Part shown: one piece after another, positions 1 through 64,000 of the stretch
How the letters are laid out: each line of letters starts with the position of its first letter
Position numbering within the stretch: the stretch's first letter is position 1
NCBI GenBank assembly: GCA_020438845.1
Contig: JAGQTV010000111.1
Span: 17,854 to 81,853, forward strand
Source of the DNA: Mycobacterium sp.
GTDB lineage: Bacteria > Actinomycetota > Actinomycetes > Mycobacteriales > Mycobacteriaceae
Direction of reading: 5' to 3'
Length of the DNA stretch: 64,000 nucleotides
Position numbers and translations under genes: made by a program
Notes under the pieces: generated by a model
Told to the model about the DNA's origin: nothing
The model's database searches: none
The model's input: only the letters and a program-made list of their open reading frames with translations

Positions 1-450
1 ATAGCCGGTGGGCCAGCCCAGGCCGAGGAACAGCGTCAGCAGTGACGCACCCATGACCACCTCCGGCGAGGTCAGCGGCAGCACCAGGAAGGTGTCCACC
101 GCAGTGCGGCCGCGGAAGCGTTGCCGCACCAGGGCTATGGCAACGAGCGTGCCGAATACTAGTGCAATGGCCGTCGACACCGCTGCCACGTTGATGCTGA
201 GTTTGAGGGCATTGGTCAGTGCCGGGTACTTGAACGGGTGCGCCCAGTTGTCCAGGGTGAAGCCCTGCCAGGTGTAGTTGAACTTGCCGGCGGGCTTGTT
301 GAACGAGAAGACGATGATCACCAGGATCGGCAGGAACAGAAACAGCAGCGTCAGTCCTGCGAGGATCCGCAGTACGAGGTCGCCCAGCCTGAAGGTACCG
401 CGGAAGTTACGTCCCGGCGTCGCCAGCTCGGTAACGGCCGCCGTCGTCAT
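1..450 (-). CDS. potC: Spermidine/putrescine-type ABC transporter permease, PotC-like (3' partial)
   Basis: This is the second permease of a polyamine-type importer. It is read on the minus strand from the ATG at 448-450 and runs off the left edge, so only about 150 N-terminal residues are visible. They hold a hydrophilic start, a strong first membrane span (LTLLFLFLPILVIIVFSF) and a second near AAVSTAIALVFGTLVALALV, with the loop order usual for PotC/PotI proteins. It starts 34 bases after the end of the PotB-like gene, so the two are probably co-transcribed. The substrate is inferred from the operon, and other polyamine-like solutes are possible. Confidence 0.85.
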   Translation of the reverse strand, partial: MTTAAVTELATPGRNFRGTFRLGDLVLRILAGLTLLFLFLPILVIIVFSFNKPAGKFNYTWQGFTLDNWAHPFKYPALTNALKLSINVAAVSTAIALVFGTLVAIALVRQRFRGRTAVDTFLVLPLTSPEVVMGASLLTLFLGLGWPTGY

Positions 451-484
451 GCCGCGCCTTCCCGAATCCGGCCCACAGGGGTGT

Positions 485-1360
485 TCACACCAGGTCCTCG
501 GTGCCCAGTGCCCGGGTGTACAGCAACACCCCGACCAGGATGAGCGCCATCAGCACGAAGCTCATCGCGGCGGCCACCGGGTAGTCCTTGACCACCAGGA
601 ACTGCTTCTGGATGACGTTGCCGATCATGGTTGTCTTGGTGGAGCCCAGGTAATCCGCGTTGATGAAATCACCGACCGACGGGATGAACACCAGCAGGCT
701 GCCGGCCAGCACGCCGGGCAGTGCCAGCGGCAGGATCACCCTGCCGAACATCCGACGATTGGTGGCGTAGAGGTCCCGAGAGGCCTCCAGCAGTCGGGCG
801 TCGATCTTCTCCAGACTGACGTAGAGCGGAAGGATCATGAAGATGATCCAGTTGTAGGTGAGCCCACCGATCACGGCCCAACTGGTCGACAGAAGTCGGC
901 CCTCGTGCGGCAGCAGGCCCACCGACCCCAGCGTGCTGACCACCCAGCCGTCGTCGGCCAGGATGGTCTTCCAGGCGATGGTGCGGATCAGGAACGTCAC
1001 GAAGAACGGCAGGATCACCAAACCGAGCAACAGGTTCTTGAAACGCCCCGCCTTGAAAGCGATGACGTAGGCCAGCGGAAAGGCCAGCAGCAGGCAGAGC
1101 ACCGTCGCCGAGAACGCGTAGCCGAATGACCGGAGGATCTGGCTGCGGTACTCCGATAGCGCCTGGCCGTAGTTCGCGAAATCCCAGGCAAAGCTGAGCT
1201 TGGGCAGGTAGATCGACCCGCCCATGGTCGACAGCGAGGTGCGGAACAACGAGAAGAACGGCACGACGTAAAACACGCCGAGGTACGCCAGTGCAGGCAG
1301 GATCATCAGGTACGGCGCGACCTTGCTGCGCTGGCGGGTGCTGCTGGCGACCCCGGCCAT
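485..1360 (-). CDS. potB: Spermidine/putrescine-type ABC transporter permease, PotB-like
   Basis: Membrane permease of 291 residues, the normal PotB/PotH length. About six hydrophobic spans are visible, the first at residues 17-38 (MILPALAYLGVFYVVPFF). The cytoplasmic EAA-type loop that docks the ATPase reads LLEASRDLYATNRRMFGRVILPLALPG in two blocks near residues 190-215. The start lies 31 bases after the solute-binding protein gene. With the PotC-like gene it should form the channel for the periplasm-facing lipoprotein encoded just upstream. The family assignment is firm; the exact substrate is not visible. Confidence 0.9.
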   Translation of the reverse strand: MAGVASSTRQRSKVAPYLMILPALAYLGVFYVVPFFSLFRTSLSTMGGSIYLPKLSFAWDFANYGQALSEYRSQILRSFGYAFSATVLCLLLAFPLAYVIAFKAGRFKNLLLGLVILPFFVTFLIRTIAWKTILADDGWVVSTLGSVGLLPHEGRLLSTSWAVIGGLTYNWIIFMILPLYVSLEKIDARLLEASRDLYATNRRMFGRVILPLALPGVLAGSLLVFIPSVGDFINADYLGSTKTTMIGNVIQKQFLVVKDYPVAAAMSFVLMALILVGVLLYTRALGTEDLV

Positions 1361-1391
1361 TAGAGGCGAGCCCCTGAGGAAACAGCCATGG

Positions 1392-2579
1392 TCAGCCGCC
1401 GGTCACCGCGGCGTATGCCTTGTTGAAGTCCTGCGTTTGCTGGTCGGTGAGCGGCGCCCAGGACTTGAGCATGTCCAACGTCGCCTTGGGCGGGTTGATG
1501 AGCGGATTCTTGCCCAGTTCGGGGTCGATCTTGTTCAGGTCGTCGGTCATCTCCGTCAGCACCGGGACGTAACGGGTGGACGCGATGAGTTTGGCGTAGT
1601 TGGCCCGGTCGTAGATGTAGTTGATCCACTCCTCAGCGGCCTTCTGGTTCTCGGTGGTGTAGGGGATCACCATGGTGTCGACGAAGGTGGTGCTGCCGGA
1701 CTCCGGCACCACGAACTTCAGGTCCGGGTTGTCCTTCTGCAACTGCACCACGTCGCCCGAGTAGGCCTGGGCCACAACGATATTGCCTGCGGCAAGGTCG
1801 TCGGCATAGTCGTTGCCGGTGAACCGGCGGATCTGTCCCTTTTCCTTGTGCTCCTTGACCAGATCGACGGCCTTCTGAACTCCTTCCAGGGTCGGATCCT
1901 CAACCGAGCTTCCCTGCGACAACATGATCATGCCCAGCCCGTCCTGGGTATCGCTGAAGAGGCTGACCTTGCCCTTGAAGGCCGGATCCCATAGATCGTC
2001 GAGCTTGGTGACGTCGCGGCCGATGGCGGCTTTGTTGTAGGCCAGCCCCACCATGCCGGACATATAGGGCGCGGTGAATTTGCGACCCGGGTCGGCTTTG
2101 GCGTTCAGCAGGTCGGGGCGCATGTTCTTCTTGTTGGACCAGCGGTCTTCGGCGATCGGGTTGAGCCAGCCCAGGCCGATCAGGCGGGCGGCCATGAACT
2201 GAGTGGGCACCACCAGGTCGGCGCCGATGTCCTGCTTACGTGACAGCGGCTCCTTGTTCTTGGCGAACCACTCCTCGTTGTCGTTGAAGTCCTCCTTGTA
2301 GTCGACCGTCAGACCGGTGGCGGTCTGGAACGCGGCCACGAATCCGTCGGCCATATACAGCGGCCAGTTCGACACCCGCAGTTTTCCGGAGGCCGGAGAG
2401 CCGTCGTCCGACGGAGCGGCCGGGGTGTTGGAGCCGGACTTGTCCGAGCCGCACGCCGCCAGGAACGAGGGGCCGAGCACCAGCGCCGCGGCGGCGGCCG
2501 CGCCGCCGCCGATGAACCGGCGGCGGGAAGCCAGTCGGGCGAGCACCTGCGGGTCCACCGGGGGATTGATGTCTGCCAT
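1392..2579 (-). CDS. potD: Polyamine-type ABC transporter substrate-binding lipoprotein, PotD-like (Tat signal)
   Basis: Extracellular solute-binding protein of 395 residues. The N-terminus carries a twin-arginine motif (SRRRFIGGG), a hydrophobic stretch and a lipobox (FLAAC), so it is probably exported folded by Tat and lipid-anchored. The mature part has the PotD/PotF pattern (LRVSNWPLYM near residue 70; KEDFNDNEEWFAKN; a central block GLAYNKAAIG). It lies 11 bases after the ATPase gene and 31 before the PotB-like permease, inside one transcription unit. Spermidine or putrescine is the likely ligand by family; related proteins bind other cations. Confidence 0.9.
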   Translation of the reverse strand: MADINPPVDPQVLARLASRRRFIGGGAAAAAALVLGPSFLAACGSDKSGSNTPAAPSDDGSPASGKLRVSNWPLYMADGFVAAFQTATGLTVDYKEDFNDNEEWFAKNKEPLSRKQDIGADLVVPTQFMAARLIGLGWLNPIAEDRWSNKKNMRPDLLNAKADPGRKFTAPYMSGMVGLAYNKAAIGRDVTKLDDLWDPAFKGKVSLFSDTQDGLGMIMLSQGSSVEDPTLEGVQKAVDLVKEHKEKGQIRRFTGNDYADDLAAGNIVVAQAYSGDVVQLQKDNPDLKFVVPESGSTTFVDTMVIPYTTENQKAAEEWINYIYDRANYAKLIASTRYVPVLTEMTDDLNKIDPELGKNPLINPPKATLDMLKSWAPLTDQQTQDFNKAYAAVTGG

Positions 2580-2590
2580 GGAATTGCCTT

Positions 2591-3940
2591 TCAGTCTTCG
2601 AGCATTTCTTCGAGATCGCGGGTGGTTGGGTTGTCGGCCGCGGGCAGCACCAGCGAAGCCTCCGGTGACCAGCCGGCGTAGACCCGGTCTCCCGGCCGCA
2701 GCAGCGGGAGGTCCTGTTCAGGGCCCACGTGCGCGACGATCGGGGAGTCGTCGGGGGCGGTCAGGGACAGTCGCAGTACCGGGCCCTGGAAGGTCAGGTC
2801 GACGACGGTGGCGGCGACCGCCTCGTCGGCAGCGGGTTGGGTCATCGACACCCGCACACGTTCGGGGCGGACCATCAGCGTGGCCCTGCCACCGGTTTCG
2901 ATGATGGTGTCGCCGGGCTTGGCTTTCAGAGTGGAACCCAGCACGTCGATCTCGACGAAGTCGCGGTTGGCCCGCCCGGTCTGGCGCCCCTGCCAGAGAT
3001 TGGCCTGGCCGATGAAGCCGGCGACGAAAACACTGGCCGGCCGGTCGTAGATCTCAGTGGGCGAACCGATCTGTTCGACGTTTCCGGCATTCATGACCGC
3101 GATGCGGTCACTCATCGTCAGCGCCTCTTCCTGGTCGTGGGTGACGTAGACGAAGGTGATCCCGAGTTCGCGCTGGATACGCTTGAGTTCGAACTGCATG
3201 ACGTGGCGCAGCTTGAGGTCCAGGGCGCCGAGAGGCTCGTCGAGCAGCAACGCGCTGGGATAGTTGACCAGTGCGCGGGCCAGCGCCACGCGTTGTTGCT
3301 GGCCGCCGGAGAGTTGGGCGGGCTTGCGCAGGGCGAAGTCGGTGAGCCGCACCACGTCGAGCATCTCGTCGACGTTCTTCTTGATCTTGGCTTTGTCCTT
3401 ACCCTGGCTGCGCGGTCCGTACGCGACGTTGTCCCACACCGTCATGTGCGGGAACAGGGCGTAGTGCTGAAAAACCGTGTTGACGCTGCGCTTGTTGGGC
3501 GGCACCTTGGACACGTCGACGCCCTGCAGGCGGATGGCGCCGGAAGTAGGGCTCTCGAATCCGGCGATCATCCGCAGGGTCGTGGTCTTGCCGCAGCCGG
3601 ACGGCCCGAGCATCGAGAAAAACTCGCCGGCGCCGATCGAGAAGTTGGCATCGATCACCGCGACGTAGTCTTCGAACCGCTTCGTGACGTGATCGATCTC
3701 GATGACGGGCGTGCCCTCACCGGCGGGGCGGCCCGCTGGGTTCGCCTGCGCAGCGGCGTCGGTCTTGATCAGGACCGTCCTCCTCAGCTTCGTGGGTGCA
3801 GGGCTGGAATCAGTGGGCTCAACAATCGCGGATTTCGGCAGCTTGCGCAACAGAATCGCCGTCGTTTCGGTGACGGGCAATCTCAGCGCTGGGCGATCGG
3901 CGACACGCTCTGCAATTCCGGTCCTCGCGTCGGTGATCAT
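2591..3940 (-). CDS. potA: Polyamine-type ABC transporter ATP-binding protein, PotA-like
   Basis: ATPase that powers the importer. Walker A (GPSGCGKTT), the signature ([15 protein letters not shown]), Walker B ([11 protein letters not shown]) and the switch His ([10 protein letters not shown]) are intact, followed by a C-terminal TOBE/OB domain from about residue 330. The open frame gives 449 residues, about 60 more than usual. The first 56 or so residues look unlike the family, and a perfect AGGAGG (3779-3784) precedes an in-frame CTG at 3770-3772 by six bases. Translation from there would give 393 residues. The 5' end is therefore uncertain. It is divergent from the yrbE/mce operon. Confidence 0.9.
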
Positions 3941-4000
3941 CGCCTAGGTTCGATGGGGGTGCCGAGCAAATGCCGGCCAGTTGGGAGTGCGCCGAGAGCG

Positions 4001-4810
4001 ATGGCGAACAAGGCAGCGGATCGGTGGTCTCCGGGAGTCGCATTGGGCAAGGGCGTCTCCGGTCCCATGGAGGCGATCGGCGGCCTGTTCGCAATGACGT
4101 CCGATGTCGTTCGGTTCGCTCTCCAACGGCCGTTCTTCTGGCGGGAATTTCTCGAGCAGGCCTGGTTCGTGGCCCGCGTGTCGATGGTGCCGACGCTGCT
4201 GGTTGCCATTCCCTTCACCGTGCTGGTCAGCTTTACGCTCAACATTCTGCTGCGTGAACTCGGTGCGGCCGACCTGTCCGGGGCCGGTGCGGCGTTCGGT
4301 GCGGTGACGCAGGTCGGCCCGCTGGTGACGGTGCTGATCGTGGCGGGCGCGGGAGCTACCGCGATGTGTGCCGACCTCGGGTCGCGCACCATCCGCGAGG
4401 AGATCGACGCCCTGGAGGTGCTGGGCATCAACCCGGTCCAGCGGCTGGTGACTCCCCGGGTGCTGGCCTCCGGCCTGGTGGCGCTACTGCTCAACTCGCT
4501 GGTGTGCGTCATCGGCATCCTCGGCGGTTACGTGTTCTCGGTCTTCGTCCAGGACGTGAACCCCGGCGCGTTCGCCGCCGGTATCACGCTGCTGACCGGC
4601 GTTCCCGAGCTGATCATCTCGTGCGTGAAGGCCGCCCTGTTCGGGCTGATCGCCGGACTGGTGGCCTGCTACCGCGGCCTGATGATCAGCGGTGGTGGGG
4701 CGAAGGCGGTGGGCAACGCCGTCAACGAGACCGTCGTCTACGCCTTCATGGCCCTGTTCGTGGTCAACGTGGTGGTTACCGCCATCGGCATCCGGATGAC
4801 CGTCAGGTAG
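4001..4810 (+). CDS. yrbEA: YrbEA, MlaE-type permease of the Mce lipid importer
   Basis: First of two paired integral membrane proteins that act as the permease core of Mce importers. From the ATG at 4001 it has 269 residues. An ATG 48 bases upstream is also in frame, and starting at GPMEAIGG would match shorter homologues. The MlaE signature region is clear: GAADLSGAG, GAGATAMCADLGSRTIREEIDALEVLGI and the C-terminal VGNAVNETVVYAF. It closely resembles mycobacterial YrbE4A as I recall that protein. It heads an eight-gene operon, with yrbEB starting four bases after its stop. An open frame reaches back to 2729, but that part is antisense to potA. Confidence 0.93.
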   Translation: MANKAADRWSPGVALGKGVSGPMEAIGGLFAMTSDVVRFALQRPFFWREFLEQAWFVARVSMVPTLLVAIPFTVLVSFTLNILLRELGAADLSGAGAAFGAVTQVGPLVTVLIVAGAGATAMCADLGSRTIREEIDALEVLGINPVQRLVTPRVLASGLVALLLNSLVCVIGILGGYVFSVFVQDVNPGAFAAGITLLTGVPELIISCVKAALFGLIAGLVACYRGLMISGGGAKAVGNAVNETVVYAFMALFVVNVVVTAIGIRMTVR

Positions 4811-4814
4811 CGCG

Positions 4815-5672
4815 ATGGACAACTTGGCAGCCACCCGGGCGGTCTATCCGCGGCTCGCCCGCGCGCTCCTGCGTCCGGTCGTCCTGTTCGGGCGCATCGG
4901 CGACCACACCATGTTCTATGGGTCGGCGCTCAAGGGAATACCGCACGCGATGGTCCACTATCGCAAGGAGATCATCCGGCTGATCGCCGAGATCAGCATG
5001 GGCGCCGGAACGCTGGCGATGATCGGCGGCACCGTGGTGATCGTCGGGTTCCTCACCCTGGCAGCCGGGGGAACTCTGGCGGTTCAGGGCTATTCGTCGC
5101 TGGGCAACATCGGCATCGAGGCGTTGACCGGATTTCTCGCCGCCTTCATCAACGTCCGGATCTCCGCTCCGGTGGTCGCCGGCATCGGTCTGGCCGCCAC
5201 CTTCGGGGCGGGTGTGACCGCTCAACTGGGCGCCATGCGGATCAACGAGGAGATCGACGCCCTGGAGTCGATGGCGATCCGTCCGGTCGAGTACCTGGTA
5301 TCCACCCGGATCGTGGCCGGCATGGCGGCGATCACGCCGCTGTACTCCATCGCGGTCATCTTGTCCTTTTTGGCAAGCCAATTCGTGACCGTGGTGTTGT
5401 TCGGCCAGTCCGCCGGGCTGTACCAGCACTACTTCGACACCTTCCTCAACCCGCTCGACCTGCTGTGGTCGTTCTTCCAGGCCGTGCTGATGGCGCTGAC
5501 GATCCTGCTCATTCACACCTATTTCGGCTTTTTCGCCTCCGGCGGCCCGTCGGGGGTGGGCGTTGCGGTAGGCAACGCGGTGCGGACGTCGCTGATCGTC
5601 GTCGTATCGGTGACTCTGCTTGTCTCACTGGCGATCTACGGATCCAACGGCAACTTCAACCTGGCCGGGTAG
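4815..5672 (+). CDS. yrbEB: YrbEB, MlaE-type permease of the Mce lipid importer
   Basis: Second permease subunit, 285 residues, with five or so hydrophobic segments. The MlaE core is visible: AEISMGAGTLAMIGG, FGAGVTAQLGAMRINEEIDALESMAI, and the tail SGGPSGVGVAVGNAVRTSLI. It should pair with YrbEA beneath the hexameric Mce tube and an Mkl-type ATPase encoded elsewhere; none is in this window. The start is four bases after yrbEA and the stop nine bases before mceA, consistent with one mRNA. Confidence 0.94.
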   Translation: MDNLAATRAVYPRLARALLRPVVLFGRIGDHTMFYGSALKGIPHAMVHYRKEIIRLIAEISMGAGTLAMIGGTVVIVGFLTLAAGGTLAVQGYSSLGNIGIEALTGFLAAFINVRISAPVVAGIGLAATFGAGVTAQLGAMRINEEIDALESMAIRPVEYLVSTRIVAGMAAITPLYSIAVILSFLASQFVTVVLFGQSAGLYQHYFDTFLNPLDLLWSFFQAVLMALTILLIHTYFGFFASGGPSGVGVAVGNAVRTSLIVVVSVTLLVSLAIYGSNGNFNLAG

Positions 5673-5680
5673 CGGGCGAG

Positions 5681-6895
5681 ATGGGCAGCGGGAAAAAGAG
5701 CAGGAGCGACCACGCTGTCGTCCGCCCACTGGCCGGCTTGCTGACCGTCGTCGCGGTGGTGGTGATCGTCGCTGTGGCCGTCGGGCTGTTTCAGGGCAGC
5801 TTCACCAGAACTGTCCCGGTCACCGTCGTCGCCGAGCGTGCCGGTCTGGAGATGAACCCCGACGCCAAGGTCAAACTCCACGGTGCCGAGGTCGGCAAGG
5901 TCGCCACCATCGACGAATTGCCCGACGGCCGTGCCGCCCTGCACCTGGCCATCGACCCGGCTGCACTGTCTGTCATCCCCGCCGACGTCGGTGCTGCGAT
6001 AACCTCATCGACGGTGTTCGGGGCCAAGTTCGTCGAACTGGTACCGCCCGCCAGCCCGTCTTCGGCCCCGCTGGAATCCGGCACGGTGATCACCGGGTCC
6101 GGCCACGTGACCGTCGAACTCAACACCGTTTTCCAGCAACTGGTCGCGGTGTTGTCCACGGTGGATCCGGCCAAGCTCAACCAGACTCTGGGTGCGGTGT
6201 CGACGGCGCTGGGCGGTCGCGGTGCGCAGTTCGGCCAGACCCTGGCCGATCTCGACTCGGCGTTGGTGACGCTGAATCCTGCGCTGGAGAGCCTCAACCA
6301 CGACCTGGGCGTCGCCGCACCGGTTTTCGGAGCGGTCGCCGACGCCGCTCCGGACCTGCTGAGCACAGTGGCCAATGCGACCCGCATCAGTGACACCGTT
6401 GTCGACGAGCAGCGCAACCTCGACGCGTTGCTGCTCAGCGCTATCGGTCTGGCCGACGTCGGCACCGAGGTGCTTTCGGCCAACCGGGCTCCGCTCACCG
6501 AGCTGTTGCACCTGCTGGTGCCCACCACCGACCTCACCAACCAGTACAACCCTGCGATCACCTGCGGCCTCGGCGCTATGCTCCCACTCGCCGACGGCCC
6601 CGGGATACCAGTGCCGGGAGCGGTTCTGCTGCAGGGTTTTTTCCTCGGCCGCGAGCGCTACCGTTATCCGCACAACCTGCCGAAGGTCGCAGCCAAGGGC
6701 GGCCCGCAGTGCACCGACCTTCCCAAAGTGGGCTTCGAACAGCGGCCGCCGTTCGTGATCACCGACATCGGCGCCAATCAGGCCGAGTACGGGAATCAGG
6801 GCATCCTGCTGAATTCCGATGGGCTCAAGCAGGCACTGTTCGGTCCACTCGACGGACCGCCGCGCAATACACCTCAGATGGGCCAGCCCGGATGA
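5681..6895 (+). CDS. mceA: MceA family protein
   Basis: First Mce subunit, 404 residues. It has a basic N-terminus, one membrane anchor (residues 15-38, LLTVVAVVVIVAVAVGL), then the MCE/MlaD domain at about 40-120 (AGLEMNPDAKVKLHGAEVGKV; FGAKFVELVPP), a long helical region, and a C-terminal domain with paired Cys (ITCGLGA; GGPQCTDLPKV). Mce proteins form a periplasm-spanning lipid conduit. The start chosen is the ATG at 5681, nine bases after yrbEB; the open frame extends upstream only in overlap with that gene. The stop overlaps the mceB start as ATGA. Confidence 0.93.
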   Translation: MGSGKKSRSDHAVVRPLAGLLTVVAVVVIVAVAVGLFQGSFTRTVPVTVVAERAGLEMNPDAKVKLHGAEVGKVATIDELPDGRAALHLAIDPAALSVIPADVGAAITSSTVFGAKFVELVPPASPSSAPLESGTVITGSGHVTVELNTVFQQLVAVLSTVDPAKLNQTLGAVSTALGGRGAQFGQTLADLDSALVTLNPALESLNHDLGVAAPVFGAVADAAPDLLSTVANATRISDTVVDEQRNLDALLLSAIGLADVGTEVLSANRAPLTELLHLLVPTTDLTNQYNPAITCGLGAMLPLADGPGIPVPGAVLLQGFFLGRERYRYPHNLPKVAAKGGPQCTDLPKVGFEQRPPFVITDIGANQAEYGNQGILLNSDGLKQALFGPLDGPPRNTPQMGQPG

Positions 6896-7917
6896 GCGCG
6901 ACGACCAAGACCGCCATCAAGGTCGGTGTGTTCATCGTCGCGATGCTGATGGTGACGGTCGCGTTGTTCGCCATCTTCGGGCAGTACCGGGTCGCACCGG
7001 CCAACAAGTACTCCGCCGTGTTCGACGACGTGTCGAGCCTGCGGACCGGTGACTCGGTCCGCGTCGCCGGGGTACGGGTGGGAACGGTCGATCGTGTTGC
7101 GCTGCAACCCGACAACACCGTGCTCGTGGACTTCGGCGCCGACCGGGATATCCGGCTCACTGAGGGCACCAAGGCCGCGGTGCGTTACCTGAACCTGGTC
7201 GGCGACCGATATCTTGAACTGCTCGACAGCCCGGGATCTGCCAAGATTCAGCCGCCGGGATCCCGGATTCCGGCACAGCGGACGTCCGGGGCTCTCGACC
7301 TCGACCTGTTGTTGGGCGGCCTCAAGCCCGTTGTGCAGGGCCTCAATCCGCAGGCCGTCAACGCCCTCACCAACTCACTGATTCAGGTTTTCCAGGGCCA
7401 GGAAACCAACGTCGAGTCGCTGTTCGCCAAGACATCGGCGTTCTCCAACGCGCTGGCCGACAACAGTCAGACGGTCCAGCAGCTGATCGACAACCTCAAC
7501 ACCGTGTTGGCCACCGTCGACAAGGACGGGGCGCAGTTCTCCGGCGCGATCGACCGCCTGGAGAAACTGATCACCGGTTTGGCGGCCGATCGCGACCCGA
7601 TCGGGTCGGCCATCACCGCCCTGGACAACGGCACCGCGTCGTTGACCGAACTGCTCACCGAGGCCCGCGTGCCGCTGTCCGGCACGGTGGATCAACTGGC
7701 CCGGGTTGCCCCGATCCTGGAGCAGGACAAGGCGACTCTCGACCTCGCCCTGCAGAAGGCGCCGAAGAACTACCGCAAACTGGTCCGGCTCGGCTCTTAC
7801 GGCAGCTGGATCAACCAGTACCTGTGCGGGATGTCGGTGCGCGTCACCGACCTTGAAGGCCGAACCGCCTACTTCCCGTGGATCATGCAGCACACCGGGA
7901 GGTGTGCCGAGCCATGA
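6892..7917 (+). CDS. mceB: MceB family protein
   Basis: Second Mce subunit, 341 residues from the ATG at 6892, which overlaps the mceA stop (ATGA) and implies coupled translation. A single N-terminal membrane span (VGVFIVAMLMVTVALFAIFG) is followed by the MCE domain (YSAVFDDVSSLRTGDSVRVAGVRVG in two blocks; VRYLNLVGDRYLEL) and a helical coiled region to the C-terminus (LVRLGSYGSWINQYLCGM), a pattern typical of MceB. The substrate class of the operon (fatty acid, sterol or other) cannot be read from sequence. Confidence 0.93.
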   Translation: MSATTKTAIKVGVFIVAMLMVTVALFAIFGQYRVAPANKYSAVFDDVSSLRTGDSVRVAGVRVGTVDRVALQPDNTVLVDFGADRDIRLTEGTKAAVRYLNLVGDRYLELLDSPGSAKIQPPGSRIPAQRTSGALDLDLLLGGLKPVVQGLNPQAVNALTNSLIQVFQGQETNVESLFAKTSAFSNALADNSQTVQQLIDNLNTVLATVDKDGAQFSGAIDRLEKLITGLAADRDPIGSAITALDNGTASLTELLTEARVPLSGTVDQLARVAPILEQDKATLDLALQKAPKNYRKLVRLGSYGSWINQYLCGMSVRVTDLEGRTAYFPWIMQHTGRCAEP

Positions 7918-9080
7918 TGCACCGCTACCGCGGCCGGAAGCTCATCCGCTCCGGCTTCATCGGCCTCACGTTGATGGTCCTCATCATCAACGTGGGCCTG
8001 CAGCCGCAGGTGCTGTGGCAGATGTTCACCGCCGTCCGACATCAGGCGCTGTTCGCCGACGCCGCCGGACTGACGCAGGGCAACGACGTCAAGGTGTCCG
8101 GGGTGAAAGTGGGTTCGGTGTCCGATGTGTCGCTGCAGCAGGGCAGGGCGCTCGTGACGTTCATGGTCGATGCCGCGGTTCGGCTCGGCAACGACACCAC
8201 CGCCCATATCCGTACCGGCACGCTGTTGGGTCAGCGGGTGCTCACCCTGGAATCCAACGGCGTCGGCAGGTGGCCGGTATCGGAGATCCTGCCCCTGTCC
8301 CGCACCGGCTCGCCGTATACGTTGACCGACGCCCTGGGGGAGCTCGCCGGGAATGCCCGCGACACCGACACCGCGGCGCTGCGGGAGTCGCTGAACACCC
8401 TGTCGGCAACCATAGACCGGGTCGCACCGCAGCTGTCGCCGACCTTCGACGGTCTTAGCCGGATTTCCGAGGCGCTCAACGAGCGCAACGCATCGCTGTC
8501 CGGGCTACTCAGCAGCGCTTCGCGGGTCACCGAGATCCTGGCCCAGCGCAGTGCACAGGTCAACACTTTGATCCTCAACGCCAACGACCTGCTCGGTGTG
8601 CTCGAGCAGCGCCGGTACGCCATCGTGAACCTGCTGGCCAACACCTCCGCGTTGGCCAAGCAGTTGAGCGGTCTGGTCGCCGACAACGAAGCCGATCTTG
8701 CCCCCGCGCTGGAGAAGCTCAATGCGGTCAGTGAGATTCTGCAGAAGAACAACGACAACATCGGCAAGGCGATGGCCGGCCTGGCGAAGTTCCAGGTGAC
8801 CCAGGCCGAGGCAGTCAACAACGGCTATTACTACAACGCGTTCGTCGCCAACCTCCTCCCGGCGCAGACACTCCAGCCGTTCCTGGATTACATCTTCGGC
8901 TTCCGTCGCGGCACCGACGCCGGTCAGCCGCCGGACAACGCCGGCCCGAGGGCGGAGTTCCCCTTCCCGTACAACGGGATACCGGCTCCTAACGAACGGT
9001 GGGGTCCCGCCCCGGGCCCAGAGAATTCGGGCCCAGAGAATTCCGGCCCAGAGAATTTCGGCACTGCGGGGCCGCCATGA
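7914..9080 (+). CDS. mceC: MceC family protein with a repeated C-terminal tail
   Basis: Third Mce subunit, 388 residues from ATG 7914 (a second ATG follows directly), overlapping the mceB stop. It has an N-terminal membrane anchor (FIGLTLMVLIINVGL), the MCE domain (LTQGNDVKVSGVKVGSV; AHIRTGTLLGQRVLTL), a long helical part, then the conserved end FLDYIFGFRRG. The tail is proline- and glycine-rich and contains three tandem PENSG/F units encoded by a 15-base direct repeat at 9014-9058. The open frame begins earlier at 7878, but that part overlaps mceB. Confidence 0.93.
   Translation: MMHRYRGRKLIRSGFIGLTLMVLIINVGLQPQVLWQMFTAVRHQALFADAAGLTQGNDVKVSGVKVGSVSDVSLQQGRALVTFMVDAAVRLGNDTTAHIRTGTLLGQRVLTLESNGVGRWPVSEILPLSRTGSPYTLTDALGELAGNARDTDTAALRESLNTLSATIDRVAPQLSPTFDGLSRISEALNERNASLSGLLSSASRVTEILAQRSAQVNTLILNANDLLGVLEQRRYAIVNLLANTSALAKQLSGLVADNEADLAPALEKLNAVSEILQKNNDNIGKAMAGLAKFQVTQAEAVNNGYYYNAFVANLLPAQTLQPFLDYIFGFRRGTDAGQPPDNAGPRAEFPFPYNGIPAPNERWGPAPGPENSGPENSGPENFGTAGPP
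9014..9058 (+). repeat. Three tandem copies of a 15-base repeat in mceC
   Basis: The unit gggcccagagaattc occurs at 9014-9028 and 9029-9043, and as cggcccagagaattt at 9044-9058. It is in frame and encodes repeated P-E-N-S/F-G. The array sits in the low-complexity tail just before the mceC stop, so copy number probably varies without harming the fold. Confidence 0.9.
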
Positions 9081-10534
9081 TGACCCACAGAAACCGTGTG
9101 GCCGCCTTGGCTGCTGTGCTTGTGGCACTACTGACCGCCGGTGTGCTACTCGTGGTTCGCGACACTGTCCACAAGCCCACGAGGATCACCGCCTACTTCA
9201 CCAGTGCCACCTCGATCTACCCCGGTGACGACGTCCGAGTGGCGGGAGTAAAGGTCGGCAGCATCACCAACATCCAGGCGCAGGGCACCAAGGCCCGGAT
9301 GACTCTGGTGGTGAAGCCCGGCATTCCAGTCCCCGCCGACGCTCGCGCCGTCGTCGTCGCCCAGAATCTTGTGGGCGCCCGGTACGTCCAGCTGGCACCC
9401 GCCTTCGGTGCGGACGGGAAAACCAATGGGCCGACGATGCGCGACGGTGCGGTGATCGACGTCGACCGCACTGCGGTTCCGGTGGAGTGGGACGAGGTGA
9501 AGGCCCAGTTATACCGACTGGCAAGCGATCTCGGGCCGGGAGCCGACGCGTCGAGCTCGTCGCTGGGCCGATTGATCGACAGCGCCGCAACCGCCGTCGA
9601 CGGCAACGGGAACAAGCTGCGGCAGACCATCAAGCAGCTCTCGGAATTGAGTCGCATCCTCGCCGAAGGCAGCGGCAACATCGTCGACGTCATCAAGAAC
9701 TTGCAGACCTTCGTAACAGTCCTGCGGGACAGCAACATCCAGATCGTCGAGTTTCAGAACCGGCTGGCCACCGTGTCCAGCGTGCTCGACGGCAGCAGGT
9801 CGGATCTCGACGCGGCGCTGAACAACCTGTCGGTGGCCGTCGTCGACGTCAAGCGTTTCGTTGCCGGGAGCCGCAACCAAACCGCAGAGAGCATGGAACG
9901 ACTGGCCGATGTTTCCCGGAATCTCGTCGATAACCAGATGGCACTGAAGAACCTGTTACACGTTGCGCCCAACGCGATCGGCAATGCCTACAACATCTAT
10001 AACCCCGACATCCAAAGCGCACTGGGGGCATTCGCGCTCGCGAACTTCTCCAACCCGCTGCAGGTGGTGTGTGCGGCGATCGGAGCCGTGGAGAATTCCA
10101 CGGCGTCGGAGACCAGCAAACTGTGCTCGCAGTACCTCGGCCCCGCCCTGCGGCTGCTGAACTTCAACTACCTACCGGTTCCGTTCAACGCCTACCTGGG
10201 CAAGTCGCCGAGTCCGTGGAACCTGATCTACTCCGAACCGCAGCTGGCACCGGGTGGTGGCGGTACGCCGCCGTCGAACGAAATGCCGCCGCCCGTGTCG
10301 GCCTACACCGGGCTCAACGGAGACGTACCAGGCCCGGCAGGCTGGGGTCAGCCGGGCAGTGAACAGCACGGCGCCTACGCACCCGACGGACTGCCCGCCG
10401 ACCCGCAGCCCGCACTGTTCCCAGGTGCTCCAATCCCGCCGGGGGTGGTCCACGGCCCCGCAGCGGTCGGGCCCGGTCCTGCCGGACCGACAACGGTCGA
10501 GGGCATGCTGCTTCCGGCAGAAGGGGCGCCGTGA
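9077..10534 (+). CDS. mceD: MceD family protein
   Basis: Fourth Mce subunit, 485 residues from the ATG at 9077, overlapping the mceC stop (ATGATGA arrangement). It has an N-terminal anchor (VAALAAVLVALLTAGVLLVV), the MCE domain (SIYPGDDVRVAGVKVGSI; VVAQNLVGARYVQLAP), a helical domain (about residues 150-330) and a C-terminal block with Cys (LQVVCAAIGAVE; TSKLCSQYLGPALR). The last 80 or so residues are proline/glycine-rich, as is common in MceD. Upstream in-frame codons from 8999 lie inside mceC and are not taken as coding. Confidence 0.93.
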   Translation: MMTHRNRVAALAAVLVALLTAGVLLVVRDTVHKPTRITAYFTSATSIYPGDDVRVAGVKVGSITNIQAQGTKARMTLVVKPGIPVPADARAVVVAQNLVGARYVQLAPAFGADGKTNGPTMRDGAVIDVDRTAVPVEWDEVKAQLYRLASDLGPGADASSSSLGRLIDSAATAVDGNGNKLRQTIKQLSELSRILAEGSGNIVDVIKNLQTFVTVLRDSNIQIVEFQNRLATVSSVLDGSRSDLDAALNNLSVAVVDVKRFVAGSRNQTAESMERLADVSRNLVDNQMALKNLLHVAPNAIGNAYNIYNPDIQSALGAFALANFSNPLQVVCAAIGAVENSTASETSKLCSQYLGPALRLLNFNYLPVPFNAYLGKSPSPWNLIYSEPQLAPGGGGTPPSNEMPPPVSAYTGLNGDVPGPAGWGQPGSEQHGAYAPDGLPADPQPALFPGAPIPPGVVHGPAAVGPGPAGPTTVEGMLLPAEGAP

Positions 10535-11724
10535 TGTCCAGGGTGCACGGGATTCGGCGGGGTACTCTGCTGGCGAGGATTCTGGTCCCTGCTGTCCTCG
10601 TGGCTTCCAATGCGACCGGCTGCGCCTTCGGGGGGTTGAACTCACTACCACTGCCTGGCGCGGTGGGCCGCGGTCCGAATGCCACTCGATACCATGTCGA
10701 GCTGGCGAATGTCGCTACGCTGGAACCGAATTCACCGGTCATGGTTCGGGATGTCGTGGTCGGCAGCGTTGAGTCGATGAAGGTGCGGGACTGGCACGCC
10801 GACGTTGAGATCTCGGTTAAGCCGGGCGTGACGATCCCTGCCAACGCGGTGGCCACCGTCGGGCAGACGAGCCTTCTCGGTTCGATGCACCTGGCGCTCA
10901 ACCCGCCGCTGGGCCAGCCACCGAAGGGGCTGCTGGCCCCCGGAGCCACCCTGGGACTCAACGAGACCTCCACCTATCCCACCACCGAGCAGACATTGTC
11001 GGCTTTGTCGGTGGTGATCAACGGCGGGGGAGTCGGGCGACTGGGCGACATCATCACCGAACTCAACGCGGCCTTCGACGGCCATGCGGGCCAGATCCGC
11101 GACCTGCTGACCCGTCTGAATGACTTCGTGGGCATACTCGCCACCCAACGTGACAGCATCAACGCCTCGGTGAACTCGCTGAATCGGCTGGCCGGCACCT
11201 TCGCCGGTCAGCAGGACGTGCTCAGTCGTGCACTCGAGCGGATCCCTCCCGCGCTCGACGTGCTCATTGCCGAACGGCCAACCCTGACAACGGCGCTGGA
11301 GAAGCTGGGCGACTTCAGCGTTGTGGCCACCGGGCTGGTCAACGATACGCGGGCCGACCTGGTTCGGGACCTGCGAAACCTGGAGCCCACGCTGCGGGCG
11401 TTGGCCGACGTCGGCCCCGAACTCGACCGTGCGCTGGCGTACTTCACCGCGTTCCCGTACGGCCAGGCGACGATCGACCGCGCCATCAGGGGCGACTACC
11501 TCAACCAGTACATCGTCTTCGACTTCACCATCCCGCGGCTGAAGAGAACTCTGTTCCTCGGTACCAGCTGGGGACAGGAGGGTGCGAAACTCGTTCCAGC
11601 GCCGGGTGATCCGTGGTATGCCACCTACACCTACGATCCGTTGAACGCCCCGTTCAGTGCGCCACCTGCCGCAGTGGCGCCAATCCCCCCGCTCACGGAT
11701 CCGGCTCCGAGGGGCGGCAACTGA
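10534..11724 (+). CDS. mceE: MceE family lipoprotein (LprK/LprN type)
   Basis: Fifth Mce subunit, and the one normally lipidated. The start is ATG 10534, overlapping the mceD stop (TGATG); a GTG one codon earlier is also possible. A signal peptide ends in a Cys in a lipobox-like context (NATGCAFGG, about residue 31). The MCE domain follows (LEPNSPVMVRDVVVGSVESM; TSLLGSMHLALNPP), then a helical region and the conserved end LNQYIVFDFTIPRLKRT. About 396 residues. Lipidation probably anchors the tube end to the envelope, as inferred from family knowledge. Confidence 0.93.
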   Translation: MSRVHGIRRGTLLARILVPAVLVASNATGCAFGGLNSLPLPGAVGRGPNATRYHVELANVATLEPNSPVMVRDVVVGSVESMKVRDWHADVEISVKPGVTIPANAVATVGQTSLLGSMHLALNPPLGQPPKGLLAPGATLGLNETSTYPTTEQTLSALSVVINGGGVGRLGDIITELNAAFDGHAGQIRDLLTRLNDFVGILATQRDSINASVNSLNRLAGTFAGQQDVLSRALERIPPALDVLIAERPTLTTALEKLGDFSVVATGLVNDTRADLVRDLRNLEPTLRALADVGPELDRALAYFTAFPYGQATIDRAIRGDYLNQYIVFDFTIPRLKRTLFLGTSWGQEGAKLVPAPGDPWYATYTYDPLNAPFSAPPAAVAPIPPLTDPAPRGGN

Positions 11725-13319
11725 TGCTGACGCGCTTCGTCCGAACCCAGTTAGCCATCTTCACCGTTGCCTCCATCGTCGGCATCGCCGCGATGGCGAT
11801 GGTCTATCTGCAGTTGCCGACCCTGCTGGGGATCGGCCGGATGACGGTGACGCTGGAACTGCCCAGAACCGGAGGGCTCTACCGCTTCGCCAACGTCACC
11901 TACCGCGGCGTGCAGATCGGCAAGGTGACCGATGTGCACGCCACCCGTTCGGGTGCCGAAGCCACACTGTCGCTGGCCGAATCACCGAAGATCCCGGCCG
12001 ATCTGCTGGCCAGCGTGCGCAGCGTTTCGGCGGTGGGGGAGCAGTTCGTCGACCTGCTGCCGCGCACCGACAACGGCCCATACCTCAGCGACGGTGCTGT
12101 GATCGGCGTTGCGGACACGGCTGTCCCACAGCAGGTCGGGCCGATGCTCGACCAGGTCAGCGCGCTGCTGGACACCATCCCCAAGGACAAGCTCGCCCGG
12201 TTGCTGGATGAATCGTTCACCGGGCTCAACGGGTCCGGTGACGAGCTCGGCGCCCTGCTGGACTCCTCGACGACGTTGTCACACGACTTCAAGTCCGTGG
12301 CGGAGCAGGTTCGTGCCCTGCTCGACGACAGCCGCCCTCTGCTGGACGGCCAACTTGCCTCCGCCGATGCGTTGCGCACCTGGGCGCGCAGCCTCGCCGG
12401 CGTCACCGGGCAGATCACTGCCGACGATGCGGCGGTTCGTGGAGTGCTGCGAAACGGACCCGGCGCCGTCGACGAAGCAGATCAGCTTCTTCAACAGGTG
12501 AAGCCGACCCTGCCGGTGCTGCTGGCCAACCTGACGACCGTCGGCCAGATCGCCGTCACCTACCACGCGTCGCTGGAACAACTGCTGGTCTTGCTGCCGC
12601 CGTACGTCGGTTCCGTTCAGGCCGTGGGTCTTCCGAACAATAACCCGGTCGGGTTCACCCAGGGCGACTTCACCTTGACCATCGGTGACCCGCCGGCCTG
12701 CACGGTCGGTTTCCTACCGCCCTCCTCCTGGCGGTCGCCGACGGATCTGTCCGACATCGACACTCCCGACGGCCTGTACTGCAAGCTTCCGCAGGACTCC
12801 CCGATCGCGGTGCGCGGCGCCCGCAACTACCCCTGCATGGGCCAGCCCGGGAAACGGGCCCCTACCGTGGAGATCTGCGAGAGCGACAAACCCTATGAAC
12901 CGTTGGCCATGCGCCAGCACGCACTCGGCCCCTACCCGATCGACCCGAGCCTACTCGCCCAAGGCATCCCGCCGGACGATCGAATCACTTTCCGCGAGCA
13001 CATTTTCGGGCCGCTGGAAGGTACTGCGGGACCGCCGCCCGGCGGTGACACGGCGATTGAACACGCTGCCGGCGGTCCGGCGATCGGGCCGGCCGCCGGC
13101 GCCACCCCCGCCGAGGCGCCGACTCCGCCGTCCCCGGACACGCCGCCGCTGGTAACCCCGAGTGGCTTCCACTCCGGGGCAGGCCCGTCAGTGGCGATTG
13201 CCACCTACGATCCCAAAACCGGGCAGTTCGCCACCCCGGACGGCGGCGTGGCGCGGCAGACCGATGTTGTCGCGCCCGTCGGTGAGCGGTCCTGGACCGA
13301 CCTGTTGCCGACCGGCTGA
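11724..13319 (+). CDS. mceF: MceF family protein
   Basis: Sixth and last Mce subunit, 531 residues from ATG 11724, overlapping the mceE stop (TGATG). N-terminal anchor (LAIFTVASIVGIAAMAMVYL), MCE domain (LYRFANVTYRGVQIGKVTDV; VRSVSAVGEQFVDLLP), helical region, then a conserved Cys-containing end (PPACTVGFLPPSSWRSP; DGLYCKLPQDSP; RNYPCMGQPGKRAPTVEIC). The final 100 residues are Ala/Pro/Gly-rich. The operon ends here, convergent with the next gene after seven bases; no mce-associated (mas) genes follow. Confidence 0.93.
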   Translation: MLTRFVRTQLAIFTVASIVGIAAMAMVYLQLPTLLGIGRMTVTLELPRTGGLYRFANVTYRGVQIGKVTDVHATRSGAEATLSLAESPKIPADLLASVRSVSAVGEQFVDLLPRTDNGPYLSDGAVIGVADTAVPQQVGPMLDQVSALLDTIPKDKLARLLDESFTGLNGSGDELGALLDSSTTLSHDFKSVAEQVRALLDDSRPLLDGQLASADALRTWARSLAGVTGQITADDAAVRGVLRNGPGAVDEADQLLQQVKPTLPVLLANLTTVGQIAVTYHASLEQLLVLLPPYVGSVQAVGLPNNNPVGFTQGDFTLTIGDPPACTVGFLPPSSWRSPTDLSDIDTPDGLYCKLPQDSPIAVRGARNYPCMGQPGKRAPTVEICESDKPYEPLAMRQHALGPYPIDPSLLAQGIPPDDRITFREHIFGPLEGTAGPPPGGDTAIEHAAGGPAIGPAAGATPAEAPTPPSPDTPPLVTPSGFHSGAGPSVAIATYDPKTGQFATPDGGVARQTDVVAPVGERSWTDLLPTG

Positions 13320-13326
13320 GTGGTTG

Positions 13327-13833
13327 TCAGGTCAGTTTGACCAGCTTGAACGGCATGGCAATGAACAACGACAGGCTGCGACCGCAGGCACCGCTGGGTC
13401 CGGTGGTGGCATCCTCTCCAACCAAGACGTTGGAGGTCGGGTCTGTGTAGCCGCCGTCGGGTGTCATCCTCTTGAACCGGAACACCTGGTAGCCGGGAGC
13501 CGACGAACCGTCCGGGCAGGGCATCCAATTCTCCACCACATGCTTGACGTACCACTCGCCGCTGGTCTGGTAGATCGGTGCGGTCCAGCCCTGGTCGCTG
13601 CTGACGGTGCCGGTGCATTCGGTCGGATAACTGCATTGCGAGGTGATCGTCCAGACGGCCCGCACGCTGCGTTCGTCGTGGAAGACATCATTGGTGCGGG
13701 CCCACTCTCCGTTGGAGGTGGCGGTGAACGTGCCGTTGAGCGCCCAGCCATCCGAGGCGCGGGCCAGTGGTGGCGGGGTCGCAGCGCAGGACATCACCGC
13801 AGTCGCCACCAGGGCGGCCAGAGTTGCCCGCAT
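13327..13833 (-). CDS. Exported protein of unknown function
   Basis: 168 residues with an N-terminal signal peptide (RATLAALVATAVMSCAATPPPLARA) and a mature part rich in Trp and Tyr. Cys pairs are visible (SQCSYPTECTG; WMPCPDGS; SGACGRS). The pattern (GTFTATSNGEWARTNDVF; VVENWMPCPDG; FRFKRM) resembles a family of small secreted mycobacterial proteins without known function. It converges on mceF and diverges from the cyclase-like gene. No function is assigned. Confidence 0.75.
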   Translation of the reverse strand: MRATLAALVATAVMSCAATPPPLARASDGWALNGTFTATSNGEWARTNDVFHDERSVRAVWTITSQCSYPTECTGTVSSDQGWTAPIYQTSGEWYVKHVVENWMPCPDGSSAPGYQVFRFKRMTPDGGYTDPTSNVLVGEDATTGPSGACGRSLSLFIAMPFKLVKLT

Positions 13834-13985
13834 ACGCAGAATTATTGCCTCTCCGCAGGGCGGGGATTGGGTGATCGGGCCAAGATAGGAGTGAACACGC
13901 TGACAACAACTGTCGCAGCAGCCACAGTGGTCACTCGGCTGCTAGCATTCTGCCTGGTCGTTTGCCGACCAGCGAAGGGAAGCCG

Positions 13986-16181
13986 ATGACCCAGCTGTCA
14001 GAACATGACGGAGCGACAACGGACCCTTCGGCTTCGGCGGCCAAACGCTCCAGATTTCCGATCGGCATTCCCGGTCGAGGTTTCCTCACCCGCATCAGCA
14101 TCCAGTCCAAACTCATCCTGATGCTGGCTTTGTGCACCATTCTGGCCGCGGCGATCGTCGGCGGAATTTCCTACCAGACCGGCCGTACCTCGTTGCGCGA
14201 GGCCGCTTTCAACCGGCTGACCGAGATTCGCGAGGCACAGAAACGCGCCATGATTTCTCAGCTGACCGACCTGAGAAACGCCTTGGTGACCTACACCAAC
14301 GGTTCCATGACCAAAGATGCCTTGCGCGAATTCAGTGCCGGCTTCGACCAGTTGTCGACTGCCACGATCACACCGGAGATGACCAAGGCGATCGACTCCT
14401 ACTACGACCTGTTCACCAAACAAACCGAGAAGTACAGCGGTGTCCGCCTGGACACCGGGGCACTGCTGCCCACGTCCAATGCCGAGCGTTATCTGCAGGC
14501 GTATTACAGCGCGCGACTGCCCACCAACGACGTCGCGATCGCAATGGATGACGCGCACGACGGCAGCGCCTGGTCTGCAGCCAACGCGAAATATCAGGGC
14601 TTCTATCGGGAGATCGTGACGAGGTTCGGTTTCGAGGACGCCCTGCTCATCGACCGTGCCGGCAACGTGGTCTATAGCGCCTTCAAGAACACCGACCTGG
14701 GCACCAACATCCTGAACGGTCCTTACGACGGCTCCAAATTGCGTGGCGCCTATCTCGAGGCGATGTCGAGCAACAGAGCCGACCGAGTGGCCGTCACCGA
14801 CTTCGAGTTCTACCAGCCCGCCAACATGGCTCCGACGGCCTGGTTGGTCGCGCCCGTTCCGCCCGACGGGAAGCCCGAGGGTGTTCTGGCCCTTCAATTT
14901 CCGATCACCAAGATCAACAAGGTGATGACGTTCGACAGACAGTGGCGCGAGGCCGGAATGGGAACGACCGGCGAGACGTTTTTGGCTGGCGAAGACTTCC
15001 TGATGCGGTCGGATTCCCGGATGTTCCTGGAAGATCCGCAGGAGTACCGCCAGAAAGTCATCGCCGCGGGCACTCCGCCCGATATTCCCGACCTTGCGAT
15101 CCGCCAGGGCGGCACCACCCTGGTTCAACCCGTCTCGGAGCGTGTGGGAAGACCGGCTCAAGAGGGGCACTCAGGCACTCTGATCACCAAAGACTATCTC
15201 GGTGAGGAGTGCCTACAGGCCTACGCGCCGATCGGCGAGCACGTCGGACTGCACTGGTCGATCATCGCCAAGATCAGCGCCAAGGAAGCGTTCGCCAGCG
15301 AAGCCACCTTCGCCCGGGTCGTGGTTCTGGCTACTACCGGGATAATTTTCGCGGTCTGTCTGCTAGCGGTCATTCTCGCCCAGGTTTTCCTGCGGCCGAT
15401 CCGCCGCCTCGAAACGGGCGTCCAGCGAATCAGCGCCGGAGACTACACGGTGGCGATTCCGGTGGAGACCCGCGACGAGATCGGCGACTTGACCGTGATG
15501 TTCAACGAGATGAGTGGCAGTCTGTCCGCCAAGGAAGACCTGCTCAATGAACAACGTGGTCAGATCAGGAACTTGCTCAACTCTTTTATGCCCGCAGCAA
15601 TCGCGGACAAACTGCGCCGCGGCGAGGAAGTCGGCGCCCGGGAACACCCCAATGTCACAGTCATTTACGCAACCGTCCTCGGTTTGGACCGGATTCAGGC
15701 GCAACTCGATTCCGGCGAGGCACTGAGCATCACCAACGAGATCAATCGTCAATTCGAGGCTGCGGCAGCGGACTACGACATCGACCGGATCCGTCCGGTG
15801 CGAAACGGATACCTCGGTAGTTGTGGGCTCCTTGTTCCGCGGTTGGACAATGCTCGACGGGTCGTCGACTTTGCGCGTGAGTGTGAGCGAATCGTCGAGC
15901 GGGTCAACGGTGATTCAGGACTGAACCTCGCGCTGTGCGCCGGGATCGATACCGGAAAGGTCAGCAGCGGTCTGATCGGACATCCGTCGACAGTGTTCGA
16001 TCTCTGGGGAAGCGCAGTAAACCTGGCCCACCGGATCAAAACCGGAGTGCCGGAATCCGGGGTCTACGTCTCTTCGCGGGTGCATGGCACCCTCGCGGAC
16101 ACAACGCCGTTCGTCTCTGCCGGGACGATCCCAGTTGACGGAGTCGACGAACCGATCTGGCGACTGCTGGAGCAGCAGTAA
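13986..16181 (+). CDS. Receptor-type class III cyclase-like protein, catalytic metal site lost
   Basis: 731 residues from ATG 13986 (good ribosome site AAGGGA). Order: cytoplasmic N-terminus, membrane span about 42-62, large exported sensor domain to about 440 (Cache-like by architecture), second span 445-468, HAMP linker (RPIRRLETGVQRISAGDY; ETRDEIGDLTVMFNEM), then a class III cyclase fold from about 557. The two metal-binding Asp are replaced: Thr563 in YATVLG and Asn607 in VRNGY; the purine-selecting Lys is Arg603. Asp672, Asn679 and Arg683 (FDLWG, NLAHR) remain. It is probably not an active cyclase. Its stop overlaps the MscS gene; the pair matches Rv2435c-Rv2434c as I recall them. Confidence 0.88.
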   Translation: MTQLSEHDGATTDPSASAAKRSRFPIGIPGRGFLTRISIQSKLILMLALCTILAAAIVGGISYQTGRTSLREAAFNRLTEIREAQKRAMISQLTDLRNALVTYTNGSMTKDALREFSAGFDQLSTATITPEMTKAIDSYYDLFTKQTEKYSGVRLDTGALLPTSNAERYLQAYYSARLPTNDVAIAMDDAHDGSAWSAANAKYQGFYREIVTRFGFEDALLIDRAGNVVYSAFKNTDLGTNILNGPYDGSKLRGAYLEAMSSNRADRVAVTDFEFYQPANMAPTAWLVAPVPPDGKPEGVLALQFPITKINKVMTFDRQWREAGMGTTGETFLAGEDFLMRSDSRMFLEDPQEYRQKVIAAGTPPDIPDLAIRQGGTTLVQPVSERVGRPAQEGHSGTLITKDYLGEECLQAYAPIGEHVGLHWSIIAKISAKEAFASEATFARVVVLATTGIIFAVCLLAVILAQVFLRPIRRLETGVQRISAGDYTVAIPVETRDEIGDLTVMFNEMSGSLSAKEDLLNEQRGQIRNLLNSFMPAAIADKLRRGEEVGAREHPNVTVIYATVLGLDRIQAQLDSGEALSITNEINRQFEAAAADYDIDRIRPVRNGYLGSCGLLVPRLDNARRVVDFARECERIVERVNGDSGLNLALCAGIDTGKVSSGLIGHPSTVFDLWGSAVNLAHRIKTGVPESGVYVSSRVHGTLADTTPFVSAGTIPVDGVDEPIWRLLEQQ

Positions 16182-17674
16182 TGGCCAGCGTGCTCACCGC
16201 CCCCTGGTTCTACTGGGCCGTCGGCATAGCCCTCGGTTTCCCACTGGTGTTGATCCTGACCACCGAATGGCAACAAGCCCTACGCCGTCGAGGCAGTCCA
16301 CTGCTGCGACCCGTCACGATGCTGCGCAATCTGCTGGTGCCCCTGGGTGCGTTGCTGATGGCCATGGTCGGGGCCACTCAGATGCCGTTTGCATCCATGC
16401 CGGTCCGCTTGGTCGGCACGGTGGTGGCCGTACTGGTACTCATGCTTCTGCTCGCAGGCATCCGGGCCTCGGTGTTTTCCAATGCCCCCGAAGACAGTTG
16501 GCGACATCGCATCCCGGCCATCTTTCTCGACGTCAGCAGGTTCGGACTGATCGCGATCGGCACCGGACTGATCCTGGCCTACATTTGGGGCGCCCACATC
16601 GGCGGGTTGTTCACCGCGCTGGGTATCGGGTCGATCGTGATCGGTCTTACGCTTCAGAACTCCGTCGGTCAGATCATCTCCGGGCTGCTCATGCTCTTCG
16701 AGCAGCCGTTCCGGATCGGGGACTACATCCAGACCGACAAGGCACAAGGGCGAGTCACGGAGGTCAACTGGCGGGCAGTTCACGTCAAGACCGCCACCGG
16801 CACGCAGATCATGCCGAATTCCGTGCTCGCCGCAGCCGCCTTCACCAATCTGAGTCGGCCTGCCGGAGAGTTCGCGATCCGGGTGACCAGTGTGTTCGCT
16901 ATTGAGGATCGGCCGGACCAGGTGTGCGACATGTTGGCTCGGGTGGCATCCCAGGTGCCCGAGTGCCACCCGGACTTGGCCCCGATCGCCGTTCCGATGG
17001 GAACAATGCAGTACCGCACCAAGATCCCGCTGCGCTCACCGGCAGATGACAGCGATGCGGAAGCAACCTTCCTGCGCTGGATTTGGTATGCCGCCCGGCG
17101 GGAGGGCTTGCACCTGGACGAGGCCGAGGATTCCTTCTCCGACCCGGAGTCGGTTGCCGCGGCGATCCGGACGGTCGTCGCACCGACCCTGCAGATGACC
17201 CCCCAGCAGCAGAAAGCCATGATTCCGCATGCGGTCATTCAACGTTTCGGCGCCGGGGAACTCGTTCTCGAAGATGGCATTGTGCCCGATGCCATGTCGT
17301 TCATTCTGGCAGGTGAGGTGCGATTGACTGCTGACGTCGAAGACGGAACCCGCGCCGTGGTGGGGACCATCGAGCAGGGATCCTTCTTCGGGCAGAGCAC
17401 TCTTACCCGCCAACCGGTTACCGGTTCGATGTTCGCACTGACCGAATTGACAGTCGTGCGCGTTCAGCGCGAGGCGATCGAGAAGGTCTTGCATGCCAAC
17501 CCGGTTCTATTGCAAGAGTTCGGCCGTGCCATCGACGAACGCCGCAAGCGGGTTCAGATGGTGCTTGCCGACGCCGAATCCGACACCGACACCGACCCCG
17601 CCACGGCGAGCACGCAATCGGCCAGCCAAGCGGGCGATGCAGCCGTGAGCTCCGCCGTCGACTCCGGGTCTTAA
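16181..17674 (+). CDS. MscS-family mechanosensitive channel with C-terminal cyclic-nucleotide-binding-like domain
   Basis: 497 residues; the ATG shares its A with the TAA of the cyclase-like gene. The N-terminal half has three or four membrane spans and the MscS pore/beta region (GLTLQNSVGQIISGLLMLFEQPF; IGDYIQTDKAQGRVTEVNWR; IMPNSVLAAAAFTNLSR). The C-terminal half (about 340-460) is a CNB fold (FGAGELVLEDG; GSFFGQSTL). Its phosphate cassette is altered: the key Glu is Gln405 and the key Arg position after Pro412 is Val413. It may gate ion or solute release under osmotic stress, tuned by the partner protein rather than by classic cAMP binding (inference). Confidence 0.9.
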   Translation: MASVLTAPWFYWAVGIALGFPLVLILTTEWQQALRRRGSPLLRPVTMLRNLLVPLGALLMAMVGATQMPFASMPVRLVGTVVAVLVLMLLLAGIRASVFSNAPEDSWRHRIPAIFLDVSRFGLIAIGTGLILAYIWGAHIGGLFTALGIGSIVIGLTLQNSVGQIISGLLMLFEQPFRIGDYIQTDKAQGRVTEVNWRAVHVKTATGTQIMPNSVLAAAAFTNLSRPAGEFAIRVTSVFAIEDRPDQVCDMLARVASQVPECHPDLAPIAVPMGTMQYRTKIPLRSPADDSDAEATFLRWIWYAARREGLHLDEAEDSFSDPESVAAAIRTVVAPTLQMTPQQQKAMIPHAVIQRFGAGELVLEDGIVPDAMSFILAGEVRLTADVEDGTRAVVGTIEQGSFFGQSTLTRQPVTGSMFALTELTVVRVQREAIEKVLHANPVLLQEFGRAIDERRKRVQMVLADAESDTDTDPATASTQSASQAGDAAVSSAVDSGS

Positions 17675-17697
17675 CGGGGCGATTGGCTGGGACCGGT

Positions 17698-17732
17698 CAT
17701 GGGGACTTCATGGGGGACTTCATGGGGGACAC
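17698..17732 (+). repeat. Short tandem repeat upstream of the hydrolase gene
   Basis: Three near-identical units of catgggggactt (11, 12 and 12 bases, starting 17698, 17709 and 17721) lie 30 to 60 bases before the chosen ATG at 17761. Each unit contains an in-frame ATG, so the repeat could encode a Met-Gly-Asp-Phe N-terminal extension or form part of the leader. Confidence 0.85.
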
Positions 17733-17760
17733 TGACAAGAGACCCCTGGGGAGGTATGTG

Positions 17761-18429
17761 ATGACCAGTAATGAACCGTTGCGGGACGATGAGGTCATTG
17801 TCGAGGTGGCGGGAGCGATAGTCGGAGGGCGGCTGACCGTTCCGCAGGAGCCTCGCGGCATCGTCGTGTTCGCACACGGCAGCGGCAGCAGCAGACACAG
17901 CCCCCGTAATCGTTTCGTGGCGGAGGTTCTGCAGTCGGCGGGGTTGGCAACCCTGCTGTTCGATCTGCTCACACCGGAAGAAGAGGCCAACCGCGCCAAC
18001 GTCTTTGACATCGGGCTACTGGCCGACCGGCTGGTAGAGGTCACCCTGTGGCTGCGCTCAGCCCGGGATGCCGCCGGACTTCCAGTGGGCTATTTCGGCG
18101 CGAGCACAGGCGCCGGGGCGGCACTGCGGGCTGCCGCCGATCCCCGAGTGGACCTTTTCGCTGTGGTGTCCCGCGGTGGCCGGCCGGATTTGGCGGGCAA
18201 CTTCCTCCCTCGTGTACAGGCTCCGACGTTGCTGATCGTCGGAAGCCGCGATCAGACCGTGCTTGACCTCAACCGGCAGGCCGCCGCGGCGATGACGGCG
18301 CCGTGCCAGATCGCGGTTGTACCGGGTGCCACCCACTTGTTCGAGGAACCCGGCACGCTGGAGCAGGTTGCGGTGCTGGCCCGCAAGTGGTTCACCAACC
18401 ACCTCACCCCAATTCCGGTGGAACCCTGA
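17761..18429 (+). CDS. Alpha/beta hydrolase, dienelactone-hydrolase-like
   Basis: 222 residues from ATG 17761, which has a good ribosome site (GGGAGG). Alpha/beta hydrolase fold: oxyanion region FAHGSGSSRHSPRN (about 40-53), nucleophile elbow YFGASTGAGAAL with Ser, acid region VGSRDQTVLDLN and His in GATHLFEE. This pattern fits small cytosolic hydrolases often found alone or fused to phosphoribosyltransferases in mycobacteria. Substrate unknown. In-frame ATGs upstream, inside a tandem repeat, could add about 26 residues. The stop overlaps the start of the rhodanese gene by four bases, so they are probably coupled. Confidence 0.85.
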   Translation: MTSNEPLRDDEVIVEVAGAIVGGRLTVPQEPRGIVVFAHGSGSSRHSPRNRFVAEVLQSAGLATLLFDLLTPEEEANRANVFDIGLLADRLVEVTLWLRSARDAAGLPVGYFGASTGAGAALRAAADPRVDLFAVVSRGGRPDLAGNFLPRVQAPTLLIVGSRDQTVLDLNRQAAAAMTAPCQIAVVPGATHLFEEPGTLEQVAVLARKWFTNHLTPIPVEP

Positions 18430-19268
18430 TGCGCGAGGACGTTCTGGTCAGCGCGGAAGAATTGCTCAAAATGCCGCAGATGCCCGCGCCCGCGATCCTT
18501 GACGTGCGCTGGCGCCTGGACCAGCCCGACGGTCAGGCCGCCTACGTGGCCGGTCACATTCCAGGTGCGGTCTACGTGTCACTCGAGGACGAATTGAGCG
18601 ACCACTCCCGGCCCGGGCTGGGACGCCACCCGCTGCCGTCGGGCGCCGATCTGCAGGCCGCCGCCCGTCGTTGGGGGCTGAGCAACCATCGGCCGGTCGT
18701 CGTCTACGACGACTGGAACCGGGCGGGGTCGTCGCGGGCGTGGTGGGTACTGGCTTCGGCGGGTCTGGACGTGCGGATCCTTAACGGCGGCCTCGCCGCG
18801 TGGACCGCCGCGGGGGGTGCGCTGGAAACCGGCCAGGTGACACCAGAGCCCGGCGACGTGACCATCTCGCATCCCGATCTTTATCGCGGTGCTCTGAGGA
18901 CCGTCACAGCTGAAGAGGTCGCCCACGGGGCGGTTTCGGCACTGCTGGACGCGCGGGCACCCGAGCGATTCCGCGGCGAGGTCGAGCCGGTCGATCCGGT
19001 GGCTGGGCATATTCCGGGCGCGCGAAACCTGCCGAGTCTGGCCCTACTGGACGACGACGGCACTTTCCGGGACACCAGCGCGATCGCCGCGTTGGTTGCC
19101 GACCGCAGCGTGACCGCCTCAGACGTCGTCGGTGTGTACTGCGGTTCGGGAGTCACTGCGTCCGTGGTACTGGCCGCGCTCAGCTCCATCGGAATCGAAG
19201 CAGCACTTTTTCCGGGGTCTTGGTCGCAGTGGAGCGCCGAGGCGGGTCGGCCGGTTGCCACCGGGTGA
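18429..19268 (+). CDS. Two-domain sulfurtransferase (rhodanese family)
   Basis: 279 residues, ATG overlapping the previous stop. Two tandem rhodanese domains. The first (about 20-130; ILDVRW, GHIPGAVYV) has Asp at the position of the catalytic Cys (VVVYDDWN) and is structural. The second (about 145-275; LLDARAPERFRGE, GHIPGARNLP) carries the active Cys loop CGSGVT. It transfers sulfur from thiosulfate or mercaptopyruvate to an acceptor; the CGSGVT loop is of the mercaptopyruvate-sulfurtransferase-like type. Length and layout match mycobacterial SseA/SseB proteins. Confidence 0.93.
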   Translation: MREDVLVSAEELLKMPQMPAPAILDVRWRLDQPDGQAAYVAGHIPGAVYVSLEDELSDHSRPGLGRHPLPSGADLQAAARRWGLSNHRPVVVYDDWNRAGSSRAWWVLASAGLDVRILNGGLAAWTAAGGALETGQVTPEPGDVTISHPDLYRGALRTVTAEEVAHGAVSALLDARAPERFRGEVEPVDPVAGHIPGARNLPSLALLDDDGTFRDTSAIAALVADRSVTASDVVGVYCGSGVTASVVLAALSSIGIEAALFPGSWSQWSAEAGRPVATG

Positions 19269-19275
19269 CCACCGC

Positions 19276-19539
19276 TCAGTGGCGCACCCAGACCGAGATA
19301 TAACCAATCGGAATTCCGGTGCGGGTGGCAATGCATTCGCGGGCCGAAAGCTCGACGGTGGCGCGGGTCGCCGCCTCGGCGGTCTCGCCGAGTTCGGGGA
19401 TCTCGATCAACCAGCGATTGCCGTCCGGGCGAATGTCGATTTCGAAAGACTGGCCTGCGACTGGGCGCAAAACCCGGCGAGTGCGCAGACCGCTTGGCGG
19501 ACGAACGGCCGCAACGCGATTCCTGTGCTGGGTTCGCAT
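19276..19539 (-). CDS. HicB-like small protein
   Basis: 87 residues. After a basic N-terminus, the core FEIDIRPDGNRWLIEIPELGE followed by the helix TAEAATRATVELSARECIA resembles the partial RNase-H fold of HicB antitoxins, in which a strand-rich half receives a long helix. No HicA toxin is next to it, so it is probably an orphan. It converges on the rhodanese gene seven bases away. Function is not assigned beyond the fold. Confidence 0.6.
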   Translation of the reverse strand: MRTQHRNRVAAVRPPSGLRTRRVLRPVAGQSFEIDIRPDGNRWLIEIPELGETAEAATRATVELSARECIATRTGIPIGYISVWVRH

Positions 19540-19689
19540 AGTCCGCTCCTTTTCCGCTTAAATGCCTGCCCAGGTCCGATCTCTCGCCACGAATTTGGGC
19601 GGCGTTGAAACTACAGCCACTTCTATAACGATGCAAACTCCCGCACGGTTATGCTCGGCGCGGCGGACTTCGGGGTGAGGAGACAGGTG

Positions 19690-20646
19690 ATGACGGCTAG
19701 CCGCAACAGGGTTCTCTTCCGGCCAGTCATTCCATTAGCCCTGGTCACTGGCCTCCTGGGGGTGGGGCTCATCGGCACCGCAGGGTGCACGAAATCGACG
19801 GCCGCCCCCGCCACCGGCAACGTGGCAGCGGCCCCGGCGTTCCCGAAGGAGCCCGCCCCGACCCCGGCGGAGGGTGCCCAACCGCCGCTGGCGGCCAACC
19901 CAGAACAGGTGGGTGCCGACCTTATTGCCGACGAACTCGCGCTGCGCGACCCCGCCACCGGCGAGCCGGCCCTGACAGCGGCCGCCCGCCGCCAACAGCG
20001 GGCCTATCGCGCAATCGGCCGAAATGACCAGTGGGACTCGATCATCCGGCCGATGATCCCGGCTGAACTGGCCGACGTCTACGCCCGCAACGTGGATGCC
20101 CGCCACCAATTGAACGCTTTGGCCGAGGTCCGCGACACCCTGCCCGCCTGGCGGATCATCCCGCCCGCACCGGCAGAAGAGCTTCTGGGATTCTACCGCG
20201 AAGCCGAGGCGGCCACTGGCGTCGGCTGGAACTACCTGGCCGCCATCAACTTCGTCGAAACCCGGTTCGGCAGCATCGCCGGCACCAGCACCGCCGGGGC
20301 GCAGGGTCCGATGCAGTTCATGCCACCGACGTGGGCTGCATACAGCCAGGGAGGGGAGGTCACGAATCCGCGGGACGCCATCATGGCGGCCGGTCGGTAT
20401 CTGGCCGCCAACGGTTTCGCCGCCAGCCCCGATCGCGCCATTTTCGCCTATAACCACGCCAACACCTACGTGCGGGCTGTCCAGGACTACGCGGGGTTGA
20501 TGGCTAACGATCCTGCCGCATTCCCCGGGTACTACCGCTGGGAGGTGTACTACTACACCACTGCCGGGGATGTGCTGTTGCCGATCGGCTACTCGACCGA
20601 GTCGCGGATTCCGGTCGGAGAGTATCTCGCCAGCCACCCGCAGTAG
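19690..20646 (+). CDS. Lytic transglycosylase-like lipoprotein (SLT domain)
   Basis: 318 residues from ATG 19690. A signal peptide ends at Cys in GTAGCTKS, a slightly atypical lipobox, and is followed by a Pro/Ala-rich linker. A helical segment (about 85-150) precedes the lysozyme-like SLT domain: catalytic Glu in AINFVETRFG, then GPMQFMPPTWAAY and AGRYLAANG, and AIFAYNHANTYV. It should cleave the glycan strands of peptidoglycan at the cell surface. It stands alone between divergent and convergent neighbours. Confidence 0.88.
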   Translation: MTASRNRVLFRPVIPLALVTGLLGVGLIGTAGCTKSTAAPATGNVAAAPAFPKEPAPTPAEGAQPPLAANPEQVGADLIADELALRDPATGEPALTAAARRQQRAYRAIGRNDQWDSIIRPMIPAELADVYARNVDARHQLNALAEVRDTLPAWRIIPPAPAEELLGFYREAEAATGVGWNYLAAINFVETRFGSIAGTSTAGAQGPMQFMPPTWAAYSQGGEVTNPRDAIMAAGRYLAANGFAASPDRAIFAYNHANTYVRAVQDYAGLMANDPAAFPGYYRWEVYYYTTAGDVLLPIGYSTESRIPVGEYLASHPQ

Positions 20647-20650
20647 CGGC

Positions 20651-21427
20651 TCAGTGCTCGAAGATCGCCACCGCCCGGGTCCATCCCGCCGAGGCGGCAT
20701 GGATTTTCACTGGGAAGCAGGCCACTTCGAAGCCGTCGGCCGGGAGTGACTCGAGGTTGTGGAGCTTCTCGATATGGCAGTAGCCGATCGTCCGGCCGGC
20801 GCGGTGGCCTTCCCAGATGATCGACGGGTCGTGGCTTTTCGCGTAGCGCTTCGCGGTGTAAGCAAACGGGGCATCCCAACTCCAGGCGTCGGTTCCGGTC
20901 AGGCGGACCCCGCGTTCCAACAGGTAGAGCGTCGCATCGCGCCCCATTCCGCAGCCCTTGCCGACGTAATCAGGCTGTCCGTAACGGGTTCCGGCGCTGG
21001 TGTTCACCAGCACAATGTCCAGCGGTTTCAAGACGTGACCAATACGGATCAGTTCGGTCTCGACGTCCTCAGGGGTTACGACATAGCCGTCGTCGAAGTG
21101 CCGGAAATCGAGTTTGACGGCTGGCTGAAGGCACCACTCCAGGGGTACCTCGTCGATCGTGATGGCGCGCTTGCCCCCGTCCATCGTTGAGGCGTAGTGA
21201 TAGGGCGCGTCGAGGTGGGTGCCGTTGTGGGTGGTGATCCGGACCCGTTCGATGGCCCAGCCTTCCCGGTCGGGGAGGTCGTTGACCGTCGCACCCGGGA
21301 AGAACGCCACCACTTCCTCGGCGGTCTGGCGATGGTCGTAGTAGTCGATCTCGGGAAGGTGACCGGGCGGGTCGGAGGCGATGCCGGCCTGCAGGGGCAC
21401 TGAGAGGTCGATGAACTGGCGGGTCAT
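20651..21427 (-). CDS. Cyclase-family metal-dependent hydrolase (kynurenine-formamidase fold)
   Basis: 258 residues. The metal-binding signature HNGTHLDAPYHY (about 67-78) is intact, with a further acidic site in GTDAWSWD. Family members hydrolyse formamides, lactams or related amide bonds; which one cannot be told here. The start overlaps the stop of the upstream lipase-like gene by four bases, so both are translated from one mRNA. Confidence 0.85.
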   Translation of the reverse strand: MTRQFIDLSVPLQAGIASDPPGHLPEIDYYDHRQTAEEVVAFFPGATVNDLPDREGWAIERVRITTHNGTHLDAPYHYASTMDGGKRAITIDEVPLEWCLQPAVKLDFRHFDDGYVVTPEDVETELIRIGHVLKPLDIVLVNTSAGTRYGQPDYVGKGCGMGRDATLYLLERGVRLTGTDAWSWDAPFAYTAKRYAKSHDPSIIWEGHRAGRTIGYCHIEKLHNLESLPADGFEVACFPVKIHAASAGWTRAVAIFEH

Positions 21428-22236
21428 CGGACCTGATCATCTCGCTCGATGAACTCCATGAGCACCCGGACTACCTCAGGGGAGTACAGCAGCGACAGGT
21501 GACCCAGTCCCTCGACGGCGACGTCGTCGCCTCCGCGACCCGACAACTGGCTGGTTGTCGGCGGGTGCACGATGTTGTCGTGCGTCGAATAGACGCTCAG
21601 CGTCGGCGAAATGACCGTCCGATCCCTCCGCGCGGCGGCGAACTCGCCGCCGCGCAGTTCGTTGCCGACCCTGCCGAGAATGGGACCACGCCACTTGACG
21701 CCGTCATGTGGAGTGCCGATGGTGATGCAATGCGCCACTTTGCCCTCTCCGGCGGGGGAGTGGGTGTACTCCAGGATTACCAGCCCACCGAGCGAGTGCG
21801 CCACGAGATCGACCTTTGCAGCGCCGGTCTCGGCGCATACCCGGTCGACGAAGCGGCTCAGTCGGGGTGTGTTGTTGTCCACCGAATCCCACCAGGGATA
21901 GTTGAACCCATACAGTGGGCCCCTGGAAGTCTTGCGGAATTGCCTTGCCATCCACCAGAAGTCGGCCCGGTTCTGGAAGTAACCGTGAACGAAGATCACC
22001 GGGATTCCGTCGCCTTTGCCGAACCGTCGCCCGATGAAGAAGTAGATGGGGATCAGCGGCTGGGTGATCATCACGTAGTACAACTCGCGCATCATCGCCG
22101 ACGCGTGGCTCTGCCCGGGCCGAGGCTCGACATGCCTGGCCATCAGGACGAATGACCCGATCAGGTAGACCAATGCCGGGACGAGCAGGATGACGAAGGC
22201 AGCGAGAACGGTCCATTCTGCTGTCTCGAGGTTCAC
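21424..22236 (-). CDS. Membrane-anchored alpha/beta hydrolase (lipase-like)
   Basis: 270 residues. An N-terminal membrane helix (VLAAFVILLVPALVYLIGSFVLM) is followed by an alpha/beta hydrolase domain with oxyanion motif FVHGYFQNRADF, nucleophile elbow AHSLGG, a second block TIGTPHDG and a late His (GLGHLSLLYS). This looks like the triacylglycerol lipase/PGAP1-like class acting on lipids at the membrane. It is translated ahead of the cyclase-family gene, with a four-base overlap. Confidence 0.83.
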   Translation of the reverse strand: MNLETAEWTVLAAFVILLVPALVYLIGSFVLMARHVEPRPGQSHASAMMRELYYVMITQPLIPIYFFIGRRFGKGDGIPVIFVHGYFQNRADFWWMARQFRKTSRGPLYGFNYPWWDSVDNNTPRLSRFVDRVCAETGAAKVDLVAHSLGGLVILEYTHSPAGEGKVAHCITIGTPHDGVKWRGPILGRVGNELRGGEFAAARRDRTVISPTLSVYSTHDNIVHPPTTSQLSGRGGDDVAVEGLGHLSLLYSPEVVRVLMEFIERDDQVR

Positions 22237-22266
22237 GGCGGAATCCTAACGCGTTGGCGCACAGCG

Positions 22267-23133
22267 TCAGTGCTGAAGCGGCCTCTCTTCGCCAAGGGCG
22301 TCGGCCACTGCGTTCTGGAACACTGCTTCCTCAGGTGTGATGCCCGTCCAGCGCTGGAAGATCTGCATGGCCAACTGGACCAGCATCTCGACCCCGTCGA
22401 CAACACGGCACCCGCGATCGCGGGCGGTCGCCAGGAACGGGGTGATGCGCGGGTTGGTGATCACGTCCACCGCGACGCAGTCCGCATGCACCGAATCCCA
22501 TTGGACGGGAACGGGCTCCAGGTCCGGGGCGCAACCCAGGTGGGTGGCGTTCATCAACAGGGTGGTGCTGTCGGGGACCCGCACCGGAGACTGCCAGGCC
22601 TGCCACTCGCACGGTACCCCGGTAGCATCCCGGACGCGCTGGGCCACCTCGCGGCCCTGACCCTCGCGGCGTGTGACGAGGGTCAGATGGGCGGCGCCGG
22701 CCCAGCCGATCTCCACCGCCATTGCTCGCCCGGCGCCCCCGGCGCCCAGGATCACCACGCGTTGGCCGCGCAGTGGAACCACTTTCTCGATCGCCCGGAC
22801 CACGCCCTTGCCGTCGTTGTTGTGGCCGATCAGGCGCTCGTCCTCGACGGTGAGGTAGTTGGCGGCGCCGATCGCGCGAACGTCATCGTCGACCTCGTCG
22901 AGCATTGGGATGACCGCCACCTTGTAGGGGACCGTGATCCCGATACCCCGATACCCCAGGGGGCGCAACGCCGCCAGGGCCAGCGAGAGGTCATGTTCGT
23001 CTGCGATGTCGCTCTTCCAGAACTGCCAATTCAGTCCGTAGTGCGCGTAGACCGCGTCGAACATGATGTCGATCGGGTTCTCGGCGACCGGATGGCCGAG
23101 CATCCCGGTCATCTGTTTCTGGGGCGGGATCAT
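22267..23133 (-). CDS. Shikimate dehydrogenase-like enzyme lacking the Ser-x-Ser substrate motif
   Basis: 288 residues from the ATG at 23131-23133; the open frame runs upstream, but those codons do not resemble the family. Substrate half: GITVPYK with catalytic Lys and GHNNDGKG with catalytic Asp. NADP half: glycine loop ILGAGGAGRAM. The N-terminal Ser pair that holds the shikimate carboxylate is replaced by LGHPVAENPIDIMF, so it is likely a paralogue acting on another substrate, not the pathway AroE. It is divergent from the PucR-type regulator. Confidence 0.85.
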   Translation of the reverse strand: MIPPQKQMTGMLGHPVAENPIDIMFDAVYAHYGLNWQFWKSDIADEHDLSLALAALRPLGYRGIGITVPYKVAVIPMLDEVDDDVRAIGAANYLTVEDERLIGHNNDGKGVVRAIEKVVPLRGQRVVILGAGGAGRAMAVEIGWAGAAHLTLVTRREGQGREVAQRVRDATGVPCEWQAWQSPVRVPDSTTLLMNATHLGCAPDLEPVPVQWDSVHADCVAVDVITNPRITPFLATARDRGCRVVDGVEMLVQLAMQIFQRWTGITPEEAVFQNAVADALGEERPLQH

Positions 23134-23269
23134 GGCGGGAATGGTAATTGCGCGAGATCGGGGGCGGCCCAGATCCTCGAACCGTCCCGTCAAACCAGTT
23201 GATCGGCGTTCTGCGGTGGCAATTCTGGGTGAGAATCGGGCGAGGTGATCCAGGCGAGGAGGGTTAAGA

Positions 23270-24508
23270 GTGGCAGCGTCCGATGCGGAGGCCGCCGACC
23301 GTTGGCTGGAGGATTTCGCCCGGGCCGCGGAGAGCACGGAGAGTCTCGACCGGTTGGTGGCGGTCGTCACCGATCGAATCGTCACGGCTCTGCCGGAGTT
23401 TCTCGACCCGACATTGCGGCCCGGGCTGAACGCCAGTGCCCGGGGGAACTGGAAGGGCTTCCTCGCCGTCGTGGCCAGCGAACGGATCGAGGTCCGACCG
23501 GCGCCACAAGTTCGGGAGTGGGCGCGGACCCTGGCAAGGCGTGGATTCGAACTACCCGTGCTGCTGTCGTCGTACCGGATTGCCCAACGTGCGACGTGGG
23601 ACTTCATCAATGACGTTCTGCAGGAACAGGTCTCAGATCCGGCGTTGAGATCGGCCGTGTTGGTGAAGTTCTGGTCGCGCGCTTCCGAATGGATGGACAG
23701 CACGGTTGAAACGCTGATCGGGATGTTCTCCGAGGAACAGGCACTGTGGCAGAGCAGTCCACTGGCGCGACAAGCCGCGATCGTGCGGGCCATTCTGGCC
23801 GGGCAGGCCGTCGATCTCGACTCGGCGAGCTCGACATTGAAGTACCCCCTGAATCAGCACCACACCGCATTCGCCGTGCGCATCGACCCGACCGCCCCCG
23901 ACGCGGACGTACACAATATGGTTCGTACTGCAGCTCGATCGGTGAGTACTTGGCTCGGCGGCGGGGAACCGCTGGTCGTTCCCAGTGGCGCCCGAAGCGC
24001 CTGGGGCTGGACGGCTACACCGTTTCCCGCAGAAGTGCCTGCGCCGCCGGACGCGCCGGGACTTGCGACATTCGTGCAGGTGAGCGTAGGAAACGGCCAT
24101 TCCGGGGTGAGCGGTTTTCGACTGAGCCACCACGAGGCCGTCGCCGCACTCTCTGTTGCCGCTCAGGGCGTTTCCATCACCCGATTCCCGGATGTCGAGT
24201 TGGCCTGTCTGGTCGGAGGCAGCCTCGGCGACGAACTGAGGTCCGCCTTTGTTCAACGCGAGTTAGGCGGTCTCGCCGCTGGGGACGAAAATTCCGGCAG
24301 GCTCCGCGAAACGCTGCGTGCCTACCTGCGAAACGGGGGCGACGCAGCGTTGACCGGCACTCAACTGATGTTGCACCCCAACGGCGTCCGCTACCGCATC
24401 CGGCAGGCAGAAAAGCGGATGGGCCACTCGATCCAGCAACGGCGCGGTCACATCGAGGTGGCGCTTGAGATCGTCAGCGTCCTCGGCATCGCGCCGTCGA
24501 CCGAATAG
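23270..24508 (+). CDS. PucR/CdaR-type transcriptional regulator
   Basis: 412 residues from GTG 23270, with a strong ribosome site (GAGGAGGG) eight bases upstream. The N-terminal half is helical and of the kind seen in actinobacterial PucR proteins; a GGDEF-like central region is only vaguely recognisable. The C-terminal helix-turn-helix of the PucR family is clear: LRETLRAYLRNGG, then TGTQLMLHPNGVRYRIRQAEK. It may control the divergent shikimate-dehydrogenase-like gene or nearby catabolic genes (inferred from position only). Confidence 0.87.
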   Translation: MAASDAEAADRWLEDFARAAESTESLDRLVAVVTDRIVTALPEFLDPTLRPGLNASARGNWKGFLAVVASERIEVRPAPQVREWARTLARRGFELPVLLSSYRIAQRATWDFINDVLQEQVSDPALRSAVLVKFWSRASEWMDSTVETLIGMFSEEQALWQSSPLARQAAIVRAILAGQAVDLDSASSTLKYPLNQHHTAFAVRIDPTAPDADVHNMVRTAARSVSTWLGGGEPLVVPSGARSAWGWTATPFPAEVPAPPDAPGLATFVQVSVGNGHSGVSGFRLSHHEAVAALSVAAQGVSITRFPDVELACLVGGSLGDELRSAFVQRELGGLAAGDENSGRLRETLRAYLRNGGDAALTGTQLMLHPNGVRYRIRQAEKRMGHSIQQRRGHIEVALEIVSVLGIAPSTE

Positions 24509-24528
24509 CGAAACGGCTGAGCCGGTTG

Positions 24529-24879
24529 TTATCGGGGCCCGTTGCCGCCACCGGGTCCGTTACCACCACCCAGTCCACCACCGGGTCCGTTACCGCCACC
24601 GGGCCCGTTACCGCCACCGGGTCCGTTACCACCACCCAGTCCACCACCGGGTCCGTTACCGCCACCGAGTCCGCCACCAGGTCCGTTGTTAGAACCACCG
24701 GCGATCCCCACGCCGTCGGAGCCGGGAAGGTCGCCGAGCTGCACGTCGCACGCCGCCCCCGTCCTCAGGTCGGTCGGGTCGCCGCTCACACAGTCCGTCG
24801 GGTCGGCCAGGGCCGGGACTGCTGCTCCGGTCAGCAGAGCGCCTGCTACTGCTGCGGCGCCGAGAAGTTTCTTGATCAT
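24529..24879 (-). CDS. Small exported glycine-rich repeat protein
   Basis: 116 residues from the ATG at 24877-24879 (an upstream ATG at 24912 would put a charged stretch before the signal peptide). Signal peptide KKLLGAAAVAGALLTGAAVPALA, then a 45-residue part with two Cys (PTDCVSGD; AACDVQLGD), and finally tandem NGPGGG and LGGG units to the stop. The repeat is nearly perfect at DNA level (24535-24690). Probably cell-wall or secreted; function unknown. Confidence 0.75.
   Translation of the reverse strand: MIKKLLGAAAVAGALLTGAAVPALADPTDCVSGDPTDLRTGAACDVQLGDLPGSDGVGIAGGSNNGPGGGLGGGNGPGGGLGGGNGPGGGNGPGGGNGPGGGLGGGNGPGGGNGPR
24535..24690. repeat. Gly-rich tandem repeat array
   Basis: Repeats of about 18 bases (plus-strand core accgggtccgttaccgcc and variants) encode N-G-P-G-G-G, with interspersed L-G-G-G units. 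Copy number is likely to vary between strains by slippage. Confidence 0.85.
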
Positions 24880-24951
24880 GGGGCTCCTGTCGAGTTCTCT
24901 TGACGTCTGCATCGGGTCGGCGGCTGTGGGCGTTACCGCAACCTCTCTGCG

Positions 24952-25257
24952 CTACCTGTTCCAGCGCGCCTTCACGTCTTCGGCGAAGGACTCGTACTCG
25001 CGAAGGGGCAGCATTTCCTCGATCTCCATGATGTGACGCATGGGCATCGCTCCCAAAGCCAAGCGGTCGATCTCGTCGTGGGAATCGACGTCAAGGATCA
25101 TCACCACCCGCCGCTGGCCGGCGACCTTGTACAGCGCACGAATCTTCCCGTGTGACTTGGCGGCCAGTGCGCTCTCGGCCTCCTGCTCCCACAGGTCCCA
25201 CAGTTCGTCCTCGTCGATTCGGGTGTGATCGACCTTCACTTTGGCGAAGAACAACAT
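24952..25257 (-). CDS. Muconolactone isomerase-like small protein
   Basis: 101 residues, a typical size for muconolactone delta-isomerase (ferredoxin-like fold). The pattern LFFAKVKVDH, AAKSHGKIRALYKVAGQ, MILDVDSHDEIDRLALGAMP and the C-terminal MEIEEMLPL follows that family closely. The true reaction may differ, since many members act on other substrates. It lies 47 bases after the alpha/beta hydrolase gene, on the same strand. Confidence 0.8.
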   Translation of the reverse strand: MLFFAKVKVDHTRIDEDELWDLWEQEAESALAAKSHGKIRALYKVAGQRRVVMILDVDSHDEIDRLALGAMPMRHIMEIEEMLPLREYESFAEDVKARWNR

Positions 25258-25304
25258 CGGCGGATCCTCTCTGACTACGGCGAATGGAATGGGCGGGCAG
25301 GCAC

Positions 25305-26273
25305 TTACGCTTCGAGATACCCGCCCGCGACCCAGGACAGCACCATTTCGGCGAATTGCTCAGCGTTGTCCTGGTAGGAGAAGTGGCCGCAGTGATCGAA
25401 AATCTGAAGGCGGCTGCGGGGCAGCCGCCGATGGAGTCGATGGGCATTGTCGACCAGCAGGAACTGGTCGAGTTCGCCCCAGAAGACCAACGTCGGAACA
25501 GTGAGTTCCGCAAGATGCGGATCCACCGTCGCGAGGTTCTCGGGATAGGTCTTGAACCAGTAAGTGACGGGGCCAATGCGGCCGTCGTAGGACGCGACGT
25601 AGTCGGCGACCTCGTCGTAACTGGGCGAGTAGTTCACGCAGGCCAGGCGGTAAGCGCCCTCGACGAAGGCCTGGGCGCCCGCGACCTGGAACATCATCCG
25701 CCAAAACGGTGAATGGACCCCCTTGTCGATGATGCTGCCATTGGCAGTCGGCAGGATTCCGGGCCCATCACCGATGATCAGACTTGCCAGGACGTGGGGT
25801 CGGTGAATCGCGTAATGCAGAGCGGCGGCCATGCCCACGTCGGGTCCGACGAGGTGAACGTCGGTGAGGTTCAACTCGCGGATGAAATTCTCCAGGAAAC
25901 GACTCTGCGCATCGAAACTCATGAACTCGAGGCCGCCCTCGCTTCGCCCGAAGCCCGGCAGGTCCAACGCGACCAGTCGACAGTACCGGCCCAGTTCTTC
26001 CCATATCTGCGTGAAACACAGGATGCTTTGTGGCAGGGGCGAGAGCAGCAAAACGGTTGGGCCGTCGGCGGTTCCGCCCTGCGCAAACCGCACTTTCACG
26101 CCGTCGATGTCCTCGTATGTGAGGTTCATCGTGATCCCGGCCGGTCTCGGCTGAGCCCGGCCGGCACCCTCACGCCGAGCCTTGCGGATCGTCCGATATT
26201 CGGGTGTTGTCGCTAGTAGCACTTCGGCGTTCAGCTTGCCGAACCAACCGATTGGATCATTATCGGTGCTCAT
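25305..26273 (-). CDS. Alpha/beta hydrolase with Asp nucleophile (epoxide hydrolase/dehalogenase type)
   Basis: 322 residues. Elbow motif LVGPDVGMAAALHYA has Asp as nucleophile, as in epoxide hydrolases and haloalkane dehalogenases rather than esterases; a late acid (FWGELDQFL) and His (DHCGHFSYQD) complete the triad. An N-terminal stretch of about 45 residues precedes the fold. Grouped with the isomerase-like gene downstream, it suggests breakdown of a cyclic or aromatic compound, with the exact substrate unknown. Confidence 0.85.
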   Translation of the reverse strand: MSTDNDPIGWFGKLNAEVLLATTPEYRTIRKARREGAGRAQPRPAGITMNLTYEDIDGVKVRFAQGGTADGPTVLLLSPLPQSILCFTQIWEELGRYCRLVALDLPGFGRSEGGLEFMSFDAQSRFLENFIRELNLTDVHLVGPDVGMAAALHYAIHRPHVLASLIIGDGPGILPTANGSIIDKGVHSPFWRMMFQVAGAQAFVEGAYRLACVNYSPSYDEVADYVASYDGRIGPVTYWFKTYPENLATVDPHLAELTVPTLVFWGELDQFLLVDNAHRLHRRLPRSRLQIFDHCGHFSYQDNAEQFAEMVLSWVAGGYLEA

Positions 26274-26607
26274 TTAGCGGCCCCTATCTGCCCAGTGAGG
26301 TTACCCGCCCGTTCATGGGCAGAGAGCTCCGATGGGAATGCAGCAATTCTTCCCCGATGCTCTCCCACCATCACTGTCGCCGGGAACAGAACTGTCGAAG
26401 ACTGCTGTGATCGGGACCAGCCGCGGTGATGGGTGCCGACTGGTGGACTGCCGAGCAGGAAAACTTTGCCGGACAACCATATTCGCGCAATCCGGACCTC
26501 AGAGCTCCCAAACTGTCCGCGACACGATCCCAGTGGGTCAGTGGAATCAACCGGTGACCCCGACTGATGTCTTGCGCGAGTTGCTCCGCGCGGCCGACCA
26601 CGGAAAT
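26274..26607. other. Intergenic region with no convincing gene
   Basis: About 330 bases lie between the start of the alpha/beta hydrolase gene and the end of the ABM-membrane gene. Short frames exist on both strands but show no family-like motif, signal peptide or good ribosome site. It probably holds the promoter of the minus-strand hydrolase gene; no clear promoter boxes were seen. Confidence 0.5.
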
Positions 26608-27561
26608 CTATTTGCCCCAGGGGGTGAGTCCGGGCAATAACCAGAAGAAGCCGATTTCGATCGCATAGATGGCGACGACGACAATGGCACCCTTGATTGA
26701 GGTCGTGACGTCCCGACCGTCGATCGGATCGATCCACCACGAGAAGGCCTTGGACACTGACGGCATCCACAATTTGGTGACAAACGCCGTCGCAACGAGT
26801 TGTCCCACCAGGGAGACCAGACCCGGCTCCAAGTGCAGATCATCGAGGAGCGGATTCAGGTACCGCAGCATGATCGTGACGGTGGGGAATAAGACGCTGA
26901 CGACCAGCATGACGATCTTCCACGCCGGCGATGTTTGCGGCGTGCCGCCGACCAGACGCACGACGGCGCCGAATGGCGACCTTCCTTTGGCGGTCGAAAA
27001 ATCCTCTTCTAGCAGAGCCCTGAGCTGCGGCAGCGCGTCAGCACGTTCGGGACAGGCAAACCAGGCGTTGAGTTGATCGGCCGTCTCGTAGCGAAGGACC
27101 GTCCACCAGACCTCCCGATCCACGCCGGAGGGAATCAGGGCGGCGCCTTGAAAGCCCGGGAGCTTGGCGGCGGCCTGAGCAAAAACATCGGCCTCCATAT
27201 CGATGAAGGACTCGATCTGGTGCTTCTTCACCCGGTGCATGATGACGGCGGTCCCCGCGGGGGGCTTGATGCCTTCCTCGATGATCAGCGGCTTTTCTTC
27301 AACCTCGAATTCCTGTCGCTTCAGCGCGGTAAGAAACTTTTCCGTTCCCTCGGATTCGAGGAAGACCGACAACAGATCTCGGGACCGGAAGGTGATCACC
27401 ACGGCCCAATCAAGGGTCTCGTGGTTGAACACTGAGAGGTTCGACGCGATGAAGCCGCGAGCAGTCGATGCGTCTTCGTCCAGATGGGCGGCAGTGGTGG
27501 CCAAAGCCCTCTTCATTCCCAGCTTGGGACGAACGAAGAAGACCGCCGTTGCCTCGCTCAT
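26608..27561 (-). CDS. Antibiotic-biosynthesis-monooxygenase-like domain protein with membrane C-terminus
   Basis: 317 residues. The first two thirds hold two similar blocks of ferredoxin-like (ABM/EthD-type) sequence (about 1-95 and 100-190; the second has FQGAALIPS and WWTVLRYETADQLNAWF). The last third has three hydrophobic helices (IVMLVVSVLFPTVTIML; LVSLVGQLVATAFVTKLW; IKGAIVVVAIYAIEIGFFWLL). The layout matches membrane-anchored ABM proteins seen in actinobacteria. Divergent from the molybdenum hydroxylase genes. Confidence 0.75.
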   Translation of the reverse strand: MSEATAVFFVRPKLGMKRALATTAAHLDEDASTARGFIASNLSVFNHETLDWAVVITFRSRDLLSVFLESEGTEKFLTALKRQEFEVEEKPLIIEEGIKPPAGTAVIMHRVKKHQIESFIDMEADVFAQAAAKLPGFQGAALIPSGVDREVWWTVLRYETADQLNAWFACPERADALPQLRALLEEDFSTAKGRSPFGAVVRLVGGTPQTSPAWKIVMLVVSVLFPTVTIMLRYLNPLLDDLHLEPGLVSLVGQLVATAFVTKLWMPSVSKAFSWWIDPIDGRDVTTSIKGAIVVVAIYAIEIGFFWLLPGLTPWGK

Positions 27562-27723
27562 GGTGATCTAGCCCCTCCGCTTGTTCGTTCGGGTACGAAA
27601 ACGGTATACCGCAACACCAGACAATGTCCGGATACTCAAATGCCTTGTTCAGGTGGAATTAGGATTGCTTCTGTCCCGCCGGAAGCCCGGCATGGTCACA
27701 ACCTTGGTTGATAGATTGCCGGA

Positions 27724-28542
27724 ATGGATCAAAACACGATCGAGGAATTGGTGGTGCCAGATCCGGCGGCGCCCGGCACTGGTTGGCGGGAGGGCGACGC
27801 TTGGCTGGCAGGAGGAACCTTCCTGCACTCCCTGCCACTGCCGCACCTGAGACGTTTTGTCGATTTGTCGCGCATGGAATGGCCGGCCATTCACATCGTT
27901 GAGGACGGCCTGGAGATTGGTCCGACGTGCACGGTGAAACAACTGCTGGATTTCCAGCCGCCACCGGAATGGGCAGCGGGGGGATTTCTCCACGATTGCG
28001 TTCACGCATTCCTCGCCGGCTTCAAGGTGTGGAATACCGCAACAGTGCTGGGAAATATCTGCACCTCCATCCCGGCTGGTCCGATGACAACGATGGCCTG
28101 TGCGTTGGAAGCGGAATACACGCTCTGGGCGACTGATGGCTCCGTCCGTGTCGTACCCGCTATCGAGTTCGTTACCGGAAACAATCAAAATATTCTGGCC
28201 CCTGGGGAACTCCTGCGAAAGGTGAATATCTCCGGTGCAGCGCTGAACCGCCGCTACGCGTTGCGTCGATTCGCGCTGACGCAGGCCGGTCGATCCAGCA
28301 TCTTCCTGGTCGGAACCCTTGACCCGACCGGCGAAGTCCTGATCACCGTGTCCGCGGCGACCAAATTCCCGGTCCATGTCAGGTTCCCGGCGCCACCGAG
28401 CGCCCAAGAGGTTGTCGATGAACTGGATGCCCAGGTTCCCGACGACTTGTATTTCGACGACCCGAACGGCCGTCCCGATCATCGAAAACACATGACCTAC
28501 ATCTTCGCTGAACAAATTCGTGCCGAACTGGCCGCGGACTAA
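27724..28542 (+). CDS. FAD subunit of a molybdenum hydroxylase (CoxM/XdhB-like)
   Basis: 272 residues, a typical length for the medium subunit. FAD-binding motifs: LAGGTFLH near residue 35 and TVLGNICTSIPAGPM near 110, the latter the usual isoalloxazine/pyrophosphate loop. The C-terminal CoxM domain follows (YALRRFALTQAGRSSI). It passes electrons from the Fe-S part of the next gene to NAD or another acceptor. The next gene starts 13 bases after its stop behind a clear AAGGAG, so the two form one operon. Confidence 0.9.
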   Translation: MDQNTIEELVVPDPAAPGTGWREGDAWLAGGTFLHSLPLPHLRRFVDLSRMEWPAIHIVEDGLEIGPTCTVKQLLDFQPPPEWAAGGFLHDCVHAFLAGFKVWNTATVLGNICTSIPAGPMTTMACALEAEYTLWATDGSVRVVPAIEFVTGNNQNILAPGELLRKVNISGAALNRRYALRRFALTQAGRSSIFLVGTLDPTGEVLITVSAATKFPVHVRFPAPPSAQEVVDELDAQVPDDLYFDDPNGRPDHRKHMTYIFAEQIRAELAAD

Positions 28543-28554
28543 CAAGGAGTTCTG

Positions 28555-31296
28555 ATGGGAATTACCGTCAACGGCCGCGAGTTCAGCAGTGAGCCCAATC
28601 CCGGGCAGTGCCTGCGGACGTATTTGCGCGACTTGGGCCATTTCGGCGTCAAGAAGGGCTGCGACATGGGCGACTGCGGCGCCTGCACCGTCTACATCGA
28701 CGGGGTTCCCGTGCACAGCTGCATCACCCCGGCTTCGCGCGGCCAGGATCATGAGGTCACGACCATCGAGGGAATGGCAGACGGCGACACCCTGCACCCC
28801 ATGCAGCAACAGTTCATGGACGCCCCGGGGTTCCAATGTGGTTTCTGCACAGCGGGGATGATCATGACTGCCGCGGCCATGACCACCGAACAGAAGGAAG
28901 ACCTCGATCACAGCCTGCGTGGCTCGCTGTGCAGGTGCACCGGCTATCGGCAAATCGATGACGCGATCCGCGGTGTCTGTAACGTCCAGCGGCAGTGTGA
29001 TATTGGCGCGGGTCAAGGCGTCGGCTCGAGTCCGGGGCCGTTGGCCGGTCGTGCCATTGTGACCGGGGCCGAAGAGTACACAATGGATACGATCGTCGAG
29101 GGGCTGTTGCACCTGAAAGTCGTACGGTCCCCGCACGCGCATGCGGTAGCCACGAACATCGATACTTCGGCCGCCAAGGCCGTTCCGGGGGTGGTGGCCG
29201 TCTATACGTGGAAAGACGCCCCAGATAAGTACTTCACCACCGCAATTCACGAGGACCACCTCGTCGACCCCAAAGATACGCGGGTGCTGGATCAGGTCGC
29301 CCGATTCAAGGGTCAGGCAATGGTTGCCGTCGTCGCCGAAACGATCGCGGCCGCTGAAGCAGGTTGCCGGGCAGTCGTAATCGACTGGGAGGTCAGGCCC
29401 GCCGTCATGACGGCGGCCGAAGCGATCGCCCCCGGCGCGCCTGCTCTGCACGAGGGGAATCCCGACGCCTTCATACGTCAGCCCGAGCGAAATATTCTGC
29501 TCAACCTCGAAGTGGGCCGCGGCGACATGGAAGCCGGGTTCGCCCAAGCGGACGTGATTCACGAAGCCACCTATCAGACCCCACGCGCGGCCCACGCTCA
29601 CCTGGAGACGCACGGCAGCATCACCTGGATCGACGAGGACGGCGTGCTGAATGTGCGGACCAGTACGCAATCGCCGTTCATCGCACGTCAGAAACTGGGA
29701 TTCCTCTTCGACATTCAGGACAACGATCTGCGGATCTTCGCCAAGCGGCTTGGCGGGGCTTTCGGCGGCAAGCAGGAAGCCTTGAGCGAACCGCTCTGCT
29801 GCCTGGCAACCCTCGATCTGAACAGACCGGTGCAGTGGGAATTCACCCGCGAGGAAGAGTTCATCGGGGGTGCCACTCGCCACCCGATGACCATCACGGT
29901 CAAGCTCGGGGCGAAAGCCGACGGCACTTTGACCGCGATGCAGATGGACGTCCTCGGTGACACCGGAGCCTACGGCAATCACGGCGGTGAAGTACTGGGC
30001 TGCTCTCTGATCGCGATGAACTGGTATCGCTGCATCAACAAGCTTTACCAGGGAAAAATGGTCTATACGAACAACGTTCCAGCCGGCGGATTCCGAGGCT
30101 ACGGATCGGCCCAGCCCACCTTCGCGATGGAACAGGCCATTGATGAGCTCGCGCGCAAGCTGAACATCGACCCAATGGACATGCGGCGGAAGAACGCCAT
30201 CCGGCCCGGCGACAACCTGTCGGTGGGGGACGAGCCCGAGGAACTCCAGCTGCGCAGCTATGGCTTGCCGGAATGCATGGACAAAGTTGAACAAGCACTG
30301 GCGCGGGGCAACGGCGTGACGCCGCCGACCGGACCGGAGTGGGCGGTCGGCGAGGGCGTTGCCATCGGAATGGCGGACACGACCCCGCCGACCGAGCACC
30401 GTTCGGGTGCGAAACTCCGGGTCAAGTCCGACGGCACCTACGAAATATCGGTGGGCACTGTCGAAATGGGTAACGGAACCGTCACGGCCCACGTGCAGAT
30501 GGCGGCAACCGTCTTGAACACCACCATGGACAAAATCAGTATCGTCCACGCCGATACGTCTCGGAATATGTGGGACACCGGCGCATTCGCCAGCCAGGGG
30601 CTTTACGTCAGTGGCAAGGCGGTCATGTTGGCCGCCCGAGGCTTGCGGGACTACATGTTGACCTACGCCAGCGTCAAGTACGGCGTACCCAAGGACGTGT
30701 GCGTCCTCGACCATGACGTCGTTCGAGTCGGGGCGGAGTCGGTACCGATCGAAGCACTCGCAGCCCAAGCCAAAGCCGATGGTCAGGAACTGCATTACGC
30801 CCAGCGCGCCTATGGTTCGCCGATCAGTGCCGGCTGGAACGTCCACGGTGTGCGGTTAGCGGTGAATCAGATCACCGGCGAAATACGCATCCTGCAGGAT
30901 GTCCACGCCGTTGACGCCGGCACCGTCATAAACCCCATGCAGTTGCGGGGGCAAATGGAGGGCGGTGTGATGCAGGGGATCGGCTGGGCGCTCACCGAAT
31001 GGTTCCAGCAGGACGCAGAGGGTGGCGTCGAGAACGCGAACCTACGGATGTATCGGATGCCCAATTTCGCCGACGCGCCGCGTGTCGAGGTGTATTTCGC
31101 CGACGTCGACGTGTCGGGCGAAGCTGGCCCCTTCGGTGCGAAAGGCATGGCGGAGTCCCCGATCAACCCCGTTGCCCCGGCGATCGCCAACGCGATTGCC
31201 GACGCCACCGGAGTGCGTTTCCGGGAGCTTCCCTTCACGCCACCGCTCATCTACAAGGCCTTAAACGAGCAGTTCAACAAAGTCGCCGCGGGGTAG
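28555..31296 (+). CDS. Molybdenum hydroxylase: fused 2Fe-2S and molybdopterin subunits (xanthine dehydrogenase family)
   Basis: 913 residues. The N-terminal small subunit carries both Fe-S cluster sets: Cys36, 41, 44 and 56 (GCDMGDCGAC), then Cys95, 98, 126 and 128 (QCGFCTAG; LCRCTGYR). A short linker at about 150-165 leads into the large molybdopterin subunit (GAFGGKQEA; PAGGFRGYGSAQPTFAME; GQMEGGVMQGIG), with the catalytic Glu at 867 in KGMAESP. The enzyme should hydroxylate an aldehyde or N-heterocycle. In most homologues the two parts are separate genes, or FAD lies between them; here FAD is a separate upstream gene. No molybdenum-cofactor gene is near. Confidence 0.92.
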   Translation: MGITVNGREFSSEPNPGQCLRTYLRDLGHFGVKKGCDMGDCGACTVYIDGVPVHSCITPASRGQDHEVTTIEGMADGDTLHPMQQQFMDAPGFQCGFCTAGMIMTAAAMTTEQKEDLDHSLRGSLCRCTGYRQIDDAIRGVCNVQRQCDIGAGQGVGSSPGPLAGRAIVTGAEEYTMDTIVEGLLHLKVVRSPHAHAVATNIDTSAAKAVPGVVAVYTWKDAPDKYFTTAIHEDHLVDPKDTRVLDQVARFKGQAMVAVVAETIAAAEAGCRAVVIDWEVRPAVMTAAEAIAPGAPALHEGNPDAFIRQPERNILLNLEVGRGDMEAGFAQADVIHEATYQTPRAAHAHLETHGSITWIDEDGVLNVRTSTQSPFIARQKLGFLFDIQDNDLRIFAKRLGGAFGGKQEALSEPLCCLATLDLNRPVQWEFTREEEFIGGATRHPMTITVKLGAKADGTLTAMQMDVLGDTGAYGNHGGEVLGCSLIAMNWYRCINKLYQGKMVYTNNVPAGGFRGYGSAQPTFAMEQAIDELARKLNIDPMDMRRKNAIRPGDNLSVGDEPEELQLRSYGLPECMDKVEQALARGNGVTPPTGPEWAVGEGVAIGMADTTPPTEHRSGAKLRVKSDGTYEISVGTVEMGNGTVTAHVQMAATVLNTTMDKISIVHADTSRNMWDTGAFASQGLYVSGKAVMLAARGLRDYMLTYASVKYGVPKDVCVLDHDVVRVGAESVPIEALAAQAKADGQELHYAQRAYGSPISAGWNVHGVRLAVNQITGEIRILQDVHAVDAGTVINPMQLRGQMEGGVMQGIGWALTEWFQQDAEGGVENANLRMYRMPNFADAPRVEVYFADVDVSGEAGPFGAKGMAESPINPVAPAIANAIADATGVRFRELPFTPPLIYKALNEQFNKVAAG

Positions 31297-31328
31297 GGCC
31301 CGGTTTCGGACCAGGTTTAGCGGCTGCG

Positions 31329-33062
31329 TCAGCCGCCGTAGGTGAAGCAACCGTTCATCATCGTCATGTCGACCGGCGTGGCGGCTATTTGGTGCGGTTC
31401 CACCTCGAAGAGATTCTGCCTGAGAACAACCAAGTCGGCCCGCTTGCCGGGCTCGATCGAACCCACCAGGTGATCGAGGCGCAGTTGCCGAGCCGGCCCC
31501 AGGGTGGCGGCCTCCAGCGCCTGGGCCAGATCCAGTCGTTCGTCGGCGGGCTCCAGAACGGGCATGTCGGGCTGGCCGACTGACTGCCGGGTCACCGCGG
31601 TCTCGATCGCATCGAGCGGCTTGTAGGTGGAAAACCAACTTGCAGCAGGCCAGTCGGTGCCGAACGAGATCGTGGCCCCGCCGTCCAGAACCGTGCGCGG
31701 CCGGTAGATGGTCCGGTACCGGTCTGGTCCGCAGCGGGTCAGCGTGATGCCGGTGTTGCCTGCGTCGGCAGCCATCCAGTTGGAGGAGAACTGGCCGATG
31801 ACCCCCAACTGGCCAAGCCGCGGCAGATCGGTGTCGTCGACCAGTTCAAGGTGGGCGATGGTGTGGCGCCGGTCTCGTGGCGGGTTGGCGGCGATCGCAG
31901 CCGCGATGGCATCGAGGGCGATCCGTGTGGTCCGGTCCCCAATCGCATGCACATGCAGGTCTAAGCCCGCGGCATCCGCCTCGGCGACGAGGCGGTGCCA
32001 TTGCTCCTCGGAGAACGGCGACTGACCGACCGAGTCGGGCAGGTCGGCATAAGGCTCCAGCAGATACCCGGTGTGGCCTTCAAGCGTCCCGTCCCCGACT
32101 ATTTTCAGCACCCCGCCGGTGACGAGTTCGGTGCCCAGCCGGTCGCGCAACGCGCGCACCCGATCCACCGCATCCTCGATCGGCGGCTCCTTGACGAGGT
32201 GGGAGACCACTACCCTGAACGGCAGAAGTCCGCTGGCCTCGAGTTCGGTGTAGACGTCAGCCAACCCGTCGGGATCATCCCCCACGGGAGGCATGCCGGC
32301 ATCGAACATCGCAGTGATCCCGGCCGCAGCGGCCTTGGGCGCCCACGTGCTGAAGAGCTCGGCGAGCAACTCCCGGGTAAGCGGCTCGACCGCGCCCAGG
32401 ACTCGGATCATCGCCGGCGCCTCCAGCACGAAGCCGTTCGGTTCGCCGTCGGACCCTCTGCCGAAGGAACTGAATCCCGGCACCGGGTCCGGGGTGTCGC
32501 GGGTGATACCGGCTTGTTCCAGGGTTGCGGAGTTCACCCACATGCTGTGGGCGTCGATCGCCACCAGCAACACTGGGCGATCCGGCAGGATCGCATCCAG
32601 ATCGTCCCGTTGGGGCCCGGCGGGGCCGACCATGTCCATCCGCCAACCGAATCCGCGAACCGGCCCTTGAGGGTTCGCCTTTGCGTAGGCGGCGACCGCC
32701 GCGAGGACATCGGCCTTGGTGGGAAGTTGCAGATCGACGCCGGAGGTGAAGAAGCCGCCGAGCAACGGGTGGATGTGGCCCTCGATGAAGCCGGGCAACA
32801 GCATCCGGCCGTCGAGTTCGACAATGTTGGCATCCGGCCCTGCGGCCTCGGTCGCCTCCGCGTCGGAACCGACAGCGATGATCGTTTTTCCGCTCACCGC
32901 GACCGCCGACGCCCACGGGCGGTTGGAATCCAGGGTGTAGACGGCCCCGCCACGGAAGACCGTCGCGGTATCGGGTTGCCGCAGAGCATTTCTGGCCGCC
33001 GGCGCTATGCCGGATTGCCGATCCGGATCGGTCTTGGGGTCGAGGTCGCAGTTAATGCACAT
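31329..33062 (-). CDS. Amidohydrolase family protein (YtcJ-like)
   Basis: 577 residues. Amidohydrolase TIM barrel with its metal motif EGHIHPLLGG (about 93-102), later His in HVHAIGD and HTIAHLELVD, and a final Asp in SFGTDWP. This is the metal-dependent YtcJ class. An N-terminal Cys pair (MCINCDLDP) is unusual and might bind metal or be a longer start than real; a second candidate start is not obvious. It converges on the molybdenum hydroxylase gene. Substrate unknown. Confidence 0.87.
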   Translation of the reverse strand: MCINCDLDPKTDPDRQSGIAPAARNALRQPDTATVFRGGAVYTLDSNRPWASAVAVSGKTIIAVGSDAEATEAAGPDANIVELDGRMLLPGFIEGHIHPLLGGFFTSGVDLQLPTKADVLAAVAAYAKANPQGPVRGFGWRMDMVGPAGPQRDDLDAILPDRPVLLVAIDAHSMWVNSATLEQAGITRDTPDPVPGFSSFGRGSDGEPNGFVLEAPAMIRVLGAVEPLTRELLAELFSTWAPKAAAAGITAMFDAGMPPVGDDPDGLADVYTELEASGLLPFRVVVSHLVKEPPIEDAVDRVRALRDRLGTELVTGGVLKIVGDGTLEGHTGYLLEPYADLPDSVGQSPFSEEQWHRLVAEADAAGLDLHVHAIGDRTTRIALDAIAAAIAANPPRDRRHTIAHLELVDDTDLPRLGQLGVIGQFSSNWMAADAGNTGITLTRCGPDRYRTIYRPRTVLDGGATISFGTDWPAASWFSTYKPLDAIETAVTRQSVGQPDMPVLEPADERLDLAQALEAATLGPARQLRLDHLVGSIEPGKRADLVVLRQNLFEVEPHQIAATPVDMTMMNGCFTYGG

Positions 33063-33141
33063 AGCCGTCCCCGTTACGTCTCGCCACGAGGTGTAACGCT
33101 AGCCGACGACGCACCTAGTTTCTGGCGATCGGCAGGGGACG

Positions 33142-34506
33142 CTAGCGAGATCGTAGTGCGACGAACCGTTGCAACTTGCCGCTTCCCTCGTGGCGGGGGA
33201 TTCGATCGACTACCCGCACCGTGATCGTCGGATCGCCCAGACCATGCTGCCTGGCGGCGGCCACCAGACTGGATCCCAACCCCGCCACATCAGGATCGCC
33301 GACGGCCAGGACGTCCGCACCGTTAGTGGTCTGAAGGACTTGGTACTCCGAGACATGCGGGTCGGACCCCAGTACGTGGCGGAACATGCTGGCGGGCAAC
33401 GTGGTCGACCCGTAGGAGAAGTCGTCGTCGCGGCGGCCGCGGATATCGGCGACGCGCCGAAACGCGCTGCCGCAGGGACATTCGCCCGGCAGCCAATCCA
33501 CCTGATCGCCGAGGTCGTATCGGATGAACGGGAAGGCCAGGTTGGCCAGCCCGGTGGCCAATGTCCGCGCTGCGGGCTCGTCGGGGGCGACCGGAAGACC
33601 GTCGCCGTCCACCCGCTCGAGGATGACTTCGTCCTCGCAGACATGCAATCCCTCGCCCTGGCCGCATCCAACTGCCTGCACGCCGATCTCGGTGGAACCC
33701 CAGAGGTTGTGAATCGGTGCGTGCCAGGCTTCTTCGATTGCTGTGCGATCGTCGTCAAGCAGCGGTTCGGAGTTCGTGCTCACCCGAATTGGGTGAATAT
33801 CGCAGGTGCCCGCCAGCGACGCGCGGGCGAGTTGACCGACGACCGAGGCGTAGCCGACGAGATGGGTGGGTCTCGCGGCCTCGACTGCTGTACGCACATC
33901 GTCGAACGCGTCGCCAGCCGGGATGACGACGGTCTGCATGCCCTCGACCGTCGGGATGTCGAACAACGGCGTGCTGGCGTGCGGCGGCATGCCCGCGGCC
34001 AATACGGCCAACCGAGTCGGCCCCGGGGCGCGACCCCGTTCGGTCAGCGCCTGCGTCCGCCAGGCCAGGCACGCAGCAGAGATGAAGAACTGCCAGTCCC
34101 ACACGTACACGCCGCGGACTCCACTGGATCCACCTGAGCTGAACACCTGAAAGCCGCCGGGAGAGTACGAATACCGTTGCTGCGAAGCAAGAATGGTCTC
34201 GACGTCGTCGCGGTGCAACCCGGGAATGGTGACGATGGAATCCCAGTTCTCCTGGGCCTGGGCCTTCGTCATCGACGGCAGTGCGCCAAGGTCGGCGACG
34301 CTTACGCCCGAAAGGTTGAGGTCGGCCAGCCGGCGGGCATGAAACGGTGATCGTTGGGCCGCATAGACCAGCAGGGCGCGCAACCGACGATCGCGATAAT
34401 TCTCGATGCGTTCCCGGGGCCATGCCAAACGCCCGATGTGGTCAGCCAATCCGGCCTGGACGGACTCGACGTGGGCATGCCGCAACGGGTCATAGGCGGT
34501 TCTCAT
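33142..34506 (-). CDS. Phenylacetate-CoA ligase-like adenylate-forming enzyme
   Basis: 454 residues of the PaaK-like branch. Visible blocks: the P-loop-like FSSGGSSGVRGVYVW, then NLWGSTEIGVQAVGC (acyl-adenylate site), RYDLGDQVDWL with the ribose-binding Asp, then Cys-x-Cys (GECPCGSAF), which is typical of this branch. It would activate a carboxylate as acyl-AMP and perhaps then CoA. It lies between the amidohydrolase and the oxalate decarboxylase on the same strand, but no joint pathway is evident. Confidence 0.82.
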   Translation of the reverse strand: MRTAYDPLRHAHVESVQAGLADHIGRLAWPRERIENYRDRRLRALLVYAAQRSPFHARRLADLNLSGVSVADLGALPSMTKAQAQENWDSIVTIPGLHRDDVETILASQQRYSYSPGGFQVFSSGGSSGVRGVYVWDWQFFISAACLAWRTQALTERGRAPGPTRLAVLAAGMPPHASTPLFDIPTVEGMQTVVIPAGDAFDDVRTAVEAARPTHLVGYASVVGQLARASLAGTCDIHPIRVSTNSEPLLDDDRTAIEEAWHAPIHNLWGSTEIGVQAVGCGQGEGLHVCEDEVILERVDGDGLPVAPDEPAARTLATGLANLAFPFIRYDLGDQVDWLPGECPCGSAFRRVADIRGRRDDDFSYGSTTLPASMFRHVLGSDPHVSEYQVLQTTNGADVLAVGDPDVAGLGSSLVAAARQHGLGDPTITVRVVDRIPRHEGSGKLQRFVALRSR

Positions 34507-34618
34507 GAGGTCACTTTAGGTTCCGCATAACGGCCACAGGGACACAGGCGCTTCAACGGATTTCCGACGTTTTCGAGTAGTCGGCAACACGCGCACCCCT
34601 GCTTGGCACTGCGCAGGG

Positions 34619-35890
34619 TCAGGAACTCGGCGGCAGTCCATCGGTGATGAAGATATCGCCGCGGGGTAGCTTGGCCACCTGATCGGCGGGCAGGTCAAGG
34701 TTAGTCATTAGGACGTCGGCCGGCTGACCTGCGATCCACTCGGCTAGATCGATCTTCTGGAATGTTCCGGAATTGAGGCCCAGGAGGATGCGACCGGTCT
34801 CCGGGCCGATGTTTTCGATCGAATGGCCGTAGCCCTGAGGGATATACCCGACGTCTCCAGGATTGAGGACCTCCTCGCGGTAGCGGCCCTTGGCTCCGAA
34901 CAGAGTCACGCGATATTGGCCGCCGATGACGTACTGCCACTCAGATGCATTGGGGTGCCAGTGCAGGGTCCGGATGGCTCCTGCGTCGAGCTCGAACACC
35001 AAGCCGGTCATGGTGCGCGAGATCGGGAAGCGCGATGAGTCCACGAGCCACTCGCGGCCGCCGGGAAACTCCATGGGCTGCTGTGACATAAGCGGGAACT
35101 TATGGGTGAGGGTTGTGGTGTTGGGCCCGCTGACTGGTGCGGCACTCGGTTCGGGTGGGATCACACCCTTGGCGAAGTACACCTCGCCCTTGGGGAGCCC
35201 GCGCAGCACGTCCTCATCGACTCGAAGGCTCTTGGCCAGGGTCTCGACGGGCACCTGGGCCATCCAGTCGGTGATGCTGAAAGTGCCGAACTCGCTGAAG
35301 TAGCCGTTGTCGAAGATGAGGATGAAATGGCAGGGCTCGCTGCCCAAAGTCTCTAGCTGGTGGCCGTGGCCGCGGGGAAAGTACCAGACGTCGCCCGGCC
35401 CGAAGTCGGACGTTTCCGAACGGCCGGCCGGATCGACCAGCGTGGTGCGCACCCGGCCACTGACGACAAAGGCCCACTCGGCGGCATCAGCATGCCAGTG
35501 CAGCTCGCGCATGATTCCCGGTTGGAGCTTCATGGAGACGCCGGCTAGGCCTGTCGAGATCGGGAAGTTGGAGACATTGGCCTCTCTGCCGTAGGAGCCG
35601 TCCTCCTCCTTGCCCGCGGACTTCTCAAGTTCGAACTTGAATGCGGGCAACTCCGCCTGAGCGAGGATCGCCTGCGGCACGTTGTTGAAGTAGCTGGTAT
35701 CGCCGCCGGGGCGGTCTTCGATGATGGGGAACACGCAAGGACATTTACCAGGCGTAGTAGGTTCCGCGAGGGCATAGTGGATATCGCATCGGTGCGGCTT
35801 TTCCAGGAAGGCCGTCGGTCCGACTGGCCAGGGCTCCGGACGCCTCGTTGTCGATGCCGCGACCGGCGCTGAACAATCACTCGACATCAT
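34619..35890 (-). CDS. oxdC: Bicupin oxalate decarboxylase
   Basis: 423 residues with two cupin domains, each with a Mn site: ELHWHADAAEW and FPRGHGHQLE in the first, TLHWHPNASEW and IPQGYGHSIE in the second. The family converts oxalate to formate and CO2. The flexible lid of the N-terminal active site reads SEFGT where the B. subtilis enzyme has SENST; the proton-donor Glu is kept but two residues differ. The first 35 or so residues are variable, and the start at 35890 is the only convincing one. Confidence 0.9.
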   Translation of the reverse strand: MMSSDCSAPVAASTTRRPEPWPVGPTAFLEKPHRCDIHYALAEPTTPGKCPCVFPIIEDRPGGDTSYFNNVPQAILAQAELPAFKFELEKSAGKEEDGSYGREANVSNFPISTGLAGVSMKLQPGIMRELHWHADAAEWAFVVSGRVRTTLVDPAGRSETSDFGPGDVWYFPRGHGHQLETLGSEPCHFILIFDNGYFSEFGTFSITDWMAQVPVETLAKSLRVDEDVLRGLPKGEVYFAKGVIPPEPSAAPVSGPNTTTLTHKFPLMSQQPMEFPGGREWLVDSSRFPISRTMTGLVFELDAGAIRTLHWHPNASEWQYVIGGQYRVTLFGAKGRYREEVLNPGDVGYIPQGYGHSIENIGPETGRILLGLNSGTFQKIDLAEWIAGQPADVLMTNLDLPADQVAKLPRGDIFITDGLPPSS

Positions 35891-36164
35891 CGCCTCCTGC
35901 CTTCAGCAAGTCCTGGTTATCTGACGGATGCCACTGTAAGACAACAACTCTGCACCCCGAAGTGACGGCACCCGGACTGGTATCCGGAAGGCCGAGCTCA
36001 TGGCTTTATTCACCGACCAGTGTTTTGCTGCGTTGTCTGATAGGCCGCGAAAAAGCGGCGCGCTCGAGATATACTGTGGACCATTCCGGGAGCGGCGTTC
36101 AGGCTTCGTACTGAGCCGGCCCAGGCGAACGGGCGTTGCTGAATTGCTGGCGAGGGGGTTTGCC

Positions 36165-36500
36165 ATGGTGGCGAGCCACAACGGGGCGTGCAGACTGGGT
36201 GCTGTACTCGCGAGTTGTGTCGCAGCGTTAGCGCTTTCCGCCCAAGTTGCGAGAGCCGATCCGCCTGAGGATCCACACAAGCCCGACATGACGAAGGGCT
36301 ACTGCCCGGGCGGTCGATGGGGTTGGGGCAATCTGGCCGTGTGTGACGGCGAAAAGTATCCCGACGGATCGTTCTGGCACCAGTGGATGAAATCTTGGAT
36401 GACCGGTCCGCAGTTCTACTACGACTGCGTCGGCGGTGACGAACCGCTTCCCGGGCCGCCACCCCCCGGTGGCTGTGACGGGGCCATTCCTAATAACTGA
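36165..36500 (+). CDS. Small exported Cys/Pro-rich protein
   Basis: 111 residues from ATG 36165, behind a purine-rich ribosome site (CGAGGGGG). The open frame starts at 36000, but the earlier codons lack a leader. Signal peptide RLGAVLASCVAALALSAQVARA, mature part with the Cys loop YCPGGRWGWGNLAVC, aromatic block MTGPQFYYDCVGG and a proline-rich end. Similar small secreted proteins are frequent in mycobacteria; function unknown. Confidence 0.75.
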   Translation: MVASHNGACRLGAVLASCVAALALSAQVARADPPEDPHKPDMTKGYCPGGRWGWGNLAVCDGEKYPDGSFWHQWMKSWMTGPQFYYDCVGGDEPLPGPPPPGGCDGAIPNN

Positions 36501-36542
36501 AGGCCGGCTCAGAATCAGTCGCGGGATGAGAATGGCCTTCAG
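36497..36542 (+). terminator. Inverted repeat overlapping the stop of the exported protein
   Basis: CTGAAGGCC (36497-36505) pairs with GGCCTTCAG (36534-36542) across a 28-base loop; the left arm overlaps the TGA stop. There is no T-run, as is usual for mycobacterial terminators. Moderate support only, because the loop is long. Confidence 0.45.
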
Positions 36543-36829
36543 CCGAGACGAGACCTCGTGGCCCCGACGGTGGAGGCCGTATCGGTAGGGCGATCGACCG
36601 GTGGCGTCCGAATCGGGTGTGTCTGGCCGAGCCTTGCACGATTGTAGGCAATAGTGCTGCAGGACAACCACTTTGAATCCAAAAACGAAGCCTGCGCGCC
36701 GCCTTAGGTGACGTGCTTAACACGTGTGATGCCGACAACAAAGCCTTCCGGCTGTGACAAGGGTTTCAGTATTCTTGACCCAGCGGATCAACCGAAAACG
36801 CATATCCGCGAAGGATTTCAGGAGGAATC
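36543..36829. other. Intergenic region, probable promoter of the next exported protein
   Basis: Nearly 290 bases that are less GC-rich than their surroundings after 36640. TTGACC at 36775-36780 could be a -35 box, with CATATC about 20 bases further, a weak match. An AGGAGG ribosome site lies just before the ATG at 36830. No gene is convincing here. Confidence 0.45.
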
Positions 36830-37117
36830 ATGAAGACAGCATCGGCTTTCATCGGAGCAGCAGTGGTCGCCGCGTCGCTGGCTTTGGCAGCCCCCGCCGC
36901 CGCGAGCCCGGCACCGACGCCAGGGTTGTCCGATGCCGTCTCCACCGCCGCCGCGGCCCCCGGTGTAATCGCATCCAATGCGCCCAAGAGCACGCTATCG
37001 GTCCAAGATGCCGACCACGGATCACGCATCGGCACCGTCACCGCCGGCGGCTTCTACAGCAAGCCGGCCATCGACGGCACGACCACACAGTCGGCATTCT
37101 TCAAGCCTGCTATGTAG
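36830..37117 (+). CDS. Small exported Ala-rich protein
   Basis: 95 residues from ATG 36830, with a strong AGGAGG at about eight bases. Signal peptide KTASAFIGAAVVAASLALAAPAAA, then a short Ala/Thr/Ser-rich mature part without Cys (TPGLSDAVST; GTVTAGGFYSKPA). Followed by a stem-loop terminator. It is not recognised as a known family. Confidence 0.7.
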   Translation: MKTASAFIGAAVVAASLALAAPAAASPAPTPGLSDAVSTAAAAPGVIASNAPKSTLSVQDADHGSRIGTVTAGGFYSKPAIDGTTTQSAFFKPAM

Positions 37118-37121
37118 TCGC

Positions 37122-37147
37122 CTCTGGGCGGAGTCGACGGCCCAGAG
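37122..37147 (+). terminator. GC-rich stem-loop terminator
   Basis: CTCTGGGC (37122-37129) and GCCCAGAG (37140-37147) form a perfect 8-bp stem with a 10-base loop, starting four bases after the stop of the exported protein. There is no T-tract, as is common in mycobacteria. Confidence 0.65.
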
Positions 37148-37554
37148 CGCCGAGCAATCTACGACGGCCACGTCGACCCCTCGCCACGCCGATTCTCCCC
37201 TCTCGACGCCGAGTCAGTATCGGCCGTGCCAGTTGGGCGCGATGTCTCCGACATCGGGAACGTGACCCCGGTTCGGTAATTAGGACGCGAATCGCGCTTC
37301 AGGATGCTGGCTCGGCGTTCCTGTACAAGAAACCTCTCATAGGTGCGGCTGTTGGTCGCGCACCTGCGGCTGATCAGCGGCGAGCGGATCACCACTCTTG
37401 GAACTGGATCAGTCGTTGCGCGTCACACCCTCGTCTCGATGGGCGATCTGAAGGCACTACTGGGTCCGGGCTGTCTGGGCTAGATCGGACCGGTCGTGGA
37501 GGCCACTCGATCCCAATTCCCGTGTAGTGGCTGTGCCGCTGCAAGGGTATCTTC
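37148..37554. other. Intergenic region without a supported gene
   Basis: About 400 bases between the terminator and the GAF gene. Several short frames occur on both strands, none with a signal peptide, motif or good ribosome site. It may contain the promoter for the GAF gene. Confidence 0.45.
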
Positions 37555-38328
37555 GTGTGCGTGACCGCACCGAGTGGGCCGGATTCCGCAGCGTACGAGC
37601 AGGATGCGGACGATCCGGACAAAGACGACTTGGGGCACGTCGACAATTTGGCCTCCCGGCGGTTGATCGCAACAGCCGTCGGGGTCGGCAGCCCCGAGGT
37701 CCGGGCGCTGGCCGACTGGCTCATCGCCAACGGCAAAATGCTCGAAGCGATCCTGAACGCGAGCCTGTCCAATCCGGATCGGCTCAGGGCGGTGCGCGAT
37801 ACCGGACTTCTGGATGGCGCACCGCATGCAGCGATCGAGAATATCGCTCAGATGACCGCTGAGGCTATCGGTACACCTTTCGCATCAGTGACCCTCGTGC
37901 TCGACGACCGGCAGATCGTCGTGGGATGCAACAAGGACGAGGCGGAGTACCCGAGGTCTCGCTCCCTGGACATGTCGCTGTCGAAGTTCATCGTGGTCAG
38001 CGGGGAGCCCCTGATAGTCAATGACGTCACCCTGCATCCGCTGCTGGCCGACCACCCCGCCGTGCGGGCCGGAGTACTTCGCGCGTTTGCCGGCATCCCT
38101 CTGGTGGACGGCCGCGGCCGCGTCGTCGGAACCGTATCGGTCTGGGACGACGATCGCCACTACTGGACGATCGGCCAGATCCAGCTTCTCAACGACCTTA
38201 CCGACGTGACCTCCGCCTCCATCTTCGGTGAGTCCGCTTTCATCCCTCCGGCCGACTCCGGTCCTTCCGCGAGTCGGGCTCCCGGAAAAATCAAGCGGTT
38301 CGTGGCGCGATGGCGGCCAGGGGTCTAG
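37555..38328 (+). CDS. GAF-domain protein
   Basis: 257 residues from GTG 37555. After a charged, acidic N-terminus (about 1-70), a single GAF domain spans about 80-225: NPDRLRAVRDTGLLDG, ASVTLVLDDRQIVVG, LIVNDVTLHPLL, FAGIPLVDGRGRVVGTVSVWD. The ligand is unknown. No output domain is present, so it probably senses a small molecule or redox state and acts on a partner. The sugar transferase gene lies about 230 bases downstream on the same strand. Confidence 0.8.
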   Translation: MCVTAPSGPDSAAYEQDADDPDKDDLGHVDNLASRRLIATAVGVGSPEVRALADWLIANGKMLEAILNASLSNPDRLRAVRDTGLLDGAPHAAIENIAQMTAEAIGTPFASVTLVLDDRQIVVGCNKDEAEYPRSRSLDMSLSKFIVVSGEPLIVNDVTLHPLLADHPAVRAGVLRAFAGIPLVDGRGRVVGTVSVWDDDRHYWTIGQIQLLNDLTDVTSASIFGESAFIPPADSGPSASRAPGKIKRFVARWRPGV

Positions 38329-38559
38329 TTCCGATTCAGGCCCAATGTTTCAGTTGCTGTCTTGTTCTGGATTTCATACGTTTGCCACCGTTCAACCATT
38401 CGTTACTGGCAGGTGGCTGGTTCGCGAAGGGAGGTTCTCAGATGGCCGTCCTCGATTCGTCGAAGGTGGGCCGACGTTGCCGATACCGTCGTGGGCGGCA
38501 GCCCGAGGGTCTCCAGATCGAGCTTCCGGGGGAACCCTCTTTTGCATTGGCTCGGATCA

Positions 38560-40071
38560 GTGATCGCACGCAAGGCCCATAACGTCGGCGAAAGGAGATT
38601 CACCGTCGACGAGCACCCGGCGCTGCCTCTTCCGGACGGGCCGGTGCCCGACGGACGAAACACGTTCTCCCATCTGATCCGGATGGATCCGCTGAGCACG
38701 ATCGTGACGATCTCCATCGATGTCTTCTCAGCCACCGTCGCAACCGCCGTGGGGATTGCATGGGCATCGAGGGCCCAGGACAGCATCCCGCCGATCTGGC
38801 TGAGCGCGTTCTACGTACCGGTCGTCATCGGGCTTCTCGCAACACGGCAAGCGTACCGCCGCCGCCTCAACCGGAGCTTTCTCGACGAGGTCGGCCCGAT
38901 CGAGACGACGGTGGCGCTCGCGTCGATGATGCTGCTCAGCACGATGCCGTTCTTCGATGGACCCGGGGACGACGGGGGTGCCGTGCTCAAAATCTGGATC
39001 TGCGCGGCTGTCCTGATGCTACTTGGCCGGATGATTCGTGCCGCCATCCAGCGCAGCCTTCGGCGCCAGCACCATCTGGTGGCACCGACCCTGATCGTCG
39101 GCAATGGAGACCTCGCCAACAAGATCATCTGGCGCCTGCGGTCGTCGCCGGAGTACGGGCTCGATCCGATCGGCCTTGTCCATGCCGAGCCACCGTGGAC
39201 CGGCTTCACCGGCCGCGGCCAGACACCCAGCATCGACTACCTCGGCGGCCCGGACGCCATCGAGCAAATCATCACCGATACCGGTGCCGAGTGCATAGTC
39301 ATCGCTTTTTCCCGCACAAGCGACGAAGTACTCGCCCGGGTGGTCCGTATTGCCCATCAGCACGGGCTGCGGGTATGGGTGGTGCCCCGGATGTTCGACG
39401 TCGTCGGTGAACGCGCCCAGATCGAACACGTGGGGGGGCTGCCGCTGCTCGCCTTGCGGCACACCGATCCGCGGGGCTGGCAGTTCGCAATCAAACACCT
39501 CCTCGACAGATCCCTAGCAGCGATCGGCCTACTGCTGACCTCCCCGATCTTCCTGACCCTGATGGCGTTGGTCCGGCTCAGTTCACCCGGCCCGATCTTC
39601 TTCCGCCAGCCACGGGTCGGACGCGACAGCCGCGTCTTCGACTGCCTGAAGTTCCGCACGATGCGCGAGGCGACCCAGTCGACAGCCGAATTCAGCCTCA
39701 AGGATGGCGCAGCGCCCGGCGGCGTTGAGGGCGTCGACCGGCGCACGACGATCGGCAAGTTCCTGAGGTCGACATCGTTGGACGAGCTGCCCCAGTTGAT
39801 CAATGTCGTCAAGGGCGAGATGAGCCTGGTGGGTCCGCGGCCCGAACGGCCGGAATTCGTGACCCTATTCGAGGCGCAGATCCGCCGCTACGGCGAACGG
39901 CATCGGGTCAAGTCCGGTATGACCGGATTTGCGCAGGTACACGGACTGCGCGGTCAGTCCTCGATCGCCGACCGCGCAGAATGGGACAACTACTACATCG
40001 AGAACTGGTCCCTTGCGCTCGACCTCAAGATTCTCGCGATGACCGTGCCCGCCATGTTCAGGGGCGAATAA
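38560..40071 (+). CDS. Polyprenyl-phosphate sugar-1-phosphate transferase (exopolysaccharide initiating)
   Basis: Integral membrane glycosyltransferase that starts polysaccharide synthesis by moving a sugar phosphate to undecaprenyl phosphate. Four N-terminal spans, a nucleotide-binding-like domain (TLIVGNGDLANKI; LPLLALRHTDPRG), a fifth span, then the catalytic region: FRQPRVGRDSRVFDCLKFRTM, STSLDELPQLINVVKGEMS, LVGPRPERPEF, GMTGFAQVHGLRG. The start is uncertain: GTG 38560, GTG 38644 and ATG 38683 are all in frame, and a good GAAAGGAG at 38589 is followed by no usable start codon. No capsule cluster surrounds it. Confidence 0.87.
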   Translation: MIARKAHNVGERRFTVDEHPALPLPDGPVPDGRNTFSHLIRMDPLSTIVTISIDVFSATVATAVGIAWASRAQDSIPPIWLSAFYVPVVIGLLATRQAYRRRLNRSFLDEVGPIETTVALASMMLLSTMPFFDGPGDDGGAVLKIWICAAVLMLLGRMIRAAIQRSLRRQHHLVAPTLIVGNGDLANKIIWRLRSSPEYGLDPIGLVHAEPPWTGFTGRGQTPSIDYLGGPDAIEQIITDTGAECIVIAFSRTSDEVLARVVRIAHQHGLRVWVVPRMFDVVGERAQIEHVGGLPLLALRHTDPRGWQFAIKHLLDRSLAAIGLLLTSPIFLTLMALVRLSSPGPIFFRQPRVGRDSRVFDCLKFRTMREATQSTAEFSLKDGAAPGGVEGVDRRTTIGKFLRSTSLDELPQLINVVKGEMSLVGPRPERPEFVTLFEAQIRRYGERHRVKSGMTGFAQVHGLRGQSSIADRAEWDNYYIENWSLALDLKILAMTVPAMFRGE

Positions 40072-40168
40072 GCCGGCGATGACAACGGCGGCAGCTCAGC
40101 GAGGATGAACTGCGGGCCGGCGCCGCGCCCTGGCCGACAAAGCCTTCGGCACGATCATCGAATCACTA

Positions 40169-42295
40169 CTACGAATCGATCTGAGTCACCCCTGGGGGGG
40201 CGCCTTTCACGGTGGATTTCGTACGCTTCTCCGCCCGCACCTTTCTGCCGTTTCGGGTGAATCCGGCCGGGGACACGGTCGCCGAGATCAGCATGTCCTC
40301 GCCGGCGACGAAGGGGTGGAATGCGAGGCCGGCACCGCCGCGGCCCTTGACCGGTATGTCGTTGCAGGCGGTCACTTTCCAGCCTTTCGCCGACACCGAC
40401 AGGATCGCCTCGGCGTCCACGCCTGTGATCGGCAGCGCGGCGATCACCTCGTCACCGACCTGGGCCAGACGAACGCCGGCCACGCCGTTGCCGGCAGCCC
40501 CCTGCGGGTTGACGGTCGCCGGGTCGATGCGCAGCACCTTCCCGCGGCGGGTGACCAGCGCAAGGTGCGCTTGCGGCGGCAGCACCCCCGAGCAGAGCAG
40601 GCCGGTGATGTCGGGGGCTATCGGCACGTCGCGAATACGGGTCGGCAGCCCGGCCCCGGTAGTGAACTTCACCCGGCCGTCGATCCAGACGGCCCAGCCG
40701 AGTCCGCGGGAGAGCAGTTCGCCGTGGCTGTCGGAGAGCACCCCACGGTGATCGAGCTTCCACGCCGGGTTGGGCTTTCTTTCGCGCGGGGTTTCAGAAT
40801 CCGCGCCGCCGACTGGGGCGGCCTCGAAATCGAGCACGGTGCGCCTGTCGAACTCGGGGCTGTCGAAAAGCTTGGCGGTGGCAACCAGTTCGGCGTCGAT
40901 CACTGCCCGGCGCGCTTCCGGGGAGGCGACCAGCTCGGTCAGTTCGGCGAATTCGGCGTCGAGTTTGTCGGCTTCGGCGCGCAACTCGATCACATCGAGT
41001 CGGGTCAGCCGGCGCAATTGCAGTGCCAGCACGTAATCGGCTTGCACCTCGTCGATCCCGAAGCGGGCGCACAGCCCGGCACGGGCCTCATCGACGGTGT
41101 CGCTACCTCGGATCACCGCGACCGCGGCGTCGATGTCGATGTGGACCAGCAGCAGACCCGCCACCACGTGGCGGCGGGCGGTAACCTTCTCCAGCCTGTG
41201 CTCGCTGCGGCGCACCACAACAGAGTCGCGAAGGGACAGGAAGGAGGCGATCAGCTCGCGCACCGACCACCAGCGCGGGATCCGGTCGGCATCCAGGGCC
41301 ACCAAGCTGGCGGCGAATGTCGATTCCAGTGGGGTCAGCGCCAGCAGGGACGTGCGGACCTGGTTCGGGTCGTGGCCGCGTTTGGTGCTGACGACGATGC
41401 GCAGTCCGTTGCGGCGGTCGGTGAGGTCGGACATGTCGACCACACCGGGCAGGTCCCCGCCGTCGACCAACGATCGGATACGTTCCTGCACAGTCGAACT
41501 CGCCACCCCGGGTGGTAGTTGGGTGATGACCACAGTGCGGCCGTCGACCTCGACGCGGCCGCGCACGGTGAACGAGCCCTTTCCGGTAGTGACGTAGTCG
41601 CGCAGCCCCGTTGAGCCGACCACCGAGCCACCGCTACCCCAGTCGGGTCCGGGCAGCAACTCCATCAATGCGTCGTCGGAGAGGCTCGGGTCAGCCAGCA
41701 AAGCCCGACAGGCGGCCATCACTTCGCGGGGGTTGTGTGCGGGCACTTTGGTGGCCCAGCCTTCGGCGATACCGACTGCGCCGTTGCACAGCAGGACCGG
41801 GAACCGGGCGGGCAGCACCACGGGCTCGACCCATTCGCCGTCGAAGGTGTCCACCATCGGTACGGCGTGGTCGGCCAGTTCGGCGGTCAGCGCCGCTCCG
41901 GCCGGCGACAAACGCATCTCGGTGTAGCGGTCCGCGGCAGGAATGTCGCCCTGGATTCGGGGGAAGGCCCCCTGTCCGTCGATGATCTTCACTCGTTGGA
42001 AGTCTGCGGCGAGCAGCGCTGCCGCCCCGTACATCGACGTTCCACCGTGGGGGTGCAGGTTGCCGGTGACCGCCGAGCATACTTTCGAGGATTTCTGAGG
42101 CTTGTTGCCGGGCAACAGGTTCAAGGCGTGCATTTGGTAGAGCAGCCGCCGCTGGCCGGGTTTGAGCCCGTCGAAGGCCGAGGGGATGGCGCGGTCGGAG
42201 ACCGAGTAGAGAGCGAAGACCAGCTGGTAACGGTTCCAGTAGTCCTCGGCGGTGAGGTCGTGGATCAGCTCGGGGTTCTGCTCGATGACGGCCAT
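40169..42295 (-). CDS. TopoNM-like type II topoisomerase subunit A (GyrA/ParC family)
   Basis: 708 residues, shorter than a chromosomal GyrA (about 830-840). DNA-breaking Tyr124 in the motif ADRYTE, upstream GLKPGQRRLLY and GNLHPHGG, a coiled-coil region (about 380-470) and a reduced C-terminal beta-wheel (residues about 520-700). The canonical GyrA box (QRRGGKG) was not found. This and the next gene match the atypical topoisomerase pair reported from M. smegmatis (TopoNM), absent from M. tuberculosis as I recall. It lies 12 bases after subunit B. Confidence 0.9.
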   Translation of the reverse strand: MAVIEQNPELIHDLTAEDYWNRYQLVFALYSVSDRAIPSAFDGLKPGQRRLLYQMHALNLLPGNKPQKSSKVCSAVTGNLHPHGGTSMYGAAALLAADFQRVKIIDGQGAFPRIQGDIPAADRYTEMRLSPAGAALTAELADHAVPMVDTFDGEWVEPVVLPARFPVLLCNGAVGIAEGWATKVPAHNPREVMAACRALLADPSLSDDALMELLPGPDWGSGGSVVGSTGLRDYVTTGKGSFTVRGRVEVDGRTVVITQLPPGVASSTVQERIRSLVDGGDLPGVVDMSDLTDRRNGLRIVVSTKRGHDPNQVRTSLLALTPLESTFAASLVALDADRIPRWWSVRELIASFLSLRDSVVVRRSEHRLEKVTARRHVVAGLLLVHIDIDAAVAVIRGSDTVDEARAGLCARFGIDEVQADYVLALQLRRLTRLDVIELRAEADKLDAEFAELTELVASPEARRAVIDAELVATAKLFDSPEFDRRTVLDFEAAPVGGADSETPRERKPNPAWKLDHRGVLSDSHGELLSRGLGWAVWIDGRVKFTTGAGLPTRIRDVPIAPDITGLLCSGVLPPQAHLALVTRRGKVLRIDPATVNPQGAAGNGVAGVRLAQVGDEVIAALPITGVDAEAILSVSAKGWKVTACNDIPVKGRGGAGLAFHPFVAGEDMLISATVSPAGFTRNGRKVRAEKRTKSTVKGAPPGVTQIDS

Positions 42296-42307
42296 GGTCG
42301 AAAGCTC

Positions 42308-44341
42308 CTAGTTGAGGTCGAGGCTGGCGGTATCGATCCGGGCGGCCGCCGCAGCCATCCAGTCGCGGCGACCCTCCGGCGGACCACCGAAGAGCACATG
42401 GTGCAGTTCGAGCGCCTTGTCGTCGGGGCTGATGCGGTAGACGGTGCGCTGAGCAGGGTCGAGCACGGTGGCCCAGAAGTCGTCGGCGTTCATCTCGCCC
42501 AGGCCCTTGTTGCGCTGGACCTCGACTTTTCGTTTGGAGGTTTCGCGCAGTCGGGCGATGGCTTCGTCGCGTTCGGCCTCGTCCTGACAGTAGATGCGGG
42601 TTTCGGGGTCATAGACGACGAATAGAGGCGGCAGCGTGACGTAGACCAGACCGGCAGCGACCAGTGGCCGGTAGAAGTCGAGGAACATCGAGATCAGGCT
42701 GGAGTTGATGTTTCCGCCATCGGGATCGGCGTCCGAGCAGAACAGAATCCGGTCATACCGGCTCTTCTCCGGGTCGCACTGATCACGCAGGCCGCAGCCC
42801 AGGATGCGGTCGATCGCATCGAACTCCTCTTTGGTGCGGGCCTTGGCGGCCGTCCAGCCGAAGGTGTTGGGGGGCTTGCCCTTCAGCGGGAAAGCAGCCT
42901 GGAACTCGGCGTTACGGGCGGCGCGGACGGTAGCCAGCGCAGAGTCGCCTTCGCAGATGAACAACTCGGCTCCACTGCCACGGCCGGACACTCTGGACGG
43001 CAACAACTTGGGCGGCAGCGACAGGTTGGTTCCCAGCCCCTTGGCCTTCGATGCCGCCCGTGAGCGTTCCTTGGCCCCTTCGGCGCTCCGGCGGGCCCGC
43101 GCCATCTCGAGGGCCAGCTTCGACCAGGTGGCGATCGCGGGGGAGTGGGCGGGGTTGGCCGCCCACACCGTGACCGCGCGCGCCACGTCGGGGGCCATCG
43201 CCAGGTTCAGCGACCGCGACGACACCGTGGTCTTGGCCTGGGAGTCCCACGAGACGTCAGGGGCGCGGGTATCGACGGCGAAGGCAGTGACGGCCGCGAA
43301 ATCTTGTGCCTCGGGTCCGTTCTCGCCCTTGGCCAGTCCCAGGTCGCGGATCCGGGAGGCGCGTTCGGCCAGGGCTTCGGACAGCCCCTTCACCGCCGCC
43401 GACAGATGCGACCCCCCACCGGGGGTGCGCACGGTGTTGCAGAAGGCTGCGACGGTCGCCGGCTCGGCCGGACCGGCGGCCAGCGACCATCGCATCGGTG
43501 TAGGGCCTCGTCCGGTCGTGTAGGTTCCCTCGCCCTCGACCAGGAGCTGAAATTCCGGCTGCGGGTTGCCGGCAGTGGCGCACATCAACTCCAGCAACGC
43601 GTCGGTGCCCCACGGTCCGTCGAAGGGCTGGGTCAGCGCCTCGGGAACGTCCCCGGCCGGCCACCCCTCGTCAATCACCCGAAGCCGCACGCCGGGGCAC
43701 ATCCGCGCCGAGGCGTGTGCGCGCAGCAGCACCTCGCTCATGTCGATCACCGAGTCGGGAGCTACCCGCGGGTCGAACAGAATCCGCACCGAGGTGCCAT
43801 GAGCGTGCCGGTCGCGATTAGCGGTTCCCCGTAGCTTTTGCGTGTCATCCCTGGTGAATTCGGCGTCGGGGTCGAAATCGGTTCCGGCGAAGACGCCCGG
43901 GTAGCCGCGGCCGAAACACTGCGTAAAGGCTTTGCCGCCGCGGCGCACGGTGACGTCGGTGCGCGCTGAGATGAACACCGCTGCGGCGGCGCCGATCCCG
44001 TTCAGCCCGGCCCCGGTCGCGGCGGCGTCTGCGTGGGCGGAGAACTTCCCACCGGCACGTGCGGTGCCCAGCGTCTTGACGATCCCGTTCTTGCCAGTGA
44101 CAGGGTCGGAGTCCACTGGCAGGCCGCGCCCGTCGTCGGAGACCGTCACAGAGCCGTCGGCGTGCAGCACGATCGTCACCGTCGAACCGCCGTGGGAGGG
44201 GACCGCCACCTCCTCGATGGCGTTGTCGACAAGCTCCCGCAGAGCTGTGTTGCGCACGTCCTGGCCGAGGTTCACCGCGGGGCGCAGCCGCGTGTGCTGG
44301 ACGTCGTCGAGTTCGGTGATGTCGGCGGCGGTGTAGCTCAC
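42308..44341 (-). CDS. TopoNM-like type II topoisomerase subunit B (GyrB/ParE family)
   Basis: 677 residues. GHKL ATPase at the N-terminus (ELVDNAIEE with catalytic Glu36; SDDGRGLPVD; GAGLNGIGAAAA), transducer domain, then the TOPRIM domain with CEGDSALAT (about residue 463) and SDADPDGGNI (about 535) for the metal-binding acids. In GyrB the corresponding blocks are EGDSAGG and DADVDGSH, so this one is divergent. Encoded upstream of and 12 bases from subunit A, on the same strand. A LexA-box-like sequence lies 157 bases upstream. Confidence 0.9.
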   Translation of the reverse strand: MSYTAADITELDDVQHTRLRPAVNLGQDVRNTALRELVDNAIEEVAVPSHGGSTVTIVLHADGSVTVSDDGRGLPVDSDPVTGKNGIVKTLGTARAGGKFSAHADAAATGAGLNGIGAAAAVFISARTDVTVRRGGKAFTQCFGRGYPGVFAGTDFDPDAEFTRDDTQKLRGTANRDRHAHGTSVRILFDPRVAPDSVIDMSEVLLRAHASARMCPGVRLRVIDEGWPAGDVPEALTQPFDGPWGTDALLELMCATAGNPQPEFQLLVEGEGTYTTGRGPTPMRWSLAAGPAEPATVAAFCNTVRTPGGGSHLSAAVKGLSEALAERASRIRDLGLAKGENGPEAQDFAAVTAFAVDTRAPDVSWDSQAKTTVSSRSLNLAMAPDVARAVTVWAANPAHSPAIATWSKLALEMARARRSAEGAKERSRAASKAKGLGTNLSLPPKLLPSRVSGRGSGAELFICEGDSALATVRAARNAEFQAAFPLKGKPPNTFGWTAAKARTKEEFDAIDRILGCGLRDQCDPEKSRYDRILFCSDADPDGGNINSSLISMFLDFYRPLVAAGLVYVTLPPLFVVYDPETRIYCQDEAERDEAIARLRETSKRKVEVQRNKGLGEMNADDFWATVLDPAQRTVYRISPDDKALELHHVLFGGPPEGRRDWMAAAAARIDTASLDLN

Positions 44342-44680
44342 GCAGGTCGCCCCTTTCCGGGTGTGGCGATGTTCGTCCCTATCTTCCGAGGAAACACCGC
44401 GACGGCGGCGGGCGGCGGTTTCGCCCCCAACGACACGCCGGGCCGGCGGTTGCCCCGTGGCGACCGGTCGGTTCGACGTGACGGCTACGGCATTCTATCG
44501 AACATCTGTGCTAAATGCGCGCAGGCACCGGGATGGTGCGTAGCAGTCGCGCCACAAATACCCGCGAGTCGGCCACGGTCATCACGTCAATTTGGCGATC
44601 CGGGTCGTTCTCCGCGGCCAGCAAAGGAATTTGGTTATATTTTTCGCGGACCTGGTGGCGGCTGATGGAGGACAGTGACG
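44342..44680. other. Divergent promoter region between the topoisomerase pair and gnd
   Basis: About 340 bases. It must contain the start signals for the topoisomerase operon (minus) and gnd-zwf (plus). The second half is less GC-rich (near 44490-44515 and 44625-44645, ttggttatatttttcg). One degenerate LexA-like box is noted separately. GGAGGA at 44667 serves gnd. No gene was seen. Confidence 0.6.
44498..44513. promoter_or_regulatory. LexA (SOS)-box-like sequence
   Basis: TCGAACATCTGTGCTA matches the mycobacterial LexA palindrome TCGAAC-N4-GTTCGA fully in the left half and 4 of 6 in the right. It lies 157 bases upstream of the topoisomerase subunit B start and 168 bases upstream of gnd. Inference from pattern only; such near matches also occur by chance. 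Confidence 0.3.
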
Positions 44681-45709
44681 ATGACGACTGACAAGCCAAT
44701 GCAGCTCGGCATGATCGGTTTGGGCCGGATGGGCGCCAACCTGGTCCGCCGCCTGATGCGAGACGGGCATAGCTGCGTCGCTTACGACGTCAACACCGAC
44801 GCGGTCAAGGCTCTCGAGGCAGAAGGCGCCACCGGCGCATCCTCGCTGGAGGATTTCGTCGCCAAGCTCAACGCGCCCCGGGCGATCTGGCTGATGCTGC
44901 CGGCGGCCATCGTGGATCCGACGCTGGACAAGCTGATTCCGTTCCTGGAACCCGACGACGTGGTGATCGACGGAGGCAATTCCTACTACCGCGACGACAT
45001 CACCCGGGCAAAGCATCTCGCGGAAAAGAAGATTCACTACGTCGACGTCGGAACCAGTGGCGGGGTGTGGGGTCTGGAGCGGGGCTACTGCCTGATGATA
45101 GGCGGCGAGGACGAGGTGGTGAACCGGCTGGACCCCATCTTCAAGACCATCGCTCCGGGGCAGGGGGACGTCGCGCCGACCCCGGGCCGCACCCGCACCG
45201 ACGGCACCGCCCAGGAGGGTTACCTGCACTGCGGACCGAACGGTGCCGGCCACTTCGTGAAGATGGTGCACAACGGCATCGAGTACGGGATGATGGCGGC
45301 GATTGGCGAGGGGCTGAGCGTCATCAAGCACGCCAACGTCGGCAAGAGGACTCACGAGGTCGACGCTGAAACCGCCCCGCTGCGGGATGCGTGGGCCTAC
45401 CAATACGACATTGACGTTGCCGAGGTCGCCGAGGTGTGGCGGCGCGGTTCGGTGGTGGGATCCTGGCTGATCGACCTCACTGCCTCGGCACTGGCCCGGT
45501 CCCCGGAACTGGAGGAGTTCAGCGGGCGGGTCTCCGATTCGGGGGAGGGCCGCTGGACCGTGCACGCCGCAGTCGACGAAGGTGTACCGGCATCGGTCAT
45601 CACCACCGCGCTCTATCAGCGCTTCGAGTCCAGGGACCTCGGCGACTTCACCGACAAGGTGCTCTCGGCGATGCGCAGTGAATTCGGCGGCCACGCCGAA
45701 AAGAAATGA
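44681..45709 (+). CDS. gnd: 6-phosphogluconate dehydrogenase, decarboxylating (short GndA type)
   Basis: 342 residues, the short form of Gnd. The ATG at 44681 is eight bases from GGAGGA; a GTG at 44675 would be too close to it. NAD-binding loop [15 protein letters not shown], substrate motifs [33 protein letters not shown] and the catalytic [12 protein letters not shown]. It converts 6-phosphogluconate to ribulose 5-phosphate with CO2 release. It overlaps zwf by four bases (ATGA), so both oxidative pentose-phosphate steps are translationally coupled. Confidence 0.95.
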
Positions 45710-47103
45710 AGCGGCCACCTGCCGCACCCGCTGACGTCCTGGTGATCTTCGGGATCACCGGGGACCTCGCCCGCAAGATGACCTTCCGGTCGCTCTATCG
45801 TCTGGAGCGCCGGGGCCTGCTGAACTGTCCGATCGTCGGTGTTGCCCTTGACGATTGGTCCAACGCCGAACTGCGCGATCATGCGCGGCGTGCCATTGAG
45901 AACGCCGGGGAGACCGTCGACGAGGATGTCTTCGCACGCCTGGCCGGGCGGCTGTCGATGGTGTCCGGAGACTTCGGCGACCCCAAGACTTATGACAAGG
46001 TCGCCAAGGCCATCGAGGACCGACACACCCCGGTGTTCTACCTTGAGATTCCGCCGTCGCTGTTCGGCCGCGTCGTCGAGGGCTTGGCCCACGCAAATCT
46101 GACCAGCCGGGCGCGGGTGGTGGTGGAGAAGCCGTTCGGGCACGATCTCGCGTCAGCCAAGGCGCTCAACGCGCAACTGAGCGGATTGCTCGAGGAGTGG
46201 CAGATCTTCCGGATCGACCATTTCCTCGGCAAGGAACCCGCAATGGATCTGCTGTTCCTGCGGTTCGCCAACTCGATCTTCGAGCCGTTGTGGAACCGGG
46301 ACCGGATCGAATGCGTGCAGATCACGATGGCCGAGAACTTCGGCGTGGAGCATCGCGGCGCCTTCTACGACCCGGTCGGCGCACTGCGCGACGTGGTACA
46401 GAACCATCTGCTTCAGCTGGTCGGTCTGTTCGCCGCCGAACCGCCCAGCGTCGCCACCCCCGACGGCCAGCGCGACAAACGCATCGAGGTGTTCCGGTCC
46501 ATTCCGTCGCTGGACCCCAAGCACTACGTCCGCGGCCAGTACGACGGCTACCGGTCGGTCAAGGGGGTGCAGCCGGATTCTCAGACCGAGACCTACGCCG
46601 CGCTGCGGCTGGAGATCGACAACTGGCGATGGTCTGGAGTGCCGTTCTTCATCCGCGCCGGAAAGGCGCTGCCGGTGCGGGCCACCGAGATGCGGATCGT
46701 GTTCAAGCGGGCCCCGAGACTGCCGTTCCTGCCACACGTTCCCGATCCGGACGAGCTGATTCTGCGTATCGACCCCGAACCCGGAGCCGATCTGGTGATT
46801 CAGGCAAAGAAGCCGGGTGCCAACGACACTCGTACGGTGAATCTTTCACTGGTGTTCGCCGAGGAACTCGGCGAGGCTCCCGAACCCTACGAGCGGCTAC
46901 TGTCCGACGCACTGCGGGGCGATCCCAGCCACTTCACGCGGGAGGACGGTGTCGAGGAAACCTGGCGCATCGTGCAGCCACTCCTGGATGCGCCGCCCCC
47001 GGTGGAGAGGTACGAACCCGGTTCGTGGGGTCCGGCCGGCGCGGTGAAACTCCTTGCCGGACATCCCGCCTGGCGCGAACCGTGGTTGTCCTCGAAGGGG
47101 TGA
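45706..47103 (+). CDS. zwf: Glucose-6-phosphate 1-dehydrogenase
   Basis: 465 residues. The ATG overlaps the gnd stop. NADP loop [13 protein letters not shown], substrate-binding VVEKPFGHD, catalytic-site block [12 protein letters not shown], and the conserved [19 protein letters not shown] and [14 protein letters not shown]. First step of the oxidative pentose phosphate pathway, NADPH-producing. The order gnd then zwf is the reverse of the reaction order. Confidence 0.95.
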
Positions 47104-47208
47104 CCCGATGCGCAGAACCGCAGTGGTGGCGTACTCGCTTGAAGATGTCAGGCGGAGCAGGAAGGCAGATTAATGCGCAACGCCGAGCTGGGGTTGTGTT
47201 CCACCAGC

Positions 47209-47626
47209 CTATGGTCCCGTTCCACCAAGCGGGGGCGCCATTCCACCATTGGAAAATCCCGGGATATTGCCGGAGCTGTTGTCACCGAGAGGGACGCACT
47301 GGCCAGACGGAGCCATCGTCAACCCGGCCTCGCACACATTTTTGGGAGCTGTTAGTGGCTGCCCAGGGGGGCGCATCCGTTCGGGCGAGTCCGGTACCGT
47401 AATCGGCGTGGCTGTAGACGCACTGTCCAGCGACCAGCTGCGCATCGGCCACGCACTCTCCGGTCCGGGTGTCGTCGAAGGTAACGCATTGCGCGGTCGC
47501 GTTCATGGTCAGACCATCCGCGCATGCGTCTTCAGCCGATGCCATTCCAGGCGATGTGGCCGTGACGGAAGTAGCTAACACAGCCGTCACCAAGGCCGCG
47601 ATCGGGGCTCCAGCGCTGCTAGCCAA
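47209..47626 (-). pseudogene. Exported Cys-loop protein broken by a frameshift in a G6/C6 run
   Basis: Read from 47626, a signal peptide (VTAVLATSVTATSPGMASA) leads into ACADGLTMNATAQCV, a Cys-rich stretch and GQCVYSHADYGTGLARTDAPP. The frame then loses sense. In the next frame, after the six-base run at 47366-47371, a matching second module NVCEAGLTMAPSGQCVPLGD continues to the stop at 47209. Removing one base of the run joins both halves into a protein of about 138 residues. It could be a true mutation, phase-variable slippage or a sequencing error. Confidence 0.7.
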
Positions 47627-47801
47627 CCAGGGTTATCCGAGTCGGCAACTGTTGCATAGCACGGTTCTAGGTGCCGCGGTGGGCGGCCGCCCATCTGACG
47701 GTGTGCTCAATAGCCCTGTCGCGCATCGCCGATCAGGTCTCGCAGTAGGACCCGGGTGCGATCTCTAATGCAGTGGCCATGTGAGGAACGCCGGGAGTGA
47801 A

Positions 47802-48617
47802 CTAAAAACCCAGCAGTGCAGGAAGATCCGTGACGGAATCGATGACATGGTTGGGCTGCGTCGCGAATTCGTCTGCGCGCCAGCGATCCAGGGTGTCCTG
47901 ACGGAATTTTCCGGTGCGCACCAGCACCCCGGTCATCCCGACCGCCTGTGCGGCCAGCACGTCGTTGTTGAGGTCGTCGCCCACCATGTACATCTCGTTC
48001 GGTTCGACTCCGAGTCGCGCCGCGGAGGCCAGAAATCCGGCTGGAGCCGGCTTGCCCACCGCGGTGGCCGTGCGGCCGGAAGTCTCCTCCATGCCGATCA
48101 GGTACATGCCGGTGTCGATTCGCAGGCCCTCAGTTGTGGCCCACGCGGTGCTGCGGTGCATGGCGATCACCGGAACTCCCTGGGTCATCCACTCATAGAC
48201 GCGGCTGAGCGTCAGATGGGTGTACTCGGGGCCGGCTCCACCCAGCAGGATCACATCGGGGGTGTCTGGAACCCGCTCTTCGTCATAGTTCACCGAGTCG
48301 ACGATGTCGATACCCGGCATGTCCTCTTGAATCGGGCCGTTGTTGACCAGGAAGCACCGGGCGTCGGGGTAATTCGCACGCACATAGTCTGCGGTCAGGA
48401 GGGCGGCGGTGATCACTTCGTCGGGTCGGACGGTGATGCCGGCCTGGCAGAGCGCTGCGGCGATCTGCTGGCGGGTCCGAGTGGTGGTGTTGGTCAGATA
48501 CGAACAGGGGATGTGGTGGCTGCCAAGTACTCGCACCGCCTCGGCCGCCCCGGGGATCGGCTTCCACGAAGTGACCAAGACGCCATCGATGTCGAACAAG
48601 ATTCCGCCGACAGCCAT
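47802..48617 (-). CDS. HAD-IIA family phosphatase
   Basis: 271 residues. HAD motif I FDIDGVLV at the N-terminus with nucleophile Asp, motif II YLTNTTTR, and the C-terminal motifs GKPAPAGF and YMVGDDLNNDVLAAQ. The IIA cap lies between. NagD/4-nitrophenylphosphatase-like; the substrate is a small phosphate ester, not predictable. It stands alone between the exported-protein relic and the threonine aldolase, divergent from the latter. Confidence 0.9.
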   Translation of the reverse strand: MAVGGILFDIDGVLVTSWKPIPGAAEAVRVLGSHHIPCSYLTNTTTRTRQQIAAALCQAGITVRPDEVITAALLTADYVRANYPDARCFLVNNGPIQEDMPGIDIVDSVNYDEERVPDTPDVILLGGAGPEYTHLTLSRVYEWMTQGVPVIAMHRSTAWATTEGLRIDTGMYLIGMEETSGRTATAVGKPAPAGFLASAARLGVEPNEMYMVGDDLNNDVLAAQAVGMTGVLVRTGKFRQDTLDRWRADEFATQPNHVIDSVTDLPALLGF

Positions 48618-48745
48618 ACCGCGACACTAAACGGCCATCGACCGGATGAAAGCGGAACCGCTGTCCGCCGCCGATGTCACCTGCGCGGCAATCCGCACGG
48701 TGCCCCGGGCATAGACCCCATGGTGACCGCTGCGAGGATCGGAGA

Positions 48746-49822
48746 GTGACAATCTCCTCGCTTCATGACCCAGCTTGGCGTGCCTTTGCCAGCGACAACT
48801 ACGCTGGCGCGCACCCAGAGGTGCTCGCAGCGATCGCTGCCGCCAACGGCGGCCATCAGATTGCTTACGGTGAGGACCTTTACACCTCGCGCCTACGGGA
48901 CGTCATCCGTGAGCGCTTCACCGAGTGTGCCGAGGTCTATCCAGTCTTCAACGGCACGGGCGCGAACGTGGTTTCGCTCACCAGCGTGCTGCCGCGTTGG
49001 GGTGCCGTCATTGCGGCATCGACCGCCCACATCAACACCGACGAAGCAGGCGCACCGGAGCGAATGACCGGTATCAAAATCCTGACGGTCCCCGCTGCCG
49101 ACGGCAAACTCACGCCCGAGTTGGTGGCCGAACAAGCGTGGGGCTGGGGCGATGAACACCGCGCCCAACCGCTCGCTGTGAGCATCACGCAAACCACGGA
49201 GTTGGGCACCCTCTACAGGGCTGAGGAGGTGCGCGCGATCGCTGATTTCGCCCACGGAAACGGCATGGCCGTGCATATGGATGGCGCCCGATTGTGGAAC
49301 GCCGCGGCTGCACTAGGTGCGCCGTTTCGCGAATTCACCGCCGACGCAGGGGTCGATGTCCTCAGCCTCGGCGGAACCAAAAACGGGCTGCTCGGCGCTG
49401 AGGCCGTGGTCGTGCTCGCTCCGCACCGCGCCACTGGCCTCGTCTACCTGCGTAAGTTGACTATGCAACTGGCGAGCAAGATGCGCTTTGCCTCAGCGCA
49501 ATTGCTTGCCCTGTTCGATGAAGACCTTGGACTGCGCAGTGCGGCGCACGCGAATGCGATGGCGCGGCGTTTACGCTCCGCGCTCGAGGCCGGGATCGCC
49601 GACGGCACCCTGCCGGGGCTCGCCTTGACGCAGGCAAGTCAGGCGAACGCGATCTTCGCCACGCTTCCGAATGACGTGGCGGACCGTATCCGTGATCGGG
49701 TCCGCTTCTATGACTGGGATCGTGCTCGCGGCGAAGTGCGCTGGATGACCGCGTGGGACACGACTGAGGCGGACGTTGACGGCTTCGTCGCCGTCATCCG
49801 CGAGGAACTGGGGAGGCGATGA
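48746..49822 (+). CDS. Low-specificity L-threonine aldolase
   Basis: 358 residues from GTG 48746 (behind GGAGA); the frame opens at 48674, but those codons lack the family pattern. PLP-dependent fold I: start ASDNYAGAHPEV, GTGANVVSL, the Asp in VHMDGARLWNA that holds the pyridine, and the PLP Lys in LSLGGTKNGLLG. It cleaves L-threonine or allo-threonine to glycine and acetaldehyde. Monocistronic. Confidence 0.9.
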   Translation: MTISSLHDPAWRAFASDNYAGAHPEVLAAIAAANGGHQIAYGEDLYTSRLRDVIRERFTECAEVYPVFNGTGANVVSLTSVLPRWGAVIAASTAHINTDEAGAPERMTGIKILTVPAADGKLTPELVAEQAWGWGDEHRAQPLAVSITQTTELGTLYRAEEVRAIADFAHGNGMAVHMDGARLWNAAAALGAPFREFTADAGVDVLSLGGTKNGLLGAEAVVVLAPHRATGLVYLRKLTMQLASKMRFASAQLLALFDEDLGLRSAAHANAMARRLRSALEAGIADGTLPGLALTQASQANAIFATLPNDVADRIRDRVRFYDWDRARGEVRWMTAWDTTEADVDGFVAVIREELGRR

Positions 49823-49920
49823 CGTTGCGGGATGAAAATGACACCAGCAATGGCGCCAGAAACGCCAGGCCCGAACGGGCCGCAGGGCCGGTAGCGCGTC
49901 TCGATTGGCCCCAGCCACAC

Positions 49921-49965
49921 TCATCGGCTATTTATCCGGCTATAGAATGGCCTATTATTCGGCTA
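49921..49965 (+). promoter_or_regulatory. Three direct repeats upstream of the toxin-antitoxin genes (probable operator)
   Basis: TCAT-CGGCTA (49921-49930), TTATCCGGCTA (49932-49942) and TTATTCGGCTA (49955-49965) lie in a markedly AT-rich stretch just before the antitoxin start. They begin 11 and 23 bases apart, about one and two helical turns. A likely binding site for the antitoxin or toxin-antitoxin complex, as these operons usually autoregulate. Confidence 0.5.
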
Positions 49966-49975
49966 AAGTGTGGTG

Positions 49976-50248
49976 ATGGTGAAGAATGTCGCTTTGTCCG
50001 AAGCCAAGGACAAGCTCTCAGCCTATGTCGATGAGGCCGAGAGAACCCACGAGATCATCCAGATCACCCGGCATGGCCGGGTGGCCGCGGTGATCATGTC
50101 GGCTGATGACCTCGAATCGCTGCACGAGACGCTGCATGCTCTGCGGACACCCGGCGTGGCCGAAGATCTGGCCCAAGCCGAGGCCGACTTTGCGGCGGGC
50201 AACACCGTGTCGGCCGAGGACGTTAGGCAACGCCTTGGTCTGACGTGA
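49976..50248 (+). CDS. Type II antitoxin, Phd/YefM (RelB-like) family
   Basis: 90 residues from ATG 49976; GTG codons at 49970 and 49973 are alternatives. The N-terminal Phd/YefM DNA-binding block is clear (VALSEAKDKLSAYVDEAERTHEIIQITRHG, in parts; AAVIMSADDLESLHETL). The C-terminal tail (EADFAAGNTVSAEDVRQRLG) should wrap the toxin. It overlaps the toxin start (GTGA), a normal toxin-antitoxin arrangement. Confidence 0.88.
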   Translation: MVKNVALSEAKDKLSAYVDEAERTHEIIQITRHGRVAAVIMSADDLESLHETLHALRTPGVAEDLAQAEADFAAGNTVSAEDVRQRLGLT

Positions 50249-50643
50249 CTGAGTCTGAAAGCTCGTGGGAGGTCGCGTTTTCTCCGGGCGCGGATCGGGC
50301 GCTGCAGCGTCTGCCGCACAAGGTGGCGACGGCGGTGGCCGAGTTTGTTTTGACGACGTTGCCGACGGATCCGTACCGGCTGTCCAAGCCGCTGCGGTAC
50401 GAGTTCGAGGGCTGGCGGGTGGCGCGCCGTGGTGATTACCGCGTGACGTTCCGCATTCACGACGACACCGGCGTGCTCTATATCGGCCGAATTGAGCACC
50501 GTGCCCACGTGTACCGGCGGCAATGGGATGGTCTTCGTGCGTTCCAGACCGCCCGGGGCGCGGGCGTCATTGCGTCACGTGACGGTTTGGCGGTGAGTGG
50601 GGTTGTCACGGCTCGATCTTCTCGCATGTTGCACCGCTCCTGA
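50245..50643 (+). CDS. RelE-type toxin with extended C-terminus
   Basis: 132 residues from GTG 50245, overlapping the antitoxin stop. RelE/ParE fold: FSPGADRALQRLPHKVATAV, DPYRLSKPLR, WRVARRGDYRVTFRIHDD and YIGRIEHRAHVYRR, which is where such proteins usually end (about residue 92). About 40 further residues (QWDGLRAFQT onward) have no family match and may come from loss of the original stop. mRNA-cleaving ribosome-dependent activity is expected for the family, not shown. Confidence 0.88.
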   Translation: MTESESSWEVAFSPGADRALQRLPHKVATAVAEFVLTTLPTDPYRLSKPLRYEFEGWRVARRGDYRVTFRIHDDTGVLYIGRIEHRAHVYRRQWDGLRAFQTARGAGVIASRDGLAVSGVVTARSSRMLHRS

Positions 50644-50669
50644 CCTGTTGTGCGCCAACAGTGTTGAAC

Positions 50670-50696
50670 GGCGCATGGCGTCACCGCTCAACTTAG
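50670..50696. repeat. Inverted copy of the transposon-end repeat (left boundary)
   Basis: GGCGCAT, eight bases, CGGCTCA-type core: the sequence reads ggcgcat, then ggcgtcac, then cgctcaacttag. The reverse complement of 51785-51814 reads ggcgcat, eleven bases, cgctcagtttag. The blocks are identical except for two bases and a three-base gap. Confidence 0.45.
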
Positions 50697-50938
50697 CTAG
50701 TTAGCGCAGATTCGTATTTGCCATTGCCGTTCGGGCGGCCGAAATCCGGCGTTCCGAACGGTGGATTTTGCAGTGCGCGAAGGTAGGGGTCGTATGCGCC
50801 TTCGGGGCGATGGTCATGGACGACGTGGCGGGCAATGTAGTCAATTCCGTGTTCGACGATGGCCGCGGTGACTCGGCCGTCGCGGTTGATGTCCGCGGCC
50901 TGTTGTAGGAGCAGGGCTTGTGAGTTCGACAGCGTTCG
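50693..50938 (-). pseudogene. 3' fragment of an unidentified gene inside the transposon remnant
   Basis: One minus-strand frame has strongly biased, coding-like third positions from about 50938 to its stop at 50693 (SQALLLQQAADINRDGRVTA, then YDPYLRALQNPPFGTPDFG). Upstream of this the frame degenerates, and a different frame looks coding back to about 51200. Probably a frameshifted and truncated gene of the mobile element. No family was recognised. Confidence 0.4.
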
Positions 50939-51195
50939 GATACCAGGAGGCAACGTTGCGTGGCGACATGAGCAGCCGCGATCTGTCGACCCCGAGCGCT
51001 TGGCGGCGTGGTACCTCGGCGATCGATTCCTCCGGTTCGGCAAGAACACCTGAACCGGCGCATACCGCGTTGGGTGGGGCTGGGCGGTCGGGGCCAACCG
51101 ATGTCGTCACGGTGGCGGTCGTGCGGGCAGCGACGTGGCGGGCCTTGGCGGTCTTCTTGCGCGACTTGGCTGCTGGGGGAGCGGCCCGGAATGCA

Positions 51196-51816
51196 GGCAC
51201 GGCCATGGCGATACCCGGCCAGCCATCGCACATTCTCGATCCACGGGCTGGGCATCTGGCCGACACGCCAGTAGCTCCAGCCATGCACACCGCACAGCTC
51301 AGCGGCCGCGGCGAACTTCTCCTCATCTACAGGATCAATCAGGTTGTCAGGACGCACGTCAACCACGGCCGCCTTGCCGCCGACCGTACGGACAAAGAAA
51401 TCCGGGACATGCTCCCGCCGGCTACCGTCAGCCGCCTCGAACGACAATCCGAACGGCTGAGCCGCCACCGCGGTGACCTCAGGATCGAAGTCCAGCGTGA
51501 TGAGATAGTCACGCTCACACTATGATTCAAACGTCACGTGACGTTTTAGGGTCTCAGTCCACCAATCGCCGCAGTAGTTGCGTTGCCCGCGGCAGGACCG
51601 AACCATCCGGCACGGGGCAACGTGCTCGAAGCCAATATCGCCGACAGCTATCGCCGGCAGTAGAACCTCGTCAGCCGCCGCCGCTGGGCGGTGCCGAAGA
51701 CGCGCCGACCCCATAAGCCCGGCAACCGTCACACACGCCGCAGCAGTCACTCTCTGAACATACGCACCGCACGCGCCACGCCAACTAAACTGAGCGTGTC
51801 GCAATAAATGCGCCAC
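51196..51816 (-). pseudogene. TnsA-like transposase endonuclease subunit, broken by an amber codon
   Basis: Minus-strand frame from ATG 51816 reaches CRGQRNY (about residue 73) and HVTFES, then TAG (51520-51522), then continues in the same frame: CERDYLITLDFDPEVTAVAAQPF, VPDFFVRTVGGKAAVVDVRP, WSYWRVGQ, VRWLAGYRH. Actinobacterial TnsA-like proteins have Trp after the YES position, so the TAG is probably a TGG-to-TAG change. Similarity ends at about 51205, after which the frame is lost. The true start may be internal. Confidence 0.65.
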
Positions 51817-51850
51817 CTAAAGTGAGCCGATCGCAGCTTTACTGAGCATG
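51785..51850. repeat. Direct repeats resembling a Tn7-like right end
   Basis: ctaaactgagcgtgtcgca (51785-51803) and ctaaagtgagccgatcgca (51817-51835) match at 15 of 19 positions and are spaced 32 bases apart; a third partial copy, tttactgagca, starts at 51838. Closely spaced direct sites of about 20 bases are typical of TnsB-binding ends. Confidence 0.5.
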
Positions 51851-52049
51851 GACAGGATTGCTCTCAAACCATTCCCGGATCACTCAGCACTACCCGCCGA
51901 TTTGCCGATAAGCCACATTATGTCAAGTCAACTCCATCGCGATCTGTAACGGGTGAATCCGCGGGTGGCCCCCGCCGGAAAACCCACCTTCCCCGTCATA
52001 TCGCCTGATCAGCGCATTACGCACGCCGTCGACATGGCAGAATCGATTC

Positions 52050-52298
52050 ATGCAGAATCGATTGATGCGAAAACTTTTGCGGCGTCCGGCCATCGCCATT
52101 CTGGCGGCCACTCCCATTACTGCCGTGTCGCTGTTCGGCGCCGGGATCGGTTCGGCAGAGCCGCTGGATTGCGTCAACGGACAATTCTGGGATCCGATTA
52201 CCAACACCTGCCAGACGCCGCGTTCGGCGGAAGACTGCGCGCCCGGTGAGTACTGGAACCCGCTGTCCAATGTGTGCCGGCCACTGGGTCAGCTCTAG
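52050..52298 (+). CDS. Small exported protein with two Cys-loop modules
   Basis: 82 residues from ATG 52050 (ATG 52065 is also possible). Signal peptide with basic start and ILAATPITAVSLFGAGIGSA, then two similar modules: CVNGQFWDPITNTC and CAPGEYWNPLSNVC, both Cys-x2-Gly-x2-Trp-x6-Cys. The two Cys of each module probably form a disulfide. Function unknown. A near-repeat (gcagaatcgatt twice) covers its start region. Confidence 0.78.
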   Translation: MQNRLMRKLLRRPAIAILAATPITAVSLFGAGIGSAEPLDCVNGQFWDPITNTCQTPRSAEDCAPGEYWNPLSNVCRPLGQL

Positions 52299-52311
52299 CG
52301 ACCCGGGCTTT

Positions 52312-53496
52312 TCACGGCGGGGTTCGATCTCGAGCCTCATGTCGCAGGATCGCAGCCAGGCACGCAGCCGCGAGTGCCCCGACACCCAGAGCGAACAGTG
52401 TTCCGCTGGTTTGCAAACCCCATGCCTGGGCGGCTAGACCCGCTCCGACCACCGGTAGTGATATCGCCACATATGCCACGACGAAGTAGGCGGAACTGAC
52501 CTCGGCCCGGCGCTCGGCGGGCGTCCGTTCGGTGACCGCCGCCAACCCGCGGCTGAAGCTGATGCCCTGCCCGACGCCCGAGATCGCTGAGGCCGCGATC
52601 AGGCCGCCCAGCGAGGCGAAGTGCAACGCCACCGCGAGCACTCCCATTCCGACCACCAGCACGGCGCTGCCCACGGCTACCGCGCGTCGCGGCGGGATGG
52701 CGACCGCAAGGATCTGGGCCGCCGCCGAGGCGGCGAAGATCGAGCCGGCGATCAGCCCGGCGATCGCGTGGTTGTCGATGCCGATCGTCTCGGCGACAAA
52801 AGCCGGAGCGACGGCAGCGAACAACCCGGTGACGGCGAAACCGGCGAAGGCAGCGAGCCCGGCGATGACGAACAGCGGGCGCACCTGGGCAGGCACCGCG
52901 AGGCTCTGCAGTCGGATGCCGCCGGCACGCGGAGAAGTTTCGGGAACAGTCAGCACCGCTACCGCCACCATGAGCACCGCCGCAATGTGGACCAGGAACG
53001 GCAGCCGAAGGGGTGCTGACGCGTACTGGACCAAGATGCCGGCCAGGATGGGGCCGGCGCTCAGCCCGCCCATGTTCGCGATCGTCGCGACCGCGGGCGC
53101 ACGACTGCGCCACATCGGAGGTGCGGCTTCGATCACCGCGACGGTAGCCGTTCCGGTGAACAACCCCGCCGAAATGCCGGAGAGTACCCGGCCCACCAAC
53201 AACTGGGCCACCGTGTGGGCGTTGAGGAAGACCACCGCGCTGAGCAATGCGCACAGCGTTCCCGCCAACAGCACCGGCCGCCGGCCGATCGCGTCGGACC
53301 AACTGCCGAAAACCAGCAAGGCGGTCAATACTCCGGCGGCGTAGGTCGCGTAGATCACCGTGGTCTCAGCGACGGCGAAGTGAAATTGCCTGGAGTACAG
53401 CGCATACATCGGAGTCGGCATCGTTGTACCGATCATGATCGCGGTGAACGAGTAGGTCAGCAGCGCTAAGCTGTAACGGCTCCTCCTGTGCCCCAC
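52312..53496 (-). CDS. Major facilitator superfamily transporter (drug-efflux type)
   Basis: 394 residues with twelve predicted membrane spans. The first-loop MFS motif is visible (FGSWSDAIGRRPVLLAG), as is the fourth-helix motif RVLSGISAGLFTG, typical of proton-driven exporters. Substrate unknown. Convergent with the exported Cys-loop gene (14 bases apart) and divergent from the glutamate-binding lipoprotein gene. Confidence 0.9.
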   Translation of the reverse strand: MGHRRSRYSLALLTYSFTAIMIGTTMPTPMYALYSRQFHFAVAETTVIYATYAAGVLTALLVFGSWSDAIGRRPVLLAGTLCALLSAVVFLNAHTVAQLLVGRVLSGISAGLFTGTATVAVIEAAPPMWRSRAPAVATIANMGGLSAGPILAGILVQYASAPLRLPFLVHIAAVLMVAVAVLTVPETSPRAGGIRLQSLAVPAQVRPLFVIAGLAAFAGFAVTGLFAAVAPAFVAETIGIDNHAIAGLIAGSIFAASAAAQILAVAIPPRRAVAVGSAVLVVGMGVLAVALHFASLGGLIAASAISGVGQGISFSRGLAAVTERTPAERRAEVSSAYFVVAYVAISLPVVGAGLAAQAWGLQTSGTLFALGVGALAAACLAAILRHEARDRTPP

Positions 53497-53721
53497 CAGA
53501 CGAGTATGACGGCAGCGGGTCGCGTTCTCTTGAGGACCCGTTCTGCCGAGTTCCTCTCCGCGATACGGGCGATGGGGCGGCAGCGGCGATCATCAGGTCG
53601 TGCGGGCCTCGGCGTTCTCCCCGGGCGTGGGTGCACGCGAATAACTCCACCCCGCATACTCTGTCCTTCTAAGGTCGGCGCACTGTGGTGGTCGGTCCAT
53701 CCGGACGAAAGGAACTTTCCA

Positions 53722-54540
53722 GTGAGGCTGTCACTCACCCGCATCATTGGCGCAGCGGTACTTTCGGTCGCGCTCCCACTTGCCGCGACCGCGTGCGGGG
53801 GCGACGGCCCGACTGCCGGCGGAAAGATCGTCATCGGAACCAAGTTCGACCAGCCGGGTCTGGGAATGAAAAACCCGGATGGCTCGATGAGCGGTTTTGA
53901 CACCGATGTCGCCCGCTATGTCGCGAAGGAACTCGGCTACCCCGAGGACAAGATCGAATGGAAGGAATCGCCGTCGGCCCAACGAGAGAATCTGATCGAC
54001 AACGATCAGGTGAAGTTCATCGTGGCGACGTACTCGATCACCGACGCGCGCAAGCAGAAGGTCGACTTTGCCGGGCCTTATCTGCTCACCGGCCAGAGCC
54101 TGCTGGTCAAGTCCGATAACAGCGACATCGTGGGGCCGGAATCACTGCAGGACAACAAGAAGTTGTGCTCGGTGTCGGGATCCACTCCGGCGCAACGAAT
54201 CAAGGACAAGTACCCGGGCGTCCAGCTTCAGCAGTACGACACCTACTCGGCTTGCGTGGAAGCGCTGCGCAATGGAGCCATCGACGCCGTCACCACCGAC
54301 GAAGTCATTCTCGCCGGGTACGCCGCGCAGTCCCCCGGCGAGTTCAAAATAGTCGGCAAGCCGTTCTCCGAGGAGCGCTACGGCATCGGTCTGAAGAAGG
54401 ACGACGCCGAACTCCGCGCCAAGATCAACGATGCGCTGGCGAAGATGGAAGCCGACGGCGCCTGGGCTGCGGCCTTCGACAAGAACCTCGGCCCAGCGGG
54501 ATTGACCGCGCCGACACCACCTCCCATTGACAGGTACTGA
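53722..54540 (+). CDS. Glutamate-type ABC transporter substrate-binding lipoprotein
   Basis: 272 residues from GTG 53722, behind GAAAGGAAC. Signal peptide ending at Cys (LAATACGGD), then the family-3 solute-binding fold: VIGTKFDQPGLG, MSGFDTDVARYVAKELGY, VKFIVATYSITDARKQKVDFAGPYL, VTTDEVILAGYA and a late GIGLKKDD. It resembles GluB of actinobacterial glutamate importers. No permease or ATPase genes are adjacent, so it is an orphan receptor or shares a transporter encoded elsewhere. Confidence 0.9.
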   Translation: MRLSLTRIIGAAVLSVALPLAATACGGDGPTAGGKIVIGTKFDQPGLGMKNPDGSMSGFDTDVARYVAKELGYPEDKIEWKESPSAQRENLIDNDQVKFIVATYSITDARKQKVDFAGPYLLTGQSLLVKSDNSDIVGPESLQDNKKLCSVSGSTPAQRIKDKYPGVQLQQYDTYSACVEALRNGAIDAVTTDEVILAGYAAQSPGEFKIVGKPFSEERYGIGLKKDDAELRAKINDALAKMEADGAWAAAFDKNLGPAGLTAPTPPPIDRY

Positions 54541-54558
54541 GCGGCACTCCCCCATCCT

Positions 54559-55077
54559 TTAGGTGCATTTGGATGTGAAGCCAGATACCCCAGCCTCAAG
54601 GCGAAGCAGGACTTTCTTGCGGTCGATACCGCCGACATAGCCGGTGAGGCGTCCGGCTGCGCCCACCACCCGATGACAGGGCACGATGATCGGGACGGGG
54701 TTGCGACCGACTGCGAACCCCACGGCGCGACTCGCCCCCGGTGAGCCGACCTGTTCCGCGATCTGAGCGTAGGAACGAGTCTGGCCGTACGGAATCGACT
54801 GGACGGCGGCCCATACCCGGCGCTGAAAATCCGTTCCTTCCAAGCGCAGGTCGACATCGAACTCCGTCGTCTCGCCGCCGAAATAGGCGCCGAGTTGAGC
54901 GACAACATCCGGAAAGGCCTGCTCATCGGCGTGATGCCAGTCAGAACAATCAGGTTCGCGGCGTTGACCGGCTATCACCAACCGCATCAGAGTGGACCCG
55001 GATCCCGCGAGAGTCATTGGACCAAAGGGGCTTTCGACAGTCCGGTATGTCATGGCGTGAAGCGCCGTCGTCATCAT
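54559..55077 (-). CDS. ogt: Methylated-DNA--protein-cysteine methyltransferase
   Basis: 172 residues from the ATG at 55075-55077 (ATG 55074 is the alternative). Active-site loop VPCHRVVG with the alkyl-accepting Cys, helix-turn-helix with Arg finger (YGQTRSYAQIAEQVGSPGASRAVG) and the N-terminal domain. Suicide repair of O6-alkylguanine. It overlaps alkA by four bases; the pair matches Rv1317c-Rv1316c of M. tuberculosis as I recall them. Confidence 0.95.
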   Translation of the reverse strand: MMTTALHAMTYRTVESPFGPMTLAGSGSTLMRLVIAGQRREPDCSDWHHADEQAFPDVVAQLGAYFGGETTEFDVDLRLEGTDFQRRVWAAVQSIPYGQTRSYAQIAEQVGSPGASRAVGFAVGRNPVPIIVPCHRVVGAAGRLTGYVGGIDRKKVLLRLEAGVSGFTSKCT

Positions 55078-56558
55078 ATTCCTTCCTTGGGCGGCCAGTG
55101 ATTGACCGGGTGGTCCAGAGTGGCCCAAAGATGTTGGGTCACATACGAGCGCCAAGGCCGCCAGCGCTCGCTGCGGGTAATCAAGTCTCGCGGCAGGGCT
55201 GGTAGCCCCAATTGTGCGGCGGCGTTCCGCACTCCTATATCGCTGGCGGGAAAGGCATCTGGATCTCCCAGACCGCGCATGGCGATGATCTCTGCAGTCC
55301 ATGGCCCGACTCCCGGCAACCTCAGGAGCTGACGGCGGGCCTCCTGCCAATCCGAACCCGGATCAAGACGTACATCACCCGCGACCAGCGCGGCTACCAA
55401 ACCGCGTAGTGACTTTCGTCGCGCGTGCGGCAACGCCAGATGAACCGGGTCAAGGTCGGCTAGTTGCTCGGCGCTGGGAAAGAGATGGGTCAGTCCCCCG
55501 GCGGGATCGCTGATCGGCATCCCGTACGCCTCCACCAGCCTGCGGGTGTGAGTTCGGGCAGCGGCCGTGGACACTTGTTGGCCCAAAACTGCACGCACAG
55601 CAAGTTCGTGTAAGTCGACGGAACCTGGGATGCGTTGCCCTGGTGCTTTCGCTACCACTTCTCGGAGGCGATCATCGACGCTCAGCGCTTCGATGATCGC
55701 CTCAGGATCGGCGTCCAGATCGAGAAGCCTTCGGCACCGTCCGATGGCGGCACCCAGGTCACGTACATCGTCGAGTGCAAGCGTGCACTGAACGTGGTCA
55801 GGTTGCGGGCTCAGACTCAAGATCCCGCTTCCGAAGGGCAGCCGCAGCGTTCGCCGGTAGACGCCGGAGGTGACCTCCTCGCAGCCCGGTACCGCACTGG
55901 CCGCGAGGTGTCCGAACACACCTTCGTAGGCAAACGGCCGGCGCACTGCCAGGCGCACCGACATCGTTTGGCCCACCGGTACGTCAATCGCACGGAAACG
56001 GCTGCGGCGCAGCATCGTCGGGGTGATATCGCAGGCGGCTCGAACCGTGTCGTTGAATTGCCGGATGCTGGTGAACCCAGCTGCGAAAGCGACGTCATTG
56101 AAGGGCATGCGGGTGGTCTCGATCAGGATCCGCGCCGTCTGCACCCGCTGCGCACGGGCCAGAGCCAGCGGGCCGGAACCCAGTTCGCTCTGCAGCAATC
56201 GCTCCAACTGACGCGTCGTATAGCCGAGCCGGCCCGCCAGGCCGCCCACCCCTTCGCGATCGACCGTCCCGTCAGCGATCAAACGCATCGCTCGCGCGAC
56301 GACGTCGCTCCGCACGTTCCACATGGGTGAACCCGGCGACGCGTCGGGCAGACACCGTTTACACGCGCGGAAGCCGGCGCGCTGTGCTGCGGCAGCGGTG
56401 GGAAAGAATCGGACGTTTCGCGCCAAAGGCAGCCGCACGGGACAGCTCGGCCTGCAATAGATACCGGTCGTCAGTACCGCCGTGACGAACCAGCCATCGA
56501 ATCGGGCGTCCCGTGACTGCACCGCCCGATAACAACGGTCGAAGTCGCCATGCACCAC
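55074..56558 (-). CDS. alkA: AdaA-AlkA fusion: alkylation-response activator and 3-methyladenine DNA glycosylase
   Basis: 494 residues. N-terminal Ada zinc domain with Cys35, Cys39, Cys66 and Cys69 (IYCRPSC; ACKRC), where Cys35 would take methyl from phosphotriesters; an AraC-type HTH at about 85-190; and the AlkA glycosylase (VRAVLGQQVSTAAA; LPGVGPWTAEIIAMRGLGD; catalytic Asp in PASDIG). The Ada O6-methyltransferase domain is absent and supplied by ogt, the usual actinobacterial split. It should activate its own operon after methylation damage. Confidence 0.95.
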   Translation of the reverse strand: MVHGDFDRCYRAVQSRDARFDGWFVTAVLTTGIYCRPSCPVRLPLARNVRFFPTAAAAQRAGFRACKRCLPDASPGSPMWNVRSDVVARAMRLIADGTVDREGVGGLAGRLGYTTRQLERLLQSELGSGPLALARAQRVQTARILIETTRMPFNDVAFAAGFTSIRQFNDTVRAACDITPTMLRRSRFRAIDVPVGQTMSVRLAVRRPFAYEGVFGHLAASAVPGCEEVTSGVYRRTLRLPFGSGILSLSPQPDHVQCTLALDDVRDLGAAIGRCRRLLDLDADPEAIIEALSVDDRLREVVAKAPGQRIPGSVDLHELAVRAVLGQQVSTAAARTHTRRLVEAYGMPISDPAGGLTHLFPSAEQLADLDPVHLALPHARRKSLRGLVAALVAGDVRLDPGSDWQEARRQLLRLPGVGPWTAEIIAMRGLGDPDAFPASDIGVRNAAAQLGLPALPRDLITRSERWRPWRSYVTQHLWATLDHPVNHWPPKEGI

Positions 56559-56730
56559 TCAACCATGCCACCCAACACGTTCCCAGAACTAGCGGAAAAC
56601 CGACACCATCGATGCCGAGTGCCGGGGCCGCGACAGTGATCGGCGGGTGATAGCGTTGCCGCTTTCACACGTCGGACGCACCGCCAAGGTGGTGCCGTCC
56701 CACCCCGGTCTCGGTTGGAGTCATACGGCC

Positions 56731-57210
56731 ATGGTGCGTACAGACGACAACGGCGAACGCACCCTGCTTGGGTGGAGGGAGTGGGTGTCGCTCCCCGACC
56801 TCGGGATTGATCACATCAAGTGCAAGGTGGACACTGGCGCGCGCACGTCTGCGTTGCATGCGTTCTTCGTTGAGCCGCTGATCGAGAATGGCAAACGGCG
56901 GGTCCGCTTCGGGATACGCCCGCTGCAGAACGATGCGAGCGTGGAGCGAATCTGCCTTGCCGATGTCGTCGACGAGCGCTTCGTCGTGGATTCGGGCGGA
57001 CACCGTGAGCGACGCTTCGTTATCGAGACCATCGTTGATGTCTGCGGCGAGCGCTTCCCGGCCGAGATGACGCTCACCGACCGCGAGACGATGCGTTTCC
57101 GGATGCTCCTCGGACGAACCGCCCTCTGCGGCCGGTTCTGCGTCGACCCGGCCCGCTCCTACCTGGCCGGACGGCCACACACCGCGATCCATAGACGGGA
57201 GGCAGAGTAA
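56731..57210 (+). CDS. RimK-associated aspartyl/zinc protease-like protein (DUF785 type)
   Basis: 159 residues from ATG 56731; the frame opens at 56647 but without family similarity. The retropepsin-like motif [13 protein letters not shown] is clear (Asp-Thr-Gly), followed by FVIETIVDV and [15 protein letters not shown]. Family members are often called ATP-dependent zinc proteases and sit beside rimK. The next gene starts after two bases. The role is probably to trim or mature a RimK-modified protein (inference). Confidence 0.8.
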
Positions 57211-57212
57211 GA

Positions 57213-58118
57213 GTGAGGATCGCAATTCTGTCCCGCAACGCACACCTTTACTCCACCCGTCGCTTGGTCGAGGCGGCGGAGCGGTGCGGGCACGACGTCC
57301 AGGTGCTCGATCATCTCAAGTGTTACATGGACATCGCTTCGCACAATCCGGCCGTCCACTACCGCGGCGAAAAGCTCGACCCCTTCGATGCGGTGATTCC
57401 ACGGATCGGCGCGTCGGTGACATTCTACGGTTCGGCTGTGGTGCGCCAGTTCGAGATGATGGGGACCTACTGTCTGAACGAGTCGGTCGCGATCACCCGG
57501 TCACGAGACAAGCTGCGCTCGTTGCAGATTCTTGCCCGAGCGGGAATCGGGTTGCCCGTCACCGCCTTTGCGAACTCGACCGACGCAACCTCGGATCTCA
57601 TCGAGATCGTTGGCGGTGCGCCGCTGGTGGTGAAGCTGCTGGAGAGCACGCAGGGCAAGGGCGTGGTGTTGTGCGAAACACGGTCGGCGGCCGACGCCAT
57701 CATCGAGGCTTTCCGAGGGTTGAAGGCAAACTTCCTGGTTCAGGAGTACATCAGGGAGGCGGGCGGCGCAGACATCCGTTGCTTCGTGATCGGAAACAGG
57801 GTGGTCGCGGCGATGAAGCGCCAAGCCAAGGCGGGCGAGTTTCGCTCCAACCTGCACCGTGGCGGCGCCGCGTCGCTCGTCCGGCTCACCCCTGAAGAGC
57901 GGTCGACGGCGGTTCGCGCCGCACAGCGACTGGGTCTTAACGTCTCGGGCGTCGACATTTTGCGCTCCAACCACGGGCCGGTCGTTCTCGAGGTCAATTC
58001 CTCGCCCGGGCTTGAGGGCATCGAGGAGGCGACCGGGCGCGACATTGCGGTGCTCATCATCGAATTCATCGAGAACAACGCCCGCCGCGGTAAAACCAAG
58101 ACTCGGGGTAAGGGTTGA
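57213..58118 (+). CDS. rimK: RimK-family ATP-grasp ligase
   Basis: 301 residues from GTG 57213. N-terminal domain [14 protein letters not shown] (typical of RimK), [15 protein letters not shown], then ATP-grasp ([49 protein letters not shown]) and the metal-binding end [19 protein letters not shown]. In E. coli, RimK adds Glu to the C-terminus of ribosomal protein S6. The stop overlaps the downstream gene by four bases. RimK is not a usual mycobacterial chromosome gene in my experience, so horizontal origin is possible. Confidence 0.92.
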
Positions 58119-59125
58119 GCACGGAACTGCTGATCGGCGGTGAATCGATTCCGCCGGGTGCCCGAGCCACCATCGAGCTACCGGTACCGCAGCTCTACAC
58201 CCACACGCCGTTGACCATGCCCGTGCAAGTGATGCGCGGGCGACGCGACGGTCCCCGGCTCTTCGTGTGCGCCGCGGTGCATGGTGACGAGTTGAACGGC
58301 GTTGAGATCATCCGGCGCCTGCTCCGTCTGCCTGCGCTCGCGCGTCTTCGCGGTACCCTTATCGCGATACCGATCGTCAACGTGTACGGGGTGCTCCAGC
58401 AATCGCGGTATCTGCCTGATCGTCGCGACCTCAACCGCTCGTTCCCCGGTTCGGAGCGCGGTTCACTGACTGCCAAGATCGCCGACCGCTTCATGACAGA
58501 GATCGTCGCCAAGTGCACCCACGGCATCGACCTGCACACCGCAGCCAACCATCGCGACAACCTACCGCAGATCCGCGGCAACCTTGATGATGCCGAAACC
58601 CTCTCGTTGGCAAGCAAGTTCGGAGTTCCCGTACTGCTCAACGCCGCGATCCGCGACGGCTCGTTACGCGGGGCGGCCGCTGGATTGGGAATTCCGACGC
58701 TGCTCTACGAGGGGGGTGAGCCCCTGCGCTTCAACGAACTTGCGATTCGACCCGGAGTGGAGGGCATCATCAACGTGATGCGCGCACTTGGCATGCTCCC
58801 GCACTCGCGCCGGCGCCGCCTTGGCGCCGAGCCCTTCGTGGCTCGCTCAAGTGCGTGGGTGCGTGCGCCCGAGAGTGGAATGTTCCGCAGCGCCAAGCCT
58901 CTCGGCGCCCGTGTCGAGCAGGGCGAGCCGATCGGCACGATTGCCGATCCGTTCGGCGTCGCCGAGACTACGGTGATCGCCGATCATTCCGGTCTGGTGA
59001 TCGGGCGAACCCAGCTACCGATCGTCCACCAGGGCGACGCGCTTTTCCACGTGGCGCGATTCGAAGACGTCGGGGAGGTCGCCCAACAGGTGGAGGACTT
59101 CCAGGCCGCTCAAGACAACAGTTAG
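58115..59125 (+). CDS. Succinylglutamate desuccinylase/aspartoacylase-like zinc hydrolase
   Basis: 336 residues, start overlapping rimK. Zinc-peptidase fold of the M14/AstE type: [18 protein letters not shown] with His and Glu ligands, [31 protein letters not shown] with the third His, [11 protein letters not shown] with a catalytic Glu. The C-terminal part (about 245-320) resembles a barrel domain. With the protease and ligase genes it makes a three-gene cassette that may remove or cleave the amide or Glu bonds made by RimK (inference). Confidence 0.88.
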
Positions 59126-59202
59126 CCGGTCTTCGGAACTGGTGTCGCCTCCAGCCACGCGCCCAATTTGCCCGCGCACGCTGGTTGACACCGTGTCACG
59201 AG

Positions 59203-59673
59203 TCATATGCGTTCGAGAATCTCGGCGATCGCAATGAGTTCTTCATCGCTGAAGTGGCCCCGAAACCAGCTGATGACCTTCCGCTCCACCTCGGGGAAGA
59301 GCTGATCGAGCATCTCCGAACCGCGCTCGGTAGCTTCCACGAGGACACCGCCACCGAAGTCCGGGTGGGATTGGCGGGTGACCAGGCCACGCTTTTCCAG
59401 CCTGCTTACGATCGACGACACCGTGGTGGGGTTGGGGGCCAGCGATGCCTTCCGGGTGATATCCGACGGCCGCAGCGGGCCGTGCGCAACGACGGCGACC
59501 AGCACGTCGAATTCGTGAATCTTCAACGGACTGCCCATTCGCCTCAGATCGGCCTGTCCACGCATTTGGAGTTGGGACGCGGTCGACAGGACCGCGAGCA
59601 GGGCTCGGATGTCAGGTCGCGCGAGTCGTTCAGTGTCGAGGTGTTGCTCTTCCGGTACGCCTGGGGCCGGCAT
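59203..59673 (-). CDS. MarR-family transcriptional regulator
   Basis: 156 residues. Winged helix: IHEFDVLVAVVAHGPLRPSDITRKASLAPNPTTVSSIVSRLEKRGLVTRQSHPD, seen in parts, then the wing and a C-terminal dimer helix (ELIAIAEILERI). It converges on the hydrolase of the Rim cassette and is divergent from the Tat-exported metallo-hydrolase gene, which it may control. Ligand unknown. Confidence 0.9.
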   Translation of the reverse strand: MPAPGVPEEQHLDTERLARPDIRALLAVLSTASQLQMRGQADLRRMGSPLKIHEFDVLVAVVAHGPLRPSDITRKASLAPNPTTVSSIVSRLEKRGLVTRQSHPDFGGGVLVEATERGSEMLDQLFPEVERKVISWFRGHFSDEELIAIAEILERI

Positions 59674-59834
59674 CGCTGATCTCCTCGCAGGGTTCTAACA
59701 CTGCACCTCAGGACACCTTAGTCGATGACGACAGTTCCGCGCCTACCGGTGGATATTGCTTTGCGCATCCGTACACGTATACTCATGCGTTGGGGCCGGG
59801 CGGTTTCCGAAAAGACTGAGTTTGGGAGTTGATC

Positions 59835-61385
59835 ATGGCCGACGACACGTCAGTTGCTCCGTCAAAATCATTCGGCTCGAACGAAATTCAGGACTCGACT
59901 GCCGCTGGACAGGTGCCCGGCCGGCGAATCGCGGGCACTTCAGGCCGGGCCGCTCGGGGTGGAATCACCAGACGTTCAGCCATCAGCCGGCTCGCGGTAC
60001 TCGGGGCGGGTACTGCGGCGGCATCCACACTGGTTCCGGCATGTGACGACAAAGGAGTGAAGTTGATGTCCGATTCGGTGAATCCCTACGGCGGTCGCCC
60101 AGGCGGCGGGATCACGCTGCCGGAGTACTACCAGCCGTGGCCGGCGATCAAGAACCGCAACATGTTTCTGCCGGGTACCGAGATACTGCCCGAGAAAGAG
60201 ATGCGGGTGACCTTCCTGGGCAGTTCGCCCTGGCCGCCCAACGCGTTGCAGAAGGGCACCTCGATGCTGGTCGAACTCGGCAACGGCACCGACCAGCCGC
60301 GGCGGTTCTTCTTCGACATGGGCAACGGAAGTGTGGGCCATGCGATCGCACTGCAAGTTCCGCCAGCGTTGATCAACGATATTTTCATCAGCCACCTGCA
60401 CGCCGACCACTACGCCGACCTGCCCTACATGTATCCCTTCCGGGCCTTCTCGGGCGGCTTCGAGGCACTGCGGGTCTACGGCCCGTCCGGGCGCAGCCCC
60501 GAACTGGGAACCGCCGCGATGGTGGCGAACATGCGCAAGATGAACCGTTGGCATGAGGAGAACTTCGATTCCTGCCCGATCGGCGACGGGTTCGAGATCG
60601 ACGTCCACGAATTCGACTGGAAAGAACGCAACGGCATCTGCTACCAGAAGGACGGGGTCACGGTCCGGCACTGGCCCCGCTCGCACGTCAAGGACGGGGC
60701 GTCGGCCTACCGGCTGGACTGGGAGGACGCCGGCCTGTCCTTCGTCTGGACTGGCGACGGGCGACCCGACGAACTGTCGGCGGAATACGGCCGCGGCGCA
60801 GACCTTTTCGTCACCGAGGGCACCATCGACACCCCATGGCTGACCGGACTAAAGGTCGGCGCACCGGCCAAGCTGTGGGAATACACGATGGACATTTACC
60901 ACACGCCCTACTACGCGGCCGGCTACCTGTTTGCTCAGGCGAAGCCGCGGATGGGGGCGATCTGTCACTTCGAATGGAGCGATGATTCGCTGATGGCCGA
61001 GTCGGTCGCCGAGATTCGCTCCCACTGGGACGGGTTGTTCATGTTCGGGTTCGACCTCAACGTCATCAACATCACCAAAGATGCCATCTGGTCACGCCAG
61101 GCGGTGGTGTCCGACGGCGCGGCGCCGGCTTCGATGGATCCCCGCTGGTTCGTCAAGCCCGGTGACCCATTGCCGGAGTCGATCACGTTCCCGACACCCC
61201 GTCTCCCGCGGGAGGAGCAGCAGGAGCAGTTCGTGCGCGACCTGGAGATCGACCCGGAGAAGTACTATCCGCCCGACGTGTACCGCGCGCCGACTCAGAC
61301 CTGGCCGGGCGTCACGATCAACCCCCGGGAGATGCTCGCCCAGCGTGGTATCGAACTGCCCGAGGACTGGCGCAAGCCCAAGTGA
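59835..61385 (+). CDS. Tat-exported metallo-beta-lactamase-fold protein (GntH-like)
   Basis: 516 residues from ATG 59835. A twin-arginine motif (TRRSAISRLAVLG) and lipobox (LVPACDD) at about residues 46-72 lie behind an unusually long N-terminal extension. MBL fold: VTFLGSSPWPPN, dinuclear motif SHLHADHYADL with the metal ligands, later His (WPRSHVKDG), Asp in WTGDGRPDE and a late His (AICHFEW). It resembles proteins annotated as guanitoxin-cluster hydrolase GntH, but no other toxin gene is present. It overlaps the CobW gene, suggesting metal supply by that protein. Confidence 0.85.
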   Translation: MADDTSVAPSKSFGSNEIQDSTAAGQVPGRRIAGTSGRAARGGITRRSAISRLAVLGAGTAAASTLVPACDDKGVKLMSDSVNPYGGRPGGGITLPEYYQPWPAIKNRNMFLPGTEILPEKEMRVTFLGSSPWPPNALQKGTSMLVELGNGTDQPRRFFFDMGNGSVGHAIALQVPPALINDIFISHLHADHYADLPYMYPFRAFSGGFEALRVYGPSGRSPELGTAAMVANMRKMNRWHEENFDSCPIGDGFEIDVHEFDWKERNGICYQKDGVTVRHWPRSHVKDGASAYRLDWEDAGLSFVWTGDGRPDELSAEYGRGADLFVTEGTIDTPWLTGLKVGAPAKLWEYTMDIYHTPYYAAGYLFAQAKPRMGAICHFEWSDDSLMAESVAEIRSHWDGLFMFGFDLNVINITKDAIWSRQAVVSDGAAPASMDPRWFVKPGDPLPESITFPTPRLPREEQQEQFVRDLEIDPEKYYPPDVYRAPTQTWPGVTINPREMLAQRGIELPEDWRKPK

Positions 61386-62398
61386 TGCCTGAACCCAACC
61401 TGCTGGCCCCGGCACCGCGAGACACGCCGTCCGTTGCGCCGGGGCGCGACCCAGTGCCGGTCACGCTGCTGACCGGCTTCCTCGGGGCGGGCAAGACCAC
61501 GCTGCTGAACCGGATACTGACCGGCGATCACGGCCTGCGGATCGGCGTGCTGGTCAACGACTTCGGGGCCATCAACATCGATGCCGCACTCGTGCACAGC
61601 GTGCAGGAGAACACCATCAGCCTGACCAATGGCTGCGTGTGTTGCGAGATTCGTGACGACCTGGTCACATCGGTGGAAGACCTGCTCGGCCGGGCCGAGA
61701 GCATCGACTACATCATCCTGGAGGCCAGCGGCATCGCCGACCCGGCCGGTGTCGTAATGACGTTTCTCGATGCCCGCTACGAGCAATTGCTCCGCATGGA
61801 CAGCATCATCTGTCTCATCGACGCCGAGGGCCTGTTTCGGGATGGTGACGACGAACAACTCACCGCGCTCAAGCTGCGCCAGATCGCGTTCGCCGACCTG
61901 GTGGTCCTCAACAAAACCGATCTGGTCGGGCCAGCTCACATTGAGGTCATCCGCGACTGGATCGGCCTGCACCTCAAACGAATCCGCATCGTCGAGACCA
62001 GCCACGGCGACGCCCCGCTTGAAGTACTCCTGGGGTCGGGTCGCTTCGATCCCTCCCGAATGCCACCCGAGGATGCCCACACACACCAGAAGGCCGGCCC
62101 GCACGTCGAACGATGGAGCTACCGAACCCGAGCCAGGTTCTCCCCCGACGCACTGCAGCACATGGTCAAACGTGAACTCCCCGCCTCGGTATACCGCTGC
62201 AAGGGCATAATCTTCACCACCGACTCCGACGAGCCACACGCCCTGCAGGTCGTCGGCCGCCGCTGCGACATCACCCCCGTCGAACTCGACCGGCCCCTCG
62301 CAACCGGAACCAGCGAACTCGTCGCGATCGGCAGGAATATCGACGGGTCCGAACTCAACCGTCTTTTCGGGGAGTGCGAAAGCTCCGGACGTAGCTAG
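61385..62398 (+). CDS. CobW/P47K-family GTPase, probable metallochaperone
   Basis: 337 residues from ATG 61385, overlapping the upstream stop; GTG 61382 is the alternative. P-loop TGFLGAGKTTLLNRIL, the metal-binding C-x-C-C in NGCVCCEIRDDL, the GTPase NKTDLVGP and the C-terminal CobW domain. The family delivers metal (zinc or cobalt) to apoenzymes. The direct overlap with a binuclear metallo-hydrolase makes that protein a plausible client. The hydrolase is Tat-exported, so metal would be loaded before export. Confidence 0.9.
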   Translation: MPEPNLLAPAPRDTPSVAPGRDPVPVTLLTGFLGAGKTTLLNRILTGDHGLRIGVLVNDFGAINIDAALVHSVQENTISLTNGCVCCEIRDDLVTSVEDLLGRAESIDYIILEASGIADPAGVVMTFLDARYEQLLRMDSIICLIDAEGLFRDGDDEQLTALKLRQIAFADLVVLNKTDLVGPAHIEVIRDWIGLHLKRIRIVETSHGDAPLEVLLGSGRFDPSRMPPEDAHTHQKAGPHVERWSYRTRARFSPDALQHMVKRELPASVYRCKGIIFTTDSDEPHALQVVGRRCDITPVELDRPLATGTSELVAIGRNIDGSELNRLFGECESSGRS

Positions 62399-62474
62399 AT
62401 ACGCTCGGAGCCGTAATAGGCAATCTGAATCGTCCAACCACGAGTTTGCTTTTGTTTCGCTAACGTGACGTCCC

Positions 62475-64000
62475 ATGGCAGATGCGGTTGCGGAGCATTT
62501 TGCCAAATTGGGTGCCGCCCTGCGTGATGCCCGACTTCAGGCTGACCGCAGTCAGGCTGAGGTAGGTGGGCAAGCCGGGGTGTCGGGCGAACTCGTGAGC
62601 CTGATCGAAAACGGTCTCAGTTTGGATATCGCGGGTTACCTCGCCGTGGCCGCTGCACTGGACCGCCGAGTCGGTTTGATTGAGCACAGTTCCCCCGCCC
62701 CGGCCCAGACTGAGAACAGTCGGAGTGAGGACGGCGACAAGCACCTGAAGATTCTTCTGGACAACCTTTTCTCCTACGTTGCGCTCCTCGATATCGACGG
62801 CATAGTCCAAGAAGTCAACCAGGCGCCCTTGGTGCGTGCCGGGTATCGATATGAAGACGTTATCGGACAATATTTCCATGACGCACCCTGGTGGTCTTAT
62901 GACCTCGCGGTGCAGAGCCAATTGATGGAGGCAATAGAGGCCGCCAGGCGGGGAAAAATTAGTCGATACGACGTGGTTGTGCAAATGGGAGTCGAATTGA
63001 CGCCCATTGATTTCCAGATCTCTCCCGCATATGACCGCAATGGCCACATGTTTGGGCTGCTGGCGACGGCCGTTGACATCAGCGAACGCAAGAGGGTCGA
63101 GGAGGAAAAGGACCACATCAATAGCCTGGCATACAACGACATGCTGACCGGACTGCCCAATCGACGACTGTTCCACGATCGTCTGGAACAGGAGATCAAA
63201 AAAACTGAGCGCGGCGATGCGGCCACGGTACTGATGCTGATCGACATCGACCACTTCAAGGAGATCAACGACACTCTGGGGCATGAAATTGGAGATGCGT
63301 TATTGAAAGAGGCGGCGAATCGTATCCTGGTTTGCCTCCGTGATTACGATACCGCCGCCCGCATGGGCGGCGACGAATTTTCAGTGATCCTGTCGGAGGT
63401 CGTCAACTTCGCCGATATTCAACGCATCGCCCAGTGCATCATCGATTCGTTGTCGAGGGAATTCGTGGTCATGGGCAGGACCATCTTTGCGTCCGCCAGT
63501 GCAGGCTTGGCCGTGTGCCCCGATGATGCCATCGACTCCAGTGACCTCATCAGATATGCCGATCAAGCCCTATATCAGGCAAAATACGACGGTCGGCGCC
63601 GGTTCAACTTCTTCACCAAGAGCATGCAGGAGGCATCGCAGAGAAGGTCATACCTGGCTTCCGAATTGCGCTACGCTCTCAAGAAAAATCAACTTGCTGT
63701 CTATTACCAGCCGATTGTCGACCTGTCGACGGGCAGAGTCAAAAAAGGGGAATCCTTGTTGCGCTGGAAGCACCCAAAGCACGGATTCATTCCCCCGGAC
63801 GCGTTCATCCCGATAGCCGAGGAGACGGGGATCATTCATGAAATCGGCGACTGGGTGTTCGAGCAGGCAGTGGCCGAAGCGAAGCGGTGTTGCGCGATTA
63901 CGGGGTCGAAATTCCAGATAAGTGTCAACAAGTCACCCGTCCAGTTTAGGGCCAAGTCCCAAGACTATGACTTGTGGTTGGATAAATTGAAAAAAATGGA
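62475..64000 (+). CDS. XRE-type HTH, PAS, GGDEF and EAL protein (3' partial)
   Basis: Read from ATG 62475 and cut by the right edge after about 508 residues. N-terminal XRE-like helix-turn-helix (LGAALRDARLQADRSQAEVG, then VSGELVSLIENG) at about 8-70; a PAS domain at about 95-205 (DIDGIVQEVNQAPL; GLLATAVDISERKR); GGDEF domain with an intact RMGGDEFSVIL; then the start of an EAL domain with GESLLRWKHPK (Glu kept, Ala to Ser). It should make or degrade c-di-GMP and could bind DNA. Codon use is more AT-rich than its neighbours. No HTH has been standard in such proteins. Confidence 0.88.
   Translation, partial: MADAVAEHFAKLGAALRDARLQADRSQAEVGGQAGVSGELVSLIENGLSLDIAGYLAVAAALDRRVGLIEHSSPAPAQTENSRSEDGDKHLKILLDNLFSYVALLDIDGIVQEVNQAPLVRAGYRYEDVIGQYFHDAPWWSYDLAVQSQLMEAIEAARRGKISRYDVVVQMGVELTPIDFQISPAYDRNGHMFGLLATAVDISERKRVEEEKDHINSLAYNDMLTGLPNRRLFHDRLEQEIKKTERGDAATVLMLIDIDHFKEINDTLGHEIGDALLKEAANRILVCLRDYDTAARMGGDEFSVILSEVVNFADIQRIAQCIIDSLSREFVVMGRTIFASASAGLAVCPDDAIDSSDLIRYADQALYQAKYDGRRRFNFFTKSMQEASQRRSYLASELRYALKKNQLAVYYQPIVDLSTGRVKKGESLLRWKHPKHGFIPPDAFIPIAEETGIIHEIGDWVFEQAVAEAKRCCAITGSKFQISVNKSPVQFRAKSQDYDLWLDKLKKM

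What the first reader, a model, noticed from the sequence alone, without database searches (positions are those of the whole stretch)
13986..17674. Degenerate cyclase and degenerate CNB channel are joined in one overlapping operon
The stop of one and the start of the other share a base, and both have lost the residues needed for the same signal. Joint loss suggests that the pair has evolved a direct, cyclic-nucleotide-independent link between an extracytoplasmic sensor and an MscS-type channel. The gene order is as in Rv2435c-Rv2434c (recalled, not checked), so the module would be widespread and largely unexplained.
Basis: inference. Interest (0 to 1): 0.7.

Follow-up and report, generated by a model that had tools for sequence, protein, structure and literature searches.

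The report
Dead cyclase paired with MscS channel
A membrane sensor built on a cyclase that has lost residues needed to make its messenger lies beside a membrane channel whose messenger pocket is also altered, in the mycobacteria examined, so the two probably work together in some other way.

Summary
Window 13986-16181 encodes a sensor-HAMP-class III cyclase-like protein; its stop (TAATG) shares a base with the start of an MscS channel with a cyclic-nucleotide-binding (CNB) domain (16181-17674). Both pockets are degenerate, family-wide: 0 of 85 cyclases (0 of 112 rows with 9 repeats) keep both metal Asp plus catalytic Asn and Arg; 0 of 86 channels keep the CNB Glu. The genes are inseparable: the same 28 of 301 family genomes hold both; 244 of 297 genus genomes hold the channel. 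Loci outside the class have cyclase-channel-cyclase, also degenerate. Both genes are under purifying selection, and two altered pocket stretches are unusually conserved. Three unlinked cyclase relatives are canonical. Against: nine unlinked plasmid MscS-CNB channels also lack the CNB Arg, five also the Glu, so the channel-side loss is not specific to the pair; co-variation gave no clear signal. Verdict: a constrained, inseparable module that probably does not use cAMP between its parts. Direct contact is the leading, unproven link; a new ligand is the main rival.

The parts
13986..16181 (+). Sensor-HAMP-pseudo-cyclase gene (P0001, 731 aa, stop included)
   Evidence: orthologs
14601..15017 (+). 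Extracytoplasmic dCache-like sensor core (residues 206-344 by Pfam; in the AlphaFold model the region between the two membrane helices runs to about residue 435)
   Evidence: dCache_1 28.2 bits, below cut-off 45, in this protein; 29 of 39 aligned members match at E 1e-3, some of the 39 being partial sequences
15375..15527 (+). HAMP domain (residues 464-514), followed by the coiled linker to the cyclase domain
   Evidence: 39 of 39 members; the stretch 441-548 has the lowest dN/dS of the gene in all four comparisons
15636..16145 (+). Class III cyclase domain (residues 551-720), degenerate
   Evidence: Foldseek match to Rv1625c 7yz9, TMt 0.89
15672..15674 (+). T563 in place of metal Asp 1
15792..15806 (+). 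R603 in place of the substrate Lys and N607 in place of metal Asp 2
   Evidence: hairpin 602-614 at 98th percentile of conservation within 517-727
15999..16034 (+). D672, N679, R683: substrate and transition-state residues that are kept in the window
16179..16183 (+). TAATG: stop of the first gene and start of the second share one base
16181..17674 (+). MscS-type channel with C-terminal CNB domain (P0002, 497 aa, stop included)
16658..16858 (+). MscS beta domain (residues 160-226)
   Evidence: 46 of 46 members
17240..17497 (+). CNB domain (residues 354-439), degenerate
   Evidence: 46 of 46 members; Foldseek matches to GlxR and SthK
17390..17413 (+). Core of the former phosphate-binding cassette (404-411, GQSTLTRQ): Q405 in place of Glu, R410 conserved in 85 of 86

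Best explanation
The two genes make one signalling unit that no longer uses cAMP between its parts. An extracytoplasmic dCache-like sensor passes a conformational change through HAMP and the coiled linker to a dimer of pseudo-cyclase domains. The pseudo-cyclase, being catalytically dead or nearly so, acts as a protein output domain: it touches the cytoplasmic part of the MscS-type channel, most likely the CNB domain, whose former cAMP cassette has become a conserved docking or allosteric surface, and so biases channel opening in response to an outside signal. Shown here: overlapping genes, co-inheritance, loss of both sets of residues across the family, purifying selection, conservation of altered pocket stretches. 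Inferred: loss of activity and of cAMP binding, physical contact, and the direction of signalling.
For: Adjacent wherever readable: 84 of 85 orthologous channels have the cyclase directly upstream, 76 of these 84 with an overlap by mapped start, and the last (L023) is a contig end with the cyclase C-terminus beside it; of 28 further ones 27, the last (L134) again with the cyclase C-terminus at the cut end. The same 28 of 301 family genomes hold both, 32 copies each, none with one alone at the cut-offs used (the weak MscS-only hit G065 set aside). Trees agree: r 0.96, 53 of 82 splits shared, 42 of the 50 cyclase splits with support 0.9 also in the channel tree. 0 of 85 keep the four catalytic residues and 0 of 86 the CNB Glu. 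Three pairs in this one genome, all degenerate in both partners, beside 11 other cyclase domains that keep both metal Asp. dN/dS against four relatives 0.13-0.23 for each whole gene. The altered cassette core 404-411 is the most conserved 8-residue window of residues 341-440, and the cyclase hairpin 602-614 is at the 98th percentile. Three unlinked relatives of the same architecture are canonical cyclases. No third gene is conserved (at most 13 of 30 loci).
Against: Nine unlinked plasmid MscS-CNB channels also lack the cassette Arg, and five of the nine lack the Glu, so a degenerate CNB does not need a degenerate cyclase beside it. Co-variation: top score 7.15 against 7.20 (finer clade shuffle) and 6.97 (coarser), with 12 shuffles each; the share of high scores exceeded only the coarser shuffle, as left-over kinship would give (103 pairs, effective 55). 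The joint loss may be one ancestral event. A sevenfold channel (recalled for MscS) and a dimeric receptor differ in symmetry. Metal Asp 1 is kept in 68 of 85 and the catalytic Asn in 48 of 85. The first metal stretch is of average conservation (51st percentile), the cassette tail 412-419 is low (26th), and the CNB domain is the least conserved of the three channel parts compared. No complex could be predicted and nothing was measured.
Confidence: 0.4

Rival explanations
1. The pockets were retuned, not abandoned: the CNB domain (and perhaps the pseudo-cyclase) binds another small molecule, such as a nucleoside or another nucleotide, as the CNB domains of trypanosomatid PKA do. The cyclase-like protein would then sense outside signals and the channel a cytosolic metabolite.
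For: The former cassette core is strongly conserved with new residues (R410 in 85 of 86, L408 in 86 of 86). Trypanosomatid PKA is a known case of CNB domains with the cassette Arg replaced that bind purine nucleosides (PMC10959531, passages), and a structure of that protein is among the Foldseek matches. Unlinked MscS-CNB channels are degenerate too, as a channel-side change of ligand would predict.
Against: In the trypanosomatid pocket a Glu pair (E311/E435) matters: inosine potency falls 1556-fold without it; no Glu stands at cassette positions 404-411 of the 86 channels except at 411, where 26 have one. It does not by itself explain why the degenerate cyclase is the constant neighbour.
Confidence: 0.3
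2. The cyclase-like protein is still a working half-enzyme: the window copy keeps D672, N679 and R683 and would give activity as a heterodimer with a cyclase that supplies the metals; the product acts elsewhere.
For: The window pattern (metals lost, Asn and Arg kept) resembles the C2 half of mammalian cyclases (alignment; the reading is recalled). 10 of 85 rows keep both Asn and Arg, and 3 of 85 keep both metal Asp. Other cyclases exist in the genome.
Against: Most orthologs have lost something in both halves: Asp 2 in 81 of 85, Arg in 62 of 85, Lys in 85 of 85. The channel next door lacks the CNB Glu in 86 of 86, so the partner would not be expected to read the product.
Confidence: 0.13
3. 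The proteins do not touch; the operon only co-regulates an outside sensor and an independent channel, and both pockets are vestigial.
For: No clear co-variation signal. MscS-CNB channels lose the cAMP residues also where unlinked. Channel tail and receptor N-terminus evolve fast.
Against: dN/dS of the cyclase domain 0.15-0.23 and of the CNB domain 0.19-0.27, with altered pocket stretches among the most conserved, and co-inheritance without exception in 301 genomes.
Confidence: 0.15

Closest known systems
Rv2435c / Rv2434c of Mycobacterium tuberculosis
   Same: Rv2434c is listed as a (conserved) transmembrane protein (PMC11205783, PMC11278869, passages).
   Different: The residues of that pair were not compared here. 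The 2004 survey of actinobacterial cyclases (PMC2447327) holds both names by the search index, but only its abstract and part of its reference list were seen.
bCNG channels (MscS superfamily with CNB domain; Caldwell 2010 and Malcolm 2012 seen only as titles in a reference list; architecture recalled)
   Same: MscS beta domain plus C-terminal CNB domain.
   Different: Cassette Glu and Arg lost and a degenerate cyclase always beside it. Loss of the residues alone is not distinctive: of nine plasmid MscS-CNB relatives four keep the Glu and none shows the Arg.
dCache-HAMP class III cyclases of Sinorhizobium/Ensifer plasmids (L113-L115)
   Same: Same domain order, 30-33% identity over 93-96% of the protein.
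   Different: All six active-site residues canonical and no channel frame within the about 10 kb fetched.
Rv1625c and mammalian membrane adenylyl cyclases
   Same: Among the closest solved relatives of the cyclase domain by sequence and fold.
   Different: Those are active enzymes (recalled); this one lacks the metal site.
Trypanosomatid PKA regulatory subunit
   Same: CNB domains with the cassette Arg replaced that keep an allosteric role.
   Different: They bind nucleosides with the help of Glu residues not seen here; a eukaryotic kinase regulator, not a channel.

Membership tests
Class III nucleotidyl cyclase (fold family) | Guanylate_cyc domain by profile and fold | tested here: met
   76.1 bits against cut-off 21.9; 7yz9 TMt 0.89
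Class III nucleotidyl cyclase (active enzyme) | Two metal-binding Asp | tested here: not met
   T563 and N607
Class III nucleotidyl cyclase (active enzyme) | Catalytic Asn and Arg | tested here: met
   N679, R683 in the window; in the family Arg is lost in 62 of 85 and Asn in 37 of 85
Class III nucleotidyl cyclase (active enzyme) | Measured cyclase activity | not testable with these tools
   Needs an assay
bCNG / MscS-CNB channel | MscS beta domain and C-terminal CNB domain in one protein | tested here: met
bCNG / MscS-CNB channel | CNB cassette Glu and Arg that bind cyclic nucleotide | tested here: not met
   Q405 and V413; Glu 0 of 86, Arg 0 of 86 at column 413 and 2 of 86 at column 412
bCNG / MscS-CNB channel | Gating by cyclic nucleotide | not testable with these tools
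   Needs electrophysiology
dCache_1 sensor | Pfam dCache_1 above gathering score | tested here: not met
   28.2 bits of 45 for the window protein; 29 of 39 members match at E 1e-3, so a divergent dCache is likely
HAMP-linked receptor | HAMP after the second membrane helix | tested here: met
   51.9 bits; 39 of 39 members
Rv2435c-Rv2434c type pair | Orthology by sequence | not tested

The most novel reading that the evidence does not exclude
A receptor built on a dead cyclase gates an MscS channel by direct contact: the former cAMP pocket of the channel is now the docking site of the former cAMP maker, a producer-reader pair that gave up the diffusible messenger and kept the wiring as a protein complex. 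The cyclase-channel-cyclase loci found outside the class would be the same complex with a two-part receptor.
Probability: 0.27. Interest if true: 0.85.

Novelty: new variant of a known kind. Interest (0 to 1): 0.55.

Why it matters
Mycobacteria hold many cyclases, and a part of them has no settled role (recalled). If this pair is a channel with its own private sensor and no messenger, then a share of the 'cAMP network' is not about cAMP, and a gene pair whose channel is present in about four of five sampled genomes of the genus becomes a candidate for signal-controlled osmotic or solute release. It would also be a case in which a second-messenger pathway collapsed into a protein complex while its gene order survived.

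Tried and rejected
Inter-protein co-variation (mutual information with average-product correction; cyclase residues 470-727 against channel 100-455; 103 pairs, effective 55): top score 7.15, shuffles within 39 clades 7.20 on average, within 16 clades 6.97; share of scores above 4 was 0.00182 against 0.00184 and 0.00138. Search for fused cyclase-channel proteins: none among 84 cyclase and 85 channel open frames. Search for a third conserved gene in 30 named loci: none (the window's own neighbours were not in that set). More cyclase-channel-cyclase loci: 2 of 148 genomes of the class of G580 match at E 1e-25, both already known. Viral contigs: no match to the cyclase patterns. Promoter and terminator scan: nothing.

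Plasmid controls: 9 of 252 channel records and 5 of 270 cyclase-search records were fetched. The first three channels read all kept the Glu; after six more it is 4 of 9 with Glu and 0 of 9 with Arg, with no cyclase-like frame near any.

Rows dropped before the count of 85 cyclases and 86 channels: L033-L035, L039 and L041 as repeats, L036, L037 and L065 as non-orthologs, L076 (an unused stretch), the phylum-search loci L077-L085, L101 and L102 as repeats, L090-L100 as weak matches not examined, and L023 for the cyclase only. L106-L109 (L086-L089) were counted apart. In one search, 9 of the 28 added loci repeat earlier ones and L134 has no readable cyclase domain.

Full report
What is there. 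The window holds two genes in one overlapping unit. P0001 (13986-16181) reads short cytoplasmic tail, membrane helix, extracytoplasmic sensor, membrane helix, HAMP, coiled linker, class III cyclase domain; P0002 (16181-17674) reads membrane helices, MscS pore and beta domain, alpha/beta domain, CNB domain, tail. The overlap is TAATG. Pfam gives Guanylate_cyc, HAMP, MS_channel_2nd and cNMP_binding above cut-off, and dCache_1 below cut-off. AlphaFold models (mean pLDDT 82.9 and 80.6; pTM only 0.53 and 0.56) match MscS and YnaI channels and CNB proteins (GlxR, SthK) for P0002, and Rv1625c and guanylate cyclases for the cyclase domain of P0001.

Degeneracy. Against adenylyl cyclase 5 and canonical relatives, the window cyclase has T563 and N607 for the two metal Asp and R603 for the Lys, while D672, N679 and R683 stand. 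The channel has Q405 for the cassette Glu and V413 at the Arg column. Over 85 cyclases with a readable domain: Asp 1 is D in 68, E in 13, T in 2, G in 1 and N in 1; Lys is R in 74 and H in 11; Asp 2 is N in 64 and D in 4; Asn is N in 48; Arg is Q in 57 and R in 23; no row keeps Asp 1, Asp 2, Asn and Arg together; 3 rows keep both metal Asp and 10 keep both Asn and Arg. Over 86 channels the Glu column is Q 45, L 20, V 9, S 4, I 4, H 2, M 2, and Arg stands at column 413 in none and at column 412 in 2. With 28 more loci (27 with a cyclase domain, 9 of the 28 repeats) the totals are 0 of 112 rows with the four residues and 0 of 112 with the Glu. In the same genome the 11 other cyclase domains keep both metal Asp in 11 of 11 and all four residues in 9 of 11. 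So the cyclase loss belongs to this family, not to the organism.

One unit. Of 85 orthologous channels, 84 have the cyclase immediately upstream, 76 of them with a short overlap by mapped start; the exception lies at a contig end with the cyclase C-terminus beside it. Of the 28 loci added later 27 do, and the last again has the cyclase C-terminus at its cut end. In 301 genomes of the family, channel and cyclase orthologs occur in the same 28, 32 copies each. In the genus 244 of 297 genomes have the channel at E 1e-60. The genome of the window has three pairs, and one named relative, M. simulans, has two in tandem (L025). The two trees agree closely (r 0.96; three conflicts between splits with support of 0.95 or more, all against one channel group). 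No other gene is conserved beside them in 30 named loci.

Depth. A phylum sample of 346 genomes adds full pairs in another family of the class (L103-L105; 16 of 120 genomes of that family hold the channel at E 1e-40) and, outside the class, loci with the channel between two sensor-HAMP-cyclase-like genes (L106-L108; L109 is cut on its 5' side). Of the seven cyclase-like genes there, all seven lack Asp 1, Asn and Arg; four show an Asp at the Asp 2 column and three keep the Lys. Their four CNB cassettes lack the Glu; one (L108) has an Arg-Thr-Ala triplet near where the Arg belongs.

Controls outside, for and against. Plasmid searches found the same sensor-HAMP-cyclase architecture in rhizobia (19 records with 80% or more of the query covered; 3 read) with every active-site residue canonical and no channel frame nearby. 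So the cyclase side is degenerate where linked and canonical where unlinked, in the few cases read. The channel side does not show this: of 252 plasmid records that match P0002, nine were read; none has a cyclase-like frame near it, four keep the Glu and none shows the canonical Arg. MscS-CNB channels thus seem prone to lose cAMP residues without any partner. The sensor also sits on chemotaxis receptors of Salinivibrio and Azospirillum (by annotation) and Vibrio (by eye).

Constraint. dN/dS against the four nearest relatives is 0.13-0.23 for the first gene and 0.14-0.21 for the second; cyclase domain 0.15-0.23, CNB 0.19-0.27, stretch 441-548 with HAMP 0.07-0.11. Synonymous distances are about 0.9-1.1, so the ratios are rough. 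Within residues 341-440 the altered cassette core 404-411 is the most conserved window of its size, and the cyclase hairpin with former Lys and Asp 2 is at the 98th percentile; but the first metal stretch is average (51st), the cassette tail is low (26th), and the CNB domain is the least conserved of the three channel parts compared. Pockets that merely decayed should not contain the best kept stretches of their domains.

Mechanism. Best reading: sensor, HAMP and pseudo-cyclase form a receptor whose output is contact with the channel. Shown: linkage, co-inheritance, constraint, loss of residues. Inferred: loss of activity, contact, gating. Against: no clear co-variation signal (a weak test), symmetry mismatch, possibly one ancestral loss, and degenerate CNB domains in unlinked channels. 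Main rival: a changed ligand, as in trypanosomatid PKA, whose CNB domains bind nucleosides (PMC10959531, passages). A half-active heterodimer remains possible for the window copy, which keeps the Asn and Arg.

Known and new. MscS-CNB channels (bCNG) and sensor-HAMP-cyclases are known kinds. What seems new is the fixed pairing of degenerate partners across a family and beyond it in the phylum, and the three-gene form. In the nine paper searches listed in Tried and rejected no listing showed that joint loss described, but the 2004 survey that names both tuberculosis genes was seen only as abstract and part of its references.

Noticed in passing
The second cyclase-like gene has almost no active-site motif left.
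   Followed up: partly
L116, L117 and other plasmid records: The same sensor and HAMP region is joined to chemotaxis receptors, so the outside signal may be a small molecule shared with chemotaxis.
   Followed up: no
G000:C16:7945-11501 and G000:C70:4513-8093 (L071, L072): Two further paralogous pairs in the window's own genome, both degenerate in both partners.
   Followed up: yes
L025 2800-10012: Two complete pairs in tandem in Mycobacterium simulans.
   Followed up: partly
L110-L112, L180-L185: Unlinked MscS-CNB channels on plasmids have varied, often non-canonical CNB cassettes (Glu in 4 of 9, Arg in 0 of 9); the nucleotide gating of this architecture may be less general than its name suggests.
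   Followed up: partly
window about 3800-13319: A complete-looking yrbE/mce operon lies upstream of the pair; named by eye from the translations, no family search was run.
   Followed up: no
window 485-3940, minus strand: Genes that look like a polyamine-type ABC transporter (permease, binding lipoprotein, ATPase), by eye.
   Followed up: no
window 17683-19268: Downstream genes look like an alpha/beta hydrolase and a rhodanese-type sulfurtransferase, by eye; whether they lie near other pairs was not tested.
   Followed up: no
P0002 residue R410 (window 17408-17410): An Arg in the altered cassette is kept in 85 of 86 channels; its role is unknown and it is a good first target for a loss-of-function change.
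   Followed up: no
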